A stretch of 64,000 bases of DNA from Methanocorpusculum sp. (lineage in GTDB: Archaea; Halobacteriota; Methanomicrobia; Methanomicrobiales; Methanocorpusculaceae). The stretch is taken from contig JAFQBW010000017.1 in assembly GCA_017399555.1 (NCBI GenBank), positions 1 to 64,000 on the forward strand, in the 5' to 3' direction. Below, one piece after another: positions 1 to 64,000 of this stretch (its first letter is position 1; every line of letters starts with the position of its first letter). The position numbers and the translations under genes are program-made. A model generated the notes under the pieces. It did no database searches. It worked only from the letters and a program-made list of their open reading frames with translations, and was not told where the DNA came from.

Positions 1-7
1 GATAACA

Positions 8-18
8 ATCACCTCCTT
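8..18 (-). promoter_or_regulatory. Strong Shine-Dalgarno of a gene leaving the window to the left
   Basis: Read on the minus strand this is AAGGAGGTGAT, a near-perfect complement of the 3' end of archaeal 16S rRNA. No start codon at normal spacing is certain inside the window, so a minus-strand gene probably begins just beyond the left edge. Its 5' region would face the leader of the plus-strand gene that starts near position 248, so the two genes are divergent. Confidence 0.55.
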
Positions 19-164
19 CTTCGTTACTCGGTTAGTTAGACCGGCGGTAACAGTATTCGCCGTACAATCAGGTAAATCTATTTCTATCCGGGAAAAAAGC
101 GGGGATGGTGCTGCCTCTCCCTCCTATTTTATCTCTCTGCGAAACTAACACTATATTCAGAGAA

Positions 165-225
165 GAGAGAGCAGACAAGAAAAGCCCCTGCTCTCTCTAA
201 CCCGCTTTTTTTGTCTGCCTCTCTC
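165..225 (+). promoter_or_regulatory. Leader with two mutually exclusive hairpins
   Basis: The left arm at 165-174 (GAGAGAGCAG) pairs perfectly with 188-197 (CTGCTCTCTC), leaving a 13-nt loop. The same left arm extended to 165-184 also pairs with 205-225 over about 20 positions with one bulge and one G-U wobble. Both structures use the same left arm, so they exclude each other. The second helix ends shortly before the GGAG ribosome-binding site at 235-238. Seen: the two pairings. Inferred: a switch that could control translation of the following gene, or overlapping terminators of divergent genes. Confidence 0.45.
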
Positions 226-247
226 CTCCAAAATGGAGAAAACCAAA

Positions 248-733
248 ATGACCAACTTTGTCGAAACTTCCAAATCCAGAAACGCCAAGAGAACCTACAC
301 CGCAATTGCAGACGTTGCAACTTTCGCCGAAGCCGTCGCCGCATTTGCCGCAGACTCCACCATGGGGCTTACCCGCAAGGAAAAGTCTGCCGAGACCTAC
401 AAGACCACGGTCAACTACTTTGCGGCAAACAACGACGAGAAGGGATACGTCAGCCTCTACCTTGCAGACAAAACCGCATATGAGGATATGGCATCCTTCC
501 TCAAAGGAAACGAAGCAGCCGAAACCGCCGCAGGAGTCGGGGGCAGTTCCTCCCGCGACGAAAGCGAAGACACCTGGAGCGCCAAGTTCTCCTGCTCCCT
601 TGGAGAAGACACCTTCACCGTCACCATCACCAGAGAGTACATGCTCATTAACGGATTTGAGCTTGATGAGACGCTTGCCGCAGTCGAAGCATGGGCAGAC
701 AAACAGACCGCGCTTGGCGGAGAGTCTGCTTAA
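248..733 (+). CDS. Hypothetical protein, 161 aa
   Basis: I do not recognise this acidic, soluble protein. The N-terminal half is alanine-rich with lysines; residues about 95-115 form a Gly/Ser/Asp/Glu linker, followed by a short beta-rich C-terminal part. There is no signal peptide or membrane segment. The start at 248 is preferred because GGAG lies nine bases upstream; an in-frame ATG at 233 would add five residues but has no Shine-Dalgarno. Its leader carries the alternative hairpins described separately. No neighbour suggests a function, since elp3 downstream lies beyond a 190-bp gap. Confidence 0.7.
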   Translation: MTNFVETSKSRNAKRTYTAIADVATFAEAVAAFAADSTMGLTRKEKSAETYKTTVNYFAANNDEKGYVSLYLADKTAYEDMASFLKGNEAAETAAGVGGSSSRDESEDTWSAKFSCSLGEDTFTVTITREYMLINGFELDETLAAVEAWADKQTALGGESA

Positions 734-781
734 TATCCTCTCCCACCCCCTAATCCGTCGGGCACTATACTATCTGCTATG

Positions 782-807
782 GGTATGCCTCATAATAGAG
801 GAATACC
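782..807 (+). other. Intergenic hairpin between the first gene and elp3
   Basis: GGTAT at 782-786 pairs with ATACC at 803-807, and CCTC at 788-791 with GAGG at 798-801, around the loop ATAATA with a single G-A mismatch. A second small hairpin (GAGCC 851-855, GGCTC 863-867) follows and precedes a pyrimidine-rich stretch that could act as a weak terminator. The rest of 734-924 holds no ORF or RNA gene that I can support. Confidence 0.4.
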
Positions 808-924
808 TAATCAGAATACTCTTAGAAGAATAACCATAAATCCCGGGTTCGAGCCGCATACAGGCTCTCACCCTCTTTTCTCAAAACGAATATCTACCTT
901 CGCCGCCCTACATATATATCATAT

Positions 925-2502
925 ATGGACGCAGACGACGCAGCACTCTTACCAATATATCAGGAAATCATCTCCTTAATCCTCTCCGAGCCGGGCAAAG
1001 ATGTCCAGGCGCAAAAACTCGCCGTCTGCCGGAAATACTCCCTTGACGTAATGCCGAAAAACTCCGCAATCCTCAAGGCAGCGCCGCCGGAAGTCTATGA
1101 AACCGTCCGCGAACGACTCCTCGTAAAACCAACCAGAACACTCTCCGGCGTCGCCCCTGTTGCCGTCATGACCTCCCCGCACCCCTGCCCGCACGGAAAA
1201 TGCCTGCCGTGCCCGGGAGGTCCGGAGCACGAGTTCCAGTCCCCGCAAAGCTACACCGGAGAAGAACCGGCGGCCCTTCGCGCCCGGCAGAACGACTACG
1301 ACCCGTACCGGATGGTAACCGCACGCTTAGGACAGTTCCAGCTCTTAGGACACCACGTCGACAAAGCAGAACTCATTGTCATGGGAGGCACTATGACAGC
1401 ACGGCCTGTCGAGTACCAGACATGGTTTGTCTCCGAATGTCTGCGGGCCATGAACGAGTATGCAGGCGGCACCTCAACCGCCTCTGACATCAACGGACTC
1501 ATGACCGAAAACGAGACCGCGTCGGTCCGCTGTATCGCAACCACCTTCGAGACGCGGCCGGACTGGTGTCTGGAAAAACACATCCACACCATGCTTGACT
1601 TAGGCGTCACCAAAGTCGAACTCGGCTTCCAGCACACCGAAGACGAACTGCTCTACTTAAACAAGAGAGGACACAGCGTTGCAGACAGTGTGCTTGCAAA
1701 CACCCTCCTGCACGATGCAGGAATCAAAGTCGGCTTCCATGTCATGCCGAACTTGTACGGCAGTAACATGGAACGCGACCGGCGGATGTTTGACACCCTC
1801 TTCACCGACCCGCGCTTCTGCCCGGACTTCCTCAAAATCTACCCGACCTTAGTCACCCCGGGCGCAGAACTCGAAGAACTCTGGGAAAAGGGCGAGTACG
1901 AGACCTACAACGAAGACGAACTCGTCGACCTTCTGGCATACGCAAAGTCCCGGCTTCCGGAGTACGTCCGCCTCCAGCGCATTCAGCGTGATATCCCGGC
2001 AAAACTGATTGTCTCCGGCTCGATTCACGGACACATCCGGCAGATGGCACAGAAACGCCTCGAAGAACACGGAGGCAGATGCCGCTGTATCCGCTGCCGC
2101 GAGATTGGCAGACGCCCGTCGAATGCGGTCGAAGAGGACCGCATCTACACCTACCGCTGCTGCGGAGGAGACGAGCACTTTATCTCCACCGTCGCCGGAG
2201 ATGCGCTTATCGGATTTGCCCGCCTGCGCTTCCCGGGAAGAGTGTTCAGACCGGAACTTGACGGCGCCGCATTAGTGCGCGAACTTCATGTGTACGGCAG
2301 CATGGTCCCGTTAGGCGAGGAAGGAAAAGGTTCCGACCGTCAGCACCGTTCGTATGGAAAACAGCTCCTTGCCCGTGCCGAAGAGAAAGCACGCGAAGCA
2401 GGCTATGACAAAGTGGCCATTATGGCAGGCGTCGGTGTCCGTCCCTACTATCATAGACAGGGATATCAGCGTAAAGGACCATATATGATTAAGGAATTAT
2501 GA
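925..2502 (+). CDS. elp3: Elp3: radical SAM / GNAT tRNA uridine-34 modification enzyme
   Basis: Elp3 uses a radical SAM cluster and acetyl-CoA to place carboxymethyl-type groups on wobble uridine U34 of tRNA; archaeal Elp3 acts without the other Elongator subunits. The radical SAM cysteines are C88, C93 and C96 (Cx4CxxC). The GNAT domain fills about residues 385-525. The length of 525 aa is normal. The ATG follows a TATATAT-rich stretch with no clear Shine-Dalgarno, suggesting a short leader. The stop overlaps the priS start by four bases (ATGA), so elp3, priS and the GINS gene form an operon. Identity is secure from motif order and length. Confidence 0.95.
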   Translation: MDADDAALLPIYQEIISLILSEPGKDVQAQKLAVCRKYSLDVMPKNSAILKAAPPEVYETVRERLLVKPTRTLSGVAPVAVMTSPHPCPHGKCLPCPGGPEHEFQSPQSYTGEEPAALRARQNDYDPYRMVTARLGQFQLLGHHVDKAELIVMGGTMTARPVEYQTWFVSECLRAMNEYAGGTSTASDINGLMTENETASVRCIATTFETRPDWCLEKHIHTMLDLGVTKVELGFQHTEDELLYLNKRGHSVADSVLANTLLHDAGIKVGFHVMPNLYGSNMERDRRMFDTLFTDPRFCPDFLKIYPTLVTPGAELEELWEKGEYETYNEDELVDLLAYAKSRLPEYVRLQRIQRDIPAKLIVSGSIHGHIRQMAQKRLEEHGGRCRCIRCREIGRRPSNAVEEDRIYTYRCCGGDEHFISTVAGDALIGFARLRFPGRVFRPELDGAALVRELHVYGSMVPLGEEGKGSDRQHRSYGKQLLARAEEKAREAGYDKVAIMAGVGVRPYYHRQGYQRKGPYMIKEL

Positions 2503-3641
2503 AACCCGCAACCCTCGAGTTCCTGAAAAAACGCTTCTCTGCGTACTATAACGGAGATTTAAAAGGAGCCGGGGCTGTCTTTCTGCCGACATCCATGCCG
2601 CAGAGGGAATGGGGTTTTCTCTTTTTCAGCGAGAGCGTCAAAGCAGGAATGCGCCGCCACTTAACCTTCCCGGACGAGACGGATCTCTCAACCTATCTCA
2701 AAACCATGACGCCGGCGCATGTGTACTATTCAACAGCATACTATGCGCATCCGTCGGCTGCGACCATGCAGGAGAAGGAGTGGCTCGGCGCTGACCTCAT
2801 CTTCGATTTGGATGCGGACCACATCGTCCGCGGTTCATATGATATGATGCTTTCCCGCGTCAAAGACGAGCTATACAAATTAATCGACATGCTTACCGGA
2901 GAACTCGGCTTTGCAAAATCCGACCTGAGAATCAACTTCTCCGGCGGCCGCGGATACCATATCCATATCCCGACCATCGCCGTCCGCAGTTTTTCAAGCG
3001 CCGAACGCCGCGAGCTGGTAAACTATGTGTCAGGAACCGGCCTCTCGCTTGATGCGATGCTTTCTTCTCCCAAATCCACCGGCTGGCAGGGACGATACCG
3101 GACCGCACTTGCATCCGAGCTGGAGAGGATTCAAAAACTCGAACCGCTTGCGGCACGCGAGTATCTCGCAGGTCTTTCCGGCATCTCGGAACGCACAGCG
3201 GATTCGTTCTACAAAAATCTTGCAGAACTGCGCGGAAAGCTCCTCGCAAACCCGGAAAGCCTCAAGGACAACAAGGTAATCAGGGCGCTGACCGCTCCTG
3301 AGAACGCGGTCTTCAAAGAAGCAGTGCTATCCCATGCGGCGCAGGCGGACGAGCCGGTCACAACCGATATCAAGCGCTTAATCCGCCATCCGGGAAGCCT
3401 GCACGGCGGCTCAGGAATGCGTGTCACACCAATCCCGCTTGAAGATTTAGACGATTTCGACCCGTTAATCGATGCGGTTGTCTTCGGCGAAGAGCCGGTA
3501 ACGGTCACAACCCGCTTCCCGGTCACTATGCCTATGCTTGGAAACACCTACGAGGTTGCGGCAGGAACATCCAAAGTTCCGGAGGCCTTAGCGGTCTTCC
3601 TCTGCGCCCGCGGAATCGCGGAACTGGGAGGTGCAGAGTGA
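2499..3641 (+). CDS. priS: DNA primase small (catalytic) subunit PriS
   Basis: This is the catalytic subunit of the archaeo-eukaryotic primase, which makes the primers for DNA replication together with PriL (encoded here at 41972). The metal-binding aspartates lie in DLDADH (D103, D105), and the conserved SGGRGYH segment is at about 148-154. The length of 380 aa is typical. It overlaps elp3 upstream and the GINS gene downstream by four bases each, so the three genes are translationally coupled. The linkage of priS to a GINS gene recurs in Euryarchaeota and fits a joint replisome role. Confidence 0.95.
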   Translation: MKPATLEFLKKRFSAYYNGDLKGAGAVFLPTSMPQREWGFLFFSESVKAGMRRHLTFPDETDLSTYLKTMTPAHVYYSTAYYAHPSAATMQEKEWLGADLIFDLDADHIVRGSYDMMLSRVKDELYKLIDMLTGELGFAKSDLRINFSGGRGYHIHIPTIAVRSFSSAERRELVNYVSGTGLSLDAMLSSPKSTGWQGRYRTALASELERIQKLEPLAAREYLAGLSGISERTADSFYKNLAELRGKLLANPESLKDNKVIRALTAPENAVFKEAVLSHAAQADEPVTTDIKRLIRHPGSLHGGSGMRVTPIPLEDLDDFDPLIDAVVFGEEPVTVTTRFPVTMPMLGNTYEVAAGTSKVPEALAVFLCARGIAELGGAE

Positions 3642-4339
3642 GCAGGATTTCCATCTCCGACCTGCACGGATACCTAATCGACGAGCGGTCGATGGGATCT
3701 CTCTCCGAGATTCCGGCAACGCTCTATGAGGAAATCCAGGCGGACATGGCGGCCCTTCGTGCTCAGGCGGCAGCCTCTGACGACCCCTTCGGCGAGGGTG
3801 CGCAGAGCCTGATTAAAGAACGCGAAAGTCTGCGCGAGTACCTGCGCGACCTCTACGCGGTCCGCACCCGAAAAATTCTGAATCTCGCCCTTGCACGGGC
3901 GAACGGGGACGAAATCGACCGCAGCGAGCTCCAAATGATGGTGCCGGGAGAGCGCGCATTATTCGAAGTGGTCTATGAATCCTGTACCTCATGCAGAAAA
4001 GCTCTTTTAGATGGGAAGCCAACATTAGAGATTACTGCATACAGTTATGTCTCGCCAAATGCCGGGACAGAGCAGGAAGCTTCACCCTCTCTGCCTCCAA
4101 TGCCTTTGGATGCGGAAATCCCGCCTGAAGAGGCCGCGGATTTCCTGATGGAAAACGTAGCAGGACCAGCTCCCGAATCGTACAGCGTTCTCTCTGTACA
4201 TTCAACCATTCCAGAATTTCAGGATTATAACGGACGAATTTACTCTCTTTCGCCAGGAGATGTTGTGTCCCTGCCGCCACAGATGGCAGATATTCTGTGT
4301 AAAGACAACAAAGCATTAAGTATCCGTATTCGCAAATGA
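3638..4339 (+). CDS. GINS complex subunit (Gins51 type)
   Basis: A 233-aa protein starting at GTG inside the priS stop (GTGA overlap). Residues about 1-130 form the helical A domain expected for Gins51; the last roughly 55 residues form a beta-rich B domain containing a run with the pattern YSLSPGDVVSLP. The middle is a low-complexity acidic and proline-rich linker. In archaea GINS stimulates the MCM helicase and ties it to the primase, which fits its place directly after priS. The A-then-B domain order supports Gins51 over Gins23. Assignment rests on domain order and context. Confidence 0.85.
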   Translation: MSRISISDLHGYLIDERSMGSLSEIPATLYEEIQADMAALRAQAAASDDPFGEGAQSLIKERESLREYLRDLYAVRTRKILNLALARANGDEIDRSELQMMVPGERALFEVVYESCTSCRKALLDGKPTLEITAYSYVSPNAGTEQEASPSLPPMPLDAEIPPEEAADFLMENVAGPAPESYSVLSVHSTIPEFQDYNGRIYSLSPGDVVSLPPQMADILCKDNKALSIRIRK

Positions 4340-4365
4340 ATAGTGATATTTAGTGTGGCTTAGCC

Positions 4366-4381
4366 CGCGCTTTTGAGCGCG
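4366..4381 (+). other. GC-rich hairpin ahead of the ribosomal operon
   Basis: CGCGCT at 4366-4371 pairs with AGCGCG at 4376-4381 around the tetraloop TTTG. It sits between the GINS stop and the L44e ribosome-binding site (GAAGGGG near 4398). It may end the upstream operon or structure the L44e leader; there is no T-tract directly after it, so a terminator is not certain. Confidence 0.4.
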
Positions 4382-4412
4382 CGCTGCTCAATCCTTAGAA
4401 GGGGTAAATATT

Positions 4413-4691
4413 ATGAAGAAACCAGTAAAGTTCAACACCTACTGCCCATACTGCCGCAAGCACACTGAGCACGAGGTTGAAAAGGTAAAGAAGGGAAGAA
4501 CCACCGGTCTCCACTGGATCGACCGCCAGAAGGCACGCAGAAGCAAGATTGGAAACCGTGGAAAGTTCGGCAAGGTTCCGGGAGGAGACAAGCCGACCAA
4601 GAAGATCAACGTCCGCTACCGCTGCAAAGAGTGTGGAAAAGCACACCTTCGCCCAGGCTTCCGCGCAGGCAAATTCGAACTTACGGAGTGA
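4413..4691 (+). CDS. rpl44e: 50S ribosomal protein L44e
   Basis: A 92-aa basic zinc-ribbon protein of the archaeal and eukaryotic large ribosomal subunit, located near the E site. Zinc ligands are C11/C14 and C71/C74. It opens the classic archaeal cluster L44e-S27e-aIF2alpha-Nop10-PAC2, with seven bases to the next gene. The start has an upstream GAAGGGG ribosome-binding site. Length and cysteine spacing match the family. Confidence 0.97.
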
Positions 4692-4698
4692 TTGAAAA

Positions 4699-4887
4699 AT
4701 GGTAAAAGCAAATCGCGAAAACCGGAGCAAGTTCCTGAAAGTAAAGTGCCCGGACTGTGAAAACGAACAGCTCATCTTTGACAAGGCAACCTCTGTTGTC
4801 GAGTGCACCGTCTGCGGACGTGTCCTTACCGAGCCAACCGGCGGAAAGGCAGTCATTAAAGCTGAAGTTATCGCATCCTACGAATAA
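4699..4887 (+). CDS. rps27e: 30S ribosomal protein S27e
   Basis: A 62-aa small-subunit protein with a four-cysteine zinc ribbon (C17, C20, C36, C39). It lies seven bases after L44e and twenty before aIF2alpha, the usual archaeal order. Codon use is strongly biased like its ribosomal neighbours, as expected for high expression. Confidence 0.97.
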   Translation: MVKANRENRSKFLKVKCPDCENEQLIFDKATSVVECTVCGRVLTEPTGGKAVIKAEVIASYE

Positions 4888-4907
4888 AATAGTGGAAAAT
4901 TACACCA

Positions 4908-5681
4908 ATGAGTGACAGAAAGTGGCCAATTGAGGGAGAACTCGTCGTCTGCAGCGTTACCGAAGTCAAGGACTTCGCAGCGTTTGTTACCCTTGACGAG
5001 TACGAAAAGCGTGAAGGACTCATTCCAATTGCAGAGGTAGCCCGCGGATGGATTAAATATATCCGCGACTACATCCGTGAGGGACAGAAGGTTGTCTGTA
5101 AGGTCTTAAGCGTTGATACCGCCCGCGGTCACATCGACCTGTCCTTAAAGGATGTAAACGAACACCAGCGCCGCGAGAAGATTCAGGACTGGAAGAACGA
5201 GCAGAAGGCACACAAGTGGATTGGCTTTGCATCCGATGCATCCAAGATCCCCGCAAAGGAGATTGAAGAAGCAATGTATGCAGAGTACGCATCCCTTTAC
5301 TCTGCCTTCGAGGATATCGTTTTAGAGCCGGAAAAGACGCTCGCCAAGTTTGCCCTCTCTGAGGAGGGCAAGGCCGCTCTGCAGAAGATGGCAGAGGAGA
5401 ATGTCAAGATTCAGAAGGTTACCATCAGTGCCATTCTGGAGCTTGTCTCCAACAAGCCCGATGGTGTCAACATCATCCGCCGCGCCCTTCGCAGTGCTGC
5501 TCCAAAGATTGACGGCGCTGAGATTGAGATTCTGTATCTCGGTGCTCCAAACTACCGCATCAAAGTAACCGCAACCGACTATAAGAAGGCTGAACGTGCT
5601 TTAGAGAAAGCATCCGACGCTGCTATCGGCGTTATGGTTCGTGCGGAAGGTACCGGAAAGCTGATTAGAAAGCAGAAATAA
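4908..5681 (+). CDS. eif2a: Translation initiation factor aIF2 subunit alpha
   Basis: The alpha subunit of archaeal IF2, which helps bind initiator Met-tRNA to the small ribosomal subunit together with gamma (encoded here at 32279) and beta (not in this window). Residues about 8-85 form an S1 RNA-binding domain, followed by a helical domain and a C-terminal alpha-beta domain that contacts gamma. The 257-aa length is normal. It is the third gene of the conserved translation operon; nop10 starts eight bases downstream. Confidence 0.96.
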   Translation: MSDRKWPIEGELVVCSVTEVKDFAAFVTLDEYEKREGLIPIAEVARGWIKYIRDYIREGQKVVCKVLSVDTARGHIDLSLKDVNEHQRREKIQDWKNEQKAHKWIGFASDASKIPAKEIEEAMYAEYASLYSAFEDIVLEPEKTLAKFALSEEGKAALQKMAEENVKIQKVTISAILELVSNKPDGVNIIRRALRSAAPKIDGAEIEILYLGAPNYRIKVTATDYKKAERALEKASDAAIGVMVRAEGTGKLIRKQK

Positions 5682-5688
5682 GGTTGAA

Positions 5689-5856
5689 ATGTCAGGTCAT
5701 ATTCGCATCTGCCGGATTGACAACATTCACACTCTTTTGAAGATTTGTCCTGTTTGCGGGAGAGAGACCGTTTCCGTTCATCCTGCGCGCTATTCGCCGG
5801 AAGACCGGTACGGAAAGTACCGCCGGATGGTGAAGGAAGCCCATGGAAGAAGTTAG
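5689..5856 (+). CDS. nop10: H/ACA RNP component Nop10
   Basis: A 55-aa protein of the H/ACA ribonucleoprotein that guides pseudouridylation of rRNA with Cbf5, Gar1 and L7Ae. It has the N-terminal zinc ribbon of archaeal Nop10 with one CxxC visible (C20, C23), then the conserved RYSPEDRYGKYRR linker and basic helix. It lies between aIF2alpha and the PAC2 gene, its standard place in archaea, and overlaps the PAC2 start by 14 bases. Confidence 0.95.
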   Translation: MSGHIRICRIDNIHTLLKICPVCGRETVSVHPARYSPEDRYGKYRRMVKEAHGRS

Positions 5857-6601
5857 TGTTCAGTGGTATGTGGAAGATGTGTCGGCACATTCGTGCGAAG
5901 TCGCTGTTGCAGGACTTCCCGGAGTCGGACATGTCGGGAAACTGGTTGTTGATCATTTAGTCCGCTCGTTGAATGCGGTAAAAGTTGCGGAGATTACGTC
6001 AACGTATTTCCCGCCGCAGATGTATCTGTCAGAGGACGGGGTTCTGCGGTTTCCGAGAAATGAAATCTTTTTCGCGGCAGGAGAGGAGGGAAGACCTCCA
6101 ATGCTGTTTCTGGCAGGAGACTGCCAGAGCGTAGGACCGGAAGGACACTATGTGCTCGGCGAAGCGTACGTGAAGGTGTTTTCGCTTTTAGGCGTGAAGC
6201 GGATTTATACGCTCGGCGGCTACGGAGTAGGCCGCCTGGTCGAAAATCCCCGAGTGCTTTCCGGCCTCTCGCATGCATCGCTTCGCGAGGCAGTGGTGGA
6301 GGCAGGTGCTGTCTCCAACGGTATTGAGCCGGTCGGCGGTATTATTGGTGCGGCAGGGCTGCTGATTACCTGCGGACGCCGTGCCGGAATGGAAGGCGTC
6401 GCCCTTCTCGGCGAGACGTCGGGATACCTGGTAGATCCGGTCTCTTCAACCGCGGTTCTGGATGTTTTGGAGAAACTTATCGGTTTTACCGCAGACAGGA
6501 CCGAGCTTTCCAAGCTTGCCGAGGAGATGCAGGCAGACCTTTCCGCGTTTACTTCGTCGATTCAGCAGAACTCCGCAGATGATCTGCGCTACATCGGATA
6601 A
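5843..6601 (+). CDS. PAC2-family proteasome assembly chaperone-like protein
   Basis: A 252-aa PAC2-family protein. The N-terminal GLPGVGHVGKL pattern at about 24-34, the GGYGVG segment and the later NGIEPVGGIIG stretch are typical of archaeal homologs of the eukaryotic proteasome assembly chaperone. Family knowledge supports a role in 20S proteasome assembly or related protein quality control, but the archaeal function is not firmly shown. It closes the conserved translation operon and its start lies within the end of nop10. Confidence 0.9.
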   Translation: MEEVSVQWYVEDVSAHSCEVAVAGLPGVGHVGKLVVDHLVRSLNAVKVAEITSTYFPPQMYLSEDGVLRFPRNEIFFAAGEEGRPPMLFLAGDCQSVGPEGHYVLGEAYVKVFSLLGVKRIYTLGGYGVGRLVENPRVLSGLSHASLREAVVEAGAVSNGIEPVGGIIGAAGLLITCGRRAGMEGVALLGETSGYLVDPVSSTAVLDVLEKLIGFTADRTELSKLAEEMQADLSAFTSSIQQNSADDLRYIG

Positions 6602-6603
6602 GT

Positions 6604-7722
6604 ATGGAAGTAAACGCAGACCTGCATATCCATTCCCGTTTTTCCATGGCAACGTCGCCTGATTTGTCGCCGGAGACGATTCTTGCCGGATGCCGGATTA
6701 AGGGACTGGATGTTATCGGAACAGGGGACGCGCTGCATCCTGAGTGGCGAAGGCTCTGGGAGCCGTGTCTGGAAAATGACTTCGGAATCACAGTTGTTCC
6801 GCAGACAGAGGTCGAAGACGAGCGCAGAGTCCATCATGTGATTCTGATGGAGACGCTTTCGCAGTTTGCCGAGCTGCAGGAACGGCTTACTCCCTACTGT
6901 TCGCATCTGGAAACGGCAGGCCGCCCGCATGTCTATGCGTCAGGCGAGACTCTCGCCCGCGAGGTGCATGACTTAGGCGGTCTGATAGGACCTGCGCACG
7001 CGTTTACGCCGTGGACGTCGCTTTTTGCAGCGTTCGAAAAACCCTCTGACTGTTACCGCTCGGAAAAGTTTGATTTCTGCGAGCTTGGGCTGTCTGCGGA
7101 TTCCACCTACGGGGCGGGGATTGCGGAGTTTGCAGAGACGCCGTTTCTGACAAACTCGGATGCGCACAGTCAGTATCCGGCAAAGCTCGGCCGCGAGTTT
7201 ACGCGTCTGGATGTTTCGGCAAAAACCCCGAAGGCGGTGCTTGAAGCGGTTTCGTCCGGCAGTATCACGCTGAATGCCGGTTTCTTCCCGGAGGAAGGGA
7301 AGTATAACCGGACAGCATGTACCCGCTGTTATGTGCAGTTCTCGTACGAGGAAGCCGAGGCGCACCGCTGGAAGTGTCCGGAGTGCAAGGGAAGAATTAA
7401 GCTTGGTGTCCGCGAGCGGGCATACGCGATGTCTTCGATTCCGGCAACCCCGCGCCCGCCGTATCTGAAGATGATTCCGTTAGGAGAAGTCATCGCCCGT
7501 GTGCTCGGCGTTTCGTCGCCGAACACGAAGAAAGCAAAGGCACTCTATGATGCCTTCATCGAACGGTTCGGAAACGAAATTACCGTTCTCCTGCATGCAC
7601 CGGAGGCAGAGATGGCAGAAGTTTCCGCAGGTGTTTCGTCAGCGGTTTCTGCGATGCGGGAGGGACAAGTGCTTCTCTTCCCGGGAGGCGGAGGCAAGTA
7701 CGGAAGCTTCGCTTTCCCGTAA
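6604..7722 (+). CDS. endoQ: Endonuclease Q-like PHP-domain repair nuclease
   Basis: A 372-aa protein matching archaeal EndoQ, which cuts DNA 5' to deaminated bases such as uracil and hypoxanthine. The PHP motif DLHIHSRFS is near residue 6, and further metal ligands occur in the GPAHAF and NSDAHSQ stretches. A zinc finger made of two CxxC pairs lies at about 240-262, followed by a helical C-terminal region. The gene starts two bases after the PAC2 stop. PCNA, which stimulates EndoQ in other archaea, is encoded at 41215. Confidence 0.9.
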   Translation: MEVNADLHIHSRFSMATSPDLSPETILAGCRIKGLDVIGTGDALHPEWRRLWEPCLENDFGITVVPQTEVEDERRVHHVILMETLSQFAELQERLTPYCSHLETAGRPHVYASGETLAREVHDLGGLIGPAHAFTPWTSLFAAFEKPSDCYRSEKFDFCELGLSADSTYGAGIAEFAETPFLTNSDAHSQYPAKLGREFTRLDVSAKTPKAVLEAVSSGSITLNAGFFPEEGKYNRTACTRCYVQFSYEEAEAHRWKCPECKGRIKLGVRERAYAMSSIPATPRPPYLKMIPLGEVIARVLGVSSPNTKKAKALYDAFIERFGNEITVLLHAPEAEMAEVSAGVSSAVSAMREGQVLLFPGGGGKYGSFAFP

Positions 7723-7750
7723 TTCTATTTTTGCAAATAAAAAAAAGGAT

Positions 7751-8098
7751 TTAGTGCTGTTTCATCAGCGCGATATCGATATATTCAGAAATCTTCGGAA
7801 CGGAGATGGCGCCGACCGGAACAAGCTCGCCGTTAACTAACACGATTGGAAGCGGCGGGTGCTCTTTTGCGACTAACTCCTTTACGTACTCCGGAATCTC
7901 CTTATCCAGAGAAACAAGCTCGAGGGAAACCTTCTCTCCGTACTTCTCTGCAAGTGCTCTCTCTAATGCCGGGTAGGCGAAGGACAGCTTTTCCTTTTCA
8001 AAGCACTCGGAAAGACCGCAGGTTCTCTCGTCATTACACGGGAACGGACCGCACGGGCGGTAGGTAAAACCGATAATGGAAACAGTAACAGAACTCAT
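7751..8098 (-). CDS. Small thioredoxin-fold-like cysteine-rich protein
   Basis: A 115-aa protein with four cysteines near the N terminus (C16, C21, C27, C32) and a PLPIVLVNG stretch at about 82-90 resembling the cis-proline strand of thioredoxin folds. That arrangement recalls small thioredoxin-like proteins such as the YuzD/DUF1462 type, but I cannot make a firm family call. It follows the thioredoxin gene by 39 bases in the same direction, so the two may be co-expressed in thiol redox work. There is no signal peptide. Confidence 0.7.
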   Translation of the reverse strand: MSSVTVSIIGFTYRPCGPFPCNDERTCGLSECFEKEKLSFAYPALERALAEKYGEKVSLELVSLDKEIPEYVKELVAKEHPPLPIVLVNGELVPVGAISVPKISEYIDIALMKQH

Positions 8099-8137
8099 AT
8101 AGACATATAGGCGCTGTCACAAAAAAAGGATGTTGTA

Positions 8138-8407
8138 TTAGTAAAGCGGTTCTAAGAGTGCAATCAGGGTCACTTCGTCAGTAACTCCCTCACGGCGGTG
8201 AACGATTTTTCCATCCTTCTCGATAATTAACGTCGGGACAACACTGATGCTGTACTTGTTTGCGAGATCCGGATGCTCGTCAACATCAACCATCTTCACC
8301 TCAATTTTATCGGCAAGCCGCTCTTCAAGCTGGTGGATGATCGGACTCTGGATTCTGCACGGGCCGCACCAGGTTGCGAAGAAATCGTAAAGAATTGGTT
8401 TAGACAT
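8138..8407 (-). CDS. Thioredoxin
   Basis: An 89-aa compact thioredoxin with the active-site CGPC (C14, C17) within WCGPC and a cis-proline in VVPTLII. It is shorter than bacterial thioredoxins, as is common in methanogens. It would reduce protein disulfides in the cytoplasm with electrons from a thioredoxin reductase that is not in this window. The cysteine-rich thioredoxin-like gene follows in the same direction. Confidence 0.93.
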   Translation of the reverse strand: MSKPILYDFFATWCGPCRIQSPIIHQLEERLADKIEVKMVDVDEHPDLANKYSISVVPTLIIEKDGKIVHRREGVTDEVTLIALLEPLY

Positions 8408-8523
8408 ACTAGAAAATAGGTTTATATTCTTAATATATCTTCTGATTGAGGAAAAAAGAAAACTGAGAGGATATCCTCTCTGAAGATATCCGCTGCTGCG
8501 GGAAACGCCTGCTGATAGTATAT

Positions 8524-9378
8524 TTATTCGAAGAGTGCGCGGATAACGTCGCGGTCAAAGAGCATGCCGGAGAGTCTGCCGTCGTTGTCGATAACCGGCA
8601 TCTGGTCAACTCTTCCCCGCTTCATCTTTAATGCGCAGTCGCTGATTTCCGCATTGTTTGGAACGGAGATGACCTTGGTAATCATGACTTCCTTGACCGG
8701 CTTGTTCGGCAGCTCGACCTTGGAGATACCGTAGGTGATTCTGTGGTTGTCGCGGATACTCTCCCAGGTCCACTCGTCGTCGTCGGTTCCGGTGGAGAAG
8801 TCACTGGTCTGGACGTCATCTTCAATCTTGGAACAGCGGATTAAGTCGCGCTCGGAGATGATTCCGGTTAAGACATTGTCCGAGTTTAAGATCGGCATAG
8901 CATCGACGTGGGCAAGCTCCATGATGCGGCCGACAACCGGCAGCGGAGTCTCTTCCCAGATAGCGAAGGTCTTGTGGCTGACAAAGTGGTCGCGGATTTC
9001 GCGCTCATCGTTTAACTTTGCAACCGCGCTGATAATATCAGATGCACTTAAGATACCGACCAGGTTTCCTTTGTCGATGACCGGCAGACGGCGGATGCGC
9101 ATCTCGGTCATGATACGGGCGGCTTCTGCGATATCGGTCTCCGGCTCGATGGTAAGCGGCTCGGAGGTCATAAGGAGTGCAATCTGCGTCTCTTCCGGTT
9201 TTCTTAAGATGTCTTTGCGGGTAACGATTCCTAAGAGCTTTTTCTCTTCGCCCTTCACTACCGGGACACCGCTGATGCCGGTTCTCTTTAAGATACGGAG
9301 AACATCGTCACGGCTGGAGGGAATCTCCACCGTTACGACGTCCTTCGTCATGAAATCTTTTGCAAGCATTTCCGTCAT
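8524..9378 (-). CDS. Protein with four CBS domains
   Basis: A 284-aa protein built from two tandem CBS pairs (about residues 8-55, 68-115, 130-180 and 225-280), each ending in a GI(V/L/I)(T/S)xxD(I/L) type strand. CBS pairs (Bateman modules) bind adenosine nucleotides and act as energy or ligand sensors. There is no catalytic domain, so it is probably a stand-alone regulator. An acidic linker separates domains 3 and 4. It lies between thioredoxin and a universal stress protein, which suggests a stress or energy-sensing block. The partner is unknown. Confidence 0.9.
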   Translation of the reverse strand: MTEMLAKDFMTKDVVTVEIPSSRDDVLRILKRTGISGVPVVKGEEKKLLGIVTRKDILRKPEETQIALLMTSEPLTIEPETDIAEAARIMTEMRIRRLPVIDKGNLVGILSASDIISAVAKLNDEREIRDHFVSHKTFAIWEETPLPVVGRIMELAHVDAMPILNSDNVLTGIISERDLIRCSKIEDDVQTSDFSTGTDDDEWTWESIRDNHRITYGISKVELPNKPVKEVMITKVISVPNNAEISDCALKMKRGRVDQMPVIDNDGRLSGMLFDRDVIRALFE

Positions 9379-9480
9379 AATGTATCACTACAATTTCCGT
9401 TGGAAATTGTATGTATTGGTTTGATTTACTCAGTAAATAAATCGTCTTATTCGATACCACAAAAGACGAAAAAAGAGGGG

Positions 9481-9909
9481 TTAGTTTCTGATTACCAGAA
9501 TGTTTGTTTTTGCATAGTTGACGACGTGGGAGGACACGCTTCCAAGGAGCAGGCGGTCGAGTTTGGATTTGCCAAGAGAGCCGACAACAATTAAATCGCA
9601 GGCGAGGTTTTCCGCCGTTTCGATAATGGTGTTTCCGGCGTGTCCGACTTCCAGATGAGGCTCTGCGGTAATTCCTGCCTCAGCTGCTTTTTCGGTGAGT
9701 TTTTCTAAGGTCTCTTTGCCTTCTGCTTCAAATCTCTGGTGAACGAGGTCGCGGACAGAGTCTCCCGGTCCCGGAGAGATAAAGCCGGTCTCGATTACGT
9801 AGATTAAGTGAAGCTCGGCATTGTTCTGCTTTGCAAGGTCTGCTGCCTTTTCCACAGCACGGGCGCTGATTTCCGAGCCGTCAACGGCGGCTAAGATTTT
9901 GGTGAACAT
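9481..9909 (-). CDS. Universal stress protein (UspA family)
   Basis: A 142-aa single-domain USP. The N terminus KILAAVDGSE is the usual first strand and loop, and the C-terminal GSLGKSKLDRLLLGSVS matches the ATP-binding G-2x-G-9x-G(S) pattern, so it is likely the ATP-binding type. The start at 9909 is chosen because the conserved fold begins there; an in-frame extension upstream runs into the amidohydrolase gene and looks non-coding. It lies 38 bases after the amidohydrolase stop. Confidence 0.92.
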   Translation of the reverse strand: MFTKILAAVDGSEISARAVEKAADLAKQNNAELHLIYVIETGFISPGPGDSVRDLVHQRFEAEGKETLEKLTEKAAEAGITAEPHLEVGHAGNTIIETAENLACDLIVVGSLGKSKLDRLLLGSVSSHVVNYAKTNILVIRN

Positions 9910-9947
9910 AGTAGTAAGTACCGTTTTGGGGAATAAATATCTTCTCT

Positions 9948-10979
9948 TTATGGAGAGATTACCTGCGTTACCGCGCCGCGTCCAAGGCGCGTGAGAGCGG
10001 TTGTCAGAGGACTTCTGCTCCAGGATAGAAGGCCTGCATCCTCCATGACAAAGAGGTTTGCCGGTTTGCCTATTTCGATACCTGATGTCATCCCTGCAAG
10101 AGAAAAGCCGCCGGTTGCCATACGCAGAGTTTCTTCCGGCGTTGTTTTGTAGGCAGTCATGAGAAATGCACACTCGGAAAGCATGTCAGGAGACACGAAC
10201 ATGACGTTGTCCGTTCCCAGAAACACCCGGCATCCGGCATCCAGAAGCTCTCTGACCGGCGGTTTTTTCGCAGAATCGGTAACGCCTAAGAGCCAGTTCG
10301 AGCGGGGACAGAGAACCACGGCGATATCTTCATCTGCCGCGCGGCGGATGTCTTCCGGGCGGAAATGGGTTGCGTGGATGATAACATCCGGCTGCAGTTC
10401 AAAGGCCGGTTCGATATCCTTGATACCTCCTTCTCCCGCATGTACCGCAACAAGCTTTCCCGCCTTCCGTGCCGCATCCGCCGCTTCTCTCTCCTCGTCT
10501 CTTCTGTGCGCGCTGGATAGCCCGAACCCTGCGGCATCCGGCAGGAGCTCGCCCCCGTCCCGGCCGAAGATAAGCGGCATAATGCCTGAGATTTTCGCGG
10601 CAGAAAGAGCAGATACCCCGTCTCTTCCCCCTTCCCGGAAATCAGCAAAACCGGTGGTTCCGGAGGCTCGAATATACTGCATCGAAGACCGCATTGCAGA
10701 GATGAGGCGGTCTTCCGGCGTTTCGCGCAGGATTTGGTGCTTGAGTCCATCCGGCGGGGCAACAAGTTCTGCAAGCGGACGGTCAATCCGGGTATCCAGG
10801 GCCACGGTGTCTCCAATATGCGTGTGGGCATTGAAAAATGCCGGAAGAATCAGGGATTCGGATTTCGTGCGCGCGGGTGAAATATCTGCAATTATTCCGT
10901 TGGAAATCGTAATATCCACGGTTTCCGGCACAAAATCCGCACCAAGAAATGCCGTTCCGGTTATCTGTATTGTATTCAT
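9948..10979 (-). CDS. Amidohydrolase-superfamily metal-dependent hydrolase
   Basis: A 343-aa enzyme with the first HxH motif at H52 and H54 (NAHTHIGD), a later VHAGEG histidine, the IIHATHF histidine and the GTDN aspartate, so the metal and catalytic set is complete. The layout fits cytosine deaminase- or chlorohydrolase-like amidohydrolases acting on ring or amide C-N bonds; I cannot name the substrate. It is shorter than SAH/MTA deaminases (about 420 aa). It is divergent from the Sec61 beta gene with a 54-bp gap. Confidence 0.85.
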   Translation of the reverse strand: MNTIQITGTAFLGADFVPETVDITISNGIIADISPARTKSESLILPAFFNAHTHIGDTVALDTRIDRPLAELVAPPDGLKHQILRETPEDRLISAMRSSMQYIRASGTTGFADFREGGRDGVSALSAAKISGIMPLIFGRDGGELLPDAAGFGLSSAHRRDEEREAADAARKAGKLVAVHAGEGGIKDIEPAFELQPDVIIHATHFRPEDIRRAADEDIAVVLCPRSNWLLGVTDSAKKPPVRELLDAGCRVFLGTDNVMFVSPDMLSECAFLMTAYKTTPEETLRMATGGFSLAGMTSGIEIGKPANLFVMEDAGLLSWSRSPLTTALTRLGRGAVTQVISP

Positions 10980-10999
10980 ATTTCTGTTCTTTCCCTCTT

Positions 11000-11031
11000 C
11001 TTTTATATGGGTAGAGGTTCAATATAATATG
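11000..11031 (+). promoter_or_regulatory. Promoter of the Sec61 beta gene
   Basis: A TTTTATATG box near 11001-11009 is followed after about 12 bases by CAATATAATAT, which runs almost to the ATG at 11034. This is one of several cases in the window with the same box-to-initiator layout, and it predicts a transcript with a leader of roughly ten bases. Confidence 0.5.
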
Positions 11032-11033
11032 AT

Positions 11034-11195
11034 ATGGCTCAGAAAAGTTCGGGACGCGGGCTTTCTTCCTCTGCAGGTCTTGTTACCTACTATGATGCAG
11101 ACGATAAGAAAGCAATTCACATTAAACCGGCAGCAGTCTTAATCACTGTCGCGGTTGTAGGCGTTATTGTCTACGTACTGAATCTTATCTTCTAA
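11034..11195 (+). CDS. secG: Preprotein translocase subunit Sec61 beta
   Basis: A 53-aa tail-anchored subunit of the archaeal SecYE-Sec61beta protein-conducting channel. The N terminus is polar, with a Gly/Ser-rich SSGRGLSSSAGL stretch, followed by the conserved YYD segment and a single C-terminal membrane helix at about 33-53. Sec61 beta is near-invariant in this design across Archaea. Confidence 0.95.
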   Translation: MAQKSSGRGLSSSAGLVTYYDADDKKAIHIKPAAVLITVAVVGVIVYVLNLIF

Positions 11196-11213
11196 GATTC
11201 AAAAATATTCTTT

Positions 11214-11978
11214 TTACTCTTCTGTTCGGATTTTTAATTCTGCAAGATTTTTCCAGTATTCTTCACCGTCTCCGTATCCTGCGGTAAACAGATATTCCCG
11301 GTCAAAATATTTCAGCGCAAAGTTCACGCTTTCCGCATCCGCATCGCGGATATAGACATTGCGTATCTGGTAACAGTCAAGAAGCTCTTCTAAGCGGAAG
11401 ACTGCTTTCGCATCGACGACAATATCCCGCGCCGTCTCTAAAACCTGTTCGAGAGCAGATTCCGGGACTGCCCAGAGATATTTTTTCCCGCGCAGGAGTT
11501 CAAGCTCCAAATCATTTGGAGACTCGGTATGCAGAATCGTTTTCAGCGCGCCGGCATCGCGCAGTTCGCGGGAGAGAATCTTGTAGCTTTCCGCGCCTGC
11601 TGCTTCGAACTCTTCCGCATCCTTATAGTACGCATCCGTGAGATTCAGCGCGGAAAACGCCGGAAGGGCAAACCCGCAGTTCTTGATTTTTACCGCGCGC
11701 AGGTCTTCGCGGATGGAATCTGCGAGATTTCCAAACTCCTGCGTGACATTCTCCTCTGCTCCAAGAAAGTCTTTGATGCGCGGCGCATAAAACGCTCCGC
11801 CGGCGGCAGGTTCTGCTGTATAGAGTTTTTGCACATTCAGGGAATTATCAAGCGTATAGGTTATGATATCTGCCGTGTTTCCCTTTTTTCCGGAAATCCA
11901 CGCGGCAACATCTGCCGCATCAGGCGTCTCATCGCCTGCCGCACCTAAGGATACGAGAGGAAACACTCTCTCTTTCAT
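11214..11978 (-). CDS. Conserved hypothetical protein, 254 aa
   Basis: I do not recognise the family. It is an acidic alpha-beta protein without membrane segments or a signal peptide. The C-terminal half, with the runs RDIVVDAKAVF and IRNVYIRDADAES, looks Rossmann-like, and the N-terminal half is helical. Codon use matches its neighbours, so it appears to be a resident gene. It is divergent from metG with an 87-bp gap and convergent with the Sec61 beta gene. Confidence 0.75.
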   Translation of the reverse strand: MKERVFPLVSLGAAGDETPDAADVAAWISGKKGNTADIITYTLDNSLNVQKLYTAEPAAGGAFYAPRIKDFLGAEENVTQEFGNLADSIREDLRAVKIKNCGFALPAFSALNLTDAYYKDAEEFEAAGAESYKILSRELRDAGALKTILHTESPNDLELELLRGKKYLWAVPESALEQVLETARDIVVDAKAVFRLEELLDCYQIRNVYIRDADAESVNFALKYFDREYLFTAGYGDGEEYWKNLAELKIRTEE

Positions 11979-12065
11979 GCATATACCATCTCCCTCTCAC
12001 CAGATAAATCCCGCGGCTGTTCAATCAATCAATTCATACTCTCTCCCGCCAAATACATACATCAC

Positions 12066-14087
12066 ATGAATAAACCCACCGTTGTAACCTGCGGTCTGCC
12101 CTATACCAACGGCTTATGCCACTTAGGACACCTCCGTACCTATATCCCGGGAGACTTCTATGTCAGATATCTCCGCCGGCTGGGAGAGGACATCGTGTTT
12201 GTCTGCGGATCGGACAACCACGGAACCCCTATCGTCGTATCCGCAGAAGCGGAAAAGGTCTCTCCGCGTGAAATCTCCGAGCGCTACCACAAGCACTTCG
12301 ACGAAGTTTTCAAAGCAATGGGAGTCCGCTTTGACCGTTTCGGCATGACGGATGACGAGACGAACCACAAAAGAACCGACGCTATCCTCAGCAAATTAAT
12401 CGAGAAAGGATATGTGTATGAGCAGGTCATCCAGCAGAGCTACTGCCCGAAGTGCGGAAGATTCTTACCCGACCGCTATGTGGAAGGTACCTGCCCCTAC
12501 TGCGGAAAACACGCAAGAGGAGACGAGTGCGACCAGGGATGCGGCAGACACTTAGAGCCGGGAGAGATTTTAGACCCGCAGTGTGCAACCTGCGGCACCA
12601 AAGCAGAACTGCGCGAGCAGAAACACTACTACTTCAAGCTCAGCGCATTCCGCGATTATCTCTTAGAGTACCTCCCGTCCTTACAGGGAACCATCAACGC
12701 CAGAAACTATGCGATCGGCTGGGTGGAAAACGAGCTCAAAGACTGGTGTATCACCAGAATGATGGACTGGGGAGTACGCTTCCCGGGAACTGACGATTTA
12801 GTCTGCTACGTGTGGGTTGACGCTCCAATTGGATACATCTCTTTCACAGAAGAGTGGGCAAAGGAGCACAACGATTCCTGGAAGAAGTACTGGTGTGAGG
12901 GTGACCGCGTGCACTTTATCGGTTCTGACATCATCTACCACCACTGTGTGTTCTGGCCGGCAATGCTTCACGGAGCAGGATACCAGCCGCCGACCGCAGT
13001 TGTCGCTTCCGGAATGGTCACTATTGAAGGCGAGAAGTTCTCGAAGTCCCGCGGCTATGTGGTCTGGACCAAGGAAGACTACCTCGACAAGGGACTCCCG
13101 GCAGATTATCTGAGATACTATCTCTTAGACTACACGAGCCACACCCGAGAACTTGACTTCAGCTGGAAGGAGTTCCAGGCAAGAATCAACAACGAGCTGG
13201 TCAACACGTTTGGAAACTTCGCAAACCGCAGTATGACTCTTGTCAAGAACAAGTTAGGCCATGTCCCATCCGTCGCTGTTGAGGAGGAAATCTTTGCGGA
13301 GATTAAGAAGTCCCTCGCGCTGATTGAGGAAAACGTCAGAGCCTACGAGTTCAAGGCGGCAGTTGACAACATCCTCCTCCTTGCAGGATACGGAAACAGT
13401 TACATCTCCAACTCCGCACCGTGGAAGCTCTTAAAAGAGGATGTCCCGGCAGCAGAGCAGGTCTTAAAGAACTGTCTCCAGATTGTCAAGGCCTGCGCCC
13501 TTGTTATCCAGCCGGTTATGCCGGAGTCCGCCCAGAAGCTCTGGGAGATGCTCGGATACACGGATTTAATCGAGAACCACCCAATCAGCGATGCGCTGGT
13601 TCCATTCGAGAACAACGAGCTTGGCGAGGTAAAGCCGCTGTTCCCGAGAATCGATGATAAGCAGAGAGAAGAACTTGAAGCAACGCTTGCAAAGCGCTGT
13701 GAAGAGGCAAAAGCAAAAGCAGAAGGTAAAAACATGACAGAACAACCAGTAATTGAACCAATCTCCGAAGAAATTGTAACGATTGACGATGTGGCAAAGC
13801 TCGACCTCCGTGTTGGTGAAGTCATTAAGGCAGAGAAGGTCCCAAAGACCGAAAAGCTCCTCCGCTTACAGGTCGATATCGGTTCTGAAGTCCGCCAGAT
13901 TGTCTCAAGCATTGCCCTTGAGTACACGCCGGAAGAGATGGTCGGAAAGAAGATTATTGTAATCGTGAACTTAAAGCCTGCCAAGTTCCGCGGAGAAGAG
14001 AGCAACGGTATGCTCTTTGCCGCAGGTGAAGAGGCTTCCCTCCTGATTCCGCTCCGGGATGTCCCGAACGGAACCAAGGTCCACTAA
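12066..14087 (+). CDS. metG: Methionyl-tRNA synthetase
   Basis: Charges tRNA-Met. The 673-aa protein has the class I signature HLGH at 19-22, a double zinc-knuckle insert at about 126-185 with paired CxxC motifs, the KFSKS loop near 323, a helical anticodon-binding domain, and a C-terminal tRNA-binding EMAP-like domain from about 570 to the end after a charged linker. The C-terminal domain promotes dimerisation in other MetRS enzymes. Length and domain order are complete. An oligo-T terminator follows the stop. Confidence 0.97.
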   Translation: MNKPTVVTCGLPYTNGLCHLGHLRTYIPGDFYVRYLRRLGEDIVFVCGSDNHGTPIVVSAEAEKVSPREISERYHKHFDEVFKAMGVRFDRFGMTDDETNHKRTDAILSKLIEKGYVYEQVIQQSYCPKCGRFLPDRYVEGTCPYCGKHARGDECDQGCGRHLEPGEILDPQCATCGTKAELREQKHYYFKLSAFRDYLLEYLPSLQGTINARNYAIGWVENELKDWCITRMMDWGVRFPGTDDLVCYVWVDAPIGYISFTEEWAKEHNDSWKKYWCEGDRVHFIGSDIIYHHCVFWPAMLHGAGYQPPTAVVASGMVTIEGEKFSKSRGYVVWTKEDYLDKGLPADYLRYYLLDYTSHTRELDFSWKEFQARINNELVNTFGNFANRSMTLVKNKLGHVPSVAVEEEIFAEIKKSLALIEENVRAYEFKAAVDNILLLAGYGNSYISNSAPWKLLKEDVPAAEQVLKNCLQIVKACALVIQPVMPESAQKLWEMLGYTDLIENHPISDALVPFENNELGEVKPLFPRIDDKQREELEATLAKRCEEAKAKAEGKNMTEQPVIEPISEEIVTIDDVAKLDLRVGEVIKAEKVPKTEKLLRLQVDIGSEVRQIVSSIALEYTPEEMVGKKIIVIVNLKPAKFRGEESNGMLFAAGEEASLLIPLRDVPNGTKVH

Positions 14088-14089
14088 TC

Positions 14090-14099
14090 TTTTTTTTTT
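14090..14099 (+). terminator. Oligo-T terminator after metG
   Basis: An uninterrupted run of ten T residues directly follows the metG stop codon. Archaeal RNA polymerase terminates efficiently at such tracts without a hairpin. The convergent mfnA gene ends about 50 bases further on. Confidence 0.6.
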
Positions 14100-14149
14100 A
14101 CAACAACCGCCGAAGCGGAAAAAACAGTATTGATTTCACGGACAGCAGT

Positions 14150-15247
14150 TTACTGCATCCGGGAAAGGTCATCGAGGAAGTTTTCCACGACGTCGCGGGT
14201 TACATGGGGCATCATGACAAACCGAAGATGGCCGGCACGGGTGCGCGATATTTTCCAGCCCTCAGGCATTTCTGCATACTCGAATACAGCAAGGTTCATG
14301 ATTGGTTCGAGTACTTTCCGGTAGCCGAACGCTTCCATTCCGGAGACAAGACGCCGGGTGTTTTCCATGCAGCCGGAGACTACGTCGCGGAATCCTTCGC
14401 GTCCCAGGTAGCGGATTACCGCATAAGCGCCGGCAACGTCCGCGCCGGAGCGGGTTCCGGTTAAGGTGAAGGATGTTTTGACAGTGAGGTAGGGAGAGTC
14501 GACGCTGAGGAGTTTCAGGGTTTCGGGTTCGCGCAGGAGGAGTGTGCCGCAGGGGATGGTGCTCATTCCCATTTTGTGCGGGTCAAGGGTGACGGAGGAG
14601 ACACCGTCGACGGCAAAATCGAAGGGTGCGGGATTTTTCAGGAAGGGGATAACCAGGCCGCCGAAGGCTGCATCAACATGACAGCTGATGTCATGTTCCT
14701 GAGCGAGTTTAGCAACAGCCGGGACGTCGTCTATTACACCGTATTCGGTGTTTCCGGCAACAGCCGCGAGAGCTACGGTATTTTTGTCAATCAGATGAGA
14801 CATCGCCTCGGTGTCGACAACATATTCTCCTTTTTTGTAGGGAGCGTAGCGTACCTCGACTCCTAAGAGGTCGCTGGTTTTGTCGAAGGAAAAGTGTGCG
14901 GATGCCGGAACAACGATGTTTGGTTTTTCTGTCGGGTGAAGTTTTGCAGCGATTCTGACCGCCTGGATGTTTGCCTCGGTTCCGCCGGAGGTGGCATATC
15001 CGCCGATATTGATTCCGTGCAGGAGAGAGCCGAGCTCGGATATCAGCATCCGCTCGATTTCTGCCGCTCCGGGGAAGAGTCCCGGGTCGCCTAAGTTTGT
15101 CGCGGTAAAGAGTTCGTGTGCAGAAAGGGCGATTTCGTGCGGAACGGTGCACATGGAACTTAAGATATGAGAATGCGGGCAGTCGCGCGCCCGGTATCCG
15201 GCAAGCAGAGCGAGCACCTCTTCTCTGCTGCATCCTTTTTCATTCAT
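14150..15247 (-). CDS. mfnA: L-tyrosine/L-aspartate decarboxylase MfnA
   Basis: A PLP-dependent group II decarboxylase that makes tyramine for methanofuran (and in some archaea beta-alanine for coenzyme A). At 365 aa it has the short archaeal length. The PLP lysine is K225 in DPHKMG, the conserved histidine is in PASAHFS, and the aspartate is in HVDAAFGG. Methanofuran is the C1 carrier of the first step of methanogenesis from CO2, so this gene is a good marker of a methanogen. It is convergent with metG. Confidence 0.93.
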   Translation of the reverse strand: MNEKGCSREEVLALLAGYRARDCPHSHILSSMCTVPHEIALSAHELFTATNLGDPGLFPGAAEIERMLISELGSLLHGINIGGYATSGGTEANIQAVRIAAKLHPTEKPNIVVPASAHFSFDKTSDLLGVEVRYAPYKKGEYVVDTEAMSHLIDKNTVALAAVAGNTEYGVIDDVPAVAKLAQEHDISCHVDAAFGGLVIPFLKNPAPFDFAVDGVSSVTLDPHKMGMSTIPCGTLLLREPETLKLLSVDSPYLTVKTSFTLTGTRSGADVAGAYAVIRYLGREGFRDVVSGCMENTRRLVSGMEAFGYRKVLEPIMNLAVFEYAEMPEGWKISRTRAGHLRFVMMPHVTRDVVENFLDDLSRMQ

Positions 15248-15295
15248 AGTTTATCGAAAGAGTATGGGGCTTCCTTTGTATTCTATGTTTGGGAT

Positions 15296-17470
15296 TTACT
15301 GTTTCATTTCCCGAACCAGATAGGCGAGGAGTTTTACCGTCCCTGCCTTGTCGAGCATCTGGTTGTTGTTTCCGCATTTGGGGGAGTGGATGCAGGCAGG
15401 ACATCCGGTCACGCATTTACAGCCGGAGACGATTGTGTATGCGAGTTCTGCAATTTTCGGGAAGAGCTCAGCGGCTTTTTCCGCAAGGCCGATTCCACCG
15501 GCAACGCCGTCATAGATGAAGACGGAAGGACATCCGGTATCCGCATGCATCGGTGTGGAAACACCTCCAATGTCTGCCCGGTCGGAGAGGACATACAGGG
15601 GCATTGCAGAGATTAACGCGTGTTCTGTTCCGTGCAGACTGCCGGCAAGATTCTCTGCGGTAAGCGGCGCATCGCCATCTATTGTTATCCAGCAGGCTTT
15701 GGTCTGGAAGGTACGCGGTTCAACGGATAACTGCTCGGTTGTAACGATTCTGTCGTATTCGAGAACCGAGTAGCCGTATATCTGCGTGGAAACAGATACG
15801 TCTCCATAGTGCACGGAGAAATTTCCATGCCGCACGGTCTTTTCTTTCCGGTTGATGCTGATATCAGTTTCCGATATCGGGCGCGTGTGGTAGTTGTCGG
15901 CGGTTTTTCTCACCCGGATAGTGGAGATTTCCGGCTCGATTTTTTCCACTCGGTAGCGTTCTCCCTGGTGGAAGATAATTGCCCCCGGATATGCTTCGCG
16001 GTATGCCTGTCCGTCGTCCATGGTTTCCAGAGTCGTGTTTCCGCAGATAACCGCCCAGGTTTTTCCGATGTTTCCAAAGATGGTATGTTCCAATACCGGG
16101 TTTCCCACGCCGGAGTAGACAAAGCCACGCGGGGTGCTGGAGACCAGTTTGCGGTTTTTCAAGTCCGCAATGATGTCATCCGCATTTTCCCCAAAGTATT
16201 TTCTATCTCGTTCTCCCCGGTAGGGAAGTTCTGCTGCGGCACAGAGCAGATGAGACTCCAGAAGATACGGATTTTCAATTCCAAGAATTGCTTCTTCCGG
16301 CTTTGCGTTGAAGAAGGCATCCGGGTTGTTTGCATAGAACTGATCGATAGGGTTTTGTCCGGCAACAAAGGTAACAGTTGCTTCCTGTCCCTTTCTTCCG
16401 GCGCGGCCTGCCTGCTGGAACACGGATATCATCGAGCCGGGATATCCGCTGATGATAACGGAATCCAGATTTCCTATGTCGATACCAACCTCCAACGCAT
16501 TGGTACTGACAACCCCGGAGACTCTTCCCTGTTTGAGGTTCACTTCAATCTTTTTCCGCTCCTCCGGACGGTAGCCGCCGCGGTAGGAGGCAACGCTGTC
16601 TGCAGGACTTTCCTCTCGCAGGCGAAGGGCTGTCATCTCCGCGCCGGTTCGGGATTTGGTAAAGCAGATGGTCTGCCTTCCTTCGCGGATACTTTCCTGC
16701 ATCATCTCAGCTGCCGCAGCCGCTGCGCTCTTTTTCGGATTCCGGTAAATCCGAAATCTCCGCTTTGCCCGCGGCGAGCCGTCGGAGGAGATTTCTTTGG
16801 CGGGAAGTCCGGTCAGTGTTTCGGCGAACGCTTCGGCATTTCCAAGTGTTGCCGAGGAGAGAATAAACTGCGGATATCCGTCATAATAATTGCAGATTCT
16901 CCGAAGCCTTCGCAGGAGAAGAGCCGTGTTCGAGCCGAAAACGCCCCGGTATTTGTGCGCCTCGTCAATTACGACAAAGGAAAGGTTCGCAAAGAAATCC
17001 CCCCACTTTGCCCGCCACGGAAGAATGTGGTGGAGCTCATACATGTTGGTTAAGATTATCCGCGAACGGGTGCGGATTCTTGCCCGCGCTTCCTGTTTGG
17101 TATCGCCGTCGTAAATCGCCGGACGGGTTTTTGCCTGCAGGAGGGAATCCATCTCCTGTATGGTCAAAAGCTGGTCGCGGGTCAAAGCCTTGGTTGGATA
17201 AATCAGAAGAGCTGTTGCATCCGGATTTTCCAGCAGTTTGGCAAACACCGGAAGCAGACAGGAAAGCGTCTTGCCCGACGCGGTAGGTGTTGTGACTATG
17301 ATATTTTCTCCGCGGCTGACCTGATCATAGGCTTCTGCCTGATGGGTGTAGGTCTTAATCTGTTTTGCATCCAGATAGGCGGCAAGCTTTTCCGGCATGG
17401 TCTCTTCCGGCTTTTGGAATACCGCAGTCTTTGCCTCTTCGATTCGTTCCAGAAGAAGGATGTTATCCAT
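15296..17470 (-). CDS. mrfA: MrfA/Hrq1-like DEAD/DEAH-box DNA helicase with C-terminal cysteine cluster
   Basis: A 724-aa superfamily 2 helicase. Walker A is TPTASGKT at 61-68, the DEAH motif lies in VVIDEAHK near 168, motif VI is QQAGRAGRKG, and a C-terminal domain carries a cysteine cluster (CKCVTGCPAC, then a further Cys) at about 680-697. This layout is that of Hrq1 and bacterial MrfA (YprA), which unwind DNA 3'-5' and act in repair of mitomycin-type damage. Its start overlaps the upstream exonuclease gene by eight bases, as expected for an MrfB-MrfA pair. The archaeal function is inferred. Confidence 0.9.
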   Translation of the reverse strand: MDNILLLERIEEAKTAVFQKPEETMPEKLAAYLDAKQIKTYTHQAEAYDQVSRGENIIVTTPTASGKTLSCLLPVFAKLLENPDATALLIYPTKALTRDQLLTIQEMDSLLQAKTRPAIYDGDTKQEARARIRTRSRIILTNMYELHHILPWRAKWGDFFANLSFVVIDEAHKYRGVFGSNTALLLRRLRRICNYYDGYPQFILSSATLGNAEAFAETLTGLPAKEISSDGSPRAKRRFRIYRNPKKSAAAAAAEMMQESIREGRQTICFTKSRTGAEMTALRLREESPADSVASYRGGYRPEERKKIEVNLKQGRVSGVVSTNALEVGIDIGNLDSVIISGYPGSMISVFQQAGRAGRKGQEATVTFVAGQNPIDQFYANNPDAFFNAKPEEAILGIENPYLLESHLLCAAAELPYRGERDRKYFGENADDIIADLKNRKLVSSTPRGFVYSGVGNPVLEHTIFGNIGKTWAVICGNTTLETMDDGQAYREAYPGAIIFHQGERYRVEKIEPEISTIRVRKTADNYHTRPISETDISINRKEKTVRHGNFSVHYGDVSVSTQIYGYSVLEYDRIVTTEQLSVEPRTFQTKACWITIDGDAPLTAENLAGSLHGTEHALISAMPLYVLSDRADIGGVSTPMHADTGCPSVFIYDGVAGGIGLAEKAAELFPKIAELAYTIVSGCKCVTGCPACIHSPKCGNNNQMLDKAGTVKLLAYLVREMKQ

Positions 17471-18398
17471 AGAGCATCTCCGTTTCGTAGTTCAGCAGGC
17501 AGGCAAGGTTTGCCACATCAAGCGTATTGTGTTCCACAACCGGACGCAGGATTTCCAGGTCTTTTCGTAAGAGATAGCGCTGATAGTATACCGGGACAAG
17601 GTATCCCGGCACATCTGCACCGCGCGAAAAGGTCGGAATGTACTCTTCGACCGTTTCCAGCCGGCAGTCGGGAAACTCATCCCGGAAGAGCTTGCGCGTC
17701 GGATGCAGAAGGTCTGCGTGGACGGAGAACCGGACCTCGCGTTCTCCGTAGTACGCCAGACGGTTGTTCAGATAGGGGATGTCAAAACACCGGCCGTTAT
17801 AGGAAATCACTGCAGAGTCCTTTTTGAAATGTTCGCGGGTCAGCATGAGGGCAGGCAGTTCCTCTGCGATATCGCGCAGGAGATACTGCGTTACCTTTAC
17901 TGCACCCTCTTCTATTTCGCCGATTCCAAAGAGAATTATCGGCGAATGCGCCATTCCAAGCGTTTCAATATCGAAGTAGAGATGCGTTTTGGTGTTTCCC
18001 AAAAGTCCTAAGAGATAGGGGTCGGATGTTCTTCGAAGCTCCTGATACAGAAGAAAGATTTCCCGTACACTGCCGTTTTCGATGATGTCTGCGATATCCT
18101 CTGCGGCATCAGAAAACCGCGTTGCCTTCAGGTCATGGAGGGTTTGAATGCCTTTTCGTTTCAGTTCCGCCTCCCGGATCTTTCCAATTCCCGGAACAAG
18201 CGTTAAGTCTTCCGCAAGACGGCGGCGTACCAGAGCCTCCTCGTTCTGCGGCTCTGAGAGAAGCGGAAACACCGTTTCCTTCTTCAGACAGCAGCCGTCT
18301 GCGGTTTCGACCTCTTCTCCAAAGGAGAAGCTTGGTGCCGGGGACGAGTCCTGCATCAGGGATGATGCCGGAACAAATCCGGAATGCGTAACAGTCAT
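17463..18398 (-). CDS. mrfB: MrfB-like RNase H-fold exonuclease with an HhH element
   Basis: A 311-aa protein. An N-terminal unstructured part is followed by a helix-hairpin-helix (VPGIGKIREAELKRKGI, about 68-84) and an RNase H-like exonuclease domain with the acidic set D143/E145 (YFDIETLG), D206 (CFDIPYL), D229 (HADLLHP) and H290/D294 (HNTLDVANL), i.e. a complete DEDD set. It resembles bacterial YprB/MrfB, the nuclease partner of MrfA. The start at 18398 is preferred because an upstream in-frame extension is Pro/Ser/Arg-rich and overlaps a small ORF in another frame. Confidence 0.82.
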   Translation of the reverse strand: MTVTHSGFVPASSLMQDSSPAPSFSFGEEVETADGCCLKKETVFPLLSEPQNEEALVRRRLAEDLTLVPGIGKIREAELKRKGIQTLHDLKATRFSDAAEDIADIIENGSVREIFLLYQELRRTSDPYLLGLLGNTKTHLYFDIETLGMAHSPIILFGIGEIEEGAVKVTQYLLRDIAEELPALMLTREHFKKDSAVISYNGRCFDIPYLNNRLAYYGEREVRFSVHADLLHPTRKLFRDEFPDCRLETVEEYIPTFSRGADVPGYLVPVYYQRYLLRKDLEILRPVVEHNTLDVANLACLLNYETEMLYG

Positions 18399-18399
18399 T

Positions 18400-18549
18400 T
18401 CAGCAGACGAGGTAGTTCTTCTCTCCGGAGAGGGAGAATTCGCTGTTGTCGGATGCAAACCAGCAGAGTTTGGATAACTGATTCTTTCTCTGGATGATGG
18501 TGTATCCGGCTGCACGTTCTGCGATTGAGGTTAAAGCGATGCTTGTCAT
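18400..18549 (-). CDS. Possible 49-aa small protein leading the mrfB-mrfA operon
   Basis: A small ORF from the ATG at 18549 to a TGA at 18400-18402, ending one base before the mrfB start at 18398, a spacing typical of translational coupling. The predicted peptide begins MTSIALTSIAERAAGY and ends with LVC. Its amino-acid use looks more protein-like than the competing frame, which is why I moved the mrfB start downstream. No family is recognised; it was judged only from position and composition. Confidence 0.5.
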   Translation of the reverse strand: MTSIALTSIAERAAGYTIIQRKNQLSKLCWFASDNSEFSLSGEKNYLVC

Positions 18550-18594
18550 ACACAAAAATCAGCATACAGGTATATAAACCCCCGACCGCGCGGT

Positions 18595-18695
18595 GCGAAA
18601 GTGCCCCCTCTCAAAAAATAAACGTTGTTATGATGAAGTTTAAAACGCTTATTTTCAAAATTGAAGCTTGTATCTGTCGATTTTGGCACTTTCGC
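18595..18695. promoter_or_regulatory. 11-bp inverted repeat upstream of sufC
   Basis: GCGAAAGTGCC at 18595-18605 is perfectly repeated in inverted orientation at 18685-18695 (GGCACTTTCGC), with about 79 bp between. The right copy overlaps the palindrome TTTCGCGAAA (18690-18699). The element lies in the 274-bp divergent gap between the mrfB-mrfA operon and sufC. This gap is A/T-rich and otherwise shows no coding signal. Inferred: a binding site for a dimeric regulator of one or both operons. Confidence 0.45.
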
Positions 18696-18783
18696 GAAAC
18701 AGATGTTTTTGGCCGAAATTGACGGTATTTTTCCCCGCGTAATCTGCAGGAGTCGGAATAATTTCCGCAGTATCAAATACACA

Positions 18784-18816
18784 GCTTTACAATACGGCAA
18801 GACCAACTAATATCTG
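18784..18816 (+). promoter_or_regulatory. Promoter of sufC
   Basis: A GCTTTACAAT box (18784-18793) is followed by CTAATATCTG (18807-18816), eight bases ahead of the start codon at 18824. The arrangement matches other promoters in this window. Confidence 0.45.
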
Positions 18817-18823
18817 AATTTTC

Positions 18824-19552
18824 ATGCTAGAAATCAATAACCTCCATGTCGAAGTAGGGGGGCGCGAGGTTCTGCATGGTGTTTCCCTCACCATCCAGGA
18901 CGGACAGACTCACGTCCTTCTCGGCCCGAACGGCTCGGGAAAGACCACTCTGCTTCGTACGATTATGGGATTCGGCTCTTCCAAAGTAACCGAGGGTTCG
19001 ATTATCTTCAACGGCGTTGACGTGACATATAAGCCGGTTCACGAGCGCGCACGCCTGGGAATGGGTATCATGTTCCAGCGTCCGCCGACAATCTCCGGAC
19101 TGAAACTGGGCAAATTCATCAACGCAACAACCAATATCGGAACCGAGGAAATCCCGGCATTAGCCGAGAAACTGCACATGACCAAGTTCCTCGAGCGTGA
19201 TGTAAACGCAGGATTCTCCGGCGGAGAAATCAAGAGAAGCGAAATCTTACAGCTCACCGTACAGAACCCGAGCTTTGTCATGTTAGACGAGCCGGAAAGC
19301 GGTGTTGATGTAGAAAACATGTCTCTTCTTGGAAATGCAGCCGCAGCCCTTCTGGAAAAGGATATGCACATGCGCTCGCGCACCAAGTCCGGATTAATCA
19401 TTACGCACACCGGATACATCTTAGACTATATCGAGGCAGACGTCGGTCACGTCTTAATCGACGGATACATGCGCTGCAGCGGAAACCCGCGCGAGATTTT
19501 AAAGAGCGTGAAAGCATCAGGATATAAGGAGTGTATCGCATGCCAGAAATGA
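18824..19552 (+). CDS. sufC: Fe-S assembly ATPase SufC (SmsC)
   Basis: ABC-type ATPase of the SUF iron-sulfur scaffold; ATP turnover drives shape changes in the SufB partner. Walker A is GPNGSGKT at 34-41, the signature is FSGGE near 133, and Walker B/D-loop is MLDEPESGVD. At 242 aa it is the usual size. The stop lies inside the start of sufB. Methanogens commonly carry this two-gene SufC-SufB form without SufD, SufS or SufE, and none of those is seen here. Confidence 0.95.
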   Translation: MLEINNLHVEVGGREVLHGVSLTIQDGQTHVLLGPNGSGKTTLLRTIMGFGSSKVTEGSIIFNGVDVTYKPVHERARLGMGIMFQRPPTISGLKLGKFINATTNIGTEEIPALAEKLHMTKFLERDVNAGFSGGEIKRSEILQLTVQNPSFVMLDEPESGVDVENMSLLGNAAAALLEKDMHMRSRTKSGLIITHTGYILDYIEADVGHVLIDGYMRCSGNPREILKSVKASGYKECIACQK

Positions 19553-20652
19553 AAGGATTTGACGAAATCAGTGCCGAAGACAAAGAACGCCTGACCTTAA
19601 CCGGAATCAACACCGAAAACATGGAAGGCCGCTCCGGCAGTTTCCTTCTGGTAAACGACCACGTATATCACGCAGGTTCTGCCGCGGAAGGAATCGAGAC
19701 CTTAATGATTGAGCAGGCTCTCGAAAAGTACGAATGGCTCAAGGACTACTTCTGGAACATTGTACCGGCTGACAAAGACGAGTACACCAAGTACGTTGCC
19801 GAGCGTCCGCAGAGAGGATATGTTATCATCGCACACAAGGGTGCAAAAGCAACCTTCCCGCTCCAGAGCTGTATGTTCCTGCAGGGAGACACCATTCAGG
19901 CAGTCCACAACATCGTAATCGCTGAGGAAGGCTCGGAGATTCACTTAATTGCCGGCTGTGCTTCCTCTATGGACACAAAAGTCGGTGCCCACTACGGTGT
20001 CAACGAAATCTACGTCGGAAAGAACGCAAAAGTGACTTCCACCATGATTCACACATGGGGAGAAGAGGTCGAAGTCTTCCCGCGCACCTGTACCGTTGTC
20101 GAAGAGGGCGGAACATTCCTTTCCAACTACGTCTGCATGAAGCCGACCAAGATGGTCCAGATGTACCCGACCGCATACCTCAAAGGCGAGGGTGCTGTTG
20201 CCCGCTTCTCCGGAGTAGTTGTTGCCGGAACCGGCTCTTATGTTGATACCGGATCGCGCGCAGTCTTACAGGCGCCAAACACCAGCGCAGAACTGGTTAC
20301 CCGTGCAATCACCAACGGCGGAACCATCATCTCCCGCGGTGCAGTCGTTGCTGAGTGCCCGAAGACAAAAGGCCACATTGAGTGCCGCGGTTTAATCTTA
20401 AAGGACGGCGTCATGCACGCAATCCCGGAGATTGAAGGCCACGTGGTTGATGTCGAGCTTTCCCACGAAGCAGCAGTCGGAAAGATTGCCCGTGATGAAA
20501 TCGAGTACTTAATGGCACGCGGTCTCTCAGAAGAAGAAGCAACTGCAACCATTATCCGCGGATTCCTTGACATCAAGATTGAAGGTCTCCCGCCGGCACT
20601 GCAGAAGCAGATTGATGCAGCTATCGATTCTGCTGACAACGAAGGCTACTGA
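19540..20652 (+). CDS. sufB: Fe-S scaffold protein SufB-like (SmsB)
   Basis: A 370-aa SufB/SufD-family beta-helix scaffold on which Fe-S clusters are built. The start at 19540 follows AAGGAG at 19526-19531 with good spacing and overlaps the sufC stop by 13 bases; an in-frame GTG at 19531 lies on the ribosome-binding site itself and is less likely. With SufC it forms the minimal archaeal system. As the sole SufB/D-type gene here it presumably forms a homodimer, unlike bacterial SufB-SufD. Confidence 0.93.
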   Translation: MPEMKGFDEISAEDKERLTLTGINTENMEGRSGSFLLVNDHVYHAGSAAEGIETLMIEQALEKYEWLKDYFWNIVPADKDEYTKYVAERPQRGYVIIAHKGAKATFPLQSCMFLQGDTIQAVHNIVIAEEGSEIHLIAGCASSMDTKVGAHYGVNEIYVGKNAKVTSTMIHTWGEEVEVFPRTCTVVEEGGTFLSNYVCMKPTKMVQMYPTAYLKGEGAVARFSGVVVAGTGSYVDTGSRAVLQAPNTSAELVTRAITNGGTIISRGAVVAECPKTKGHIECRGLILKDGVMHAIPEIEGHVVDVELSHEAAVGKIARDEIEYLMARGLSEEEATATIIRGFLDIKIEGLPPALQKQIDAAIDSADNEGY

Positions 20653-21183
20653 ATGAAAATTTACGATGTGTCCGTCCCGCTCTATCCGGGAATGCCGGTC
20701 TATCCCGGAGACCCGGAGTTCGAGCGCGAGGAGATACCGGCAGGCGATGCAAAAATCTCGCGGCTTGGTCTTTCCACCCACACAGGGACGCACATCGACG
20801 CGCCGTCTCATTATCTGGACGGGGCATCAGGAATTGATGAGATTCCCTTAGAGCGTCTGATAGGACGTGTTGAGGTCTCGGAGTTTCCGGATTTTTCCGG
20901 AACTGTTCCTGCTGTTTTTTTTAAGTCTGCGAAAGCGTTTCCGCTCGACCTTGCAAAGCGTCTCTGCGATGCAGAAATCCGGGTTGTCGGCTGTGATTCG
21001 GATTCGGTCGGAGACACGGCAGTACACACACTGCTTCTGAAACACAATATAGCAATTATTGAAAACCTCGCACTGGATTCTGTCCCCTGCGGCGAGTATT
21101 CGATGATTGCACTGCCGTTGAAAATACGGTTTGCAGATGCAGCCCCGGCGCGGGTTGTTCTGCTCGACTCTTTGATAGAATGA
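20653..21183 (+). CDS. Cyclase-family (kynurenine formamidase-like) metal hydrolase
   Basis: A 176-aa protein of the cyclase/arylformamidase family. The metal-binding signature HTGTHIDAPSH at 43-53 is complete (H43, H47, D49, H53). Family members hydrolyse N-formyl or lactone bonds; no tryptophan-degradation genes are nearby, so the substrate is unknown. The ATG follows the sufB stop with no gap, suggesting translational coupling with the Fe-S operon. Confidence 0.85.
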   Translation: MKIYDVSVPLYPGMPVYPGDPEFEREEIPAGDAKISRLGLSTHTGTHIDAPSHYLDGASGIDEIPLERLIGRVEVSEFPDFSGTVPAVFFKSAKAFPLDLAKRLCDAEIRVVGCDSDSVGDTAVHTLLLKHNIAIIENLALDSVPCGEYSMIALPLKIRFADAAPARVVLLDSLIE

Positions 21184-21770
21184 TATTACATGATGCTGTT
21201 GTAAAACTCCGCGAGGCAGGAGAGGATATGGGAACTGAGGACGGAGACCTGATGTATCAGTATCTCCCGAACAACCATGTCTGCCAGTTCTCCCGCGGGG
21301 CATGTATGGGTTGTGAGTTTGGCGGAAGAATCGCTGAAGTCTCAACACCTGAGCCGTTTTCCGCCTGTATGCGTCTGGAAAACCTGTATGGAGCACCGTT
21401 AAAATCCCCGAAAACCCGCGCTGCAGCGCTTGGAGCGTTAAATGCGGCCGCCGGATTTTTAATGCTGAACAGAAAAACCGGCCCCTGCAACTCCGTGTAC
21501 TTTGAGGACTGCAAAGCAGAGCTGGTTGAGTTCTGCAGAGGAAAAGCCGTGTATATTATCGGCGAAGATATTGCAGGCATTGCCCAGACGCTGATGGCAG
21601 AGGAAGCCGAACTGGTACTGATTAACGGAGAAGCATTCTTCGAAGACACGCAGCTCGAAGAGATTGAGGAAGTGCTGGCTCTTGGAAAAGAGGTTATGCT
21701 GATTGGACAGAACTGCCACGGGCTTTCTGCACTGATGCATATTCCCATCTGGTGTCCGTACGGCACCTGA
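21180..21770 (+). CDS. Hypothetical protein, possibly DUF364-like
   Basis: A 196-aa protein with an N-terminal cysteine motif (C35, C42, C45 in CQFSRGACMGC), a middle KTRAAALGALNAA stretch and a Rossmann-like C-terminal half. The middle and C-terminal patterns recall the DUF4213/DUF364 putative heavy-metal chelation proteins; this is a weak match by eye. It overlaps the cyclase gene by four bases and so is the fourth gene of the sufCB transcript. A role in metal handling or Fe-S work is inference from context only. Confidence 0.65.
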   Translation: MILHDAVVKLREAGEDMGTEDGDLMYQYLPNNHVCQFSRGACMGCEFGGRIAEVSTPEPFSACMRLENLYGAPLKSPKTRAAALGALNAAAGFLMLNRKTGPCNSVYFEDCKAELVEFCRGKAVYIIGEDIAGIAQTLMAEEAELVLINGEAFFEDTQLEEIEEVLALGKEVMLIGQNCHGLSALMHIPIWCPYGT

Positions 21771-21795
21771 TTTCTTCTCTTTTAGAGAGCAATGT

Positions 21796-21826
21796 GTTTA
21801 TATTACATTACCGCTAAAATATCCAC
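21796..21826 (+). promoter_or_regulatory. Promoter of glmM
   Basis: GTTTATATTA at 21796-21805 is a clear TATA box, and AAATATCCAC at 21817-21826 lies just ahead of the ATG at 21830. The predicted transcript would have a leader of only about ten bases. Confidence 0.55.
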
Positions 21827-21829
21827 ATT

Positions 21830-23086
21830 ATGCTCTTTGGTTCATCCGGGATTCGCAAGGTCTTCGCAGAAGAACTTCTCTCCTTAGGTCCGCTGGTCGG
21901 AGCGGCGGTATCTGTTGATGCAAAGCGTGTTGTTCTGGCAACGGATTCCAGAACAAGCCGCAAAACGCTTGCCGATGCAATGCAGTCAGGACTTCTTGCA
22001 GGAGGGGCGGAGGTACTCTTTGGCGGAATCGCGCCAACGCCGTCGGTCGCTCTTGCCGCAGGAAATGCGGATGCGGGAGTGATGATTACCGCCTCCCACA
22101 ACCCTGAAAACTACAACGGATACAAACTGTTCCGCAAAGACGGCTCATCCTATACTGTTGCCCAGCAGGAGGAGATTGAACGCCGTATTGCAAATCCGCG
22201 CTATGCCGCCTGGGACAAGCAGGGGTCAGTGACAGCGATTGATATCATAACCCCGCACAAGGAAAAAATCCTTGCAGAGATTACTGTCCCTGAGAATATG
22301 ACGGTGGTTGTTGACTGCGGAAACGGTGCCGGAGGACAGATTACTCCGGCGGTTCTTGGAGCAGACGGTGCAAAGGTTATTCCGGTAAACTGTGATGCAT
22401 CCGGAAAGTTTGCCCGCCCATCCGAGCCGCTGGAAAAAAACCTCCTGCATATCCCGGAACTCATCAAAAAGACAAACGCATCCTGTGCCGTGGTAAACGA
22501 CGGTGATGCAGACCGCATGATGGCGTTTGACAACCGCGGACGCTATGTGGACGGAGACAGACTCTTAGCGCTCTTTGCCAAGTATCTGGATGCAAAACAG
22601 GTTGTTACAACCGTTGACGCCTCGATGTCTATCGAAGAAGTTGCCGAAGTGCACCGCACACCGGTCGGCGACAGCTTTGTCTCCGAAGAACTGCTTTCCT
22701 GGGGGACGTTCGGCGGAGAACCGTCGGGAAGCTGGATTTTCCCGAAACACTCGCTCTGTCCGGATGGGCCATATGCGGCAGCCCTGTTTGCGGAGATTTC
22801 CGCGGAATGGGATGTGGCTGAAGAACTTGATGCACTTCCCAAATACCCGATTCTCCGTGACGCGGTTATGACCCCGCACGGAAAGGAGATTATGAACCGT
22901 TTAGGTGCGGAAAACCCGACCGACGGAATCCGTGTAACCGAAGAAAACGGCTGGTACTTAATCCGTGCAAGCGGTACCGAGCCGAAGGTCAGATGTACCG
23001 CGGAAGGCAGAACCAAAGAGGATGCAAAACGTATGCTGGAAGCCGGTATGTCGGCACTGAAAAACGCGGAAAAGGAGATACAGTAA
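21830..23086 (+). CDS. glmM: Phosphoglucosamine mutase / phosphomannomutase family
   Basis: An alpha-D-phosphohexomutase of 418 aa. The phosphoserine loop is TASHNP (S89), the metal loop is DGDADR near 223, the sugar loop is GEPSG, and the C-terminal phosphate loop is RASGTEPKVR. Next to glmU-like genes and glmS it most likely interconverts glucosamine-6-P and glucosamine-1-P. Archaeal family members can also act on mannose or glucose phosphates. The stop overlaps the next start by one base (TAATG). Confidence 0.9.
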   Translation: MLFGSSGIRKVFAEELLSLGPLVGAAVSVDAKRVVLATDSRTSRKTLADAMQSGLLAGGAEVLFGGIAPTPSVALAAGNADAGVMITASHNPENYNGYKLFRKDGSSYTVAQQEEIERRIANPRYAAWDKQGSVTAIDIITPHKEKILAEITVPENMTVVVDCGNGAGGQITPAVLGADGAKVIPVNCDASGKFARPSEPLEKNLLHIPELIKKTNASCAVVNDGDADRMMAFDNRGRYVDGDRLLALFAKYLDAKQVVTTVDASMSIEEVAEVHRTPVGDSFVSEELLSWGTFGGEPSGSWIFPKHSLCPDGPYAAALFAEISAEWDVAEELDALPKYPILRDAVMTPHGKEIMNRLGAENPTDGIRVTEENGWYLIRASGTEPKVRCTAEGRTKEDAKRMLEAGMSALKNAEKEIQ

Positions 23087-24285
23087 TGCAGTGTGTAATT
23101 CTTGCGGCAGGAGAAGGCTCGCGCATGCGGCCTTTGACCTCGTCGCGGCCGAAAGTTATGCTCCCGCTTGTTGGAAAACCGATGCTGGAGCATTTAATCA
23201 GAAACGTCAAGGAAGCAGGAATCAAAGAGATTATCATCGTTGTCGGCTACAAGGAAGAAGCAATCCGCGAGTACTTCGGTGACGGCAGAAGCTTCGGCGT
23301 ATCCATTACCTATGTTGTCCAGAGAAAACAGCTTGGAACAGCAGACGCCCTGCGGACAGCAGAACCCTTTATCACTGACACCTTCCTGATGCTCAACGGC
23401 GATATGGTGATAGAAATCGGTGACCTGCAGAAAATCAGCCGGACCGAAGCGCCGGTAATGGCTGTTACCACAACCACCCACCCGCAGGACTTCGGCGTGG
23501 TAACACTCTCCAAAGGAAAGATTGCCTCCCTGGAAGAGAAGTCGCCGAATCCGAAATCCGACATCATCAATGCCGGTGCATATCTGTTCGGAACAGAAAT
23601 CTTTGAGACCCTGCGAAAAGTCTCGCCGTCATCCCGCGGAGAGTACGAGCTGACCGATGCGCTGATGGACTATATTGCCGAAGAGCGCCTGACAGCCCAC
23701 CCGCTTCTGGTCTGGATGGATGTCGGATACCCCTGGGATATGCTTGCCGCAAACGAGCACCTGATGGAATCCGTGGAGGACACACGCCTTGGAGACATCG
23801 AGGAAAATGTGATCATCCGCGGCAAAATCTACCTCGGAAAAGGTGCGGTTATCAAATCCGGAACCTACATTGAAGGCCCGGTTATCATCGGAGAAAACAC
23901 AACGGTCGGCCCGAATGCATACTTACGTCCGGGAACTACAGTCGGCAAAAACTGCAACATCGGCCATGCGGTGGAAGTGAAAAACTCCATCATCTTTGAC
24001 GGAACAAAGATTCCGCACTACAACTACATTGGAGACAGCGTAATTGGCAGCGGCTGCAACTTCGGCGCTGGAACAAAGATTGCAAACCTCCGCCATGACC
24101 ACGGAATTGTCAAAGTTTCCGGAGTTTCCACAGGACGCAAAAAGTTTGGTGCCGTTATCGGAGACAATGTTCTCTTCGGCATCAACTGCTCGGTAAACAC
24201 CGGATCTTCGATTGGCAGCGGATGCCGGATTGCCCCGAACACCTTAGTGACCGGAAAACTGGACAACGATACGGTGGTGAAATGA
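23086..24285 (+). CDS. glmU: Bifunctional sugar-1-P nucleotidylyltransferase/acetyltransferase (GlmU-like), copy 1
   Basis: A 399-aa protein: an N-terminal nucleotidyltransferase (LAAGEGSRMRPLT from residue 5) and a C-terminal left-handed beta-helix of hexapeptide repeats from about 245. It resembles archaeal enzymes that acetylate glucosamine-1-P and join it to UTP to give UDP-GlcNAc. The start at 23086 is chosen from the family N terminus; an in-frame extension upstream lies inside glmM. It overlaps the following paralog by four bases. Confidence 0.9.
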   Translation: MQCVILAAGEGSRMRPLTSSRPKVMLPLVGKPMLEHLIRNVKEAGIKEIIIVVGYKEEAIREYFGDGRSFGVSITYVVQRKQLGTADALRTAEPFITDTFLMLNGDMVIEIGDLQKISRTEAPVMAVTTTTHPQDFGVVTLSKGKIASLEEKSPNPKSDIINAGAYLFGTEIFETLRKVSPSSRGEYELTDALMDYIAEERLTAHPLLVWMDVGYPWDMLAANEHLMESVEDTRLGDIEENVIIRGKIYLGKGAVIKSGTYIEGPVIIGENTTVGPNAYLRPGTTVGKNCNIGHAVEVKNSIIFDGTKIPHYNYIGDSVIGSGCNFGAGTKIANLRHDHGIVKVSGVSTGRKKFGAVIGDNVLFGINCSVNTGSSIGSGCRIAPNTLVTGKLDNDTVVK

Positions 24286-25406
24286 GCATCCAGGCAGTAG
24301 TTCTCGCAGCAGGTGAGGGAATGCGCCTGCGTCCGCTGACCAAAAACCGCCCGAAGGTTCTGCTTCCGGCAGGAAACCGCCCAATCCTGGAGCATGTCTT
24401 AGACGCGGTTGTCTCGGCAGGAGTTCGCGACATCACGGTGGTTGTCGGATACAAGAAAGAGCAGGTGATGAAGTTCCTGAACACCTATCCGGTTCCGGTC
24501 AAAGTTGTTGTTCAGGAAAAACAGCTTGGAACATTCCATGCGCTCTCCTGTGCTAAAGATGAGGTAACAGCAGACCGCCTTCTCATCATCCCGGGAGACA
24601 ACTATGTAACTGCCGCCTCCTTAAAATCCCTTCTGCAGGAAACCAATGCCGCGCTTGTTGCCCCGCATACCAGACCCTGGGACTACGGGGTTATTACGCA
24701 GAAAGAAGGAACACTCTGTTCCACAAACATGCGGGCATTTGATGCGCCGCCGGGAACACTCGTGGAAACCGGCACCTATCTTCTGGAAAGAAAGCTCTAC
24801 TCGGCATTCTTTGCACTGGAAAACCCGGATGACATCGTCAATGAGATGAGCTACACCGGACATGATGTCCGCGTGGTGGAAGCAAAAGACTGGTATGATG
24901 CTGACTGCTTTGCCGACCTTCTGGAACTCAACCGCTATCTCTTAAGCAAACAGACGGCATGTCTTGGCGGTTTCATTGACCAGCGGGCAACCATCCGCGG
25001 CCATGTGGTAATCGGAAAGGATGTAACGGTCGGTCCCGGCACCGTGATTACCGGACCGGCTATTCTTGGAGACGGCTGTGTCATCCACCCGAATGTCTGT
25101 ATCGAACCGGGAACAGCCCTTGGTGCACGGGTTGAGGTGGAACCATTTACCTATCTCAAAAACAGTATCGTCATGAAGGATACCAGAATCGGTGCACAGT
25201 CGCGGATTGTGGATTCCGTAATCGGTGAGGGCTGTTCGCTGGAACAGACAAGCACTGCATCCTACAGCTTCGGAACAGTAATTGGTGACCGGACAACCGT
25301 CGGTGCTTTTACCCGTCTCAAAGGCGCAGTCATTGGAAACAATGTGGAAATCGACGGCGGAAAACTGATTGAGACAGAAATCCCAAGCGATACGCGGGTG
25401 ATGTAA
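24282..25406 (+). CDS. Sugar-1-P nucleotidylyltransferase with beta-helix (GlmU-like), copy 2
   Basis: A 374-aa paralog of the preceding gene, with the same nucleotidyltransferase signature (LAAGEGMRLRPLT) and a C-terminal hexapeptide beta-helix from about 230. The two look like an old tandem duplication. The acceptor region of the helix differs between copies, so they may split acetyl- and uridylyltransfer or use different sugars (GlcN-1-P versus Glc-1-P). The start at 24282 lies in the ATGA overlap. It is followed by glmS after one base. Confidence 0.87.
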   Translation: MSIQAVVLAAGEGMRLRPLTKNRPKVLLPAGNRPILEHVLDAVVSAGVRDITVVVGYKKEQVMKFLNTYPVPVKVVVQEKQLGTFHALSCAKDEVTADRLLIIPGDNYVTAASLKSLLQETNAALVAPHTRPWDYGVITQKEGTLCSTNMRAFDAPPGTLVETGTYLLERKLYSAFFALENPDDIVNEMSYTGHDVRVVEAKDWYDADCFADLLELNRYLLSKQTACLGGFIDQRATIRGHVVIGKDVTVGPGTVITGPAILGDGCVIHPNVCIEPGTALGARVEVEPFTYLKNSIVMKDTRIGAQSRIVDSVIGEGCSLEQTSTASYSFGTVIGDRTTVGAFTRLKGAVIGNNVEIDGGKLIETEIPSDTRVM

Positions 25407-25407
25407 G

Positions 25408-27147
25408 ATGTGCGGAATTGTTGGGTACCTGGGATACCGACAGGCCGCAGAGGTCTGTATGGAAGGACTTCTGCGCCTCGAATACCGCGGGTATGATTCG
25501 TTTGGAATCGCAACCGTTTCTCCGGAGATTGCAGTCTTTAAAGAGACCGGAAAAATCTCTGCGGCAAAGGATGCAGTGCATCTCAAAGGCACCTGCGGTA
25601 TCGGACACACGCGCTGGGCAACACACGGAGTCCCGAGCAGAACCAACGCACACCCGTTTACGGACTGCACGGGAAAAATCGCGGTTGTCCATAACGGAAT
25701 TATTGAAAACTATGCGGCATTAAAGCGCGACCTGGAAAAACGCGGACACACCTTTGTCTCGGAGACGGATACCGAGGTAATCCCGCATTTAATCGAGGAA
25801 AAGTATACCGGAAACCTGCGCGAAGCGGTTTCCAAAATTCTGCCGCTCTTGGAAGGAGCATATGCGATTCTGGTAATTGCCGAGGGGACGGAAGAGATTG
25901 TTGCCGCCCGCAAAGGAAGCCCGCTGGTTTTAGGAGTCGGAGACCGCGAGTATGTATTCGCATCAGACGGTCTGCCGATTTTAGACTATACGCGAAAAGT
26001 CATCTACTTAGAAGACGGCGACCTTGCAGAGGTAACGCCTGCCGGATATACAATTTACCAGGGCAAAAAACCGGTTGAACGCAAGGTTGCCACGCTTGAA
26101 TGGGATGCAGCAGATGTCCGCAAAGGCGGGTTTGCACATTACATGCTCAAGGAGATGTACGAGCAGCCGGAGGTGTTCTCAAACACCATCAATTCCATTA
26201 CAGAAAATGCAGCAGCGCTCTGCCGCATCCGCGAAGCGCGGTCAGTAACGGTGGTTGCCTGCGGAACTTCAGCAAATGCATCCACGGTCTTTGCCTATCT
26301 GATGGAGTCGGTCTGCGGGATTCCCACACGCGTTGTTCTGGCATCCGAGTTCAAGTACTTCCCGACACCGAAAAACGATGTGGTGATAGCCGTCTCACAG
26401 TCCGGAGAGACCGCAGATACGATTTCCGCATTGAAGATTGCAAAAGAGCGCGGGGCAAAAACCTTCTGCGTGACAAACGTGCTCGGCAGTTCCTTAACCC
26501 GCATTGCAGAGACCACGCTTTATACGCGCGCAGGCCCTGAGGTTTCAGTTGCGGCAACCAAGTCCTTTACCGCACAGGTTGCGGCATTTATGGAGATTGT
26601 AAATATCATCTCCGGCGGAATGCTGAAAAAAGCGGTCGCAGAAATCCAGCGCTATCTCCCGGAAGCGCTGGACTGTGATGTAGAATCTGCAGTGGAACTG
26701 GTAAAGGATGCGTCAACCCTGCTCTATGTCGGACGCGGATTAAGCTACCCTATATCTATGGAGGGGGCATTGAAGATGAAGGAGATTTCCTACATCCACG
26801 CAGAAGGCTATGCGGCAGGAGAACTGAAGCATGGTCCATTTGCCCTGCTCTCCAAGGAGACTCCGGTTGTTGCGGTCTGTCTGCCGGGCAGTACGTATCC
26901 TGTTATGATGTCAAATCTAAAGGAAATAAAGGCACGCTCCGCACCGGAGGTTGTTATCGGGTGCGTGGGAGATATCGATGCCGAAGAGATTGCGGATGTG
27001 TTTATCCCGCTGCCGAAGGTCTCTGAGACGGCAGGAGTAATCCTTGCATCGGTTGTTTTGCAGATGCTGGCATACAAGACGGCTGTGGCGCTCGGTACTG
27101 ATGTGGATATGCCGAGGAATTTGGCGAAAAGTGTGACGGTGGAGTAA
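25408..27147 (+). CDS. glmS: Glucosamine-6-phosphate synthase
   Basis: Makes glucosamine-6-P from fructose-6-P and glutamine. The catalytic Cys2 (MCGIVGY) begins the class II glutaminase domain, followed by two SIS domains with GTSANAS and SQSGETADT sugar-phosphate loops and the family C terminus with AKSVTVE. Its 579 aa are a little shorter than bacterial GlmS, as in other methanogens. It is the last gene of the glmM-glmU-glmU2-glmS run and is convergent with the glycosyltransferase gene after only three bases. Confidence 0.96.
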   Translation: MCGIVGYLGYRQAAEVCMEGLLRLEYRGYDSFGIATVSPEIAVFKETGKISAAKDAVHLKGTCGIGHTRWATHGVPSRTNAHPFTDCTGKIAVVHNGIIENYAALKRDLEKRGHTFVSETDTEVIPHLIEEKYTGNLREAVSKILPLLEGAYAILVIAEGTEEIVAARKGSPLVLGVGDREYVFASDGLPILDYTRKVIYLEDGDLAEVTPAGYTIYQGKKPVERKVATLEWDAADVRKGGFAHYMLKEMYEQPEVFSNTINSITENAAALCRIREARSVTVVACGTSANASTVFAYLMESVCGIPTRVVLASEFKYFPTPKNDVVIAVSQSGETADTISALKIAKERGAKTFCVTNVLGSSLTRIAETTLYTRAGPEVSVAATKSFTAQVAAFMEIVNIISGGMLKKAVAEIQRYLPEALDCDVESAVELVKDASTLLYVGRGLSYPISMEGALKMKEISYIHAEGYAAGELKHGPFALLSKETPVVAVCLPGSTYPVMMSNLKEIKARSAPEVVIGCVGDIDAEEIADVFIPLPKVSETAGVILASVVLQMLAYKTAVALGTDVDMPRNLAKSVTVE

Positions 27148-27150
27148 GGG

Positions 27151-28281
27151 TTATTTCTGAACCCTTTCCCACTGCAGGATATTTTTTCTTCTGACAAGAC
27201 CAACTGTCAGGAAAAATTGATTCATAAGAAAACTGCTGATAAGATGTTTGGGGTTCAGCAGGGTAAAGACAATACCTGCCGCACAAACCATGAGCAGAAC
27301 TCCGCCAAGAATCGGCGAGAGGAAAAATGCTCCAAGCAGTCCAAACAGAGCTGTTAGTATGAACAATATTGGAGAGTAGAGAAGCATCCATTTTCGTTTT
27401 GGGAATGTTTCTGTCCAGAATTTTCGGTTACTGTTTTTTCCCGCATCTTTGAAAAGTCTGGTACTATTAACTAAACCATCAGCTCTGCGTATTTTTTGTG
27501 AAAACTGCTCTTTCAACGATATTGGCTGAAGCTCAAATGCCACTGCATCTGAAACGTACAATGCTCTAAAACCGTTTCTAATACACGTAAGAGCAAGATT
27601 TGCATCATCAGCACCCCTTTTCTCTTCAACATGAGGGACGGCTGTCTTCTTAAAGGCGATTAACGGTCCGTTAAAGTTGTATGTTGAATCAACAAAACTG
27701 TCATATTCACACATTTTTCCATATACAGAACGGTATGCGGTTTCCGAACCTGCAACAGAACTGTTTGAACCAACGGGAACTAAATCTGCACAGACAGCAC
27801 CAACATCATCTTCAGACAGAACATCTACCAACCGAAGAAGAGCATCGGGTTTTGTCGTAATATCCGCATCGGTAAAGATAATGATATTGTCAGAAATACG
27901 GGCGATAGCATTATTCTGACAAACAGTCTTTCCCAGACGGTGTTCCGGCTCAATAAGATGTGTTTCGAAGGGGCAGGCAGGAAGTATTTTCTTGGCGGCG
28001 GCACTGGTTTTCGGGTCTGCTCCATCATTAAAAATATACAGAGTTATTTTATCTAATGGATATTCGGTTTTGAGAATATCTTTTATTCGTTCAGCAACAA
28101 GTTCTCCTTCCTTGTATGCATTAATGACAATACTGATATTTGGATATTCAGTCCTATTTTCCTGTTTTGAAGAGCAAATGGGCTTTCCCAACTTCGTGAG
28201 GTAGTATAGGTATGGATATGCCGCACATATCCCGCATACTAAACCTGCACCGAGCAGAAAACAGCCTGCAGCCACTATCAT
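27151..28281 (-). CDS. Membrane-bound GT2 family glycosyltransferase
   Basis: A 376-aa protein with an N-terminal membrane helix (about 3-25), a GT-A domain with the DxD-type motif in FTDADITT near 140, an ED-type acid further on, and C-terminal hydrophobic segments at about 300-345. This is the layout of processive or lipid-linked glycosyltransferases that act at the cytoplasmic face. The gene is more A/T-rich than its neighbours. Its place between the UDP-GlcNAc genes and aglB suggests a role in building the lipid-linked glycan; the substrate is not known. Confidence 0.85.
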   Translation of the reverse strand: MIVAAGCFLLGAGLVCGICAAYPYLYYLTKLGKPICSSKQENRTEYPNISIVINAYKEGELVAERIKDILKTEYPLDKITLYIFNDGADPKTSAAAKKILPACPFETHLIEPEHRLGKTVCQNNAIARISDNIIIFTDADITTKPDALLRLVDVLSEDDVGAVCADLVPVGSNSSVAGSETAYRSVYGKMCEYDSFVDSTYNFNGPLIAFKKTAVPHVEEKRGADDANLALTCIRNGFRALYVSDAVAFELQPISLKEQFSQKIRRADGLVNSTRLFKDAGKNSNRKFWTETFPKRKWMLLYSPILFILTALFGLLGAFFLSPILGGVLLMVCAAGIVFTLLNPKHLISSFLMNQFFLTVGLVRRKNILQWERVQK

Positions 28282-28352
28282 ATGATATTTGTATCTTTTT
28301 TCTCACACATAAGAGTGCTGTTCTTTTTTTGACACAAGAGAGCCATCCAGTT

Positions 28353-28384
28353 AGTTTATCACATATTGCTTCCAAAATATACAT
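28353..28384 (+). promoter_or_regulatory. Promoter of aglB
   Basis: AGTTTATCAC at 28353-28362 and AAATATACAT at 28375-28384 form the box-plus-initiator pair seen elsewhere in the window. Unlike other cases the leader is longer, about 25 bases, with GTGAG as a possible ribosome-binding site before the ATG at 28407. Confidence 0.45.
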
Positions 28385-28406
28385 ATCTACTATTTCACGT
28401 GAGAGT

Positions 28407-31007
28407 ATGGATTTCAGTTTCTGGAACAACAAAAAATATCGATACGGAATTATCGGCGGCGCTCTGCTTCTGATTACCGTACTCGCCCTTGCAGTCCGTC
28501 TTCTGCCGATGGGAGATCTCGTCGGTACCGGAGACATGATTGCAGGCCCTGATGCATGGTACAATCTGCGTCTGGTTGAAGTACTGCTTGCTTCCGGCGG
28601 ATTTATTTTCTTTGAGCCGATGACGTTATTCCCGACTGGACAGGATATCGTCTGGGGTCCGCTGTTTACCTACATTTCAGCATTCTTCGGTCTCTTTGCC
28701 GGAGAGGCAGGAAGAGTTGCCTTAATTGATGCAGTTTCCTGGACGCCGGCAGTTCTCGGCGCACTGATGGTACCGGTGATGTTTTTCCTCGGAAAAAAAC
28801 TCGGCGACTGGAAGACAGGCCTTCTTGCAGGACTCTTTGTCGCGGTAATCGGCGGCCAGTTCTTTGCCCGTTCCATTTACGGACACTTTGACCACCACAT
28901 TGCAGAGACGCTGTTTTCCACACTCTTTGGAATGTGTTACGTCTTAGCACTTGCCAACCTGCGCGGAAAGGAGATTTCGCTGAAAAATAAAGCAAGCCTG
29001 AAACTGCCGGTTATTTTCGGAATTGTTTCCGGCATTGCATACTTCCTCGGTCTTCTGACAATGACAACCCTTGTTGTCTTTGGTCTCTTTGCCGCAGTTT
29101 TCACGCTTGTTCAGTTCATTCTGGATGTAAAAGCAGGCAAACCAACCGAGTATCTGCTCATCCTGAATATCCTTACCTTCGGGGTTGCTGTCCTCGGACT
29201 GCTTGTTTACGGAATTAAGGATTTTGGATTTGGATTCTACAGTTATTCCCTCGCTCTTCTTGCAGCTCAGATACTGGTAATTCTTGGAACTATCTTCCTC
29301 TATGCTCTGCAGAAAATTACTGCAAAACTGGAAAAACCCTGGTACATTTATCTTGCCTCAATTGGGGGTGTTATAGTTATTGGTATTCTTGCAGTGTGGA
29401 TTATTCTTCCAGACCTGTTTGGATCAATGCTTTCAAACCTCCTGAGCTTCTTTACCAATAATTCAACTGCAGCGACAATTCAGGAAATGTCCTCCTGGTC
29501 CGTTGAACAGGCAGTATCCTCCTTCGGCTGGGGACTGCTGCTTGCGGTCGGCGGATTTGCAGTCCTTGTCTGGCAGGTTATCCGCCGTGAAACACCAGCA
29601 GCACTCTTTGTTCTTATCTGGTCACTCTTCATGTTCTTGGCAACAGTTGCCCACATTCGCTGGGAGTACTTCTTTGCAGTGAACATCGCACTGCTTGCTG
29701 CGGTCTGTGTATCCTGGGCAATCTCCTTTGCCGCAGATGAGGTGAAAAAACTCCTCGGCAAAAAACAGCCGGCAGAAGCTCCGGTTGGAAAGAAGGGAAA
29801 GAAGGCAGTATCCACTGTTTCCGACAAGCCGGATGTTTTAAAGATTGGTGTACTGGCAGTTGTTGTACTGGTTGCTCTTGTCTTTACCGGAATGTCTGCT
29901 GCAGCAGCAGTGAATACCGCATCCGCATACGGTCAGGCAGGCGGCACCGAGAAGGATTGGATTGAAGCAACCGAGTGGCTTGTCACCGGAACGCCGGAGA
30001 CCGGCATTGACTACTACACACTCTATGATGAGGAAGGATTCTCCTACCCGGCAGAGGCATACGGTGTTATGTCCTGGTGGGATTACGGACACTACATCAC
30101 AACGATAGGGGAACGCATCCCGAACAGCAACCCATTCCAGGCAGGAGTTTCCGGTGAGTACGGAGCCGCACAGGTTTTAACGGCAACCGATGAGGATGCT
30201 GTCGTCGAGAAACTTGATTATCTCGGAACCAAATATGTCATGACCGATTATCAGATGGCAGGCAGTAAGTTCGGCGCCATGTCCATCTGGGCAAACACCA
30301 CCCTGCAGACCGCACCGTTCTACACCTATCTCCTGCAGCAGAGTTCAACCGGTGCATACTCTGTTGTCTCTGCACAGACGCCGGAGTACTACAACACCTT
30401 AACTGCACGGTTACAGAACTTCGACGGCTCATACACGGAAGCAGGATCTGTTGCTCTGGTCTTAACGGACAACTCTGCCGGATACGGCTATCCGGTCATC
30501 ACCTACACGAAATCCTACGCAAACGCTGATGACGCGTGGAAGGCGGCAAAGGAATACAACGCACAGAACGCAAACACCGCAGCCGGAAAGTACGCATACG
30601 TAATCTCCATCCCGACTGATGTTACCAACTACTTCGACCCGAATGTGGATGTCGCAGCCCTCAAACACTTCCGCCTTGTCCACGAGTCCGACACCTATCT
30701 GATTCCGAAAGACAGCTACTCGTATTACCTCACCGAGCCGAACGGCGGCGGTACTGCATGGGTCAAGACATTTGAGTACGTGGAAGGCGCAGTCATCAAA
30801 GGAAACGGCATCATCTCAATTGATGTCACCACCAATAACGGCAGAACCTTCACCTATCGTCAGGTAAGCGAGAACGGTCAGTTTGTTGTTCCGTACGCAA
30901 CCGGACAGACTGGTGAAATCAAGACCGGCATCTACAAGATTGAGGGAAGCGGTCAGACCTTTACTGTCTCTGAGAAGGCAGTCCAGAACGGACTGACTGT
31001 CAACTAA
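28407..31007 (+). CDS. aglB: Oligosaccharyltransferase AglB (STT3 family)
   Basis: Transfers the lipid-linked glycan to Asn in N-X-S/T sequons of S-layer and other exported proteins. It has 866 aa: about 13 membrane helices up to residue 510, then a soluble domain containing the catalytic WWDYG motif at 557-561. The first acidic residue lies in GPDAWYN (D49), and an HFDHH motif follows in the second external loop. The start at 28407 places the first helix normally; an in-frame extension overlaps the divergent gene. The last 22 codons recur in degenerate form near 31787. Confidence 0.95.
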   Translation: MDFSFWNNKKYRYGIIGGALLLITVLALAVRLLPMGDLVGTGDMIAGPDAWYNLRLVEVLLASGGFIFFEPMTLFPTGQDIVWGPLFTYISAFFGLFAGEAGRVALIDAVSWTPAVLGALMVPVMFFLGKKLGDWKTGLLAGLFVAVIGGQFFARSIYGHFDHHIAETLFSTLFGMCYVLALANLRGKEISLKNKASLKLPVIFGIVSGIAYFLGLLTMTTLVVFGLFAAVFTLVQFILDVKAGKPTEYLLILNILTFGVAVLGLLVYGIKDFGFGFYSYSLALLAAQILVILGTIFLYALQKITAKLEKPWYIYLASIGGVIVIGILAVWIILPDLFGSMLSNLLSFFTNNSTAATIQEMSSWSVEQAVSSFGWGLLLAVGGFAVLVWQVIRRETPAALFVLIWSLFMFLATVAHIRWEYFFAVNIALLAAVCVSWAISFAADEVKKLLGKKQPAEAPVGKKGKKAVSTVSDKPDVLKIGVLAVVVLVALVFTGMSAAAAVNTASAYGQAGGTEKDWIEATEWLVTGTPETGIDYYTLYDEEGFSYPAEAYGVMSWWDYGHYITTIGERIPNSNPFQAGVSGEYGAAQVLTATDEDAVVEKLDYLGTKYVMTDYQMAGSKFGAMSIWANTTLQTAPFYTYLLQQSSTGAYSVVSAQTPEYYNTLTARLQNFDGSYTEAGSVALVLTDNSAGYGYPVITYTKSYANADDAWKAAKEYNAQNANTAAGKYAYVISIPTDVTNYFDPNVDVAALKHFRLVHESDTYLIPKDSYSYYLTEPNGGGTAWVKTFEYVEGAVIKGNGIISIDVTTNNGRTFTYRQVSENGQFVVPYATGQTGEIKTGIYKIEGSGQTFTVSEKAVQNGLTVN

Positions 31008-31016
31008 TTTTTTTTT
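31008..31016 (+). terminator. Oligo-T terminator after aglB
   Basis: Nine T residues directly after the aglB stop codon. A near-identical T-tract follows the duplicated aglB tail at 31853. Confidence 0.55.
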
Positions 31017-31063
31017 CTGCAAAACATCTTATCTCAGGAAAGCATATAGATACATTATCAGAA

Positions 31064-31393
31064 ATGTCAGGGTACATCAGTATCAAAGAGGAAGTACTTT
31101 CCCGAATCGGACAGAACATGCCGGAGATACAATCACGTTTTGGTATCGAAAGTCTCGGTATCTTCGGATCAGTTTCACGCGGGGAAGATACTGTTGAATC
31201 AGATATTGATGTTCTGTACAGATTTTCAACCCCTTCCATCACGCTTAGTCAGTTTATGGGATTGAAGGAGTATCTGGAAGACCTCTTCGGCAGAAATGTT
31301 GACCTTGTCAGTCTGGACTGGATTGAACCGAAAATCGAACTCAAAGTAAAAGGAGACATGATTCTGTTTTCTGCACCTGCTGCTGAAGTATGA
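31064..31393 (+). CDS. mntA: MntA-type nucleotidyltransferase (antitoxin), copy 1
   Basis: A 109-aa minimal nucleotidyltransferase with GS-x10-DxD: GS at 35-36 (GSVSRG) and D47/D49 (SDIDVL). In MNT-HEPN systems this enzyme inactivates the HepT RNase by adding AMP units to its active-site tyrosine. It overlaps hepT by four bases. It is homologous along its length to the second copy at 58305. The gene and its partner lie between aglB and a degenerate copy of the aglB 3' end and are more A/T-rich than flanking genes, which suggests recent arrival. Confidence 0.9.
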   Translation: MSGYISIKEEVLSRIGQNMPEIQSRFGIESLGIFGSVSRGEDTVESDIDVLYRFSTPSITLSQFMGLKEYLEDLFGRNVDLVSLDWIEPKIELKVKGDMILFSAPAAEV

Positions 31394-31728
31394 AAGATGA
31401 TGCAGTCTACCTTGGTCACATGGCAGAGCGCTGCCGAAAAATTCTTCGGATAACATATGGAATATCACCTGAAGCATTCTTTGAAGATGAGGATTTGCAG
31501 GATGTTGTTATCCGGTCTCTTGAGATAATCGGAGAGGCCACAACACATATCTCAGATGATATAAAAGAACAGTTTTCTGATATCAAATGGGTGCATTGGA
31601 AAAACTTCCGCAATGTTATGATTCATCAATATTTCAGAATAGATATGCATTTGGTTCTCGGAGTTGTCAGGAATGATGTTCCGCAGCTTCTCTCGTGTAT
31701 TGAATCCATTCTCGATTCGTTGTCATGA
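31390..31728 (+). CDS. hepT: HepT-type HEPN ribonuclease toxin (DUF86), copy 1
   Basis: A 112-aa helical HEPN protein. The RNase motif R-x4-H-x-Y is complete (R74, H79, Y81 in RNVMIHQY), so it should be active unless modified by MntA. The start overlaps the mntA stop (ATGA). HEPN/MNT pairs act as toxin-antitoxin modules and in some hosts in defence. It is similar in length and motifs to the minus-strand copy at 57979. Confidence 0.9.
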   Translation: MKDDAVYLGHMAERCRKILRITYGISPEAFFEDEDLQDVVIRSLEIIGEATTHISDDIKEQFSDIKWVHWKNFRNVMIHQYFRIDMHLVLGVVRNDVPQLLSCIESILDSLS

Positions 31729-31771
31729 AGTTGGGACAGTATCAAATGCCCGGGTTTTGCTCCTTCCGTTG

Positions 31772-31852
31772 AATATTTTCTATCCTGAAGGAAGCGGTCA
31801 GACCTATACCGTCTCTGAGAATGCAGTTCAGAACGGACTGACTGTCAACTAA
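31772..31852 (+). pseudogene. Remnant 3' end of a second aglB
   Basis: From 31787 to the stop at 31850-31852, 22 codons including the stop match the aglB end at 30942-31007 with five base changes, three of them silent (the others F to Y and K to N); the following T-tract is also shared. Similarity fades upstream of about 31772. No other part of an aglB remains. It is either the scar of a lost tandem aglB paralog or a by-product of insertion of the MntA-HepT module. Confidence 0.75.
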
Positions 31853-31894
31853 TTTTTTTCTTTCTTCTTTTTCAACTCTCCCACTGAAACCACA

Positions 31895-31929
31895 CCTTTA
31901 TCCGCTTACACGCCGAAGATATACATATA
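31895..31929 (+). promoter_or_regulatory. Promoter of the DUF2098 gene
   Basis: CCTTTATCC at 31895-31903 and GATATACATAT at 31919-31929 lie directly ahead of the ATG at 31931. With transcription starting in the second element the mRNA would be nearly leaderless. Confidence 0.5.
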
Positions 31930-31930
31930 T

Positions 31931-32212
31931 ATGAGCGAATTTGAAATCGGTCAGACCGTGCGCTACTCCCGTACCGGAACCGTTGGAAAAATTGTCTCCT
32001 TCGCTGAAATCGACGGCAGCACCTTCGCAGAAATTGACACAACCGGTCTGCTGTACCGCATCGACCAGTTAGTGGAAATCCACGAAGAGATGCGGGCATC
32101 GGCAGAGAAAGTCGATGTCAAGAAACAGATTCTTGATGAGCGGGAAAAACTCCGCGAGATGCAGGAGTCTGCCTGGCTGAATGTTGACCAGAGCTGTGAG
32201 GGCGGAGGATAA
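31931..32212 (+). CDS. DUF2098 protein
   Basis: A 93-aa protein with an N-terminal small beta-barrel (IGQTVRYSRTGTVGKI) and a C-terminal charged helix of about 40 residues with coiled-coil character. The pattern fits DUF2098, a family found mainly in methanogens and of unknown function. It lies alone between the aglB region and the aIF2gamma operon. Confidence 0.85.
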   Translation: MSEFEIGQTVRYSRTGTVGKIVSFAEIDGSTFAEIDTTGLLYRIDQLVEIHEEMRASAEKVDVKKQILDEREKLREMQESAWLNVDQSCEGGG

Positions 32213-32278
32213 TCCTCGACCACACAGGTATATCAGTCTTGAAGACAATTATATAAGGAGTACGGAGGTTTTGGTAAC

Positions 32279-33511
32279 TTGAATGATCCTACAATACCCA
32301 ATGTAAATATCGGCGTTGTCGGCCATGTCGATCACGGCAAGACGACGCTTGTCGGTCAGCTTACCGGGTCCTGGACTGACCGCCACAGCGAAGAGCTGAA
32401 GCGCGGCATCTCGATTCGCTTAGGCTACGCTGACGCCACGTTCTATAAATGTCAGAAATGCGGAGCTGACGGATGGTCAAACACCAATGTCTGTCCGAAC
32501 TGCGGAGAAAAGATTGAGGCAGTCCGCTCAGTATCTTTTGTCGATGCACCAGGCCACGAGACCTTAATGGCCACCATGCTTTCCGGTTCTGCAATCATGG
32601 ACGGCGCAATGCTTGTAATTGCCGCAAACGAGCCGTGCCCGCAGCCGCAGACCAAAGAGCACTTAATGGCTTTAGAGCTTACCGGCATCAAAAACATCGT
32701 CATCGTTCAGAACAAGATTGATGTCGTGCCGCAGAAGCAGGCTATCGAAAACTACAAGCAGATTAAGGCATTCGTTAAGGGAACCGTTGCAGAAAACGCA
32801 CCGATTATCCCGGTCTCCGCACAGAAAAAGATTAACTTCAATATGTTAATCGATGCGCTCGACACCGTCATCCCGAATGAGGAACGTGATTCCGAAGCAT
32901 CCCCGGTGATGCTTATCGCACGCTCGTTTGACGTCAACCGTCCGGGAAGTTCCTGGAAGGAGATTAAAGGCGGTGTTATCGGCGGATCTCTTATCAGAGG
33001 AGAGTTCCACGAAGGAGACGAGATTGAAATCCGTCCGGGAAGACAGTACATGTCTGAGAATAAGGCAAAGTGGGAGCCGATTATTACCAAAATCACCTCT
33101 ATGAACAAGGCTTCCCGCAAAGTGCCGACCGCAACCCCCGGAGGACTCGCAGCTATCGGAACCAAACTCGACCCGGCGATTACCAAGAGCGACACTTTAG
33201 TCGGTCAGGTCGCAGGCGCTGTCGGCGAACTGCCGCCGGTCTGGGACAAGATGAAGTTCAACGTCCAGTTAATGGACAGAGTTGTCGGTTCCGCATCCGA
33301 GCTCCACATCGACCCGCTCCGCTTAAAAGAGCCGCTGATGCTTTCCGTTGGAACTGCAGTCACTGTCGGTGTGGTTACTGCATCCAAGAAGAATGTGGTT
33401 GAAGTAATCCTGAAACGGCCTGTCTGTGCGGAAGTAGGATCCCGTATCGCAATCAGCCGTCAGGTCGGAGGAAGATGGCGGTTAATCGGAATGGGACTTC
33501 TCACCGAGTAA
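32279..33511 (+). CDS. eif2g: Translation initiation factor aIF2 subunit gamma
   Basis: The GTPase core of archaeal IF2, which binds Met-tRNAi. P-loop GHVDHGKT is at 15-22, G3 is DAPGH, and a zinc knuckle (C58, C61, C72, C75) follows switch I. At 410 aa it is of normal length. The start is TTG at 32279: the family N terminus fits it, no in-frame ATG or GTG is nearer, and GGAGG lies at 32265-32269. A weak start on a core gene may moderate its level. It overlaps the PIN gene by 37 bases. Confidence 0.96.
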
Positions 33512-33888
33512 ACGTAGTCTTTGATACGAATGCATTAATGATGCCGGCGCAGTTCGGCGTTGACCTCTTTGGAGGGCTTACCGAACTGCTCGGCGGGTAT
33601 GACGCATGGGTTCTTCCCGAAGTCGTATCCGAACTGCGCGGGCTTACCAATGGTTTCGGGAAAAACGCGGCTGCCGCACGGTTTGGTTTAACCGTTGCCG
33701 CCCGCTGTAAGCTTCTCGAACCATGGGATGAAGACATCCCGGTTGACGATAAAGTGGTGGCCAACGCACGAGAGATTAATGCTGTAGTAGTGACAAATGA
33801 TAGAGAACTAAAAAAGAAACTCATCGACCAGCAGATTGCGGTTGTGGTCCTGCGTTCGCGATGCAGGCTTGAGTTGATTGGAAAATAA
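33475..33888 (+). CDS. PIN-domain ribonuclease (Fcf1/VapC-like fold)
   Basis: A 137-aa PIN protein: first acid D17 in VVFDTNALM, the middle acidic helix with VVSELRGL, and the final VVTNDREL motif, so the metal site looks complete. It is encoded between aIF2gamma and Rpo7 as in many euryarchaea, with no antitoxin next to it, so a housekeeping role in rRNA processing (as for eukaryotic Fcf1/Utp24) is more likely than a toxin. Its start overlaps the end of aIF2gamma by 37 bases. Confidence 0.88.
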
Positions 33889-33907
33889 CAGAGTCAGCGA
33901 GAAACAT

Positions 33908-34474
33908 ATGTATTACAAACTGAAATTAAACGATAAAGTCAGAGTTCCGCCGGAGCGTATGGGAGAAGACCTCAATACTGTTATCTTAGACGTCTTACAG
34001 GAACAGTTTGAGGGAAGTGTTGACAAGGAGATGGGTATCTTTATCGCTGTCACCGGCGTTCAGCGTGTCGGCGAGGGTGAGATTATTTACAGTGACGGCG
34101 GCGTTTACTATGACGTTGACTTCGAAGCTGTCGTTCTCCGCTTAGCCCTGCAGGAAGTTATCGAAGGTATTGTAGTCGAAACCACGAGCTTTGGTGCATT
34201 TATCTCTCTTGGCCCGATTGATGCGATGCTCCACATGAGTCAGATTTCCGATGAGTACATCGACTATGACGAGAAGAACTCCCGCCTTGTCTGCAAGGAT
34301 TCCGGCAGACACTTAGGTGTCGGCGATACTGTCCGTGCCCGTGTTGTTGCACTCTCCTTAAACGAGCGTGACCCGCGTGAGTCCAAGATTGGTCTGACCA
34401 TGCGCCAGCCGGGACTCGGCAGCCTTGCATGGATTGAAGCTGACAGAAGCAGCGAGAAGCAGGAGACTGCATAA
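33908..34474 (+). CDS. rpo7: RNA polymerase subunit Rpo7 (E')
   Basis: A 188-aa subunit of the Rpo4/7 stalk of archaeal RNA polymerase, which binds emerging RNA and helps initiation and termination. The N-terminal tip domain begins YYKLKLNDKVRVPPE, and an S1/OB RNA-binding domain fills about 80-180. The start at 33908 matches the family N terminus; the in-frame upstream start lies inside the PIN gene. The last base of the stop is the first base of spt4. Confidence 0.95.
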   Translation: MYYKLKLNDKVRVPPERMGEDLNTVILDVLQEQFEGSVDKEMGIFIAVTGVQRVGEGEIIYSDGGVYYDVDFEAVVLRLALQEVIEGIVVETTSFGAFISLGPIDAMLHMSQISDEYIDYDEKNSRLVCKDSGRHLGVGDTVRARVVALSLNERDPRESKIGLTMRQPGLGSLAWIEADRSSEKQETA

Positions 34475-34692
34475 TGGCCGCAAAGCGCGCATCCCAGAAG
34501 AAGGTTCTTCAGGCATGCAGAAACTGCCACAAGGTCTTAGAAGCTGACAAGACCATCTGCCCGGAGTGTCAGGGTTCCGCCCTTACTCCGGAGTGGTTCG
34601 GCTACCTGGTCATTATTGACGCCCGCCACTCTGATGTTGCAAAGAAGATGAACATCGAGTACAACGGCCGCTACGCACTCAAGGTCAGATAA
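34474..34692 (+). CDS. spt4: Transcription elongation factor Spt4 (RpoE'')
   Basis: A 72-aa zinc-ribbon protein (C15, C18, C29, C32) that pairs with Spt5 to clamp RNA polymerase during elongation. It follows rpo7, the standard archaeal order, with a one-base overlap on both sides (TAATG). Spt5 is not in this window. Confidence 0.95.
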   Translation: MAAKRASQKKVLQACRNCHKVLEADKTICPECQGSALTPEWFGYLVIIDARHSDVAKKMNIEYNGRYALKVR

Positions 34693-35177
34693 TGCTGACG
34701 CTTCCGCCGGAGTGCCGCGGACTGCTGAAAGAGCCGTTCGGCTCTCTTCATCCTGATTTTTCTGAAATTATTCCATATCTTACCCACCGGTCTTTCTGTA
34801 CGGTCGGCGATGTTGTTACCAGAAACGCGTTTTTGCACGGGTTAACACCGGATGTTTCGGTAATCGACGGTTTTACCAAGCGTTCGGATGCAGTATCCCT
34901 CCCGGAGTTTTCCGGAACGATTCTGGAAGTGAAAAACCCTGCCGGCTGTATATCCGAAGAACTCGAAGAGGCGCTTCAGGAGGCCTATTCCCTGCGCCCA
35001 TCGCTGATACTGGTTGACGGCGAAGAAGACCTTGCGGTTCTTCCGCTGATTTCAATCCTCCCGGATTCTGCGGTTATTTTGTACGGACAGCCGGATGAGG
35101 GCGTTGTTTTCTGCGAGGTCACCGAGTCTCTCCGCAAAAAGGCCGCAGAGATTCTCTCCTGTTTTGTCCGTGTGTGA
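34692..35177 (+). CDS. GTP-dependent dephospho-CoA kinase
   Basis: A 161-aa DUF359-family protein, the archaeal enzyme of the last step of coenzyme A synthesis, using GTP. Recognisable blocks are the GDVVTRN segment near 38-44, VIDGFTKR near 57 and the LVDGEEDL motif near 110. It follows spt4 with a one-base overlap, its common place in Euryarchaeota next to S24e. Confidence 0.9.
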   Translation: MLTLPPECRGLLKEPFGSLHPDFSEIIPYLTHRSFCTVGDVVTRNAFLHGLTPDVSVIDGFTKRSDAVSLPEFSGTILEVKNPAGCISEELEEALQEAYSLRPSLILVDGEEDLAVLPLISILPDSAVILYGQPDEGVVFCEVTESLRKKAAEILSCFVRV

Positions 35178-35182
35178 CGCAG

Positions 35183-35212
35183 GTATTAAATGGACAGCGC
35201 GCCAATATCTTA
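35183..35212 (+). promoter_or_regulatory. Promoter of the S24e operon
   Basis: GTATTAAATG at 35183-35192, then CCAATATCTTA at 35202-35212, ten bases before the ATG at 35223. A box this strong suggests that S24e-S27ae-Kae1 can be transcribed apart from the Rpo7 operon upstream. Confidence 0.45.
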
Positions 35213-35222
35213 GGGATATCGA

Positions 35223-35513
35223 ATGGAGATTAAGATCACCTCTAATACCAGAAACGAGCTCCTTAGCCGTTCCGAGGTTGCATTCACCGCAGTTTACGAA
35301 GGTGCAACCCCGTCCCGTATGGACATCGGCGCAAAGATTGCAGCTCTCCAGAATGCACCAGTTGAGAACCTTGTCCTTTCCCCGCTCCAGAGCCGCTTTG
35401 GTGTCAGAGCAGTTCAGGGTGTTGCAAGAATCTACGACTCTGTCGAGGCACTGAAAGCAACCGAGCGCGCATACCTTATCGCACGCGGACAGAAGAAGGA
35501 AGAGGCTGAGTAA
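35223..35513 (+). CDS. rps24e: 30S ribosomal protein S24e
   Basis: A 96-aa small-subunit protein specific to archaea and eukaryotes. The N-terminal stretch [15 protein letters not shown] and the following GATPSR motif are typical. It is two bases upstream of S27ae. Confidence 0.96.
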
Positions 35514-35515
35514 AC

Positions 35516-35701
35516 ATGGCAGCAAAGAAAGCAGCAAAGAAGGCAGCTCAGAAGCGCAGCGACCTTTACACTGTCGACAACCAGGGTAAAGCAACCACCA
35601 CCCGCAAGTTCTGCCCACAGTGCGGACCAGGAGTCTTTATGGGAGAACACAAGGACCGGTTTGCATGCGGAAAGTGCGGATACACTGAGTTCAAGCAATA
35701 A
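35516..35701 (+). CDS. rps27ae: 30S ribosomal protein S27ae
   Basis: A 61-aa protein with a lysine/alanine-rich N-terminal tail and a C-terminal zinc ribbon (CPQC and CGKC pairs). In eukaryotes the homolog is fused to ubiquitin; here it stands alone as usual in archaea. It is followed by kae1-bud32 after 13 bases. Confidence 0.95.
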
Positions 35702-35714
35702 AATACAAAAAATC

Positions 35715-37292
35715 ATGCCCGGAAAAAGGGTTTTAGGCATTGAAGGGACAGCATGGAACTTCAGTGCCGCTGTTTTTGACGACGATTTGGTATGTCTTCA
35801 TTCGTCGCCGTATTCTCCGCCGTCCGGCGGCATTCATCCAAGAGAAGCAGCTCAGCACCACGCAGCAGTAGCTTCCGATGTAGTATCCAAAGCACTTGCT
35901 GATGCAAACGGAAAAATTGACGCGGTTGCATTTTCCATTGGCCCTGGTCTTGGTCCGTCGCTTCGAACTGCGGCAACCACAGCCCGCACGCTTGCGCTGA
36001 AGTATGATGTGCCGCTGATTGGCGTAAATCACTGTGTGGCGCACGTGGAAATCGGCAGATGGTACACGAAGTTTGAAGACCCAATCGTCCTCTATGCATC
36101 AGGCGCAAACACGCAGGTCCTTGGATTTTTGAACGGCCGCTACCGTATCTTCGGCGAGACGCTGGATATTGGGCTTGGCAATGCGCTGGATAAGTTTGCC
36201 CGCAGTCACAACCTCCCGCATCCGGGAGGACCGCTCATTGAACAGCTCGCAAAGAACGGTTCCTACATCCCGCTTCCGTACACGGTAAAGGGAATGGACC
36301 TCGCATTCTCCGGACTCATGAGCGCGGCAAAGGATGCGACCACGCGCGGAGCGAGCATGGAAGATGTCTGCCACTCATTCCAAGAGACCGCATTTGCCAT
36401 GTGTGTTGAGGTCACGGAACGCGCACTTGCCCACACCGGAAAGGACGAGGTTATCTTAGTCGGCGGTGTCGGTGCGAACATGCGTCTGCAGGAGATGCTG
36501 CGCATCATGTGCGAGGAGCGCGGAGCACGCTTTATGGCGCCGCCGAGAACCTATATGGGAGACAACGGCGCCATGATTGCCTATACCGGAAAGGTCATGC
36601 TCGAAGCAGGCTCGACGATTTCGGTTGCAGACTCTGTGGTCAATCCGCACTACCGCTCCGACCAGGTGGAAGTGACCTGGCGCGCGGATGCAGGCGAACT
36701 CTTTGCCCCCGGACAGTCCGAGACTGCCGAGCGCGGAGCAGAAGCCGCGGTTGATTTAACCGGCGTTGACGCAGTCAAGACGCGCCTTTCCAAAGGATAC
36801 CGCACACCGGCACTTGACCGCCACTTAATCACAGAGCGCACCCGTGCCGAAGCGCGCTGTATCGCCGCCGCACGCAGAGGCGGTGTCCCGACACCGATTA
36901 TCCGCGATGTAACCGAGACCTCCATTATTATGGAGAAGCTCGAAGGCGATGTCTTAAAGTACGTAATCACGCCGGATTACGCACACGCCGCCGGAAAAAC
37001 CGTGGGCAGACTCCATCAGGCAGGACTGGTGCACGGAGACCTGACCACCTCCAACATGATCTGGAAGGATTCCCGCGTGTATCTCTTGGACTTCGGTCTC
37101 GCCCAGATGACCGAAGAGATTGAACCGCGCGGAGTGGACCTGCATGTTCTCTTCCAGACACTGGAAAGCACCACCGAAAATCCGGAGATTCTGCGTGCGG
37201 CATTCACCGAAGGCTACCGCGCGGCATTTGCCGGCGCAGACGCTGTGCTTGCCCGCGAGCACGAAATCGAACTTCGCGGAAGATACCTATGA
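35715..37292 (+). CDS. Kae1-Bud32 fusion: tRNA t6A synthase and kinase
   Basis: A 525-aa fusion. Residues 1-325 are Kae1, which transfers threonylcarbamoyl to A37 of ANN-decoding tRNAs; the metal histidines are H106 and H110 (HCVAHVE). Residues about 335-525 are Bud32, a small RIO-like kinase/ATPase with HGDLTTSN and LLDFGLAQ motifs. The fusion is known from Methanomicrobia and some other euryarchaea. The start at 35715 matches the family N terminus. It overlaps rdgB by four bases. Confidence 0.95.
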   Translation: MPGKRVLGIEGTAWNFSAAVFDDDLVCLHSSPYSPPSGGIHPREAAQHHAAVASDVVSKALADANGKIDAVAFSIGPGLGPSLRTAATTARTLALKYDVPLIGVNHCVAHVEIGRWYTKFEDPIVLYASGANTQVLGFLNGRYRIFGETLDIGLGNALDKFARSHNLPHPGGPLIEQLAKNGSYIPLPYTVKGMDLAFSGLMSAAKDATTRGASMEDVCHSFQETAFAMCVEVTERALAHTGKDEVILVGGVGANMRLQEMLRIMCEERGARFMAPPRTYMGDNGAMIAYTGKVMLEAGSTISVADSVVNPHYRSDQVEVTWRADAGELFAPGQSETAERGAEAAVDLTGVDAVKTRLSKGYRTPALDRHLITERTRAEARCIAAARRGGVPTPIIRDVTETSIIMEKLEGDVLKYVITPDYAHAAGKTVGRLHQAGLVHGDLTTSNMIWKDSRVYLLDFGLAQMTEEIEPRGVDLHVLFQTLESTTENPEILRAAFTEGYRAAFAGADAVLAREHEIELRGRYL

Positions 37293-37831
37293 TTACTGTA
37301 GTTACCGGAAACAAGGGAAAGGCGGCAGAGGTTGCGGCATTCTTTGCCGGAATCACGGACGTTACCCACACCCCGTTTGAAGCGGTCGAACCGCAGGCGG
37401 AAAGCATCGCAGAGATTGCCCGCGCCAAAGCCGAGCAGGCATATGCCGCGCTCTCCACGCCGCTGATTGTAGACGACACCGGACTGTTTGTCGAAGCGCT
37501 CGGCGGATTTCCCGGACCCTATGCCGCTTATGTGCAGGACACCGTTGGAAATGACGGCATCCTGCGCATTATGGCAGGCATCGAAAACCGCCGCGCATAC
37601 TTTGCAACCGCGGTCGCCTATGCGGATGCAGACGGCATTAGGGTGTTTGAGGGTAAAGTGGACGGGGAAATTACCCTATCACCGCGCGGAACTGACGGCT
37701 TCGGGTACGACCCAATCTTTGCGGTCGGTGATAAAACCCTCGCAGAGATGACTATCACCGAAAAGAACCAGGTTTCGCACCGCGCACGGGCCTTGGAAGA
37801 GTTTAGAAAATGGTATGTTTCTCTCCGCTGA
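37289..37831 (+). CDS. rdgB: XTP/dITP diphosphatase (RdgB/HAM1 family)
   Basis: A 180-aa house-cleaning pyrophosphatase that removes ITP, XTP and their deoxy forms. The substrate loop TGNKGKAAEV is at 5-14, the catalytic acids lie in DDTGLFVEAL, and GTDGFGYDP follows. Complete length. It is translationally coupled to kae1-bud32 (ATGA). Confidence 0.95.
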   Translation: MITVVTGNKGKAAEVAAFFAGITDVTHTPFEAVEPQAESIAEIARAKAEQAYAALSTPLIVDDTGLFVEALGGFPGPYAAYVQDTVGNDGILRIMAGIENRRAYFATAVAYADADGIRVFEGKVDGEITLSPRGTDGFGYDPIFAVGDKTLAEMTITEKNQVSHRARALEEFRKWYVSLR

Positions 37832-37907
37832 GAGTGCCTTCCCAACGGAATCGTTAATATCACGGAGAGCATACAATATTAGCACGAAAATATCGGGGTA
37901 ATATATC

Positions 37908-38051
37908 ATGAGATTCCCAGAAGCAGAAGCAAGACTCCTTAACGTCAAAGTTTGTATGAAATGCAACGCAAGAAACGCAATCCGCGCAACCACCTGCCGC
38001 AAGTGCGGTTCCTCCTCTCTTCGCCCGAAGAACAAGGAAAGAAAGGCATAA
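37908..38051 (+). CDS. rpl40e: 50S ribosomal protein L40e
   Basis: A 47-aa zinc-ribbon protein with C16/C19 and C30/C33, and the [11 protein letters not shown] terminus usual in euryarchaeal L40e. The ATG at 37908 follows an A/T-rich promoter region (AAATATCGGGGTAATATATC). It is often missed because of its size. Confidence 0.95.
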
Positions 38052-38115
38052 GCATTTCTTCATACTTTTTGGTGCGCGCATCCGTGCACCCCAACAATTT
38101 ATTTTCCGAGGTCAG

Positions 38116-38664
38116 ATGAAATTCATTCCCGACTCTCACGCACGCCTCTGGGCGATTTCCGTCTTTGTTTTTATCGCTATCCTTGTCTGTGTCATCTGTA
38201 ATATGGCAATTCAGAGAGAGATGACCTGGCTTGTGTATCCGGTGTGTTCTCTTATCTTTGCCTGGGGAGTGTTTGCCCCGCTTATCTACCGCGGAAAAGA
38301 GGGGCTTCTGCTCTCACTTGGTCTGCTGTCAGGCCTCATCCTGCCGTATCTGTTGGTCCTTGAACAGTGGACACACACCGGCAGCTGGTTCATCCCGGTT
38401 GCGTTTCCAATCTCCGTCTTTGCGGTTCTCTTTATCTGGATAACTTATGCAATCCTCACCCGCATCAAAAACCCCTGGTATGCTTCTTCGGCAATAATTG
38501 CCGCGGGCGGCGTTCTTTCGCTTTGTACGTATCTTGCAATCCTTGGGCTTTCTGACTTTGCCATGTTTCCGTGGGGCTGGATTTCCTTCGGCTCGGCTCT
38601 CGGCCTGGCTCTTCTCCTGCTGATTGCAGGCCGCATCAGAAGAGAAGCGAATAACAAGCTCTAA
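38116..38664 (+). CDS. Hypothetical integral membrane protein, 182 aa
   Basis: About six hydrophobic segments span residues 12-30, 38-55, 60-80, 90-112, 122-142 and 150-170, with a short basic C-terminal tail. No family is recognised and there are no conserved polar motifs. It lies between L40e and the Bles03-like gene with ordinary spacing. Confidence 0.75.
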   Translation: MKFIPDSHARLWAISVFVFIAILVCVICNMAIQREMTWLVYPVCSLIFAWGVFAPLIYRGKEGLLLSLGLLSGLILPYLLVLEQWTHTGSWFIPVAFPISVFAVLFIWITYAILTRIKNPWYASSAIIAAGGVLSLCTYLAILGLSDFAMFPWGWISFGSALGLALLLLIAGRIRREANNKL

Positions 38665-38690
38665 ATAAATTCTTGTTCATAGTATCAACT

Positions 38691-39362
38691 ATGTTTGAGG
38701 ATGAGCAGATTTCTGAAGAAGAGGTAACAGCAGATGAGCTGAGCGATTTAGCGTTTGGGATGTTTACCATCTTCTCTGAACAGCGTCTGGAAGCAGACGG
38801 CTGCCGTCTTTTTGAAATCGTTGAATCGGGAGAGGACATCCTTCCGAAAATCACCGCACTCTACACGGAGTTTTCCGCAGAATATCCGCTCCTTGCAGAG
38901 TCGCTTGCACTGTTCGGCGAGCCGGAGGATATTCTTTCCTTCTACCGGTTCGGCGAGGGAATTGTGCCGACCAAGACCACCCACTCCTACTGGATTCAGC
39001 AGACAGCACCAGGCGTTGCGGCTGATGCCTGCGGAGACGAGCAGGCAGGAAAGTGGCTTATCTTCCTGCCGCCGGCAGATATTGATGAGGCATGGGTAAA
39101 AGTCCGAAATGCAACGGTTGCCGGAGAACTTGGAATCGGTGCAAAGGTCAGTACCTTCCGCGACAGCGAGGATTCCCGCGACGATAAGAAAGTTATCTAC
39201 GTGTTCACCGGAGACTGGGCAGACGAAGCGGATGTGATGCGTGTCCGCGAGAAGCTGAAGGAACTGGGATTCGTGGACAGAATCGGCTACAAGAGAAATC
39301 TGGATACGTATGCCGGCGAGTACCGCGAGAAGGGCAAGCGGGTAACGTATTACTCGGTCTAA
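38691..39362 (+). CDS. Bles03-like protein (putative phosphothreonine lyase fold)
   Basis: A 223-aa protein. The C-terminal half (about 100-223), with SYWIQQTAPG, GKWLIF, ATVAGELGIGAKVST and the final RIGYKR and ITYYS-like strands, fits the DUF1917/Bles03 family, which has a phosphothreonine-lyase-like fold but no known reaction in archaea. The N-terminal hundred residues are acidic and helical. The start at 38691 is preferred to an in-frame ATG at 38673, which lies directly behind the preceding gene. Confidence 0.75.
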   Translation: MFEDEQISEEEVTADELSDLAFGMFTIFSEQRLEADGCRLFEIVESGEDILPKITALYTEFSAEYPLLAESLALFGEPEDILSFYRFGEGIVPTKTTHSYWIQQTAPGVAADACGDEQAGKWLIFLPPADIDEAWVKVRNATVAGELGIGAKVSTFRDSEDSRDDKKVIYVFTGDWADEADVMRVREKLKELGFVDRIGYKRNLDTYAGEYREKGKRVTYYSV

Positions 39363-39363
39363 C

Positions 39364-39381
39364 TTTTTTTATCTTTTTTTT
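39364..39381 (+). terminator. Oligo-T terminator after the Bles03-like gene
   Basis: Two T-runs, 39364-39370 and 39374-39381, directly after the stop codon on the plus strand. Confidence 0.55.
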
Positions 39382-39431
39382 GCAGCGGGCAGGTCAAACA
39401 GGCATCTGCAATTTACCGTTTATAATCCTGA

Positions 39432-39470
39432 GAAAAAACACGCAGAGACGCAGCCCAGCATAACTCTGCG
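39432..39470 (-). terminator. Hairpin terminator of the minus-strand nucleotidyltransferase gene
   Basis: CGCAGAG at 39441-39447 pairs with CTCTGCG at 39464-39470. Read on the minus strand the 7-bp stem is followed by TGTTTTTTCT, a bacterial-style intrinsic terminator layout, 12 bases after the stop codon of the gene at 39482-40408. Confidence 0.5.
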
Positions 39471-39481
39471 AAAAAAAAAGT

Positions 39482-40408
39482 TCAGGCATCCAGAAGAGTT
39501 CTGGATACAATATATTCCCCGTGTGCCTCGCGGGTAGTTCCGACAATCAGCCACTTCTGGTCGCCGTGCTCTTCGACGATTCCTTTTGCCTCCAAGGTTT
39601 CGCCGGTGAAACACTGACCGCAGTAGGTGTGGGTAAACGACAGAACCATATCGATTTCCTCGTGGTCAACTTTATAGATTCCCGGTGAATCGAAGGCAAG
39701 GGACGCATCGGTTACTTTTGCCTCTATCGTCATCTTTCCGGTCTTTTCCCCTAAAGTGATCGGCGGGACGGAGTGGAGGTTGTCGTAGCCTCTGGAATAG
39801 AGCAGGTCAAAGTATGTTCCCTCAAACTCTCCGCGGTTGAACTTTCTTGATTCATGGAGCACGAAATCATCAAAACTGATGTCCGGCTGGCGCTTCTTGT
39901 ACACCTTCTGCCACATCTCCTCGCTCATGGAAGGAATTTTTCCGTCGGCAACCGCCTTCATCAGCTGTTCGCGTGCCTTAAACCAGGCAGAACCATAGAC
40001 CACCATATCGATATCAGACGTTCCGCACTCAAGCCCTGCCACCAGAGAACCCGTACAGCCGTACGTGCCTGCCGGAAGGTCGAAGTGCGAGAAGAGCCGG
40101 GCAACCCGCGGGTCGCGTTCTGCGATAAACGGCGCCTGCTCTTCCGGCTTTAACACCTTCACAATATCGGAAAGCGGCACCCGGTGGACAAGGTCAAGGT
40201 ACTCCGGCTTATGTTCCTTCACCCAGGCAAACGCATCGGCGAAATCATACTTCTTATAGCGCACGCCCCACGGAGAAAGCCGGTCTCCGTCCTCGGTCGG
40301 CACATACCGGAGCACACACTCCGCACGCTCCTCATTCTCATATCCGGAGACCGCATAGAGACAGCCGTCTTCGGTCATCACAAAATCCCGCAGGCGAATC
40401 GGTTTCAT
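39482..40408 (-). CDS. Nucleotidyltransferase-domain protein, 308 aa
   Basis: A protein with a polymerase-beta-type nucleotidyltransferase motif in the middle (GCTGSLVAGLECGTSDIDMVVYG, about residues 116-138, with the DxD acids in SDID). Before it lies a helical region and after it a beta-rich domain ending with a strand-rich CGQCFTGE segment. The substrate is unknown; it is far longer than MntA. The promoter region carries two palindromes described separately. Confidence 0.8.
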   Translation of the reverse strand: MKPIRLRDFVMTEDGCLYAVSGYENEERAECVLRYVPTEDGDRLSPWGVRYKKYDFADAFAWVKEHKPEYLDLVHRVPLSDIVKVLKPEEQAPFIAERDPRVARLFSHFDLPAGTYGCTGSLVAGLECGTSDIDMVVYGSAWFKAREQLMKAVADGKIPSMSEEMWQKVYKKRQPDISFDDFVLHESRKFNRGEFEGTYFDLLYSRGYDNLHSVPPITLGEKTGKMTIEAKVTDASLAFDSPGIYKVDHEEIDMVLSFTHTYCGQCFTGETLEAKGIVEEHGDQKWLIVGTTREAHGEYIVSRTLLDA

Positions 40409-40419
40409 TAAAAATAGAT

Positions 40420-40461
40420 GGGTTTGGAAACCCTATTAAATCATTGATAGATTCTCTATCA
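40420..40461 (-). promoter_or_regulatory. Two palindromes in front of the nucleotidyltransferase gene
   Basis: GGGTTTGGAAACCC (40420-40433) lies between a TTTAATAG box and the start codon at 40408 when read on the minus strand. A second palindrome, TGATAGA-TTC-TCTATCA, is at 40445-40461. Position and symmetry suggest operators for a dimeric repressor, or small hairpins between this gene and the preceding rlmE. Confidence 0.45.
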
Positions 40462-40481
40462 GACAGGAGAATTGAAAAGGA

Positions 40482-41105
40482 TTACTCCTTCTCTTTTTTC
40501 AGCGGGATTCTGTCGTCGCGGGCATCCCCGATGAAGTTCTTTGCAACGATGTAACACTCGGTACTTCCTCTGCGGGTAGCCTTCGAGCGGATAACGCGAA
40601 CCGAGTAGAACCGTTCCTTGACCAGCTCCAGAAGGTCGTTGAAGTCTTCTCCCTGGAAGGATTTCATGACCAGGTTTCCGCCCTGCTTTAAAAGCGATGC
40701 GGCAAACATTAAGGCATCCTCATTTAATGCCATAATCCGTGCCTGGTCATAGGACTTAGCACCGGATAAGTGCGGGGCCGCATCGCAGACCACGACATTT
40801 ACGACAGGCATTGCCGCGCGCACTTTTTCCTGAATTTCCGTGGTGGTAAAGTCGCCGATAAAAGATATTACGCCTTCCAGCGGGGCAATCGGATTTAAGT
40901 CCACACCGCAGAGCTGACCTTCGGTCAACGTCTTTAACACCTGCAGCCAGCTTCCCGGTGCACAGCCTAAATCGACGACATTATCCGTTTTTCTGATAAC
41001 ATTGAACCGGTCGTTAATATCGATGAGTTTGTATGCCGACCGTGCTCTGAATCCCTCTTTTAAGGATTTTCTGTATGTTGCATCTCTCGTCCAAAGTGAT
41101 CCCAT
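40482..41105 (-). CDS. rlmE: 23S rRNA 2'-O-ribose methyltransferase RlmE (FtsJ/RrmJ)
   Basis: A 207-aa SAM-dependent methyltransferase for the ribose of U2552 in 23S rRNA. The SAM loop is VDLGCAPGSW at 44-53; the K-D-K-E set is visible as the early lysine (SAYKLID), VCDAAP, LVMKSFQG and the later glutamate. Normal length. It is divergent from the PCNA gene. Confidence 0.94.
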   Translation of the reverse strand: MGSLWTRDATYRKSLKEGFRARSAYKLIDINDRFNVIRKTDNVVDLGCAPGSWLQVLKTLTEGQLCGVDLNPIAPLEGVISFIGDFTTTEIQEKVRAAMPVVNVVVCDAAPHLSGAKSYDQARIMALNEDALMFAASLLKQGGNLVMKSFQGEDFNDLLELVKERFYSVRVIRSKATRRGSTECYIVAKNFIGDARDDRIPLKKEKE

Positions 41106-41160
41106 AGTTCTCCCTCAGAAACAGTAATAATATCTATGATTAAAGAACATATAATTATAA

Positions 41161-41209
41161 CTTTAAAATTTGCCACTCCAATACATATGTACTGAGTGTC
41201 AAGGGGTTT
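41161..41209 (+). promoter_or_regulatory. Promoter and ribosome-binding site of the PCNA gene
   Basis: CTTTAAAATT at 41161-41170 is the TATA-like box and CCAATACAT at 41178-41186 the initiator-like element; AAGGGG at 41201-41206 is the likely ribosome-binding site for the ATG at 41215. The in-frame upstream start near 41170 would fall within the promoter and is rejected. Confidence 0.5.
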
Positions 41210-41214
41210 CAGAT

Positions 41215-41964
41215 ATGTTACAAGCAACCATCAAAGCAGATATTTTCCGTGAGACGATTGATGCAATCTCCGCACTGGTGAATGAATGCCGTCTCCACCT
41301 GACCGCTTCCGGAATCAGAACCATTACGGTTGATACCTCCAACGTGGCCATGGTTTCTTTAGAGCTTGCAGCATCCGCATTCGAGAGCTACACGCTTTCC
41401 ACCGAGTCTGCAGAAATCGGTCTCGACATCGAAAAAATCCGCTCCATGATGGGTATGATCGGAAAGGCAGACGTTATTTCCTTAGACCTTGACGACTCCG
41501 GAAAGAAACTGAAGCTTTCGTTTGGCGGATACGAATACTCCATCACCTTACTCGATACCAAGACCATCAGAAAGGACCCGAACGCACCGAACTTAAACCT
41601 CCCTGCAACCTTCGAGATTGCCGGCGTTATGTTCAACGATGCAATCAAGGCATCCGGCATGGTCTCTGACAAGATTTCCCTTGCCGTCTCCGGCGAGACC
41701 CGCGTCTTTACCATGAACGCAGAAGGCGACTCTGACAGAATCAAGAGAGAACTTGCAGGAGACGACGTTCACTACATCACCTGCGCAGACGCCCGTTCCC
41801 TCTTCTCCCTCGACTACTTAAAGGACATGGGCAAATCCATCTCCCGTGCAGAGAAGGTCCAGATTCGCTTAGGCAACGACCACCCGGTTCAGTTCTCCTT
41901 TGAGTACGCAGAAGGCAAAGGAAAGATCGGCTACCTCTTAGCTCCGAGAATCGAGGCAGACTAA
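41215..41964 (+). CDS. pcn: DNA polymerase sliding clamp (PCNA)
   Basis: A 249-aa PCNA with two clamp domains joined by the interdomain loop; homotrimers encircle DNA and tether polymerase, ligase, Fen1 and in archaea also EndoQ. The N terminus MLQATIKADIF and the C-terminal APRIEAD strand are typical. The start at 41215 matches the family. It is seven bases upstream of priL, a neat replication pair. Confidence 0.96.
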   Translation: MLQATIKADIFRETIDAISALVNECRLHLTASGIRTITVDTSNVAMVSLELAASAFESYTLSTESAEIGLDIEKIRSMMGMIGKADVISLDLDDSGKKLKLSFGGYEYSITLLDTKTIRKDPNAPNLNLPATFEIAGVMFNDAIKASGMVSDKISLAVSGETRVFTMNAEGDSDRIKRELAGDDVHYITCADARSLFSLDYLKDMGKSISRAEKVQIRLGNDHPVQFSFEYAEGKGKIGYLLAPRIEAD

Positions 41965-41971
41965 ATCCAAT

Positions 41972-43042
41972 ATGGCGGCTGTTGAGCTGCGGGATCTGCT
42001 TCATTACCCTTTTTTACCTGAAGCCCAGAAGATTTTAGCATCCCGCGGAATTTCTGTTGCCGGGCTGTCAAAGACAAACCCGGGAAGGAATTATCTGGAT
42101 AAAGCAGCCGAGCGGGTAGTGTACTCCATTGACGGCAAGGAGACCTACCCGTCTGATACCTCCGGCGACAATATTTCTGACATCGTAACCTATGTGTTAG
42201 CCCGCGTGCTCGTTTCCTGTACGAAGGACAAAAGAACCGTGGAGCGCTTTGTCAGAGCCGAAGCAAAGCGGGTGTTCGGCTATCTGCGCCAGGAGCAGAA
42301 CCAGACAATCAAGGCCCGCGTGTGTGCCGAGTTCGGGATTTCCCTGGATGCAACACGTCTTACGGTCCTGCAGTACGTCGAAATGGCGGCAAACATCCGC
42401 GAGGAGAAGTGGCGGCTGATTAACCGCGAGGTGGAAGGCGGCTATGTCCAAATCTCCGCAGACGAGCTGGAGATTCTCTTAAGCGAAAAGATTCGCGCCC
42501 ACTTAGGCTCGTCGCTGCCGCTGGCTGTTCCAGGGGCCGTTGAGCGCGAGTTTGCCCCGTGGACGGACAAACTGCTGATGAAAACACAGGAGAGAACGCT
42601 TGCGGAGTTCGGCGTAATTGACGAGTCGGCATACCCGCCCTGCATCCAGACACTGATTCAGGGGGCGGCGGCAGGCGTGAATCTGACGCATTCCGGGCGC
42701 TTCTCTCTGGTGTCCTTCCTGCACGTTATCGGAATGAACGCGGAGCAGATTGAAGGAATCTTTGCCAGAAGCCCGGACTATAATCCTGATATGACGATGT
42801 ATCAGGTGGACCATATCTTAACAAATGAGTACACGCCGCCTTCGTGCGTTACGATGCTGACGCACGGCATCTGTGTCTCGAAGGATGCCACCTGCGAGAA
42901 GGTTTCCCATCCGCTGAATTACTACCGCGAGAAGAAGCGGTATCTGGAACGGAAGCGGAGACTCGAGGAAAGCAAGGCGAAGAAGGCGGAAGCAGCGAAG
43001 GCGGCCGGTGCGGAAAAGAAGGAAGCACCGGAGTCTGAATAA
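41972..43042 (+). CDS. priL: DNA primase large subunit PriL
   Basis: A 356-aa non-catalytic primase subunit that sets primer length and start. The four cysteines of the C-terminal 4Fe-4S domain are C224, C292, C301 and C308. The last 40 residues are a charged Lys/Glu/Ala tail of low complexity. It follows the PCNA gene in one transcript, while its partner priS lies at 2499. Confidence 0.94.
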   Translation: MAAVELRDLLHYPFLPEAQKILASRGISVAGLSKTNPGRNYLDKAAERVVYSIDGKETYPSDTSGDNISDIVTYVLARVLVSCTKDKRTVERFVRAEAKRVFGYLRQEQNQTIKARVCAEFGISLDATRLTVLQYVEMAANIREEKWRLINREVEGGYVQISADELEILLSEKIRAHLGSSLPLAVPGAVEREFAPWTDKLLMKTQERTLAEFGVIDESAYPPCIQTLIQGAAAGVNLTHSGRFSLVSFLHVIGMNAEQIEGIFARSPDYNPDMTMYQVDHILTNEYTPPSCVTMLTHGICVSKDATCEKVSHPLNYYREKKRYLERKRRLEESKAKKAEAAKAAGAEKKEAPESE

Positions 43043-43106
43043 TCTTTTTTACCCCCATCCGTGAGCTAGATATTCCGCCAGACCAAACTATATCCTACAG
43101 CAGACC

Positions 43107-43745
43107 ATGAAGAAAATTGTAGCAATCAATGCAAGTCCCCGCACTGCCTGGAACACCGCAACCTTAGTCCGTGAGGCGGCAAAGGGTGCGGAATCGAAAG
43201 GTGCTGATGTAGTCACTTTCGACCTCTATAAATTAGAAAAATACACCGGATGCATCTCCTGCTTCGGCTGTAAACTGCCGGAGCAAAAAGGCATTTGCGT
43301 ATGCAAAGACGGCCTGTCCCCGGTTCTTGAAGAAATCCGCAATGCCGACGGGTTAATCCTTGGAACGCCAAACTATCTCGGCGATGTCTCTGCGGGATTT
43401 CGGGCACTCTATGAGCGGTTAATCTTCCAGTCCCTCACCTATCAGGCTGAACAGATGTGCTGCAACGAGCGCAGGATTCCGGTGCTGATGATTATGACCA
43501 GCAACGCCGCAGAGGAGTTCTACCCGCAGATTGGCTACGACAAGATGCTTGCCAACTACCAGCAGATGTTAAGCAATATGGTAGGACCAACAAAAATCCT
43601 CATCTCCGGAGATACCCTGCAGGTCAAAAACTACGACAAATACCAGTGGACCATGTTCGATCCCAAGGCAAAGCAGGAACGCCATGACACCATCTTCCCG
43701 CAGGAGATGCAGAAGGCGTTTGCACTGGGTGCAGAGCTTCTATAA
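43107..43745 (+). CDS. Iron-sulfur flavoprotein / NADPH-dependent FMN reductase family
   Basis: A 212-aa flavodoxin-fold protein. The phosphate loop is NASPRTAWNT near 9-18, a cysteine cluster (C50, C53, C56, then C65 and C67) follows, and GTPNYLGDVSAGF forms the FMN site. This fits Isf-type iron-sulfur flavoproteins common in methanogens, which carry electrons or detoxify oxygen species. Cysteine spacing differs somewhat from classical Isf, so the cluster type is uncertain. Single-gene unit. Confidence 0.85.
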   Translation: MKKIVAINASPRTAWNTATLVREAAKGAESKGADVVTFDLYKLEKYTGCISCFGCKLPEQKGICVCKDGLSPVLEEIRNADGLILGTPNYLGDVSAGFRALYERLIFQSLTYQAEQMCCNERRIPVLMIMTSNAAEEFYPQIGYDKMLANYQQMLSNMVGPTKILISGDTLQVKNYDKYQWTMFDPKAKQERHDTIFPQEMQKAFALGAELL

Positions 43746-43754
43746 TTCTACTTC

Positions 43755-43762
43755 TTTTTTTT
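43755..43762 (+). terminator. Oligo-T terminator after the flavoprotein gene
   Basis: Eight T residues a few bases after the stop codon. Confidence 0.5.
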
Positions 43763-43781
43763 AGCGGGATACTGCTCACGC

Positions 43782-43825
43782 GTTTTCCGCCCGGCTTCGC
43801 AGGGGCGTATTTCCTACGCGAAAAC
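43782..43825 (+). promoter_or_regulatory. Hairpin region upstream of pyrD
   Basis: CGCCC at 43788-43792 pairs with GGGCG at 43803-43807, and an outer GTTTTC/GAAAAC pairing flanks it with a bulge on the right side. It lies about 65 bases before pyrD, upstream of the likely promoter (CCAAATAATTAC close to the start). It may be part of the previous gene's 3' end or a regulatory element of the pyrimidine genes. Confidence 0.3.
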
Positions 43826-43887
43826 TACACAAAACCCACTCTCAACAGTGAGATAGATATTCTCACAAACCAAATAATTACCCATCA

Positions 43888-44772
43888 ATGTTACAGCTGC
43901 AGCTTCCTCAAAAAGAAATTGCGGGAGTCTCCCTGAATAACCACCTGCTCTTAGCCGCAGGAATTCTCGGAACTACCGCCGCCTCCTTAAACCGGATGCT
44001 GGAAAACGGCGCCGGCGGAGTGGTCACCAAATCCATCGGCCCGGTTCCCATCCCGGGACACCACGGCCCTGCCCTCCTTCCGGTTGACGGCGGCCTCATG
44101 AATGCTATGGGGCTTCCAAACCCGTCCGAAAACTTCCCGGAGGAGATTGCCCCGCTCGCCGGAAAGCCGGTTGTAGTCAGCATCTTCGGCGGAACGCCGG
44201 AAGAGTTCGGCAAAGTCGCATCCTGGTTCCCGGATGCAGAAGCATTCGAACTCAACCTCTCCTGCCCGCACGCAGAAGGATACGGCGCAGCCATCGGCGT
44301 CAACCCCAGAGTTGTCAAGGAATGTACCGAGATTGTCAAAGCATACGGCAAGCCGGTCTGGGTAAAACTCACCCCGAACGTCACTGACATCAAAGTAATC
44401 GGAAAAGCCGCAGAAGAAGGCGGCGCCGATGCTCTGGTCGCTATCAATACTGTCAAAGCCATGAGAATCTCCACCGAACTGCGCCGCCCGATGCTCGGAA
44501 ACAAATTCGGCGGACTTTCCGGCAAGGCCGTCTTCCCGGTTGCTGTTCGCGCCGTCTACGACCTCTATGAAGCTGTTGACATCCCGATTATCGGCTGCGG
44601 CGGAATCGACTCCGCAGACAACGTCCTCGAGATGATGATGGCAGGAGCCTCTGCTGTTGAAATCGGCAGCGCTGTCTATGACAACTTCAATGTCTTCTCG
44701 GACATTGTAAGCGACCTCTATGCCGAAGACGGAATACCGGCAGAGGAAATTGTGGGGTGCGCTCATGACTGA
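43888..44772 (+). CDS. pyrD: Dihydroorotate dehydrogenase, class 1B catalytic subunit
   Basis: Oxidises dihydroorotate to orotate in pyrimidine synthesis. A 294-aa TIM barrel with FMN; the catalytic base is C126 in NLSCPHAEGYG, as in NAD-linked class 1B enzymes (class 2 enzymes use Ser). The phosphate-binding GCGGIDS motif follows. The start of pyrK overlaps its stop, so the heterotetramer subunits are made together. Confidence 0.95.
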   Translation: MLQLQLPQKEIAGVSLNNHLLLAAGILGTTAASLNRMLENGAGGVVTKSIGPVPIPGHHGPALLPVDGGLMNAMGLPNPSENFPEEIAPLAGKPVVVSIFGGTPEEFGKVASWFPDAEAFELNLSCPHAEGYGAAIGVNPRVVKECTEIVKAYGKPVWVKLTPNVTDIKVIGKAAEEGGADALVAINTVKAMRISTELRRPMLGNKFGGLSGKAVFPVAVRAVYDLYEAVDIPIIGCGGIDSADNVLEMMMAGASAVEIGSAVYDNFNVFSDIVSDLYAEDGIPAEEIVGCAHD

Positions 44773-45526
44773 AGCCGCAACTCCTGTCATCGTCACCCTG
44801 ACCAAGGTCATTGACGAGTCACCATCCATCAAGACCTTCGTCTTCGACAAAGTCTTCGACATCAGACCGGGACAGTTCTGCATGGTCTGGATTCCGGGCG
44901 TTGACGAGATTCCGATGGCGTTTTCTGCAGCAAACTCCATCACCGTCATGAAGGTCGGAGATGCAACCGCATCTCTTTTTGAATTAAAAGCGGGAGACAA
45001 GATTGGAATCCGCGGACCGTTCGGCAACGGCTTCCACCCCGAAGGAAAGACCTTAGCCATTGCCGGCGGAATCGGCGTTACCCCGCTCTTTACCCTTGCC
45101 GCAACCGGCGAGGTTGACACCTTCATCCTTGGTGCTCGAACCAAGACCGAACTCATCTTCACCGAAGAGTTAGAGAAGGTCACCGACCTGAAAATCGCCA
45201 CCGACGACGGAACCTTCGGCTACCACGGATTTGTAACCGGCATCATGGATGAACTCGACATCAGCGAGTATGACTCCATCTGCGTCTGCGGACCGGAAAT
45301 GATGATGAAGGGCATCCTTGACCGCTTAGCGGCAAAAGGCCTTGCCGGACGCGGACAGTTCTCCATGCACAGATATATGAAATGCGCAATCGGCGTCTGC
45401 GGCTCATGCTGTATGGACCCGAACGGATACCGCGTCTGCAAAGACGGACCGGTATTCTCCGGCGAGATTCTCTTAACCGGAGAACTCGGACAGCACCACA
45501 GAGGACCAAGCGGAAGAAGAGAATAA
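44765..45526 (+). CDS. pyrK: Dihydroorotate dehydrogenase electron-transfer subunit
   Basis: A 253-aa FAD and 2Fe-2S protein that passes electrons from PyrD to NAD. FAD-binding RPGQFCMVW near 33, the NAD-binding GGIGVTPL, and C-terminal cluster cysteines CAIGVCGSCC plus the later RVC. The start at 44765 matches the family and overlaps pyrD by eight bases. Confidence 0.95.
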   Translation: MTEAATPVIVTLTKVIDESPSIKTFVFDKVFDIRPGQFCMVWIPGVDEIPMAFSAANSITVMKVGDATASLFELKAGDKIGIRGPFGNGFHPEGKTLAIAGGIGVTPLFTLAATGEVDTFILGARTKTELIFTEELEKVTDLKIATDDGTFGYHGFVTGIMDELDISEYDSICVCGPEMMMKGILDRLAAKGLAGRGQFSMHRYMKCAIGVCGSCCMDPNGYRVCKDGPVFSGEILLTGELGQHHRGPSGRRE

Positions 45527-45528
45527 TC

Positions 45529-46158
45529 ATGAAACCAGAAGTAAAAATCATCACCTGCCCGAAATGCGGCTCCAAACAGCAGTTCACCATGTATCCGAGC
45601 ATCAACGCCGGAAACCATGACCTGCGCGAAAAGTTCCTGGACGGACACCTGACCACCTTAGTCTGCGACGAGTGCGGATTCTCCGGCGTTGTCGAGTACC
45701 CGATGCTCTACCACGACTTAGACGAGAAGTTCTCGCTCTTCTTCAAGCCGGACTCAGACGAGCGCGTGGCAAAACTGCCGAACGTGCTTCCGGCACACTT
45801 AGTCAAGGACATCAGAATGCGCCTTGTCCACACCCAGGATGACCTCCGCGAGAAGATTTTCATCTTCCGCGACAAACTCGACGACCGTTTAGTCGAGGTC
45901 GTAAAAGACTCCATTCTTCGCGAAATGGAAGCAAAGAAGGAGAAGATTTTACCGGACGCACTTTACTATGCTGAGGACCGCTTCGCCTGCGAGGGAAGAA
46001 GCTTAATCTTTGTCCCGAGAAAGGGCGAGGAGTACCTTGACCCGATTAAGATTCCGTTCACCACCTACGAAAACATCGGCAAGATGATGTCCGGTATCTG
46101 GGAGCGCGAGGTGGAAGGATACGCAGTCGTTGACAACGAGTGGGTTAAAACGGTATGA
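45529..46158 (+). CDS. CpXC-domain zinc-ribbon protein, copy 1
   Basis: A 209-aa protein with an N-terminal zinc ribbon C10/C13 and C46/C49 (CPKC, CDEC) and a long alpha-beta C-terminal part. It fits the CpXC domain family of unknown function. It starts two bases after pyrK and overlaps the next gene by four bases, so the two paralogs are in the pyrDK transcript. The start is chosen so as not to enter pyrK. Confidence 0.82.
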   Translation: MKPEVKIITCPKCGSKQQFTMYPSINAGNHDLREKFLDGHLTTLVCDECGFSGVVEYPMLYHDLDEKFSLFFKPDSDERVAKLPNVLPAHLVKDIRMRLVHTQDDLREKIFIFRDKLDDRLVEVVKDSILREMEAKKEKILPDALYYAEDRFACEGRSLIFVPRKGEEYLDPIKIPFTTYENIGKMMSGIWEREVEGYAVVDNEWVKTV

Positions 46159-46883
46159 ACTTCGAAGACGATATTGAAGACGCGATTATCTGTCCGAACT
46201 GCAACCACGAGCAGGAACTCCATGTAACCCCGACGGTAAATGTCACGGTTGACCCTGACATGAAGGAGAAGGTTCTCTCCGGAGAGCTGTTCCTTTTTAC
46301 CTGCGAGAACTGCGGATTTTCCGGATATGCCGGTTTCCCGTTCATTTATGAGGACAAGGAGACCAACGGCGGGTTCTTAATCTATATGGAGCCGGGATGC
46401 GAGGACCGCGAGGTCGGCGTTGACGGCGATGTTGCAGACCAGGTGCTTCTCCAGAATATGACGATGCGCCTTGTCACAACCATCAACGAGCTGAAAGAGA
46501 AGATTTTCATCTTCGAGGCAGGCTTAGATGACCGTGTGGTGGAACTCTTTAAGATGCTTTCGCTTTCGAAGATGAAGGCGGATGAGGCATCCCAGATTCC
46601 AGATGAGCTTCGCTTCAGCAAGATGGATACCATAGACGGCGAGGAGAAGATTTTCTTTGCGGCATTCGCAGACGAGCAGTACTTAGGGGTGCTGGAACTG
46701 CCGTATGCGCTGTATCAGTCCTGTCTGATTACCGGAGAGCCTATCTGGGATTATCCGGTAAACGAGTGCGGTGCGGTTGATCAGCAGTGGATTATGGATC
46801 GTCTGCAGTCCGGTGTTACCCGGGACGCAGAGCCGGAATGCGACTGCGGATGCGACGGCAACTGCGACTCCTGCGGAAACTAA
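46155..46883 (+). CDS. CpXC-domain zinc-ribbon protein, copy 2 with Cys-rich tail
   Basis: A 242-aa paralog of the preceding gene: C13/C16 and C50/C53 form the ribbon, and the shared middle block (LKEKIFIFEAGLDDRVVEL here, DDLREKIFIF in copy 1) confirms homology. It differs by a C-terminal tail with five cysteines in the last thirteen residues (CDCGCDGNCDSC), which could bind a metal. Function unknown. Confidence 0.82.
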   Translation: MNFEDDIEDAIICPNCNHEQELHVTPTVNVTVDPDMKEKVLSGELFLFTCENCGFSGYAGFPFIYEDKETNGGFLIYMEPGCEDREVGVDGDVADQVLLQNMTMRLVTTINELKEKIFIFEAGLDDRVVELFKMLSLSKMKADEASQIPDELRFSKMDTIDGEEKIFFAAFADEQYLGVLELPYALYQSCLITGEPIWDYPVNECGAVDQQWIMDRLQSGVTRDAEPECDCGCDGNCDSCGN

Positions 46884-46884
46884 G

Positions 46885-48255
46885 ATGAGGAATTTATCAG
46901 AGTTCGGGCTTTCCGGCGTGGTGTCTGCGGAGGTTATGCGTGCCGTGGATAAGAATGCGGACGCCTGGATTTCCGCACGCGAACGGATGGAATCTGCCGG
47001 CACGCAGCTTGCAAATGCGGTCCGGATGGAAAAGCCCGGCTCTGTTCTTTTTTTATGCGGCTCGGGAAATAACGGCGGAGACGGGTATGTTGCGGCCCGC
47101 CATTTAGCAGAGGAGACCGCGGTTACGGTTGTGTCTTTCGGCGCAAAAACACCGGAGGCAAAATCCGCCTTTGCCGCGCTTGCAGCATCTCCGGTTGCCC
47201 TCTTCGAGGTACGGACGGAGGCGGACCTGCCGCTGTTTTCGGCGGATGTTATTGTGGACTGCCTGCTTGGAACAGGCGCAGTGCCGCCGCTTCGGCCGCT
47301 TTACGCAGAAGCGGTTTCCCGGATGAATGCCGCATCAGCGAAGGTTATCGCCTGCGATGTGCCGACACCGGAGGCGCGGGCAGACCGCGTCTGTGCGTTC
47401 CATTTGGCAAAGACAGACGGCGCTGAGGTGTATAAAATCGGCATTCCGCTTGCGGCGGAGGTGTTCTGCGGGGAAGGCGACCTGCTTTCCGTGCAGGCGA
47501 AGGATTCTGCGGCGCATAAGGGTGCAGGCGGCACGGTGCTTGTCATCGGCGGAGGTCCCTATCAGGGAGCGCCGTTTTTCGCAGGCGAGGCGGCATTCAG
47601 AGCCGGCGCGGATATTGTCCGCGTGGCAAGTCCGGTTGACGGGTTTATGCCGGATGTGATTTTAGAGCGCCTGGAAGGTGAGAAAATCACGGCGGAGCAC
47701 AAAGCCCGCTTAATCGCACTGGCAGAGGCCGCGGACGTTGTTATCGCCGGGCCGGGACTTGGCAGTGATGCGGAGTCTCTGGAGACGGTCCGCGAGGTTG
47801 TGCCGCATGCAAAGCGTGCGGTAGTCGATGCAGACCTCCTGCGCCTTCCGTTTCCAAAAGCCCGTGAGGAGACGATTTATACGCCGCATGCAGGTGAGTT
47901 TGCCCGCCTGTTCGGCAAAGCCCCGGAGGATTTGGCAGAGCGCGGAAGGGCTGTCCGGGAAGCCGCGGCATCCTCTGGAGCGGTTATCATCCTGAAAGGA
48001 GAGACAGATGTCATCTCGGACGGCTGCCGCGTGCGGTTTAACAGAAGCGGCTGTCAGGCGATGACGGTCGGCGGCACAGGCGATGTGCTCTCCGGCGTCT
48101 GCGGCGGGCTTCTCTGCCGGATGTCAGCGTTTGATGCGGCATGTGCGGGCGTGTATGCGGAAGGGCGGGCCGGAGAAAAGGCGGCATCGGATGTGGGAGA
48201 TGGTATGATGCCGTCTGATTTGCTGAAAGAGATTGCCGGTATTCTCTGGAAGTAA
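46885..48255 (+). CDS. nnr: Bifunctional NAD(P)HX epimerase / ADP-dependent dehydratase
   Basis: Repairs hydrated NAD(P)H. The N-terminal epimerase domain (1-205) has GSGNNGGDGYVAARH near 49-63; the C-terminal ribokinase-like dehydratase (about 215-456) has GAGGTVLVIGGG, the AGPGLG loop and the GGTGDVLSG catalytic loop. Complete fusion of 456 aa. The start at 46885 follows the preceding stop by one base and matches the family N terminus. Confidence 0.93.
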   Translation: MRNLSEFGLSGVVSAEVMRAVDKNADAWISARERMESAGTQLANAVRMEKPGSVLFLCGSGNNGGDGYVAARHLAEETAVTVVSFGAKTPEAKSAFAALAASPVALFEVRTEADLPLFSADVIVDCLLGTGAVPPLRPLYAEAVSRMNAASAKVIACDVPTPEARADRVCAFHLAKTDGAEVYKIGIPLAAEVFCGEGDLLSVQAKDSAAHKGAGGTVLVIGGGPYQGAPFFAGEAAFRAGADIVRVASPVDGFMPDVILERLEGEKITAEHKARLIALAEAADVVIAGPGLGSDAESLETVREVVPHAKRAVVDADLLRLPFPKAREETIYTPHAGEFARLFGKAPEDLAERGRAVREAAASSGAVIILKGETDVISDGCRVRFNRSGCQAMTVGGTGDVLSGVCGGLLCRMSAFDAACAGVYAEGRAGEKAASDVGDGMMPSDLLKEIAGILWK

Positions 48256-48258
48256 TTC

Positions 48259-48266
48259 TTTTTTTT
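48259..48266 (+). terminator. Oligo-T terminator after the NAD(P)HX repair gene
   Basis: Eight T residues following the stop codon, in a 126-bp gap before the convergent surface-protein operon. Confidence 0.5.
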
Positions 48267-48381
48267 GCAGGGGGCGTTGCTCCTCATTTGAGTTGAAGTG
48301 TTTTCAAGACCCCGGATATATTTGGAAAAGAACGTGCGTTCCGTTCCAAACCAAGTCAGAATCTGCCAAAAAAAGAGATAT

Positions 48382-48972
48382 TTATTTTCGCCCGGTCAGA
48401 CCTGCAAGAGCGAGTGCGAGGATGATTCCGGCAAGCGGAGCAGGGGATGCGGGCAGGTTTGGTTCTGACGGCGAAGGGATGTCAACCGGAGGGGTTGTTG
48501 GAACATCGCTTTGCGGAGTGTCTGTTGGAAGTTCCGGCGGGGCTTGCGGTGTTTCTGCCGCAGGCGGAGTCAGTCCGGCAGAGGATTCCGGTATCTCAAC
48601 GGGGATGGTGAGCTGAATCTGTGCGGTCTGCTGAGCGGATGAGGGGTTGTAGGTTTGGGTTACAGAGATGTCCGTTCCTGCAACGGAGTAGGTGATTTCA
48701 CTGCCGACGACAGCCCCGCTGATGAGGAATTTATCATCGAATGTGCCCGAGCCGCCGATTTTTCCCGCCTCGGTGAGGGTGAAGGTTGAGGTGATGCCGT
48801 TTACCTCGGCAGTGATTACTGTTCCTGCCGGGAATGGTTTTCCCTCGTGGTTGTAAAGTGTTCCGTAGAACTGTGCCGGAAGGCTTGGGACGTCTGCGAT
48901 ATCCGCAGAGACCGGGCATACGATGAGGGCAAACAGGCAGGCGAGAGCGAGGAGAATGTATGCGGGCTTCAT
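48382..48972 (-). CDS. Secreted membrane-anchored protein, 196 aa
   Basis: A signal peptide at 1-23 (hydrophobic, ending VSA), then a beta-rich domain at about 30-125 of carboxypeptidase-regulatory or Ig type (YNHEGKPFPAGTVITAEVNG), a Pro/Thr/Ser linker at 128-172 and a C-terminal helix (LAGIILALALAGL) with a short basic end. Its start overlaps the stop of the large upstream surface protein by four bases. Inferred: a cell-surface anchor or partner of that protein. Confidence 0.8.
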   Translation of the reverse strand: MKPAYILLALACLFALIVCPVSADIADVPSLPAQFYGTLYNHEGKPFPAGTVITAEVNGITSTFTLTEAGKIGGSGTFDDKFLISGAVVGSEITYSVAGTDISVTQTYNPSSAQQTAQIQLTIPVEIPESSAGLTPPAAETPQAPPELPTDTPQSDVPTTPPVDIPSPSEPNLPASPAPLAGIILALALAGLTGRK

Positions 48973-51806
48973 GCAGTGTTTCCTAAGTATGTTCCGTCTG
49001 CTTCAACGTAGAGCCAGTGTCCGTTTCCAAGCCCGAGTTTGAGTTCTGCGGAGTTTTCAGAGCTTCCGCCGTTGACGATTACTGTGCCCCATTTGCTCTG
49101 TTCAGTGTCCCACGGCATACAGCGTACCCAGTCGAGGTTGGAGAAGGCGGACTTTGCGGTCATGGGTTTTTCTGCGGAGAGTCCAACGGCGTTCCATCCT
49201 TTATAGACGGTCTTTGACGGCGGGGTGTTTACGGCTGTGGAGTATTTGAGGGTGAGTTCATCCGCTCCTTTGGAGTACACCCAGTATCCGTCAAGGGGTT
49301 TTATGGCTGTGTCCGCTTTGAGGACGTACCATCCGGTCTTTGCGTCATAGCCGAGCGGAGATATGCCGTCTGTATCAAGCGCGCCGAAGAGTTCGGATGC
49401 GGTGTCGCAGGATGCGTCAAGATATTTTGGAACGGAGATGAAGTTCCATCCGGGGTTGAGATTGACTTTTTCAGAACCTTTTAAGATTGGAGCAACAGGT
49501 TGCTCCGGAGATGTGTATGTTCCAATCTCTGAGACGGTACTCGTAATTTTTATGACATTGATGTACGTTCCTTTGGATTCCTCAGAGACAACACCGGTAA
49601 AGGTTATTTCAAGGATTGTGTCTGACTTGAAGTTAAGTATAAAGCCAGATATTTTGGAACTCTCATAGTCATTGATGACTGTCTCTCCATTTCTCTTGAC
49701 ATCCGTACTTATTTTCAAGTTCTCAAGAGGAGAGGTGATTGTTAAAGAATCAGAATCTATCATCGAACCACCTGGAATCCTCACTTTCAGACTGCCAGTC
49801 ACACTTTGTCCTGCATCTAAGGATTCTGATGGGCTGATGATAACATCATAGTAAATTTCTGTCGGTTCTGGTTTTGGATTTACTTCATTCTCACTTACAA
49901 CAAAGAAGGAAAACGCTGTATATCTATCGTCTATGTTCTGCGTATACAATACATCACAAAATGCCCCTGCAGCGTTTTCAGGATACATATTCTTCAGATT
50001 GAATAATACCGAACTTCCTGGGATATTGTAGCTTCCCTCTATGTTCAGGACAATATCATACCCTCCTCCCGTACTACTAACCGGACCTACATTAAAAACT
50101 GTGTCATCTCCCGGGTGCTGGATAACGACAAAGTATTCTCCTGTTGACATACTGGATTTTGCAGTATCAAGCGAGATACTAAACTCTCCTTTTGAATTTG
50201 GTGCAACAGTTCCAACACTTACATAATTCAATCCCAGAACATAGTATTGGAGTAACAGCGTATCTTTGGTTTTTCCGGAAATTGATGCCTCTTTATCCTG
50301 AGTTACAACATATTCTGGCGTATCCGGATTCTCAGATACATCTGGGTTGACAGATGCAGTGATAATATTCTCAAACTCCCATACTGCATACTTACCCTTA
50401 GTTATATCTGAAATAGCAGGAGCTGTACTACTGTCACTTGCAACAGCATAGAACTCATATGTTCCAAGTTCGGTAAGTCTTGGAAGAGAAGCAGTTGCTT
50501 TCCAGCGCATATCTACCGGGACATCTGGCTCTTCTGTAAGACAAGTTACAACTCCCGTTGGTGTTTTGAGATAGATATACACAAAATCAGTTGCGGTATT
50601 TACTCCCGAAAAAGAAATTTTATTTTGTACGTGGTTCAGACCTGTGTTAGTAATAGAGATAATTCCTGTATTAGAATCAGCAGGGGTGAGATAAATAAAA
50701 GTTGAATCATCATACATATCATCAACATTCTGTTGATTTATTGCATCGCGTAAAGCCTGAGCGACGCTGAGAAAATCACGGTCTTTGGTGTCGAATATAA
50801 CTGATGCTCCCTGCTGTGAATTATATGGTTTCAGATAAAATTCATAATCACCATTTCCAATGCTGACAGGATAAATGTTGAACTCCTTATCATACATAGG
50901 GTGCTGAATTCCTATGCGATATTCCCCGGATTCAAAACCGGAGGTACTAATCTCAATCCGGAAGGTATTATCATTAGAGACAGGAACACACTCTGTAATC
51001 ATCATCTCGTTGTTAAAGAGATAGTAAACAACTTCATCAGTCCCATAAGCCATTCCAGAAAAGACAACCGAATTACCTGTGTTTACTCCGGAGGGCGAAG
51101 AAGTTATAGTAATTTCTGGTTGCATTAATCCAATCAGGATTCTGGCATATTTCTTATTTCCAAGTTCTTCAAGAGATTGAATCGTCTCCTCTCCGGATAC
51201 CACACAGAAAGCATATGTTCCTACATCAAGTTTCTTACTGCCTGATTCAAGACCAAAAGTATCTACTTCCACAGACCACTTTCCATCCACAACTGACACA
51301 GCATTATCTGTAATCTCTGTAAGTGGGAACATAGTTCCAGAAATATATACTCTTACAGAATCACCATAAGTATTCTCACCAGACAGGGTGAATGGTTCAA
51401 GAAGATAATACGCTGTATCTTCCGAAGTAATGGTGATACTGCCACCTGCTTTGTGTGATAATACAACAACCTCTTTTGTAGTAGAAATCTTCTCACCATT
51501 TACCGTAGCATTCAGCCAGACAGTATATGTTCCGGGCAACTCGTATGTATGAGAAAGTGATTTGCTTGAAGCGCCCAAAGAAAACTCGGGAGTTCCATCA
51601 CCAAAATTTACTTTGAGGTCAGTGCAATCCGCACTGGAAAAGGTAAATACTGCATTTGCAGGATACTCTGAATAGGTGTCCGAGATTGAATTAATATTTA
51701 GATACGGAGATGCCCCTGCCGAACCTGCGAACAGCAGACACAAAACCGCCGCGAACAGAATGCCTCTAATCAAAGAGCGCGATATAGTTGTGCGAGTGAC
51801 TTCCAT
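48969..51806 (-). CDS. Large secreted surface protein with a PKD domain and repeats
   Basis: A 945-aa exported protein: signal peptide at about 1-32, a PKD-like domain near 40-115 (VNFGDGTPEF), then two similar modules of about 250 residues whose ends carry Y(R/F)(I/V)(G/V)IQHP motifs, as in the DUF3821-type surface proteins of Methanomicrobiales. A C-terminal LNPGWNFISVP domain follows. There is no C-terminal membrane helix; the coupled downstream gene has one. The central part is distinctly A/T-rich compared with the 3' end (48969-49500), hinting at a mosaic origin. Likely a target of AglB glycosylation. Confidence 0.85.
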   Translation of the reverse strand: MEVTRTTISRSLIRGILFAAVLCLLFAGSAGASPYLNINSISDTYSEYPANAVFTFSSADCTDLKVNFGDGTPEFSLGASSKSLSHTYELPGTYTVWLNATVNGEKISTTKEVVVLSHKAGGSITITSEDTAYYLLEPFTLSGENTYGDSVRVYISGTMFPLTEITDNAVSVVDGKWSVEVDTFGLESGSKKLDVGTYAFCVVSGEETIQSLEELGNKKYARILIGLMQPEITITSSPSGVNTGNSVVFSGMAYGTDEVVYYLFNNEMMITECVPVSNDNTFRIEISTSGFESGEYRIGIQHPMYDKEFNIYPVSIGNGDYEFYLKPYNSQQGASVIFDTKDRDFLSVAQALRDAINQQNVDDMYDDSTFIYLTPADSNTGIISITNTGLNHVQNKISFSGVNTATDFVYIYLKTPTGVVTCLTEEPDVPVDMRWKATASLPRLTELGTYEFYAVASDSSTAPAISDITKGKYAVWEFENIITASVNPDVSENPDTPEYVVTQDKEASISGKTKDTLLLQYYVLGLNYVSVGTVAPNSKGEFSISLDTAKSSMSTGEYFVVIQHPGDDTVFNVGPVSSTGGGYDIVLNIEGSYNIPGSSVLFNLKNMYPENAAGAFCDVLYTQNIDDRYTAFSFFVVSENEVNPKPEPTEIYYDVIISPSESLDAGQSVTGSLKVRIPGGSMIDSDSLTITSPLENLKISTDVKRNGETVINDYESSKISGFILNFKSDTILEITFTGVVSEESKGTYINVIKITSTVSEIGTYTSPEQPVAPILKGSEKVNLNPGWNFISVPKYLDASCDTASELFGALDTDGISPLGYDAKTGWYVLKADTAIKPLDGYWVYSKGADELTLKYSTAVNTPPSKTVYKGWNAVGLSAEKPMTAKSAFSNLDWVRCMPWDTEQSKWGTVIVNGGSSENSAELKLGLGNGHWLYVEADGTYLGNTA

Positions 51807-51902
51807 ATAACAATAATATGTTGCGTAATTTTACATCAATGTTGCGCAGATATGGGCTATTTACAAAATTATGTTTCACAGGATGAACACTGAATAGATA
51901 CT

Positions 51903-52122
51903 GAAAAGAACACAGACCACACAGACACGGGCGACGCCCGCAGCGACCAGTCGCTCCCGCCTGACGGCGGGCTGCTGCCGCAGCCGCTTTGTGGTCGCTA
52001 ACTGTATCTTTGAATCACCAAGCAACGCTCAGTCGCGGCTGCGGCAGCAGCTCACGACCAACGGGAGTGAGAGCGACGCGTTGCTGCGCCGAAGGCGCGT
52101 CTGTGTTGTCTGTGTTCTTTTC
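51903..52122. repeat. Nested inverted repeat, about 220 bp, possible MITE or structured RNA
   Basis: Outer arms of 24 bp at 51903-51926 and 52099-52122 differ at one position and each contains a doubled ACACAGAC-like unit. Inner arms of 17 bp at 51971-51987 and 52035-52051 (GCTGCTGCCGCAGCCGC) match perfectly around a 47-bp loop. Between them further GC-rich stretches pair in part. The element is much richer in GC than its surroundings and has no ORF of its own. It resembles intergenic palindromic repeats or a non-autonomous element; whether other copies exist cannot be seen here. Confidence 0.6.
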
Positions 52123-52139
52123 CAAATGTATCCGAGGCA

Positions 52140-52440
52140 CAGTTACAAACCAAAAACATATGAGCCGACGACTCACTGTATCACCCCAAATACCCCAGAC
52201 ATCACAGCTGAAACACCCACGTTTTGCACAGATTCACACTGACACCCCCTTATTTTCACCAACATCAGAAAACCCCGCAAAACAAACAGGAATCACCAAA
52301 CAAACCACCATACAAACCCGGAATCAAAAAACAGCACACAAAAACCCAAAAAAACACCGAATAACACACAACACAAACCGCACCGAAACAACCCGCAAAA
52401 AGCCGCCAAACAGCAAAAAACCGACAGAACAGCAGACATC
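52140..52440 (+). other. A/C-rich, T-poor strand-asymmetric non-coding tract
   Basis: Over 52261-52440 I count 156 A or C in 180 bases and only six T. ORFs on both strands here have low-complexity translations and are not credible genes. The tract links the GC-rich inverted repeat on its left to the long inverted-repeat pair on its right, within a 922-bp region (51807-52728) without a supported gene. Confidence 0.6.
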
Positions 52441-52453
52441 TCCCGCCGGAAAA

Positions 52454-52693
52454 AAGTATGTAAATGAAAAAAAAGTATATGGGGGGGGAAACCATGCGCA
52501 TATGCGCATGTGCGCATAACTTTAGTCCGTTCCGAAAATAATTTTTTCTCAAAAAAATCATTTTCTCCCGAAGAAAATTTTTCTCAAAAAATCTTGTTGT
52601 ATTATTTGTAATTAATAATATAAATATTAATGTGCGCACATGCGCATATGCGCATGCTTACCCCCCACATACCTTTTTTTCGTTTACATACTT
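52454..52693. repeat. 64-bp inverted-repeat pair flanking an A/T-rich core (origin-like locus)
   Basis: The left arm (52454-52517) and right arm (52630-52693) are inverted copies of an AAGTATGTAAA block, an A-tract, GTATRTG, a run of six to eight G and CATGCGCATATGCGCATG followed by TGCGCA. The 24-bp ends at 52493-52516 and 52633-52656 are identical. The 112-bp spacer has 23 G or C (about 80% A/T) and contains a direct repeat and a small hairpin. The layout of paired sites around an easily melted core recalls archaeal origins. No canonical ORB sequence or orc1/cdc6 gene is visible, so the identity is open. Confidence 0.65.
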
Positions 52694-52728
52694 ACATCCA
52701 AAAAAAAAGAAAAAAGAACAGACAACCC

Positions 52729-53718
52729 TTACCGCGTCAGCGGCATATTCCAGGAAGTCTCATTCTCCAAAACGAACTCCCACTCCTCGCGGCAGTTCTC
52801 CCCCGCATCCCAGACAGCCTGCAGTACCGCCTTGTCCCCGGAAAGCGAATACTCATTAATTGCAGACACAATTTCCTTATCAAGACAGCCTTCCACCTGC
52901 TTTGCCCCGTTATGCGGACCGCGGGTAAAACCCCCTCCTACCGGATCGCACGAAACAAACACATCCGCATCCAGAAGAACCTTTACTGCAGACCACAGAT
53001 ACGGCGGACGGAAAGAACCGCGCTGCCAGTACTGCTCAAGCTCAGTCTTGCCCTGCACCGTACAGAGATTCATCGAAATCATATCAGCGTATGGAGTCAC
53101 CTCCGCAATCGACTTCTGCATATCATCCAATGCCTCGCGCTCCGTTAAGAACAGCGGTTTCATCATAAGATATGCCTTAATGGACACTCCTGCCTTGTGC
53201 GCAATCTCTGCCGCCTGCTTAAAGTCCGCAAATGTATTGCCCTTATCAATCGACTTCTCGCGGATAGCATCGTTTGTCGTCTCGAGGCCGACAGCCACGG
53301 TCAGCGGGTGCTCCTGCCCGGTATCAAGCGTCGACAGCAGCCGCTCAAGCGCCTCCTCGGTCACATACTCACAGCGGGATTCTGCAACCAGCGGCTTTCC
53401 GGCAAAGAACGTGCCGAACGTATCCAGCACCTCAAGCGGCACCTCGTTTTCATCAAACACACTGCCGGACGTAAAGATTTTTCCAAGCTCATACTCCTCC
53501 GGCTTGAAATTCTCGCCAAGCCAGGACACCTGCGCCTGCATATGCTCAATCAGCTCAGGTCTCGGACTGCAGTCGCGGTCATTTTTGTAACCGCACATTC
53601 TGCATCTGTTCCACGAACAGCCGCCGGATAAGAAAATCGCGGTCAGCGTTGACTTCACCTCGCCGAAGAACCTATCCTGACCCTTCCACGAAGCAAGCGG
53701 TTTAATTGGTCTGCTCAT
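52729..53718 (-). CDS. raSEA: Archaeosine synthase radical SAM subunit RaSEA
   Basis: With ArcS (not in this window) it converts preQ0-lysine at position 15 of tRNA into archaeosine. At 329 aa it has the family length; radical SAM cysteines are C34, C39 and C42 (CSWNRCRMC), followed by a TIM-barrel fold with the LETTND motif. It overlaps the upstream M20 peptidase gene by four bases. Downstream lies the long non-coding region. Confidence 0.9.
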   Translation of the reverse strand: MSRPIKPLASWKGQDRFFGEVKSTLTAIFLSGGCSWNRCRMCGYKNDRDCSPRPELIEHMQAQVSWLGENFKPEEYELGKIFTSGSVFDENEVPLEVLDTFGTFFAGKPLVAESRCEYVTEEALERLLSTLDTGQEHPLTVAVGLETTNDAIREKSIDKGNTFADFKQAAEIAHKAGVSIKAYLMMKPLFLTEREALDDMQKSIAEVTPYADMISMNLCTVQGKTELEQYWQRGSFRPPYLWSAVKVLLDADVFVSCDPVGGGFTRGPHNGAKQVEGCLDKEIVSAINEYSLSGDKAVLQAVWDAGENCREEWEFVLENETSWNMPLTR

Positions 53719-54893
53719 ACTCTCTCTCCATATTTTTCAATAACTGCGGCATAAATTCCCGCCGCCGTATTCAGCTGGTCAATTCTCACCCGCTCATTGA
53801 TGCCGTGCATCGTCTGCAGTTCTCCAGGGCCGTACTCAATGGCACGGAAACCGGCAAGACGCAGAGCGCGGGCATCCGATGCCGCCCACTGCACCATCGG
53901 AGAACAGGATATACCGTACGCGTCCCCCACACACCCGCAGACCGTTTTGACCAAAAACGAATCCGGGTCGGTCATAGATGCGTCAGCCGCCGTTTTCACC
54001 GTAAGGGAGGCAGTAAGCGGCAGATGCAGCTCGATTTCCGACTGCATCTCCGCATGAGACACACCCCACGGAAGCCGCATATCCATCAGCAGACGGCAGC
54101 GCTGGGCAACGATATTCTCCCGCTCGCCGCCTTCAATCAGCCCCGGATTATAGGCAACTTTTCGGAAAACCGCGGAGAAATCCCCGCCGTAAATCTCCTG
54201 CGCAACATCACAGGAATGCCGGATAATTGCATCCATCTGCGGCGTCTGCGGATAATCGCGCTTATGCAGTGTGGAAATCCAGGCAAGAAAATCCGCCGCC
54301 TGCATAACAGCGCTCGTTCCAAACTGCGGATAGAGCGAAGAGTGTCCCGGCTCGCCGGTAAAATCAACCGTATAGCGAAGAACACCCTTCTGCCCGATAC
54401 AGGGAGCATGCGCCGGCGTCGGCTCGGCAATTAAGCAGTCCGACGGATGGAGAATCTTCTCTGCCAGGAGATGCCGCGCCCCCCACTTTCCGCCGCCTTC
54501 CTCATCGCAGACGAGGGCAACAGAAACCGGGACTTCCACACCGCGGTCCTGCGTCTCTGCAAGCGCAGAGAGAAGGGCGGCACAGCCGCCTTTCATGTCT
54601 GTTGCGCCGCGGCCGTGGACATAGGTCTCATCAATCTCGCCGGAGTACGGCGGATACTCCCAGCCGTCAGCAATCGCCGGGACAACATCAATGTGGCCCA
54701 GCAAGAGAAGCGCTCCGGACTGGTTTTTGGAATAGACATTCGTCTGTCCGGCAGGACCTGTGGTGTAGGAGACGGGAATTCCGATGCTTTCCAGAAACGC
54801 ACCGGCAAACTCTGCACAGTCACGGGTGTCTCCGGGCGGATTTTCCGTCTTGATTTTCACCATTTCCGAGCAGAGCTGTGCGGTATTCATCAT
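53715..54893 (-). CDS. M20-family metallohydrolase (ArgE/DapE-like)
   Basis: A 392-aa zinc deacylase or aminopeptidase. Metal ligands H67 and D99 (GHIDVVP, GATDMKGG), a catalytic acid in the first motif and E near 131 (CDEEGGG) are present, with a dimerisation domain in the middle. Substrate specificity cannot be read from sequence; succinyl-diaminopimelate or acetyl-ornithine-like substrates are possible. It sits between a hypothetical gene and raSEA with four-base or no gaps. Confidence 0.88.
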   Translation of the reverse strand: MMNTAQLCSEMVKIKTENPPGDTRDCAEFAGAFLESIGIPVSYTTGPAGQTNVYSKNQSGALLLLGHIDVVPAIADGWEYPPYSGEIDETYVHGRGATDMKGGCAALLSALAETQDRGVEVPVSVALVCDEEGGGKWGARHLLAEKILHPSDCLIAEPTPAHAPCIGQKGVLRYTVDFTGEPGHSSLYPQFGTSAVMQAADFLAWISTLHKRDYPQTPQMDAIIRHSCDVAQEIYGGDFSAVFRKVAYNPGLIEGGERENIVAQRCRLLMDMRLPWGVSHAEMQSEIELHLPLTASLTVKTAADASMTDPDSFLVKTVCGCVGDAYGISCSPMVQWAASDARALRLAGFRAIEYGPGELQTMHGINERVRIDQLNTAAGIYAAVIEKYGERV

Positions 54894-55400
54894 TTAGTTT
54901 CCTTTCTTAAATTCGGCAAACAGTTTTCCGAGCTTTCCTTCCGGATAGAGACTGCGGAGCAGACTCTGACCAAAGAGGTCGTCGGTCATGTCGCGGAAGA
55001 ACTGCGGCGGAAGCGGCAGTTTGGAGCTGCGGTCAAGGACGATGCGGAAACCGACATATCCGGCATCCTCATCCGGGTCGTATTCGAGCTGCCAGATAAT
55101 CGGGGTGTTCTCGAACTCTTCGCGGTGGTTGTCGCGAAGCCAGACCATAAACTGCGGGAAGAGTGCATAGTCTCCGGTCTTTTTGACATCAACGCGGTAG
55201 CGGAGATATTCTCCGGTCATGGCGCATTTGATGGAGTCCACACTGTGGGCAAGGGCCGCTAAGGTATAGTCAAGGTGGGCTACTGCATCCATCCAGTAGA
55301 AGTAGAGAACCGGGTCCATCTCGGACGGAGTCTCTAAGATAAGGGACTTGTGATAGAGATACTCTACCTGGGAGTTATAGTCGTTGCGGGGACCTAACAT
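54894..55400 (-). CDS. Conserved hypothetical protein, 168 aa
   Basis: I do not recognise this family. It is soluble, with an N-terminal stretch rich in Tyr and acidic residues and a C-terminal part of mixed helices. The start at 55400 (MLGPRNDYN) is chosen over an in-frame ATG nine codons upstream. Its stop abuts the M20 gene, so hypothetical-M20-raSEA form one operon. Confidence 0.75.
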   Translation of the reverse strand: MLGPRNDYNSQVEYLYHKSLILETPSEMDPVLYFYWMDAVAHLDYTLAALAHSVDSIKCAMTGEYLRYRVDVKKTGDYALFPQFMVWLRDNHREEFENTPIIWQLEYDPDEDAGYVGFRIVLDRSSKLPLPPQFFRDMTDDLFGQSLLRSLYPEGKLGKLFAEFKKGN

Positions 55401-55457
55401 AGTGTATCTATTTGGTCTGCAACACAAAAAAGGGTTTCAGTAGGAGCTGGTGGTCTC

Positions 55458-57923
55458 TTACTGATACTCGATAAAGTTCTGGACTTCCTTGGGCAGTCCG
55501 CCCTTGAAGCGCTCTCGGATTCCGTCATAATATTCGCGAACCCGCGGGTTCATGGTCGGGTGGACAGAAGTCTTTGCTTTGGCGAAGTCCTCGACAGATA
55601 CGCTGTCAGCTCCGCGGCGAAGGGCAGACATGGCCGCTTCCCGGCAGAGGCCTTCGAGGTCTGAACCGACATAGCCTTCGGTCTCGCGGGCGAGAGTATC
55701 CAGAAGCTTTTCGCGGTTGGCGTCTTTGACTAAGACGCCTTCCTTTGCAAAGGCGGTTGTTACCAGCAGACGCAGTTCAAAGGCGGGAATCTCGCTGTCC
55801 CGCGGGAACTTCTTTGCGGCGGAGAGCACCTGCTTTACCGTAACGGATTTTCCGGCAAGCTTTTTGGCAAGCGCTTCAACGTCGGACTCCGCAATGCCGC
55901 AGAGTCCTGCGAGCAGTTCCTCGAGGACCGAGCCTGCAAGCGGCATGGCGCGGGTATGGACCTGCAGAATAGCACGCCTATCCTCTGCGGACGGCTCGGG
56001 GATATAGACAAGCCGGTCGAAGCGTCCGCTCCTGAGAAGCGCCGGGTCGATGATGTCCGGCCTGTTCGATGCGGCAAGAACGACCACATCGTTCAGTTCC
56101 TCGATTCCGTCCATCTCGGCTAAAATCTGGTTTAGGACATTCTCCAAAACCCGCTCGCCGTCGCCGCCGCCCCGGGCAGGTGTTAAGGAGTCGATTTCGT
56201 CGAAGAAGATAACCGACGGTGCTACCTGCCGGGCCTTCTTGAACATCTCGCGGACAGCCCGCTCGGATTCTCCAACCCATTTCGAGAGAAGCTGAGGACC
56301 TTTTACCGCGATAAAGTTCGCGCCGCTTTCGTGCGCAACCGCTTTGGCAATCAGTGTCTTGCCGGTTCCCGGCGGACCGTAGAGCAGAACTCCTTTCGGC
56401 GGGCGGATGCCGAGCGCAGTAAACTTCTCCTTTCTGGTCAGCGGATACTCAACCGACTCGCGGACATCCTCGAGCGCTCCGGCGCATCCGCCGATATCCG
56501 TCCAGGAAACGTCGGCCGTCTCAAGCGCAATCTCGCGCATGGCAGACGGGGTGATTTCCCGCAGAGCACGGACAAAGTCCGCTTTGGTGACCTCAAGCTC
56601 CCGCAGGACTTCATCCGGAATCTTTTCGTTTTCCAGCTTCTCGGAATCTACCTGACGCCGGAGGGCAATTACCGCCGCCTCGCGGGCAAGGGCCGCTAAG
56701 TCTGCGCCGACAAATCCGCGGGAGATGGAGGCGAGGTGGGAGAGAAGGCGCTCGCGGCTCTCCTCGTACTTCTGCACAGCGCGGGCGGTCGGCTTTTCCA
56801 GGCGGTGAAAGGCGGCAGAGCCTTCAAGCGGCATGTTTCTGGTGTGGATTTTTAAAATCTCCAACCGGTCCTCTTCGGACGGTACGCCGATTTCAATCTC
56901 GCGGTCGAAGCGTCCGGGCCGCCGAAGCGCAGAATCGATAGATTCCGGACGATTCGTTGCGCCGATGACAATAACCTGGCCGCGGGAGGAGATTCCGTCA
57001 AGCATCGTTAAAAGCTGGGCGACCACGCGGCGCTCGACTTCTCCGGTTACCTCCTCACGGCGGGGGGCGATAGAATCCAGCTCATCAATGAAGATAACCG
57101 ACGGCGCTTTGGCTTCCGCTTCCTCAAAGATTTCGCGCAGTTTCTGCTCGGACTCTCCGTAGTATTTGGAGATAATCTCCGGTCCTGCAATCGGGTAGAA
57201 GTTTGCCCCGCTCTCGCTTGCAACCGCTTTGGCAATCAGCGTCTTGCCGGTTCCGGGAGGTCCGTAGAGGAGCACTCCCTTCGGCGGCTCGACACCGATG
57301 GTTTCAAAGAGCTCCGGATGGCGGATTGGAAGCTCAATCATTTCGCGAACGCGGGCAAGCTCTGCTTTGAGACCGCCGATATCCTCATAGGTAATCCTTT
57401 TTGCGCCTTCAAACTCGGCGATATCGTTTATCTCAAACTCAGTTTTTTGACTGATGATGCAGGCATTTTCCGGCTCAAGTGCGGTTACTTTGAACTCGAT
57501 TACCGGATTTCCCATGAGATGCGTTTTAATCGGGAGGATGTCCCCTAAGGAAATCGGGAAGTTGATAACGCCTGCCGCGTCAAAGTTGTTCCCGTCTAAG
57601 AACTGCTCGGGAATCTCCGGCGGCGGGGTGAGTTCCACAAACACTGCCGGAACTTCGTTTTCGATATTGGATACTGTTACGCGGTCTCCGGGAGAGACGC
57701 CGGCGTTTGCGCGGGTGTATTTGTCGATTCTGACCTTTTCCTGATTCCAGTCGGTCGTTGTTGACCGCCAGACCTTGGCGGCGGTTGTTCTCTCTCCGGT
57801 GATATGGACAATATCTCCCGGAGCAACCCCTAAAAGTTCCATCGACCGCGGGTCCAGGCGCACCCTTCCGTATCCCTGGTCGGTCGGATAGGCACTGTCT
57901 ACTTTGAGTGATATTTCCGCCAT
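55458..57923 (-). CDS. Cdc48/VCP-like AAA+ ATPase with extra segments after both ATPase cores
   Basis: An 821-aa unfoldase: an N-terminal double-psi beta-barrel domain (1-180) and two AAA modules with Walker A GPPGTGKT near 222 and 515 and Walker B FIDELDS and FFDEIDS. Archaeal Cdc48 unfolds proteins for the proteasome. Compared with the usual family pattern, about 25 extra residues follow the HTRNMPL motif in D1 and about 70 follow HTRAMPL in D2, before the lid. The start at 57923 (MAEISLKVD) fits the family; a longer frame upstream is non-coding in character. Confidence 0.93.
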
Positions 57924-57978
57924 ACTGATGTATAGAATATCTGATGGGAGGGTAGATAAGGGTGTTTCTTGGAGATGA

Positions 57979-58308
57979 TTATTCCAGCAGTTTCTCGATA
58001 AGTCCTTCAATTTCAGGAATGTCGTTTCTGGATACTGCCCAGACCTGTTTTACATCGAGGCGGAAATACTGATGGATTAAAACATTGCGGAACTGCTTCA
58101 TTTCCCGCCACGGGACTTCCGAATGGCAGTTTTTGAACTCATCAGAAATATGTGTGGTTGCTTCTCCGATTATTTCAAAAGAGCGGATAACGATATCCTG
58201 AACATCCTGATTGTCTGCAAACTCCTCATACGTCATAACCTCTGTTACAGAAAGAATCTTCCGGCAGCGGGTTAGAATATGGGTGAGAAATATTGCATCA
58301 TGCTTCAT
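57979..58308 (-). CDS. hepT: HepT-type HEPN ribonuclease toxin (DUF86), copy 2
   Basis: A 109-aa helical protein with a full R-x4-H-x-Y motif (R74, H79, Y81). It overlaps its mntA partner by four bases. It is homologous to the copy at 31390, with the same key residue positions, but clearly diverged, so the two pairs are not a recent duplication. Confidence 0.9.
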   Translation of the reverse strand: MKHDAIFLTHILTRCRKILSVTEVMTYEEFADNQDVQDIVIRSFEIIGEATTHISDEFKNCHSEVPWREMKQFRNVLIHQYFRLDVKQVWAVSRNDIPEIEGLIEKLLE

Positions 58309-58631
58309 GCCGCAGCCTCTTTTGCATAGAGAATCATTTCCTGCATAACATAGGGCTGAATCATCGGTTCGACAAAATCAAGAGATACCAAATCCACGGC
58401 ACGACCGAACAGAAGCTCAAGATAATCCTTGAAGGCAATAAACTCCCGAAGCGGCAGACTTCCGTTAGTGAACCGGTACAGAACATCGACATCAGAGTCC
58501 GGTGTATCCTCTCCGCGGGAAACCGAGCCGAAAATACCAATAGTTTCAACATCGAAACGCTCCTGTATCTCCGAAAGATTTTCTGCAAGTTTTTTGAGGA
58601 CGTCCTCTTTGATACTTCGATACTCCGGCAT
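58305..58631 (-). CDS. mntA: MntA-type nucleotidyltransferase (antitoxin), copy 2
   Basis: A 108-aa minimal nucleotidyltransferase: GSVSRG at 35-40 and D47/D49 (SDVDVL). It is expected to AMPylate the HepT tyrosine and block its RNase. The pair lies between the Cdc48 gene and the 6-phospho-3-hexuloisomerase gene. Confidence 0.9.
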   Translation of the reverse strand: MPEYRSIKEDVLKKLAENLSEIQERFDVETIGIFGSVSRGEDTPDSDVDVLYRFTNGSLPLREFIAFKDYLELLFGRAVDLVSLDFVEPMIQPYVMQEMILYAKEAAA

Positions 58632-58712
58632 GGATTTAATTATACGATATTTAGCGCTACAGATTTATGATAGTTTCCCTGCAGGAAAATCCTGACAGAA
58701 ACTCTTCCGACG

Positions 58713-58741
58713 CTTTATACCTTTTGAGCGCCAATATACAT
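58713..58741 (+). promoter_or_regulatory. Promoter of the phosphohexuloisomerase gene
   Basis: CTTTATACC near 58713-58721 and CCAATATACAT at 58731-58741, five bases before the ATG at 58747. This is the clearest example of the box-plus-initiator layout in the window and implies a nearly leaderless mRNA. Confidence 0.55.
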
Positions 58742-58746
58742 TATCT

Positions 58747-59352
58747 ATGACTGAAGAAGGCAGTTCTGTCGCAAATATGATGTGTCTTATGACCAGCCGT
58801 ATCGAGGCAATCGCCAAAGGAATCGACAAAGAGCAGATTGCATCCTTTGTTCACGCAATCCTTTCCGCAAACCGCATCTATGTAATGGGTGCCGGACGTT
58901 CCGGACTGGTTGCAAAATCCTTTGCCATGCGTCTCATGCACACCGGATTTGTATCCTACGTGGTTGGCGAGACCATCACTCCGGCAATTGCCGAGGGAGA
59001 CTTAATCGTCGCATTCTCCGGTTCCGGAAACACCAAGACCATCGGTGATATCGCAGAAACCGCAAAGGGAATCGGCGCCACCGTTGCATTAATTTCCTCC
59101 AACCCGGAGTCCCGTATCGGAAAAATCGCTGACTATATCATCAAAGTCGAAACCCAGCGCGACCCGGTAACCTGCGACGCACACGAGTACGAAATCCGCC
59201 AGATGCTCGGCGAACACCGCTCGTTTGCTCCGCTTGGAACCATCTTTGAGACCACGTCTCTGATCTTCTCCGACGCTGTTATCTCCACCATTATGACCAT
59301 GCGCCAGATTGAGGAGAGCGAACTGCAGAAACGCCACACCAACATCGAGTAA
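58747..59352 (+). CDS. hxlB: 6-phospho-3-hexuloisomerase
   Basis: A 201-aa SIS-domain isomerase that turns hexulose-6-P into fructose-6-P; in archaea the reverse pathway supplies ribulose-5-P for nucleotides. Motifs: GAGRSGLVAKSFAMRL near 39-54 and FSGSGNTKT. The partner synthase (HPS) is not fused and not in this window. It is followed by the aminotransferase after three bases. Confidence 0.92.
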   Translation: MTEEGSSVANMMCLMTSRIEAIAKGIDKEQIASFVHAILSANRIYVMGAGRSGLVAKSFAMRLMHTGFVSYVVGETITPAIAEGDLIVAFSGSGNTKTIGDIAETAKGIGATVALISSNPESRIGKIADYIIKVETQRDPVTCDAHEYEIRQMLGEHRSFAPLGTIFETTSLIFSDAVISTIMTMRQIEESELQKRHTNIE

Positions 59353-59355
59353 AAA

Positions 59356-60465
59356 ATGACCGACTTCGCAAAACGCGTAACATCAATCGATATCTCCGGA
59401 ATCCGCAAGATGTTCGAAGCGGCAGGTCCAAACGCCATCAATATGGGCCTTGGACAGCCGGATTTCGACACGCCGGAAAACATTAAGGCAGCAGCCGTCC
59501 GCGCAATTACGGAAGGCAAAACCGGCTACACCAACAACGCAGGAATTGACGAGCTCCGCGCAGCAGTGGCAGACAAACTCAAGCGCGAAAACGGCCTTGA
59601 GTACACGCCAAAGCAGGTGTTAATCACGGCAGGCGGTTCGGGAGCACTCCATGCCGCAATCTCCTCTCTGGTTGAAGAAGGAGAAAAGGTCGTCTTCAAC
59701 AACCCGGGTTTTGTCTCCTACGGCGCTCTTGCAAAACTTGCAGGCGGAGTGCCTGCACCGGTCGCACTCAGACCGGACCTGCATCTGGATGTCGAAGCAC
59801 TCAAAGAGCAGTTCTCCGACAAAAAGACCAAAGTCATGGTCTTAAACAGCCCGGCAAACCCGACCGGAATGGTCGAGTCCGCAGAGACCATCCGCGCAGT
59901 GGTCGAAGCGGCCGCAGACTCCGGCGTTACCATCCTCTCTGATGAGGTCTACGAAAAGTTCTGCTACGGAGACACCAAATTTGTCTCTGCCGCAACATTC
60001 GGCGATAACGTGGTAACCATCAACGCAGTCAGCAAGACCTATGCCATGACCGGCTGGCGTGTCGGATTTATGGCCGGGGCAGAGGAGATTATCGAGCAGG
60101 CGGTAAAGATTCAGCAGTACTCGCTTGCCTGCCCGACCTCTATTGCCCAGTATGCCGCCCTTGAAGCATACACCGGCGACCAGAGTTCGGTTGAGGTCAT
60201 GAAGGCAGAGTATGCCGCACGCCGCGAACTGTTAATCTCCGGCCTTCGGGAGATGGGAATTGAGGTTGCCATGCCGGAAGGAGCATTCTACGCCTTCCCG
60301 AAACTTGATGCCGAAACAGTGACAAAGATTGTAGCAAACGATGTCATCATCACCCCGGGACTTGCCTTTGGAAGCCTCGGAGACGGCTATGCACGCATGA
60401 GCTATGCGGCATCCCAGGACAATATCAGAGAAGCACTGAAGAGAATTCAGCAGGTAGTTGAGTAA
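59356..60465 (+). CDS. PLP-dependent class I/II aminotransferase
   Basis: A 369-aa aminotransferase of the aspartate-aminotransferase fold. The PLP lysine is K227 (SKTYAMTGWRVGF), with the NSPANPTG, DEVYE and FAFG-like C-terminal Arg region in place. Archaeal members often use aspartate, alanine or aromatic amino acids; the substrate is not decided by sequence. It lies in a run with hxlB and an M42 peptidase. Confidence 0.9.
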   Translation: MTDFAKRVTSIDISGIRKMFEAAGPNAINMGLGQPDFDTPENIKAAAVRAITEGKTGYTNNAGIDELRAAVADKLKRENGLEYTPKQVLITAGGSGALHAAISSLVEEGEKVVFNNPGFVSYGALAKLAGGVPAPVALRPDLHLDVEALKEQFSDKKTKVMVLNSPANPTGMVESAETIRAVVEAAADSGVTILSDEVYEKFCYGDTKFVSAATFGDNVVTINAVSKTYAMTGWRVGFMAGAEEIIEQAVKIQQYSLACPTSIAQYAALEAYTGDQSSVEVMKAEYAARRELLISGLREMGIEVAMPEGAFYAFPKLDAETVTKIVANDVIITPGLAFGSLGDGYARMSYAASQDNIREALKRIQQVVE

Positions 60466-60467
60466 AT

Positions 60468-61517
60468 ATGGAACTGACCGAAATTAACGCATTACTGGAA
60501 AAGCTTTCAAACGCAAACGGTATCTCCGGCGCAGAGGGCGCTGTTGCAAAAATCATCCGCGACGAGGTTGCCCCCTACGTTGACGAGATTAAAACCGACC
60601 GCATGGGAAATCTTGTTGCGATTAAGAAAGGCGACGACTTCAAGATTATGCTTGCCGCACACATGGACGAGATTGGTCTGATGGTGCAGTACATTGACGA
60701 GAAAGGATTCATCAGATTCGTCGGTGTCGGCGGATGGTACAACCCGGTTCTGGTTTCCCAGAGAGTTATCCTCCACGGAGAAAAGGGTGATGTCCCGGGC
60801 GTTCTTGGAATGAAGCCCCCGCACGTCATGGAGGAAGCAGACAGAAAGAAGCCGATTGAGCTTGCAAACCTCTTCATTGATGTGGGCGCACACTCGGCAG
60901 AGGAGGTTGAGGCCATGGGAATTACCGTTGGAACGACCGTTACTATCGACCGTGACTACCAGCCGCTTGCAGGAACGGTTGTTACCGGCAAGGCATTGGA
61001 CAACCGTGTCGGCTGTGCGATGCTTATCGGCGCCTTAAAGGAGATGGAGACCAAGCACACTATCTATGCGGTCTTTACCGTCCAGGAAGAGGTCGGACTC
61101 AAAGGCGCAAAGACTGCCGCCTTCTCTCTGAATCCGGATGTTGCTGTCGCCACGGATGTTACCATTCCGGGAGACTCACCGGGAATCGAGCGCCGCAAAG
61201 CTCCGGTCTTTATGGGCGAAGGTCCGGTTGTGGTTATGGTTTCTGCATCCGGCAGAGGACACCTGGCAGACCCGCGCATGGTTGACTGGCTCAAGAAGAC
61301 CGCCAAAAAGCATGACATCAAGATTCAGCTGGAAGTCGGCGACGGCGGAAACACGGATGCCTCTGCAATCAACTTCGAGCGCGGCGGAATTCCAAGTGTT
61401 CCGGTCTCCGTTCCGGCACGCTACATCCACTCTCCTGTGGAAGTCATCGACTTAAAGGACTTACAGGGCGCTATTGAACTGCTCCGCCTTGCAGTCAAAA
61501 CCAAACCAAACTTCTAA
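60468..61517 (+). CDS. M42-family aminopeptidase (TET-type)
   Basis: A 349-aa cobalt or zinc aminopeptidase that would form tetrahedral dodecamers (TET) and finish peptides released by the proteasome. Metal ligands are in AAHMDEIG, KALDNRVG, VQEEVGLKGA and ATDVT, with the final HSPVEV histidine. It starts two bases after the aminotransferase. An oligo-T tract follows. Confidence 0.92.
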   Translation: MELTEINALLEKLSNANGISGAEGAVAKIIRDEVAPYVDEIKTDRMGNLVAIKKGDDFKIMLAAHMDEIGLMVQYIDEKGFIRFVGVGGWYNPVLVSQRVILHGEKGDVPGVLGMKPPHVMEEADRKKPIELANLFIDVGAHSAEEVEAMGITVGTTVTIDRDYQPLAGTVVTGKALDNRVGCAMLIGALKEMETKHTIYAVFTVQEEVGLKGAKTAAFSLNPDVAVATDVTIPGDSPGIERRKAPVFMGEGPVVVMVSASGRGHLADPRMVDWLKKTAKKHDIKIQLEVGDGGNTDASAINFERGGIPSVPVSVPARYIHSPVEVIDLKDLQGAIELLRLAVKTKPNF

Positions 61518-61524
61518 TTTTTTT
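61518..61524 (+). terminator. Oligo-T terminator after the M42 peptidase gene
   Basis: Seven T residues after the stop codon, ahead of the serA promoter (CCCTATATCTG at 61541-61551 and CCAATAATATAGG at 61559-61571). Confidence 0.5.
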
Positions 61525-61578
61525 CGGCATATCCCGCCAACCCTATATCTGTAAACAACCAATAATATAGGGATTATC

Positions 61579-63165
61579 GTGACCTTCAAAGTCCTTGTCT
61601 CTGACCCTCTCGCAGTTGAGGGAATCAATATCTTAAAAGAAGTCTGTGAAGTCGATGAGAAAGCCGACCTTTCCGAAGACGAACTCGTCAAAATCATCGG
61701 AAACTACGACGCATTAATCGTCCGCTCCGGAACTCAGGTCACTGCACGCATTATCGAAGCAGCAGACAACATGAAATATATCGGCAGAGCAGGTGTCGGT
61801 GTTGACAACATCGATACCGAAGCCGCAACCAAGAAAGGTATCATCGTCTCCAACGCACCGGAAGGAAACACCCTTGCTGCAACCGAGCACACCATCGGTA
61901 TGATGATGGCTCTTGCCCGCAACATTCCGCAGGCATCCGCATCCTTAAAGAAGGGTGAGTGGAAGCGCTCCAAGTTCATGGGCAACGAAATGAACGGCAA
62001 AGTCTTAGGTGTTGTCGGATTCGGCAGAATCGGACGCGAGGTCGCAAAGAGAGCACAGGCTCTTGAGATGACCGTCATCGCCTACGATCCGTTCATCCCG
62101 GCAGAAGTCGGAGCAGCTATGGGCGTCGATATGATGTCTGTTGCAGAGCTGTTCACCAAAGCAGATGTCATCACCGTACACACTCCGCTTATTCCGTCCA
62201 CCACGCACTTAATCAACAAGGAATCCATCGCCACCATGAAAGACGGCGTCCGCCTGATTAACTGTGCCCGCGGCGGTATCATTGATGAGGCAGCACTCTA
62301 CGAGGCAATCGTTGCCGGCAAAGTTGCAGGCGCAGCACTTGATGTCTTCGAGAACGAGCCGCCGACAGACTCTCCGCTGTTAACCCTCGACTCGGTTATC
62401 GTTACCCCGCACCTTGGTGCAAGCACCGTCGAAGCACAGAAGAACGTCGCAATCTCTGTCGCATACCAGTGCCTTGACGTTCTCCGCGGCGGTTCTGCAA
62501 AGAGCGCAGTCAACGCACCGCTTGTTGCACCAGACGCACGCGCAAAGGTTGACGCATACGCACAGCTTGCAGAGAAGATGGGTGCATTAGCAGGCCAGAT
62601 TGCAGAAGCACCAATCACCGAAGCAGAGTTCGCATACTTAGGCGATGTCGCAGACCTGAAGCAGAACTTAAAGTACGTCACCCGCCTTGGTGTCAAGGGT
62701 ATGCTCTCTATGGTTCTCCACGAGCCGGTCAACATCGTCAACGCAGAGTTTGTTGCAAAGGGCCGCGGCATGAACATTGTCGAGAAGACCTCTGACGAAG
62801 CAGGAGACTACAAGTCCCTGGTTACCTTAACCATCAAGACCGAAGCAGGCGAGAAGACGGTGTCCGGAACTGTCACCAAGGAAGGCGGCGCACGCATCAT
62901 CTCTATTGGAAAGTACAAGACCGACCTTGTCCCGGTTGGAAACGTTATCTTAGCAGACCACGTAAACAGACCAGGTATCATCGGTGTTGTCGGAACGCTC
63001 CTTGGAAAGAACAATGTCAACATCTCCTCTATGCAGGTCGGCGGCGCAAACGTTGGAACCGACTCTCTGATGATTTTAGCTGTTGACTCGGTTGTCTCTC
63101 CTGAAGTCATGGCAGAAGTCGCATCCGCAGACGGCATCACCTCTGCAAAGTTCGTTCAGTTATAA
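61579..63165 (+). CDS. serA: D-3-phosphoglycerate dehydrogenase
   Basis: First step of serine synthesis. A 528-aa long-form enzyme: NAD-binding domain with GFGRIGREVA near 150, RAGVGVDNID and the catalytic HLGAST histidine, then an intervening domain and a C-terminal ACT domain (about 450-528) for regulation. It starts with GTG at 61579, an unusual start for this window, following the box-plus-initiator promoter with almost no leader. Confidence 0.95.
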   Translation: MTFKVLVSDPLAVEGINILKEVCEVDEKADLSEDELVKIIGNYDALIVRSGTQVTARIIEAADNMKYIGRAGVGVDNIDTEAATKKGIIVSNAPEGNTLAATEHTIGMMMALARNIPQASASLKKGEWKRSKFMGNEMNGKVLGVVGFGRIGREVAKRAQALEMTVIAYDPFIPAEVGAAMGVDMMSVAELFTKADVITVHTPLIPSTTHLINKESIATMKDGVRLINCARGGIIDEAALYEAIVAGKVAGAALDVFENEPPTDSPLLTLDSVIVTPHLGASTVEAQKNVAISVAYQCLDVLRGGSAKSAVNAPLVAPDARAKVDAYAQLAEKMGALAGQIAEAPITEAEFAYLGDVADLKQNLKYVTRLGVKGMLSMVLHEPVNIVNAEFVAKGRGMNIVEKTSDEAGDYKSLVTLTIKTEAGEKTVSGTVTKEGGARIISIGKYKTDLVPVGNVILADHVNRPGIIGVVGTLLGKNNVNISSMQVGGANVGTDSLMILAVDSVVSPEVMAEVASADGITSAKFVQL

Positions 63166-63179
63166 TTCTGAACGGATTC

Positions 63180-63187
63180 TTTTTTTT
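63180..63187. terminator. Oligo-T tract between convergent serA and radB
   Basis: Eight T residues shortly after the serA stop. Downstream, 63190-63240 contains GCAACGGTATCGCATTGC, which can fold into a small hairpin between the convergent genes. Confidence 0.5.
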
Positions 63188-63240
63188 ATACATCCATTAA
63201 GCAACGGTATCGCATTGCTTAAAATAGTCTATGAAAATAG

Positions 63241-63912
63241 TTAGATGGAGGCAGTGCCCTCTGCCGTAATCACAAAGTCCCAGTGTTTTCCTTCCGGCTG
63301 GGAGCGGTGCTTGATAATTACTGCCCGGCGGAACTTTTCATGTTTTTCCACCATGATAATCGCCTTGGAGATGTGAGAGAGCGCTGTTCCGCCGAGGCCG
63401 TTTAAGCGGTGGCGGTCGATGTCCATAAAGACCTGATTGGTGATGACGGCAGGGATATCATAGCGTTTGGCAATCCCTAAGAGCACCATCATCTGCTGCG
63501 AAAGCATGGACAGCGCGTCTTTGGATTCAATCTGCTCGACACGGTAGAGTGCGGTTGCCGAGTCGACGATAATGAGTTTTGCCCGTCCGGACTTTACCAG
63601 CTTTTCCGCTTCGGAAATCATCAGTCCCTGTTCGGCGAAGGTGTCCGGCTCGAACACATAGAGGTTTGCGGCAAGACGCTCGGTGTCTTCTCCTGCTATC
63701 TGGCTGAAGCGTTCGATTGAGAAGCCTTCGGTATCAATATAGATGACGCCGTCTCCGTCCCGGAGCGTCCGGACTGCAGATGTCAGGCAGAAGGTGCTTT
63801 TCCCGGAGCCCGCCTCGCCGACGAACTGCGTAATCATCTTTGTTTCAAGGCCGCCGCCTAAAAGCGCATCAAGTCCGGGAGCACCGGTCTTTCGTTTTAC
63901 CGGCAGTTCCAT
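63241..63912 (-). CDS. radB: DNA repair and recombination protein RadB
   Basis: A 223-aa RecA-fold paralog of RadA found in Euryarchaeota; it helps recombination and repair but is not the main strand-exchange protein. Walker A is GEAGSGKS near 32-39 and Walker B KLIIVDSATAL near 116. It lacks the N-terminal HhH domain of RadA. The start at 63912 overlaps the upstream gene by 16 bases. Confidence 0.93.
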   Translation of the reverse strand: MELPVKRKTGAPGLDALLGGGLETKMITQFVGEAGSGKSTFCLTSAVRTLRDGDGVIYIDTEGFSIERFSQIAGEDTERLAANLYVFEPDTFAEQGLMISEAEKLVKSGRAKLIIVDSATALYRVEQIESKDALSMLSQQMMVLLGIAKRYDIPAVITNQVFMDIDRHRLNGLGGTALSHISKAIIMVEKHEKFRRAVIIKHRSQPEGKHWDFVITAEGTASI

Positions 63913-64000
63913 GCTTCCTCCTCAAAGATGCGTTTGACATCGCGGACAGAGACTCCTGCCTCCTCAGCGATTTTCCGGCAGTCCTCAAACTCGGCTTTGC
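63897..64000 (-). CDS. larC: C-terminal end of a LarC-like nickel cofactor protein (partial)
   Basis: The last 34 codons of a gene entering from the right edge, reading KAEFEDCRKIAEEAG and onward to a TAA at 63897-63899. The pattern with a hydrophobic helix after EDCRKIAEE and then VRDVKRIF matches the C terminus of LarC/DUF111 proteins, which insert nickel into the nickel-pincer cofactor. The call rests on this short segment only. It overlaps radB by 16 bases. Confidence 0.55.
   Translation of the reverse strand, partial: KAEFEDCRKIAEEAGVSVRDVKRIFEEEAWNCR

Follow-up and report, generated by a model that had tools for sequence, protein, structure and literature searches.

A predicted MntA-HepT gene pair between aglB and a second, apparently native aglB 3' end in a Methanocorpusculum genome

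Results and discussion

The aglB locus

We have analyzed a window of 64,000 nucleotides, by which we mean the whole stretch of DNA under study, from the genome (G000; 2,024,668 bases in 67 contigs) of a gut Methanocorpusculum. The features discussed here are presented in Table 1. An intact gene for the oligosaccharyltransferase AglB is followed by two small genes, behind which the end of aglB is found a second time. The two copies (tail 1 and tail 2) are spaced 845 bases apart and are identical at 69 of 74 nucleotides. When the window was searched by blastn with the first copy masked, tail 2 matched with an E value of 1.2e-27, while the runner-up had an E value of 0.47. All five base differences lie within the 22 codons (tail 1/tail 2: GAG/GAA, TTT/TAT, ACT/ACC, AAG/AAT and GTC/GTT); three are silent and two are replacements (F/Y and K/N). 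TAA and then at least seven T residues close both copies. A first-pass annotation of this DNA had described the repeat in these terms, with five changes, three of them silent, and the same T-tract, and these results bear it out. That annotation also took the mostly silent changes as a sign that the second tail had belonged to a working paralog, but three silent changes of five against an expectation of 25% is not significant (binomial p 0.10) and carries no weight. Immediately upstream of position 31786 nothing resembling aglB is seen, and no further copies of either tail were reported elsewhere in the window's own genome.

Table 1. Positions of the features discussed, in coordinates of the window
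Feature	Position	Strand	Remarks
Glycosyltransferase gene upstream of aglB	27151-28281	-	Type as in G003/G004/G007, unlike G006/G009/G018
aglB, oligosaccharyltransferase, intact, 866 aa	28407-31007	+	TIGR04154 782 bits, STT3, AglB core, AglB_L1
Tail 1	30941-31014	+	Final 22 aglB codons, with the stop, plus T7; full run T9
mntA-like antitoxin gene, 109 aa (predicted)	31064-31393	+	PF01909 (NTP_transf_2) E 3e-10
hepT toxin gene, 112 aa (predicted)	31390-31728	+	PF01934 (HepT-like) E 5e-23
Spacer between hepT and tail 2, 57 bp	31729-31785		Putative right junction of the foreign segment; G023 colinearity from 31786
Tail 2	31786-31859	+	22 codons and T7; taken as the stranded native aglB 3' end
DUF2098 gene, native downstream neighbour of aglB	31931-32212	+	PF09871
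Second module	57979-58631	-	hepT 57979-58308, mntA 58305-58631; site empty in both G023 and G006
Divergent tract adjoining second module	58698-59497	+	82.5-91.5% to G023

The mntA-like and hepT frames overlap by 4 bases and are the sole genes between the tails. The earlier recognition of a MntA-HepT pair between aglB and a second 3' end agrees with the intact PF01909 and PF01934 genes found here. The MntA-like protein contains the GSX10DXD motif (GSVSRGEDTVESDID) and HepT the RX4HXY motif (RNVMIHQY), which are given as the motifs of the MNT and HEPN proteins of HepT/MntA in the consulted part of PMC7641770. On the basis of the adjacent genes and these motifs we assign the pair to the class I HEPN/MNT (HepT/MntA) toxin-antitoxin systems; its scores against the NCBIfam equivalogs NF047752 and NF047751 (42.5 and 45.5 bits) are under the curated 60-bit cut-off, and the pair is for this reason placed in the wider class only. 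Judging from motifs and position, the pair is probably a working type VII toxin-antitoxin in which adenylylation by MntA blocks the RNase HepT; the T-tract of tail 2 may now end the transcript of the module.

The 778-bp insert (31008-31785) contains no integrase-sized open frame. No terminal inverted repeats are found at its ends, and the two inverted pairs present in 28000-33500 do not flank it. A virus or plasmid origin of the module was considered and rejected or given little weight: neither relatives of HepT or MntA nor the tail pattern (0 matches) were found in viral contigs, and the plasmid HepT matches (1458 records) were all below 60% identity, with none archaeal among the 8 matches listed.

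Comparison with related genomes

The related loci are from Methanocorpusculum, several of them from ruminant or deer colon. We searched 24 congeners and found an aglB match in 18; G001, G005, G010, G012, G022 and G024 had no match and were left out of the counts. Each of the 18 genomes has one aglB match, and DUF2098 stands behind aglB in all 19 loci (the 18 congeners and the window's genome). The gap between the two genes is 43-117 bp in 16 congeners, about 215 bp in G015, 1141 bp in G009 and 923 bp in the window's genome. The MntA-HepT module and the second tail are absent from this locus in 18 of 18 congeners with aglB, and the tail pattern occurs twice per locus only in the window's genome. 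Thus there is no sign among these relatives of the two intact aglB genes that the first-pass annotation had proposed to look for by aligning the locus; the outcome that it named as fatal to its reading, with module and tail present in all relatives, is contradicted as well (0 of 18). A tandem origin, with a second complete aglB once present here and its body later replaced by the module, would leave the order aglB, module, aglB tip that is seen. This would require two events, and it is opposed by the single aglB of every congener and the single tail per locus outside G000; we consider it improbable.

In G009 an unrelated gene of 356 aa (L103:10623-11693), acyltransferase-like by eye, lies directly behind the aglB stop and is not accompanied by a second tail. 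The aglB tail of G009 is like that of G023, but the DNA behind its insert is like that of G006. The site behind aglB thus accepts inserts, but the stranded tip is unique to the window's genome. The occupied site in G009 lends something to an explanation by site-specific integration at the aglB 3' end, in which the repeats would be attL and attR of a decayed integrative element supplying a substitute 3' end, as does the fact that a direct repeat at both ends restores the 3' end of the gene. Against this stand the content of the insert, which holds mntA and hepT only and no integrase, the lack of a second tail at the G009 insert and of the tail pattern in viral contigs, and a divergence that reaches far into aglB (see below). 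Such an integration seems to us very unlikely.

The sister genome, G023, has DUF2098 immediately behind aglB. The alignment of G023 to window positions 31786-39369 (97.5% identity over 7585 bp, with one gap) starts exactly where tail 2 starts, and the G023 aglB ends where tail 2 ends. On the strength of this colinearity we take tail 2 to be the tip of the host's own native aglB, left at its original position, and not the paralog remnant first supposed, against which the single aglB of each congener also speaks. In substance, then, the second tail matches the host's own aglB, which had been named beforehand as evidence against the original reading. The G023 genome is 79% complete and lacks 20526-28592; as its contig starts within aglB, the left breakpoint is not seen.

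The tail distances by themselves leave the native copy undecided, with 5 differences per 66 nt between tail 1 and tail 2, 4 between tail 2 and G023, and 5 between tail 1 and G023. The codons AAT and GTT of tail 2 are common to G023 and G009, and tail 1 has AAG as in G006 and G018 and GTC as in G018. Tail 2 carries Y at a position that is F in 18 of 19 aglB tails. This residue, and the two replacements among five changes, are what would be expected of a dead copy if the module had come in by itself close to the aglB 3' end, with duplication of the tail by staggered break repair or template switching and later drift of one copy; five changes in 66 nt is also little more than neutral drift since the split of G000 and G023 (0.068 at 4-fold sites) could produce. 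However, two of the three private states of tail 1 would then have converged on the states of G006 and G018, and neither the raised divergence in aglB from column 400 to the end nor the reversal of the polarised counts described next would be explained. We therefore regard this duplication as unlikely. The earlier statement that the second tail is not a fresh duplication is probably right as regards a simple one, but not for the reason given, as the argument from silent changes fails.

Divergence of the upstream aglB

The nucleotide identity of aglB to G023 is 86.2%, against 97.5% downstream. Among 200-bp windows compared with G023 (alignments under 600 bp dropped), 9 of 160 fall below 90%, seven in aglB and two beside the second module, and none of 143 background windows does so (mean 97.1, minimum 91.0). 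Divergence at 4-fold sites between G000 and G023 is 55/149 in aglB columns 63-400 and 43/236 from column 400 to the end, compared with 52/764 in a flank of six downstream genes (Fisher p 7e-20 and 1e-6, respectively), that is, 2.7 to 5.4 times the value of the flank. At sites where three outgroups agree, from column 400 to the end G000 is the odd one 30 times and G023 14 times, and in the flank the counts are 15 and 28 (p 0.0026 for the contrast, with a column-400 cut that was picked after the profile was seen and sites that are not independent). In columns 290-400 the roles are reversed, with G023 odd at 35 sites against 7, so that some of the divergence in aglB has arisen on the G023 side. 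This suggests a separate exchange within the G023 gene, and aglB was thus probably exchanged in both lineages. The G023 (L041) sequence in these columns is a membrane-region stretch unlike that of its four nearest relatives. The last 71 columns, beside the module, have no raised 4-fold divergence (3/34, p 0.75), which counts against an imported aglB, although all 6 polarised changes there fall in the window's genome. Taken together, the upstream aglB is the suspected recombinant copy.

The glycosyltransferase gene upstream of aglB is 56-59% identical to the types of G001, G003, G004, G007, G015, G017 and G019, but only 37-38% to the genes at the same place in the nearer relatives G006, G009 and G018, and it too was probably swapped. 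Across the genus, two unlike glycosyltransferase types occupy this place. G021 has one type together with a C-terminal fragment of the other, which suggests another stranded remnant.

Proposed origin of the locus

The explanation that we favour, with a probability of roughly 0.6, is that the aglB 3' half, a new tail and the module entered together by recombination, displaced the native gene and stranded its tip. The exchange would have taken place in the G000 lineage after its split from the sister G023, and the source would be an unsampled close relative in which at least the 3' half of aglB had the MntA-HepT pair directly behind it; a donor genome was not found, the module being absent from 18 of 18 congeners with aglB. 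The incoming DNA would have recombined with the resident aglB through homology in or before the gene, and its other end would have joined the chromosome at a point where no homology is visible, 22 codons short of where the resident gene ends, so that the native tip was left behind. The result would be a mosaic but intact aglB that ends in tail 1 from the donor, then the pair, an orphan tip (tail 2) and unchanged native neighbours. What is observed is the absence of the module from the sampled congeners with aglB, the colinearity from tail 2 and the divergence of aglB; what we infer from this is one import, with a homologous and an illegitimate end. A divergent homologous tract on one side of the added non-homologous DNA is present, subject to the reversed polarity in columns 290-400, the last 71 columns and the post hoc choice of the cut. 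The first-pass annotation had offered entry of the module with a piece of foreign aglB as one possibility; foreign aglB DNA was probably involved, but the second tail is apparently native and was not brought in with it.

Other MntA-HepT modules in the genome

HepT matches occur at 7 places in the window's genome (8 at a looser limit), of which four were looked at. The second module, like that at aglB, has an empty site in relatives. Its neighbours on the two sides, named by eye, are genes for a CDC48-like ATPase and a SIS-domain-like protein. On its right flank, successive 200-bp windows are 90.5, 82.5, 84.5 and 91.5% identical to G023 and then at least 94%, and the left flank is 96.5-98% identical, so that the divergent tract is on one side only. 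For the third module (L219:10162-10819), the corresponding site is empty in G023, G018 and G006, and both flanks are at about 98% with no divergent tract. Here the pair (L219:10119-10815) has replaced a spacer of about 20 bp, a T-run and an A-run, between convergent genes that by eye are PEBP-like and TATA-binding-protein-like, and its hepT now ends within the native join. The fourth module (L220:7274-7935) stands at a synteny break. Given the empty sites at these further modules, insertion of minimal MntA-HepT pairs is repeated in this genome. A divergent tract lies beside two of the three modules that can be judged (the first and second, not the third), and a general rule that modules adjoin such tracts was discarded, as it fails at the third.

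These modules also bear on whether the aglB locus is an artefact of mixed-strain assembly. The splitting of the genome into 67 contigs would suit such an artefact. Yet the join of hepT to tail 2 is not at a shared word, unless the tail already follows hepT in one strain, and two other modules have ordinary empty sites; of all the explanations considered, we give this one the least credence.

Returning to the joint import of aglB and module, it may be asked whether the locus stands for a more general process. In Methanocorpusculum, MntA-HepT pairs without a transposase could ride on short patches of homologous recombination, anchored by a core-gene arm with the pair added at the opposite end, and the addictive pair could help to fix the imported allele, in this case a new aglB in a surface-glycosylation locus with a swapped glycosyltransferase. 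We put this forward as a doubtful proposal only. Should one-sided divergent tracts recur in more strains, they would provide a direct test of pairs hitchhiking on homologous recombination.

Comparison with known systems

As a single event the locus is ordinary, a new instance of a known event type: cleanly preserved debris of a gene swap, and no new system. Its value lies in a base-precise scar that shows how a small toxin-antitoxin pair lacking mobility genes can come into a conserved chromosome of an archaeon along with a core gene that is exchanged. Among the papers listed for aglB with toxin-antitoxin, or for Methanocorpusculum with either, no title or opening of an abstract deals with such a junction. 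Two-gene MNT-HEPN mobile modules with insertion polymorphism between close relatives are described from Deinococcus and Thermus in the portion of PMC2701414 (Makarova et al. 2009) consulted, and the module here likewise stands in one genome while a close relative lacks it at the syntenic position; unlike those cases, its insertion is tied to the displaced tip of a neighbouring core gene. A displacement model in which new DNA is anchored by homology upstream and the 3' part of the old gene is shifted downstream of the module is outlined in PMC5361080, and homology-facilitated illegitimate recombination is treated as a process in PMC3240628, as far as the excerpts of both go. The locus follows that outline, with homology upstream and an orphaned 3' end downstream, but differs in being in an archaeon, in a glycosylation gene, with a toxin-antitoxin pair and with a tip of only 22 codons, and its mechanism is deduced from the scar. 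Finally, lateral transfer and within-gene recombination of aglB are reported for Haloferax in the part of PMC5867893 seen. The two cases have in common an exchange between related archaea and variable neighbours of the gene, whereas the one proposed here concerns a methanogen genus and would combine the exchange with a stranded tip and a toxin-antitoxin cargo, neither of which appears in the part seen.

Follow-up and report, generated by a model that had tools for sequence, protein, structure and literature searches.

An inverted-repeat element of 240 bp in a draft Methanocorpusculum genome was found to be a stand-alone copy of a cis-acting site present repeatedly across this genus, and it is very unlikely to be the main chromosomal origin. 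The element lies in the window (the whole stretch of 64,000 nucleotides analyzed here), which is part of contig C10 (117 kb) of an assembly with 67 contigs and 2.02 Mb; the nearest named relatives of the source genome are gut Methanocorpusculum. A literature search returned no description of this element family.

Anatomy of the element

The initial annotation of this DNA described two 64-bp inverted arms around a 112-bp core of about 80% A/T, and both the sequence and the coordinates of the arms check out, as do the A/T content of the core and the presence of a G-string, an A-tract and a TGCGCA block in each arm (Table 1). The arms had also been called near-identical, which holds for the inner halves, with the innermost 24 bp exact, while the outer parts are only ~90% alike. 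A repeat finder returned the inverted pairs 52469-52516/52633-52680 (48 nt, 88% complementary) and 52454-52486/52661-52693 (33 nt, 91%), which are separated by a 2-nt register shift. From the outside in, each arm is built of an outer box, an A-tract, GTATRT, a G-string (8 nt in the left arm, 6 in the right) and three TGCGCA units with an 8-bp period; a window arm reads GAAAAAAAGGTATGTGGGGGGTAAG, then TGCGCA. Two features had been missed previously: no alternating purine-pyrimidine runs in the window are longer than the two in the arms (28 and 26 bp), and two direct repeats of 26 bp lie 35 bp apart in the core. The promoter-like motif listed in Table 1 recurs in the loci L044, L093, L116, L164, L165 and L166, and less exactly in genome G018.

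The symmetry of the arms is far beyond chance. Across 840 bp that include the site, the top-scoring inverted match of 48 nt reached 42/48, compared with a best value of 27 in 60 dinucleotide shuffles, and the single-strand fold reached -69.8 kcal/mol against -22.6 +/- 3.4 in shuffles (z = -14.0). An RNA gene was considered and rejected, the Rfam matches being miRNA-type hairpins far below the gathering scores, several of them on both strands because the element is symmetrical.

Table 1 Features of the window element and related loci (positions in the window, or locus)
Feature	Position or locus	Strand	Description
Left arm	52454..52517	+	Outer box (AAGTATGTAAATG), A-tract, GTATAT, G-string, TGCGCA iteron array; pairs with 52630-52693
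A/T-rich core	52518..52629	none	112 bp, 79.5% A/T; 88% identity to G018 copy
Right arm	52630..52693	-	Left arm inverted
Left-arm G-string (GGGGGGGG)	52481..52488	+	
Right-arm G-string	52661..52666	-	CCCCCC on + strand
Left specificity array	52493..52518	+	TGCGCA, 8-bp period; 26 bp alternating purine-pyrimidine
Right specificity array	52630..52657	-	TGCGCA, 8-bp period; 28 bp alternating purine-pyrimidine
Core direct repeat, copy 1	52531..52556	+	81% alike to copy 2; related repeats in G018 and G023 cores
Core direct repeat, copy 2	52566..52591	+	From repeat finder and core comparison
TATA-like box TATTTATA (52619-52626), then ~25 bp on ACAACAAGA (52592-52600)	52592..52626	-	Promoter-like, predicted
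Arm type TGCACACATGTGC	L164-L166		Element before operon
Arm type GACTACGTCCG with TACT repeats	L167-L169		Element before operon
TACGTCCGGACGTA-armed relative of the GACTACGTCCG type	L175		
Arm type ACTACCTACC	L171, L174		
Mini-ORB-bearing clade loci	L208, L210-L212, L220-L235		G011, G013, G014, G016; most copies, one arm

The element lies 3' of a radical-SAM gene (52729-53718, minus strand; PF04055 just under the cut-off) and upstream of a gene for a PKD-domain surface protein (48969-51806, minus strand), the start of which is ~650 bp away. Also upstream of the PKD gene is a second inverted repeat of ~230 bp (51894-52133), which is richer in G/C and looks like a MITE-like dispersed repeat, since copies 75-83% similar were found in L116, L176, L177 and L165. 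Between this repeat and the element, ~300 bp (52140-52440) are strongly strand-asymmetric, with an A- and C-rich plus strand, and apparently non-coding.

The element family and its operon

Within the genus, the family follows one plan: an outer box, an A-tract, CGATA or GGATA, a G/C-string, iterons and an A/T core, followed by the mirror image. This plan was found in the island loci L164-L169, L171, L174 and L175 and in several stand-alone copies. Four arm types were distinguished by their arrays (TGCGCA, GACTACGTCCG, ACTACCTACC and TGCACACATGTGC), the tandem iterons of the window arms having similar arrays as counterparts in the other types; the right arm of L167, for example, when turned round reads AAAAAAAAGGATAGGGGGGTAAG, then its own iterons. 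Sequences differ between copies, and the two arms within one copy change together. At 5470-5720 of L255 (genome G007), an A/T region between inverted TGACGTCATACGTCATACGTCA-like repeats stands just before an unnamed gene and a homologue of the operon protein Y described below, and it is possibly a further arm type.

At most island loci the element is 0.3-2.1 kb from a compact operon with the order RHH0, RHH-A, X, HNH, Y, Z and a small membrane peptide. RHH-A, X, HNH, Y and Z are collinear in L044, L116 and L164-L166, and related sets were found in L167-L175; RHH0 is an RHH-like protein of 49-52 aa before RHH-A in L168 and L171, and the short membrane peptide comes after Z. The AlphaFold2 model of RHH-A (pLDDT 84) has an RHH-like helix order and a helical tail. 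Since Foldseek gave no confirmation of the fold and Pfam RHH matches were below the cut-off, RHH-A is called RHH-like here by its predicted topology. Its N-terminal strand varies with arm type, with K in the GACTACGTCCG type and R in the ACTACCTACC type. HNH was matched by profiles of phage HNH and of homing endonucleases. For RHH-A, X, Y and Z, nothing in Pfam, PHROGs or NCBIfam came above the cut-off.

Among 41 genomes, RHH-A and Y were confined to the genus. The unnamed protein Z is multi-copy and order-wide (164 of 199 genomes), and in the regions checked outside the genus it occurs without RHH-A, HNH or clear arms; its fold gave weak CYTH/tunnel-enzyme-like matches (TM ~0.3). A homologue of Z, 64% identical to the L116 copy, is encoded in the window at 251-730 on the plus strand.

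In L093 and L116, a gene for a NikA-like (relaxosome accessory) RHH protein abuts the element (PF21983, above the cut-off). Genes for RHH or RHH-like proteins adjoin island copies, not the window copy. In the islands read, no ParA-like gene was recognized, nor were Rep, relaxase or integrase genes. None of RHH-A, X, HNH, Y and Z matched a Y1 HUH transposase, the proteins scanned included no recognized HUH or DDE transposase, and neither a target-site duplication nor a defined empty site was seen. The cargo genes between element and operon differ, with a Schlafen AlbA_2/HATPase gene in L116 (6293-7972) and an ADP-ribosyltransferase-like gene in L093 (1442-2083). A viral or plasmid origin was not borne out by the databases, Z and RHH-A being without relatives in IMG/VR viral contigs and Z without any in PLSDB plasmids; a known defence operon was likewise discarded, PADLOC profiles matching only HNH (homing endonuclease) and the Schlafen-like cargo.

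Island and stand-alone copies

In the complete genomes G014 and G016, family sequence was found at 6 and ~10 places, respectively, some of the weaker matches being short. Three places in each are <2 kb from an RHH-A gene and the rest stand alone between ordinary genes; two arm types coexist in both genomes, each of them both alone and with the operon. The drafts G002 and G020 contain copies with no RHH-A detected, which means that RHH-A binding is not needed for persistence or that the gene is unassembled. For several copies, as at the radical-SAM gene, only one of the two flanks is common to two or three species. Copies sit at synteny breakpoints, where one neighbour gene is kept and the other side differs (stand-alone copies of G014, G011, G016, G002 and G020, and those of the window and G018).

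In the source genome, a sequence search recovered only one full-length copy, that of the window. A pattern search for TGCGC arrays revealed a diverged second one at C63:2300-2600, giving two in total. The C63 copy adjoins a NikA-like RHH gene (PF21983, above the cut-off) and an ADP-ribosyltransferase-like gene, past which come RHH-A, X and the start of the HNH gene. The end of contig C55 carries the same HNH gene and then Y and Z, and it shares with the start of C63 an exact 105-bp overlap within the HNH gene; therefore, the two contigs join into one island with the order Z-Y-HNH-X-RHH-A-cargo-element-NikA, whose arms are of the TGCGCA type, as in the window.

Conservation at the radical-SAM locus

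Searching the genus with the TGCGC-array pattern, we found the exact type only in the source genome (G000), G018 and G009; the matches in G044 and G036 have no A/T core. The G009 copy belongs to an island, has TGCGCA arms and comes with a Schlafen-type cargo gene, and G006 retains a lone degraded arm near an RHH-like remnant. In G018 the copy lies 3' of the same radical-SAM gene and is 81.6% identical to the window element over 244 aligned nt (88% in the core, both cores being the same way round), whereas the two radical-SAM genes share 84% identity, with only 46% at four-fold sites. This conservation could reflect recent mobility rather than selection. The closest relative by the radical-SAM gene is G023 (=G061), with 96.5% identity in the gene and 88% at four-fold sites; it has no element beside this gene, and its copy, on C39, adjoins an intact operon. 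The element is missing at the radical-SAM gene in 14 of the 16 genus genomes with a readable downstream flank. Species differ by rearrangement in the region 3' of this gene.

Of the 33 arm columns that vary between the window and G018, 15 had changed identically in both arms, where ~3 were expected by chance as estimated from the observed divergence. The core direct repeats have changed together too (GAG in the window and G018, GGT in G023). This points either to constraint on both arms by a single protein or to their equalisation through gene conversion.

Comparison with chromosomal origins

Archaeal origins have been described as an A/T core between inverted repeats with a G-string (PMC4010727; PMC4164010), and the element matches this description. 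In Methanocorpusculum, the A/T region of the oriC found upstream of orc1 is bordered by inverted boxes (TTCCACTCGCAACAAAGGGGTGGGGG) that agree with the published ORBs (PMC4164010; PMC4010727), and the boxes of the orc1-upstream origin read TTCCACTCG(C/A)AAC(n)AAGGGG. With a motif built from orc1-upstream regions, and the ORB consensus of PMC4164010 for comparison, the best match within 450 bp of the window element scored 2.5 bits, which is background (4.3 such sites per kb). A search for orc1/cdc6 genes beside the element gave none. The initial annotation had likewise remarked that the sequence is not the known ORB consensus and that the window has no orc1/cdc6 gene. A second orc/cdc6 paralogue was found at C63:12532-13677 (minus strand); the canonical orc1 and its origin are absent from the source draft.

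The AT skew of G014, sampled over half of the genome, is mostly negative from 0 to ~0.8 Mb and mostly positive beyond, and changes sign only near orc1 (position 0) and at 0.8-0.9 Mb. This is the pattern of one origin at orc1, and none of the six family copies marks a switch. Contig C10, which is too short for such a test, showed no clear skew minimum.

In one group of genomes (G011, G013, G014 and G016), a mini-ORB core, TTCCA[CT]TCG, was found within 450 bp of 16 of the 23 copies, mostly 130-180 bp outside an arm, including 5 of the 6 copies of G014. The density near those copies is 0.61 per kb against a background of 0.03-0.04 per kb, i.e. ~14- to 21-fold; no mini-ORB was found near the window copy. 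Because the copies are related by descent, the ORB association and the pairing of arms with RHH-A are not independent events, and we regard the mini-ORB association at the clade copies as a lead, not a proof.

On ORB content, gene neighbours, distribution and the skew sampled in G014, the proposal that the element is the main origin was rejected. The absence of the arms in relatives, named beforehand as a test of the origin reading, was observed at the radical-SAM gene in 14 of 16 genus genomes, the closest relative included. Scattered copies, which had been named as the mark of a repeat family, were found in the relatives, although the source genome has two copies only. That the window element is a chromosomal replication origin of any kind, main or accessory, is therefore very improbable despite the shared A/T core, inverted repeats and G-string: no ORB is near, the orc/cdc6 paralogue of the draft lies on C63 with orc1 itself missing, and the skew of G014, as sampled, does not switch at family copies.

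Discussion

The anatomy of the element, its family, the linkage to the operon and the concerted change of the arms are shown by these data. For the mechanism, we tentatively favour the reading that the element is a stand-alone copy of the origin-like site of an island, with arms loaded by RHH proteins around a melting core. Each arm would be an iteron array bound by dimers of a DNA-binding protein, most simply an island RHH protein, and the complexes on both arms, together with the A-tracts and G-strings, would bend and unwind the A/T core. The site would then act as the origin-like locus of the island, either as a replicator or in mobilisation. Stand-alone copies may be sites that stayed behind, or were placed, without an operon and have been maintained at fixed positions, and the arm types may have diversified so that each island recognizes its own site. 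The earlier idea of protein dimers on both sides of a melted core is supported in spirit, as it fits the family, with binding and melting putative. The alternative offered alongside it, a plasmid-like site or the trace of an integrated element, agrees with a family found beside a mobile-looking operon.

The favoured reading has to be weighed against a non-autonomous mobile repeat, in which the inverted pair would be copied in trans by island proteins, as in REPIN/RAYT or MITE systems, and stand-alone copies would be its progeny. Scattered stand-alone copies with a few beside the operon, the two arm types of G014 and G016, each alone and with the operon, and presence or absence beside the same gene between the source genome and its closest relative would all agree with this. 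We nevertheless consider it unlikely: this transposon-like explanation is weakened by the lack of any recognized HUH or DDE transposase among the scanned proteins and of target-site duplications, copy number is low (two in the source genome, ~6-10 places in complete relatives), and several copies lie by the same gene in different species, which is more like inheritance than jumping. A functionless remnant of a decayed island, symmetrical because it is recent or gene-converted, would explain the missing operon, the degraded solo arm with its RHH-like remnant in G006 and the rearranged region 3' of the radical-SAM gene. This we hold to be highly improbable, since the core and the element (~82%) are still so alike in the window and G018 where four-fold sites have fallen to 46%, and the two arms still match each other.

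The core could also be a promoter and the arms operators for RHH autoregulation of the operon, in which case the window copy would drive the PKD gene. The core is conserved, and the TATA-like box with ACAACAAGA points at the operon in L044, L093, L116 and L164-L166 and at the PKD gene in the window. However, the orientation of the core relative to the operon is reversed in L170-L174 against L167-L169 and L175, and since the core faces the operon in some islands and away from it in others, this explanation is weakened. Genes on the other strand that separate the element from its operon in L093 and L116, the ~650 bp to the PKD start and a G018 copy without an in-line downstream gene also speak against it, and we think it quite unlikely. 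An invertible promoter (phase variation) was rejected, as whole elements with their flanks, not cores alone, are reversed relative to the operon, the window and G018 cores have the same orientation and no recombinase was recognized.

Several known systems share features with this family. With archaeal oriC (Orc1/Cdc6, including Methanocorpusculum L063/L069) the family shares the A/T core, inverted repeats and G-strings, and copies of one clade lie near mini-ORBs; yet its arms are not ORBs, no initiator gene is adjacent, several copies per chromosome occur without skew switches and the window copy has no ORB. In plasmid iteron/RHH partition or relaxosome sites (ParG-type, NikA-type), short tandem iterons are read by small RHH proteins encoded next door. 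The tandem iterons, the A/T-rich neighbour and the NikA-like gene abutting two island copies recall such sites, but the family is chromosomal, with several stand-alone copies and no ParA, Rep or relaxase recognized. In bacterial REPIN/RAYT systems, two short repeats in inverted orientation enclose a spacer; such pairs are dispersed outside genes, a few of them beside the cognate operon, with more than one type per genome. Inverted pairs scattered outside genes are likewise seen in the relatives, with two in the source genome, whereas the family has an HNH homing-type endonuclease and RHH-like proteins in place of a recognized Y1 HUH transposase, the element measures 240 bp, with 64-bp arms, and its copies are few. 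MITEs and small insertion sequences are also dispersed short inverted-repeat elements, but here no transposase or target-site duplication was seen and the operon lies outside the arms, not between them.

It is possible, though doubtful, that these loci represent a new class of small archaeal islands whose origin- or centromere-like site is scattered and kept as stand-alone copies, with RHH proteins and arms co-diversifying into specificity types within one genome. Genomes holding two or more arm types, each alone and with the operon, offer paired test objects, and if RHH proteins read the arms, they would be a ready system for studying co-divergence of DNA site and reader in Archaea. Multi-copy chromosomal sites are little known in methanogens; if the stand-alone copies act on the chromosome, in segregation, organisation, as dormant origins or in recombination, they would form a new class of such sites. 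Even as the site of a mobile island alone, the element would account, in a common genus of gut methanogens, for unannotated inverted repeats that recur and for a gene cluster without a name.
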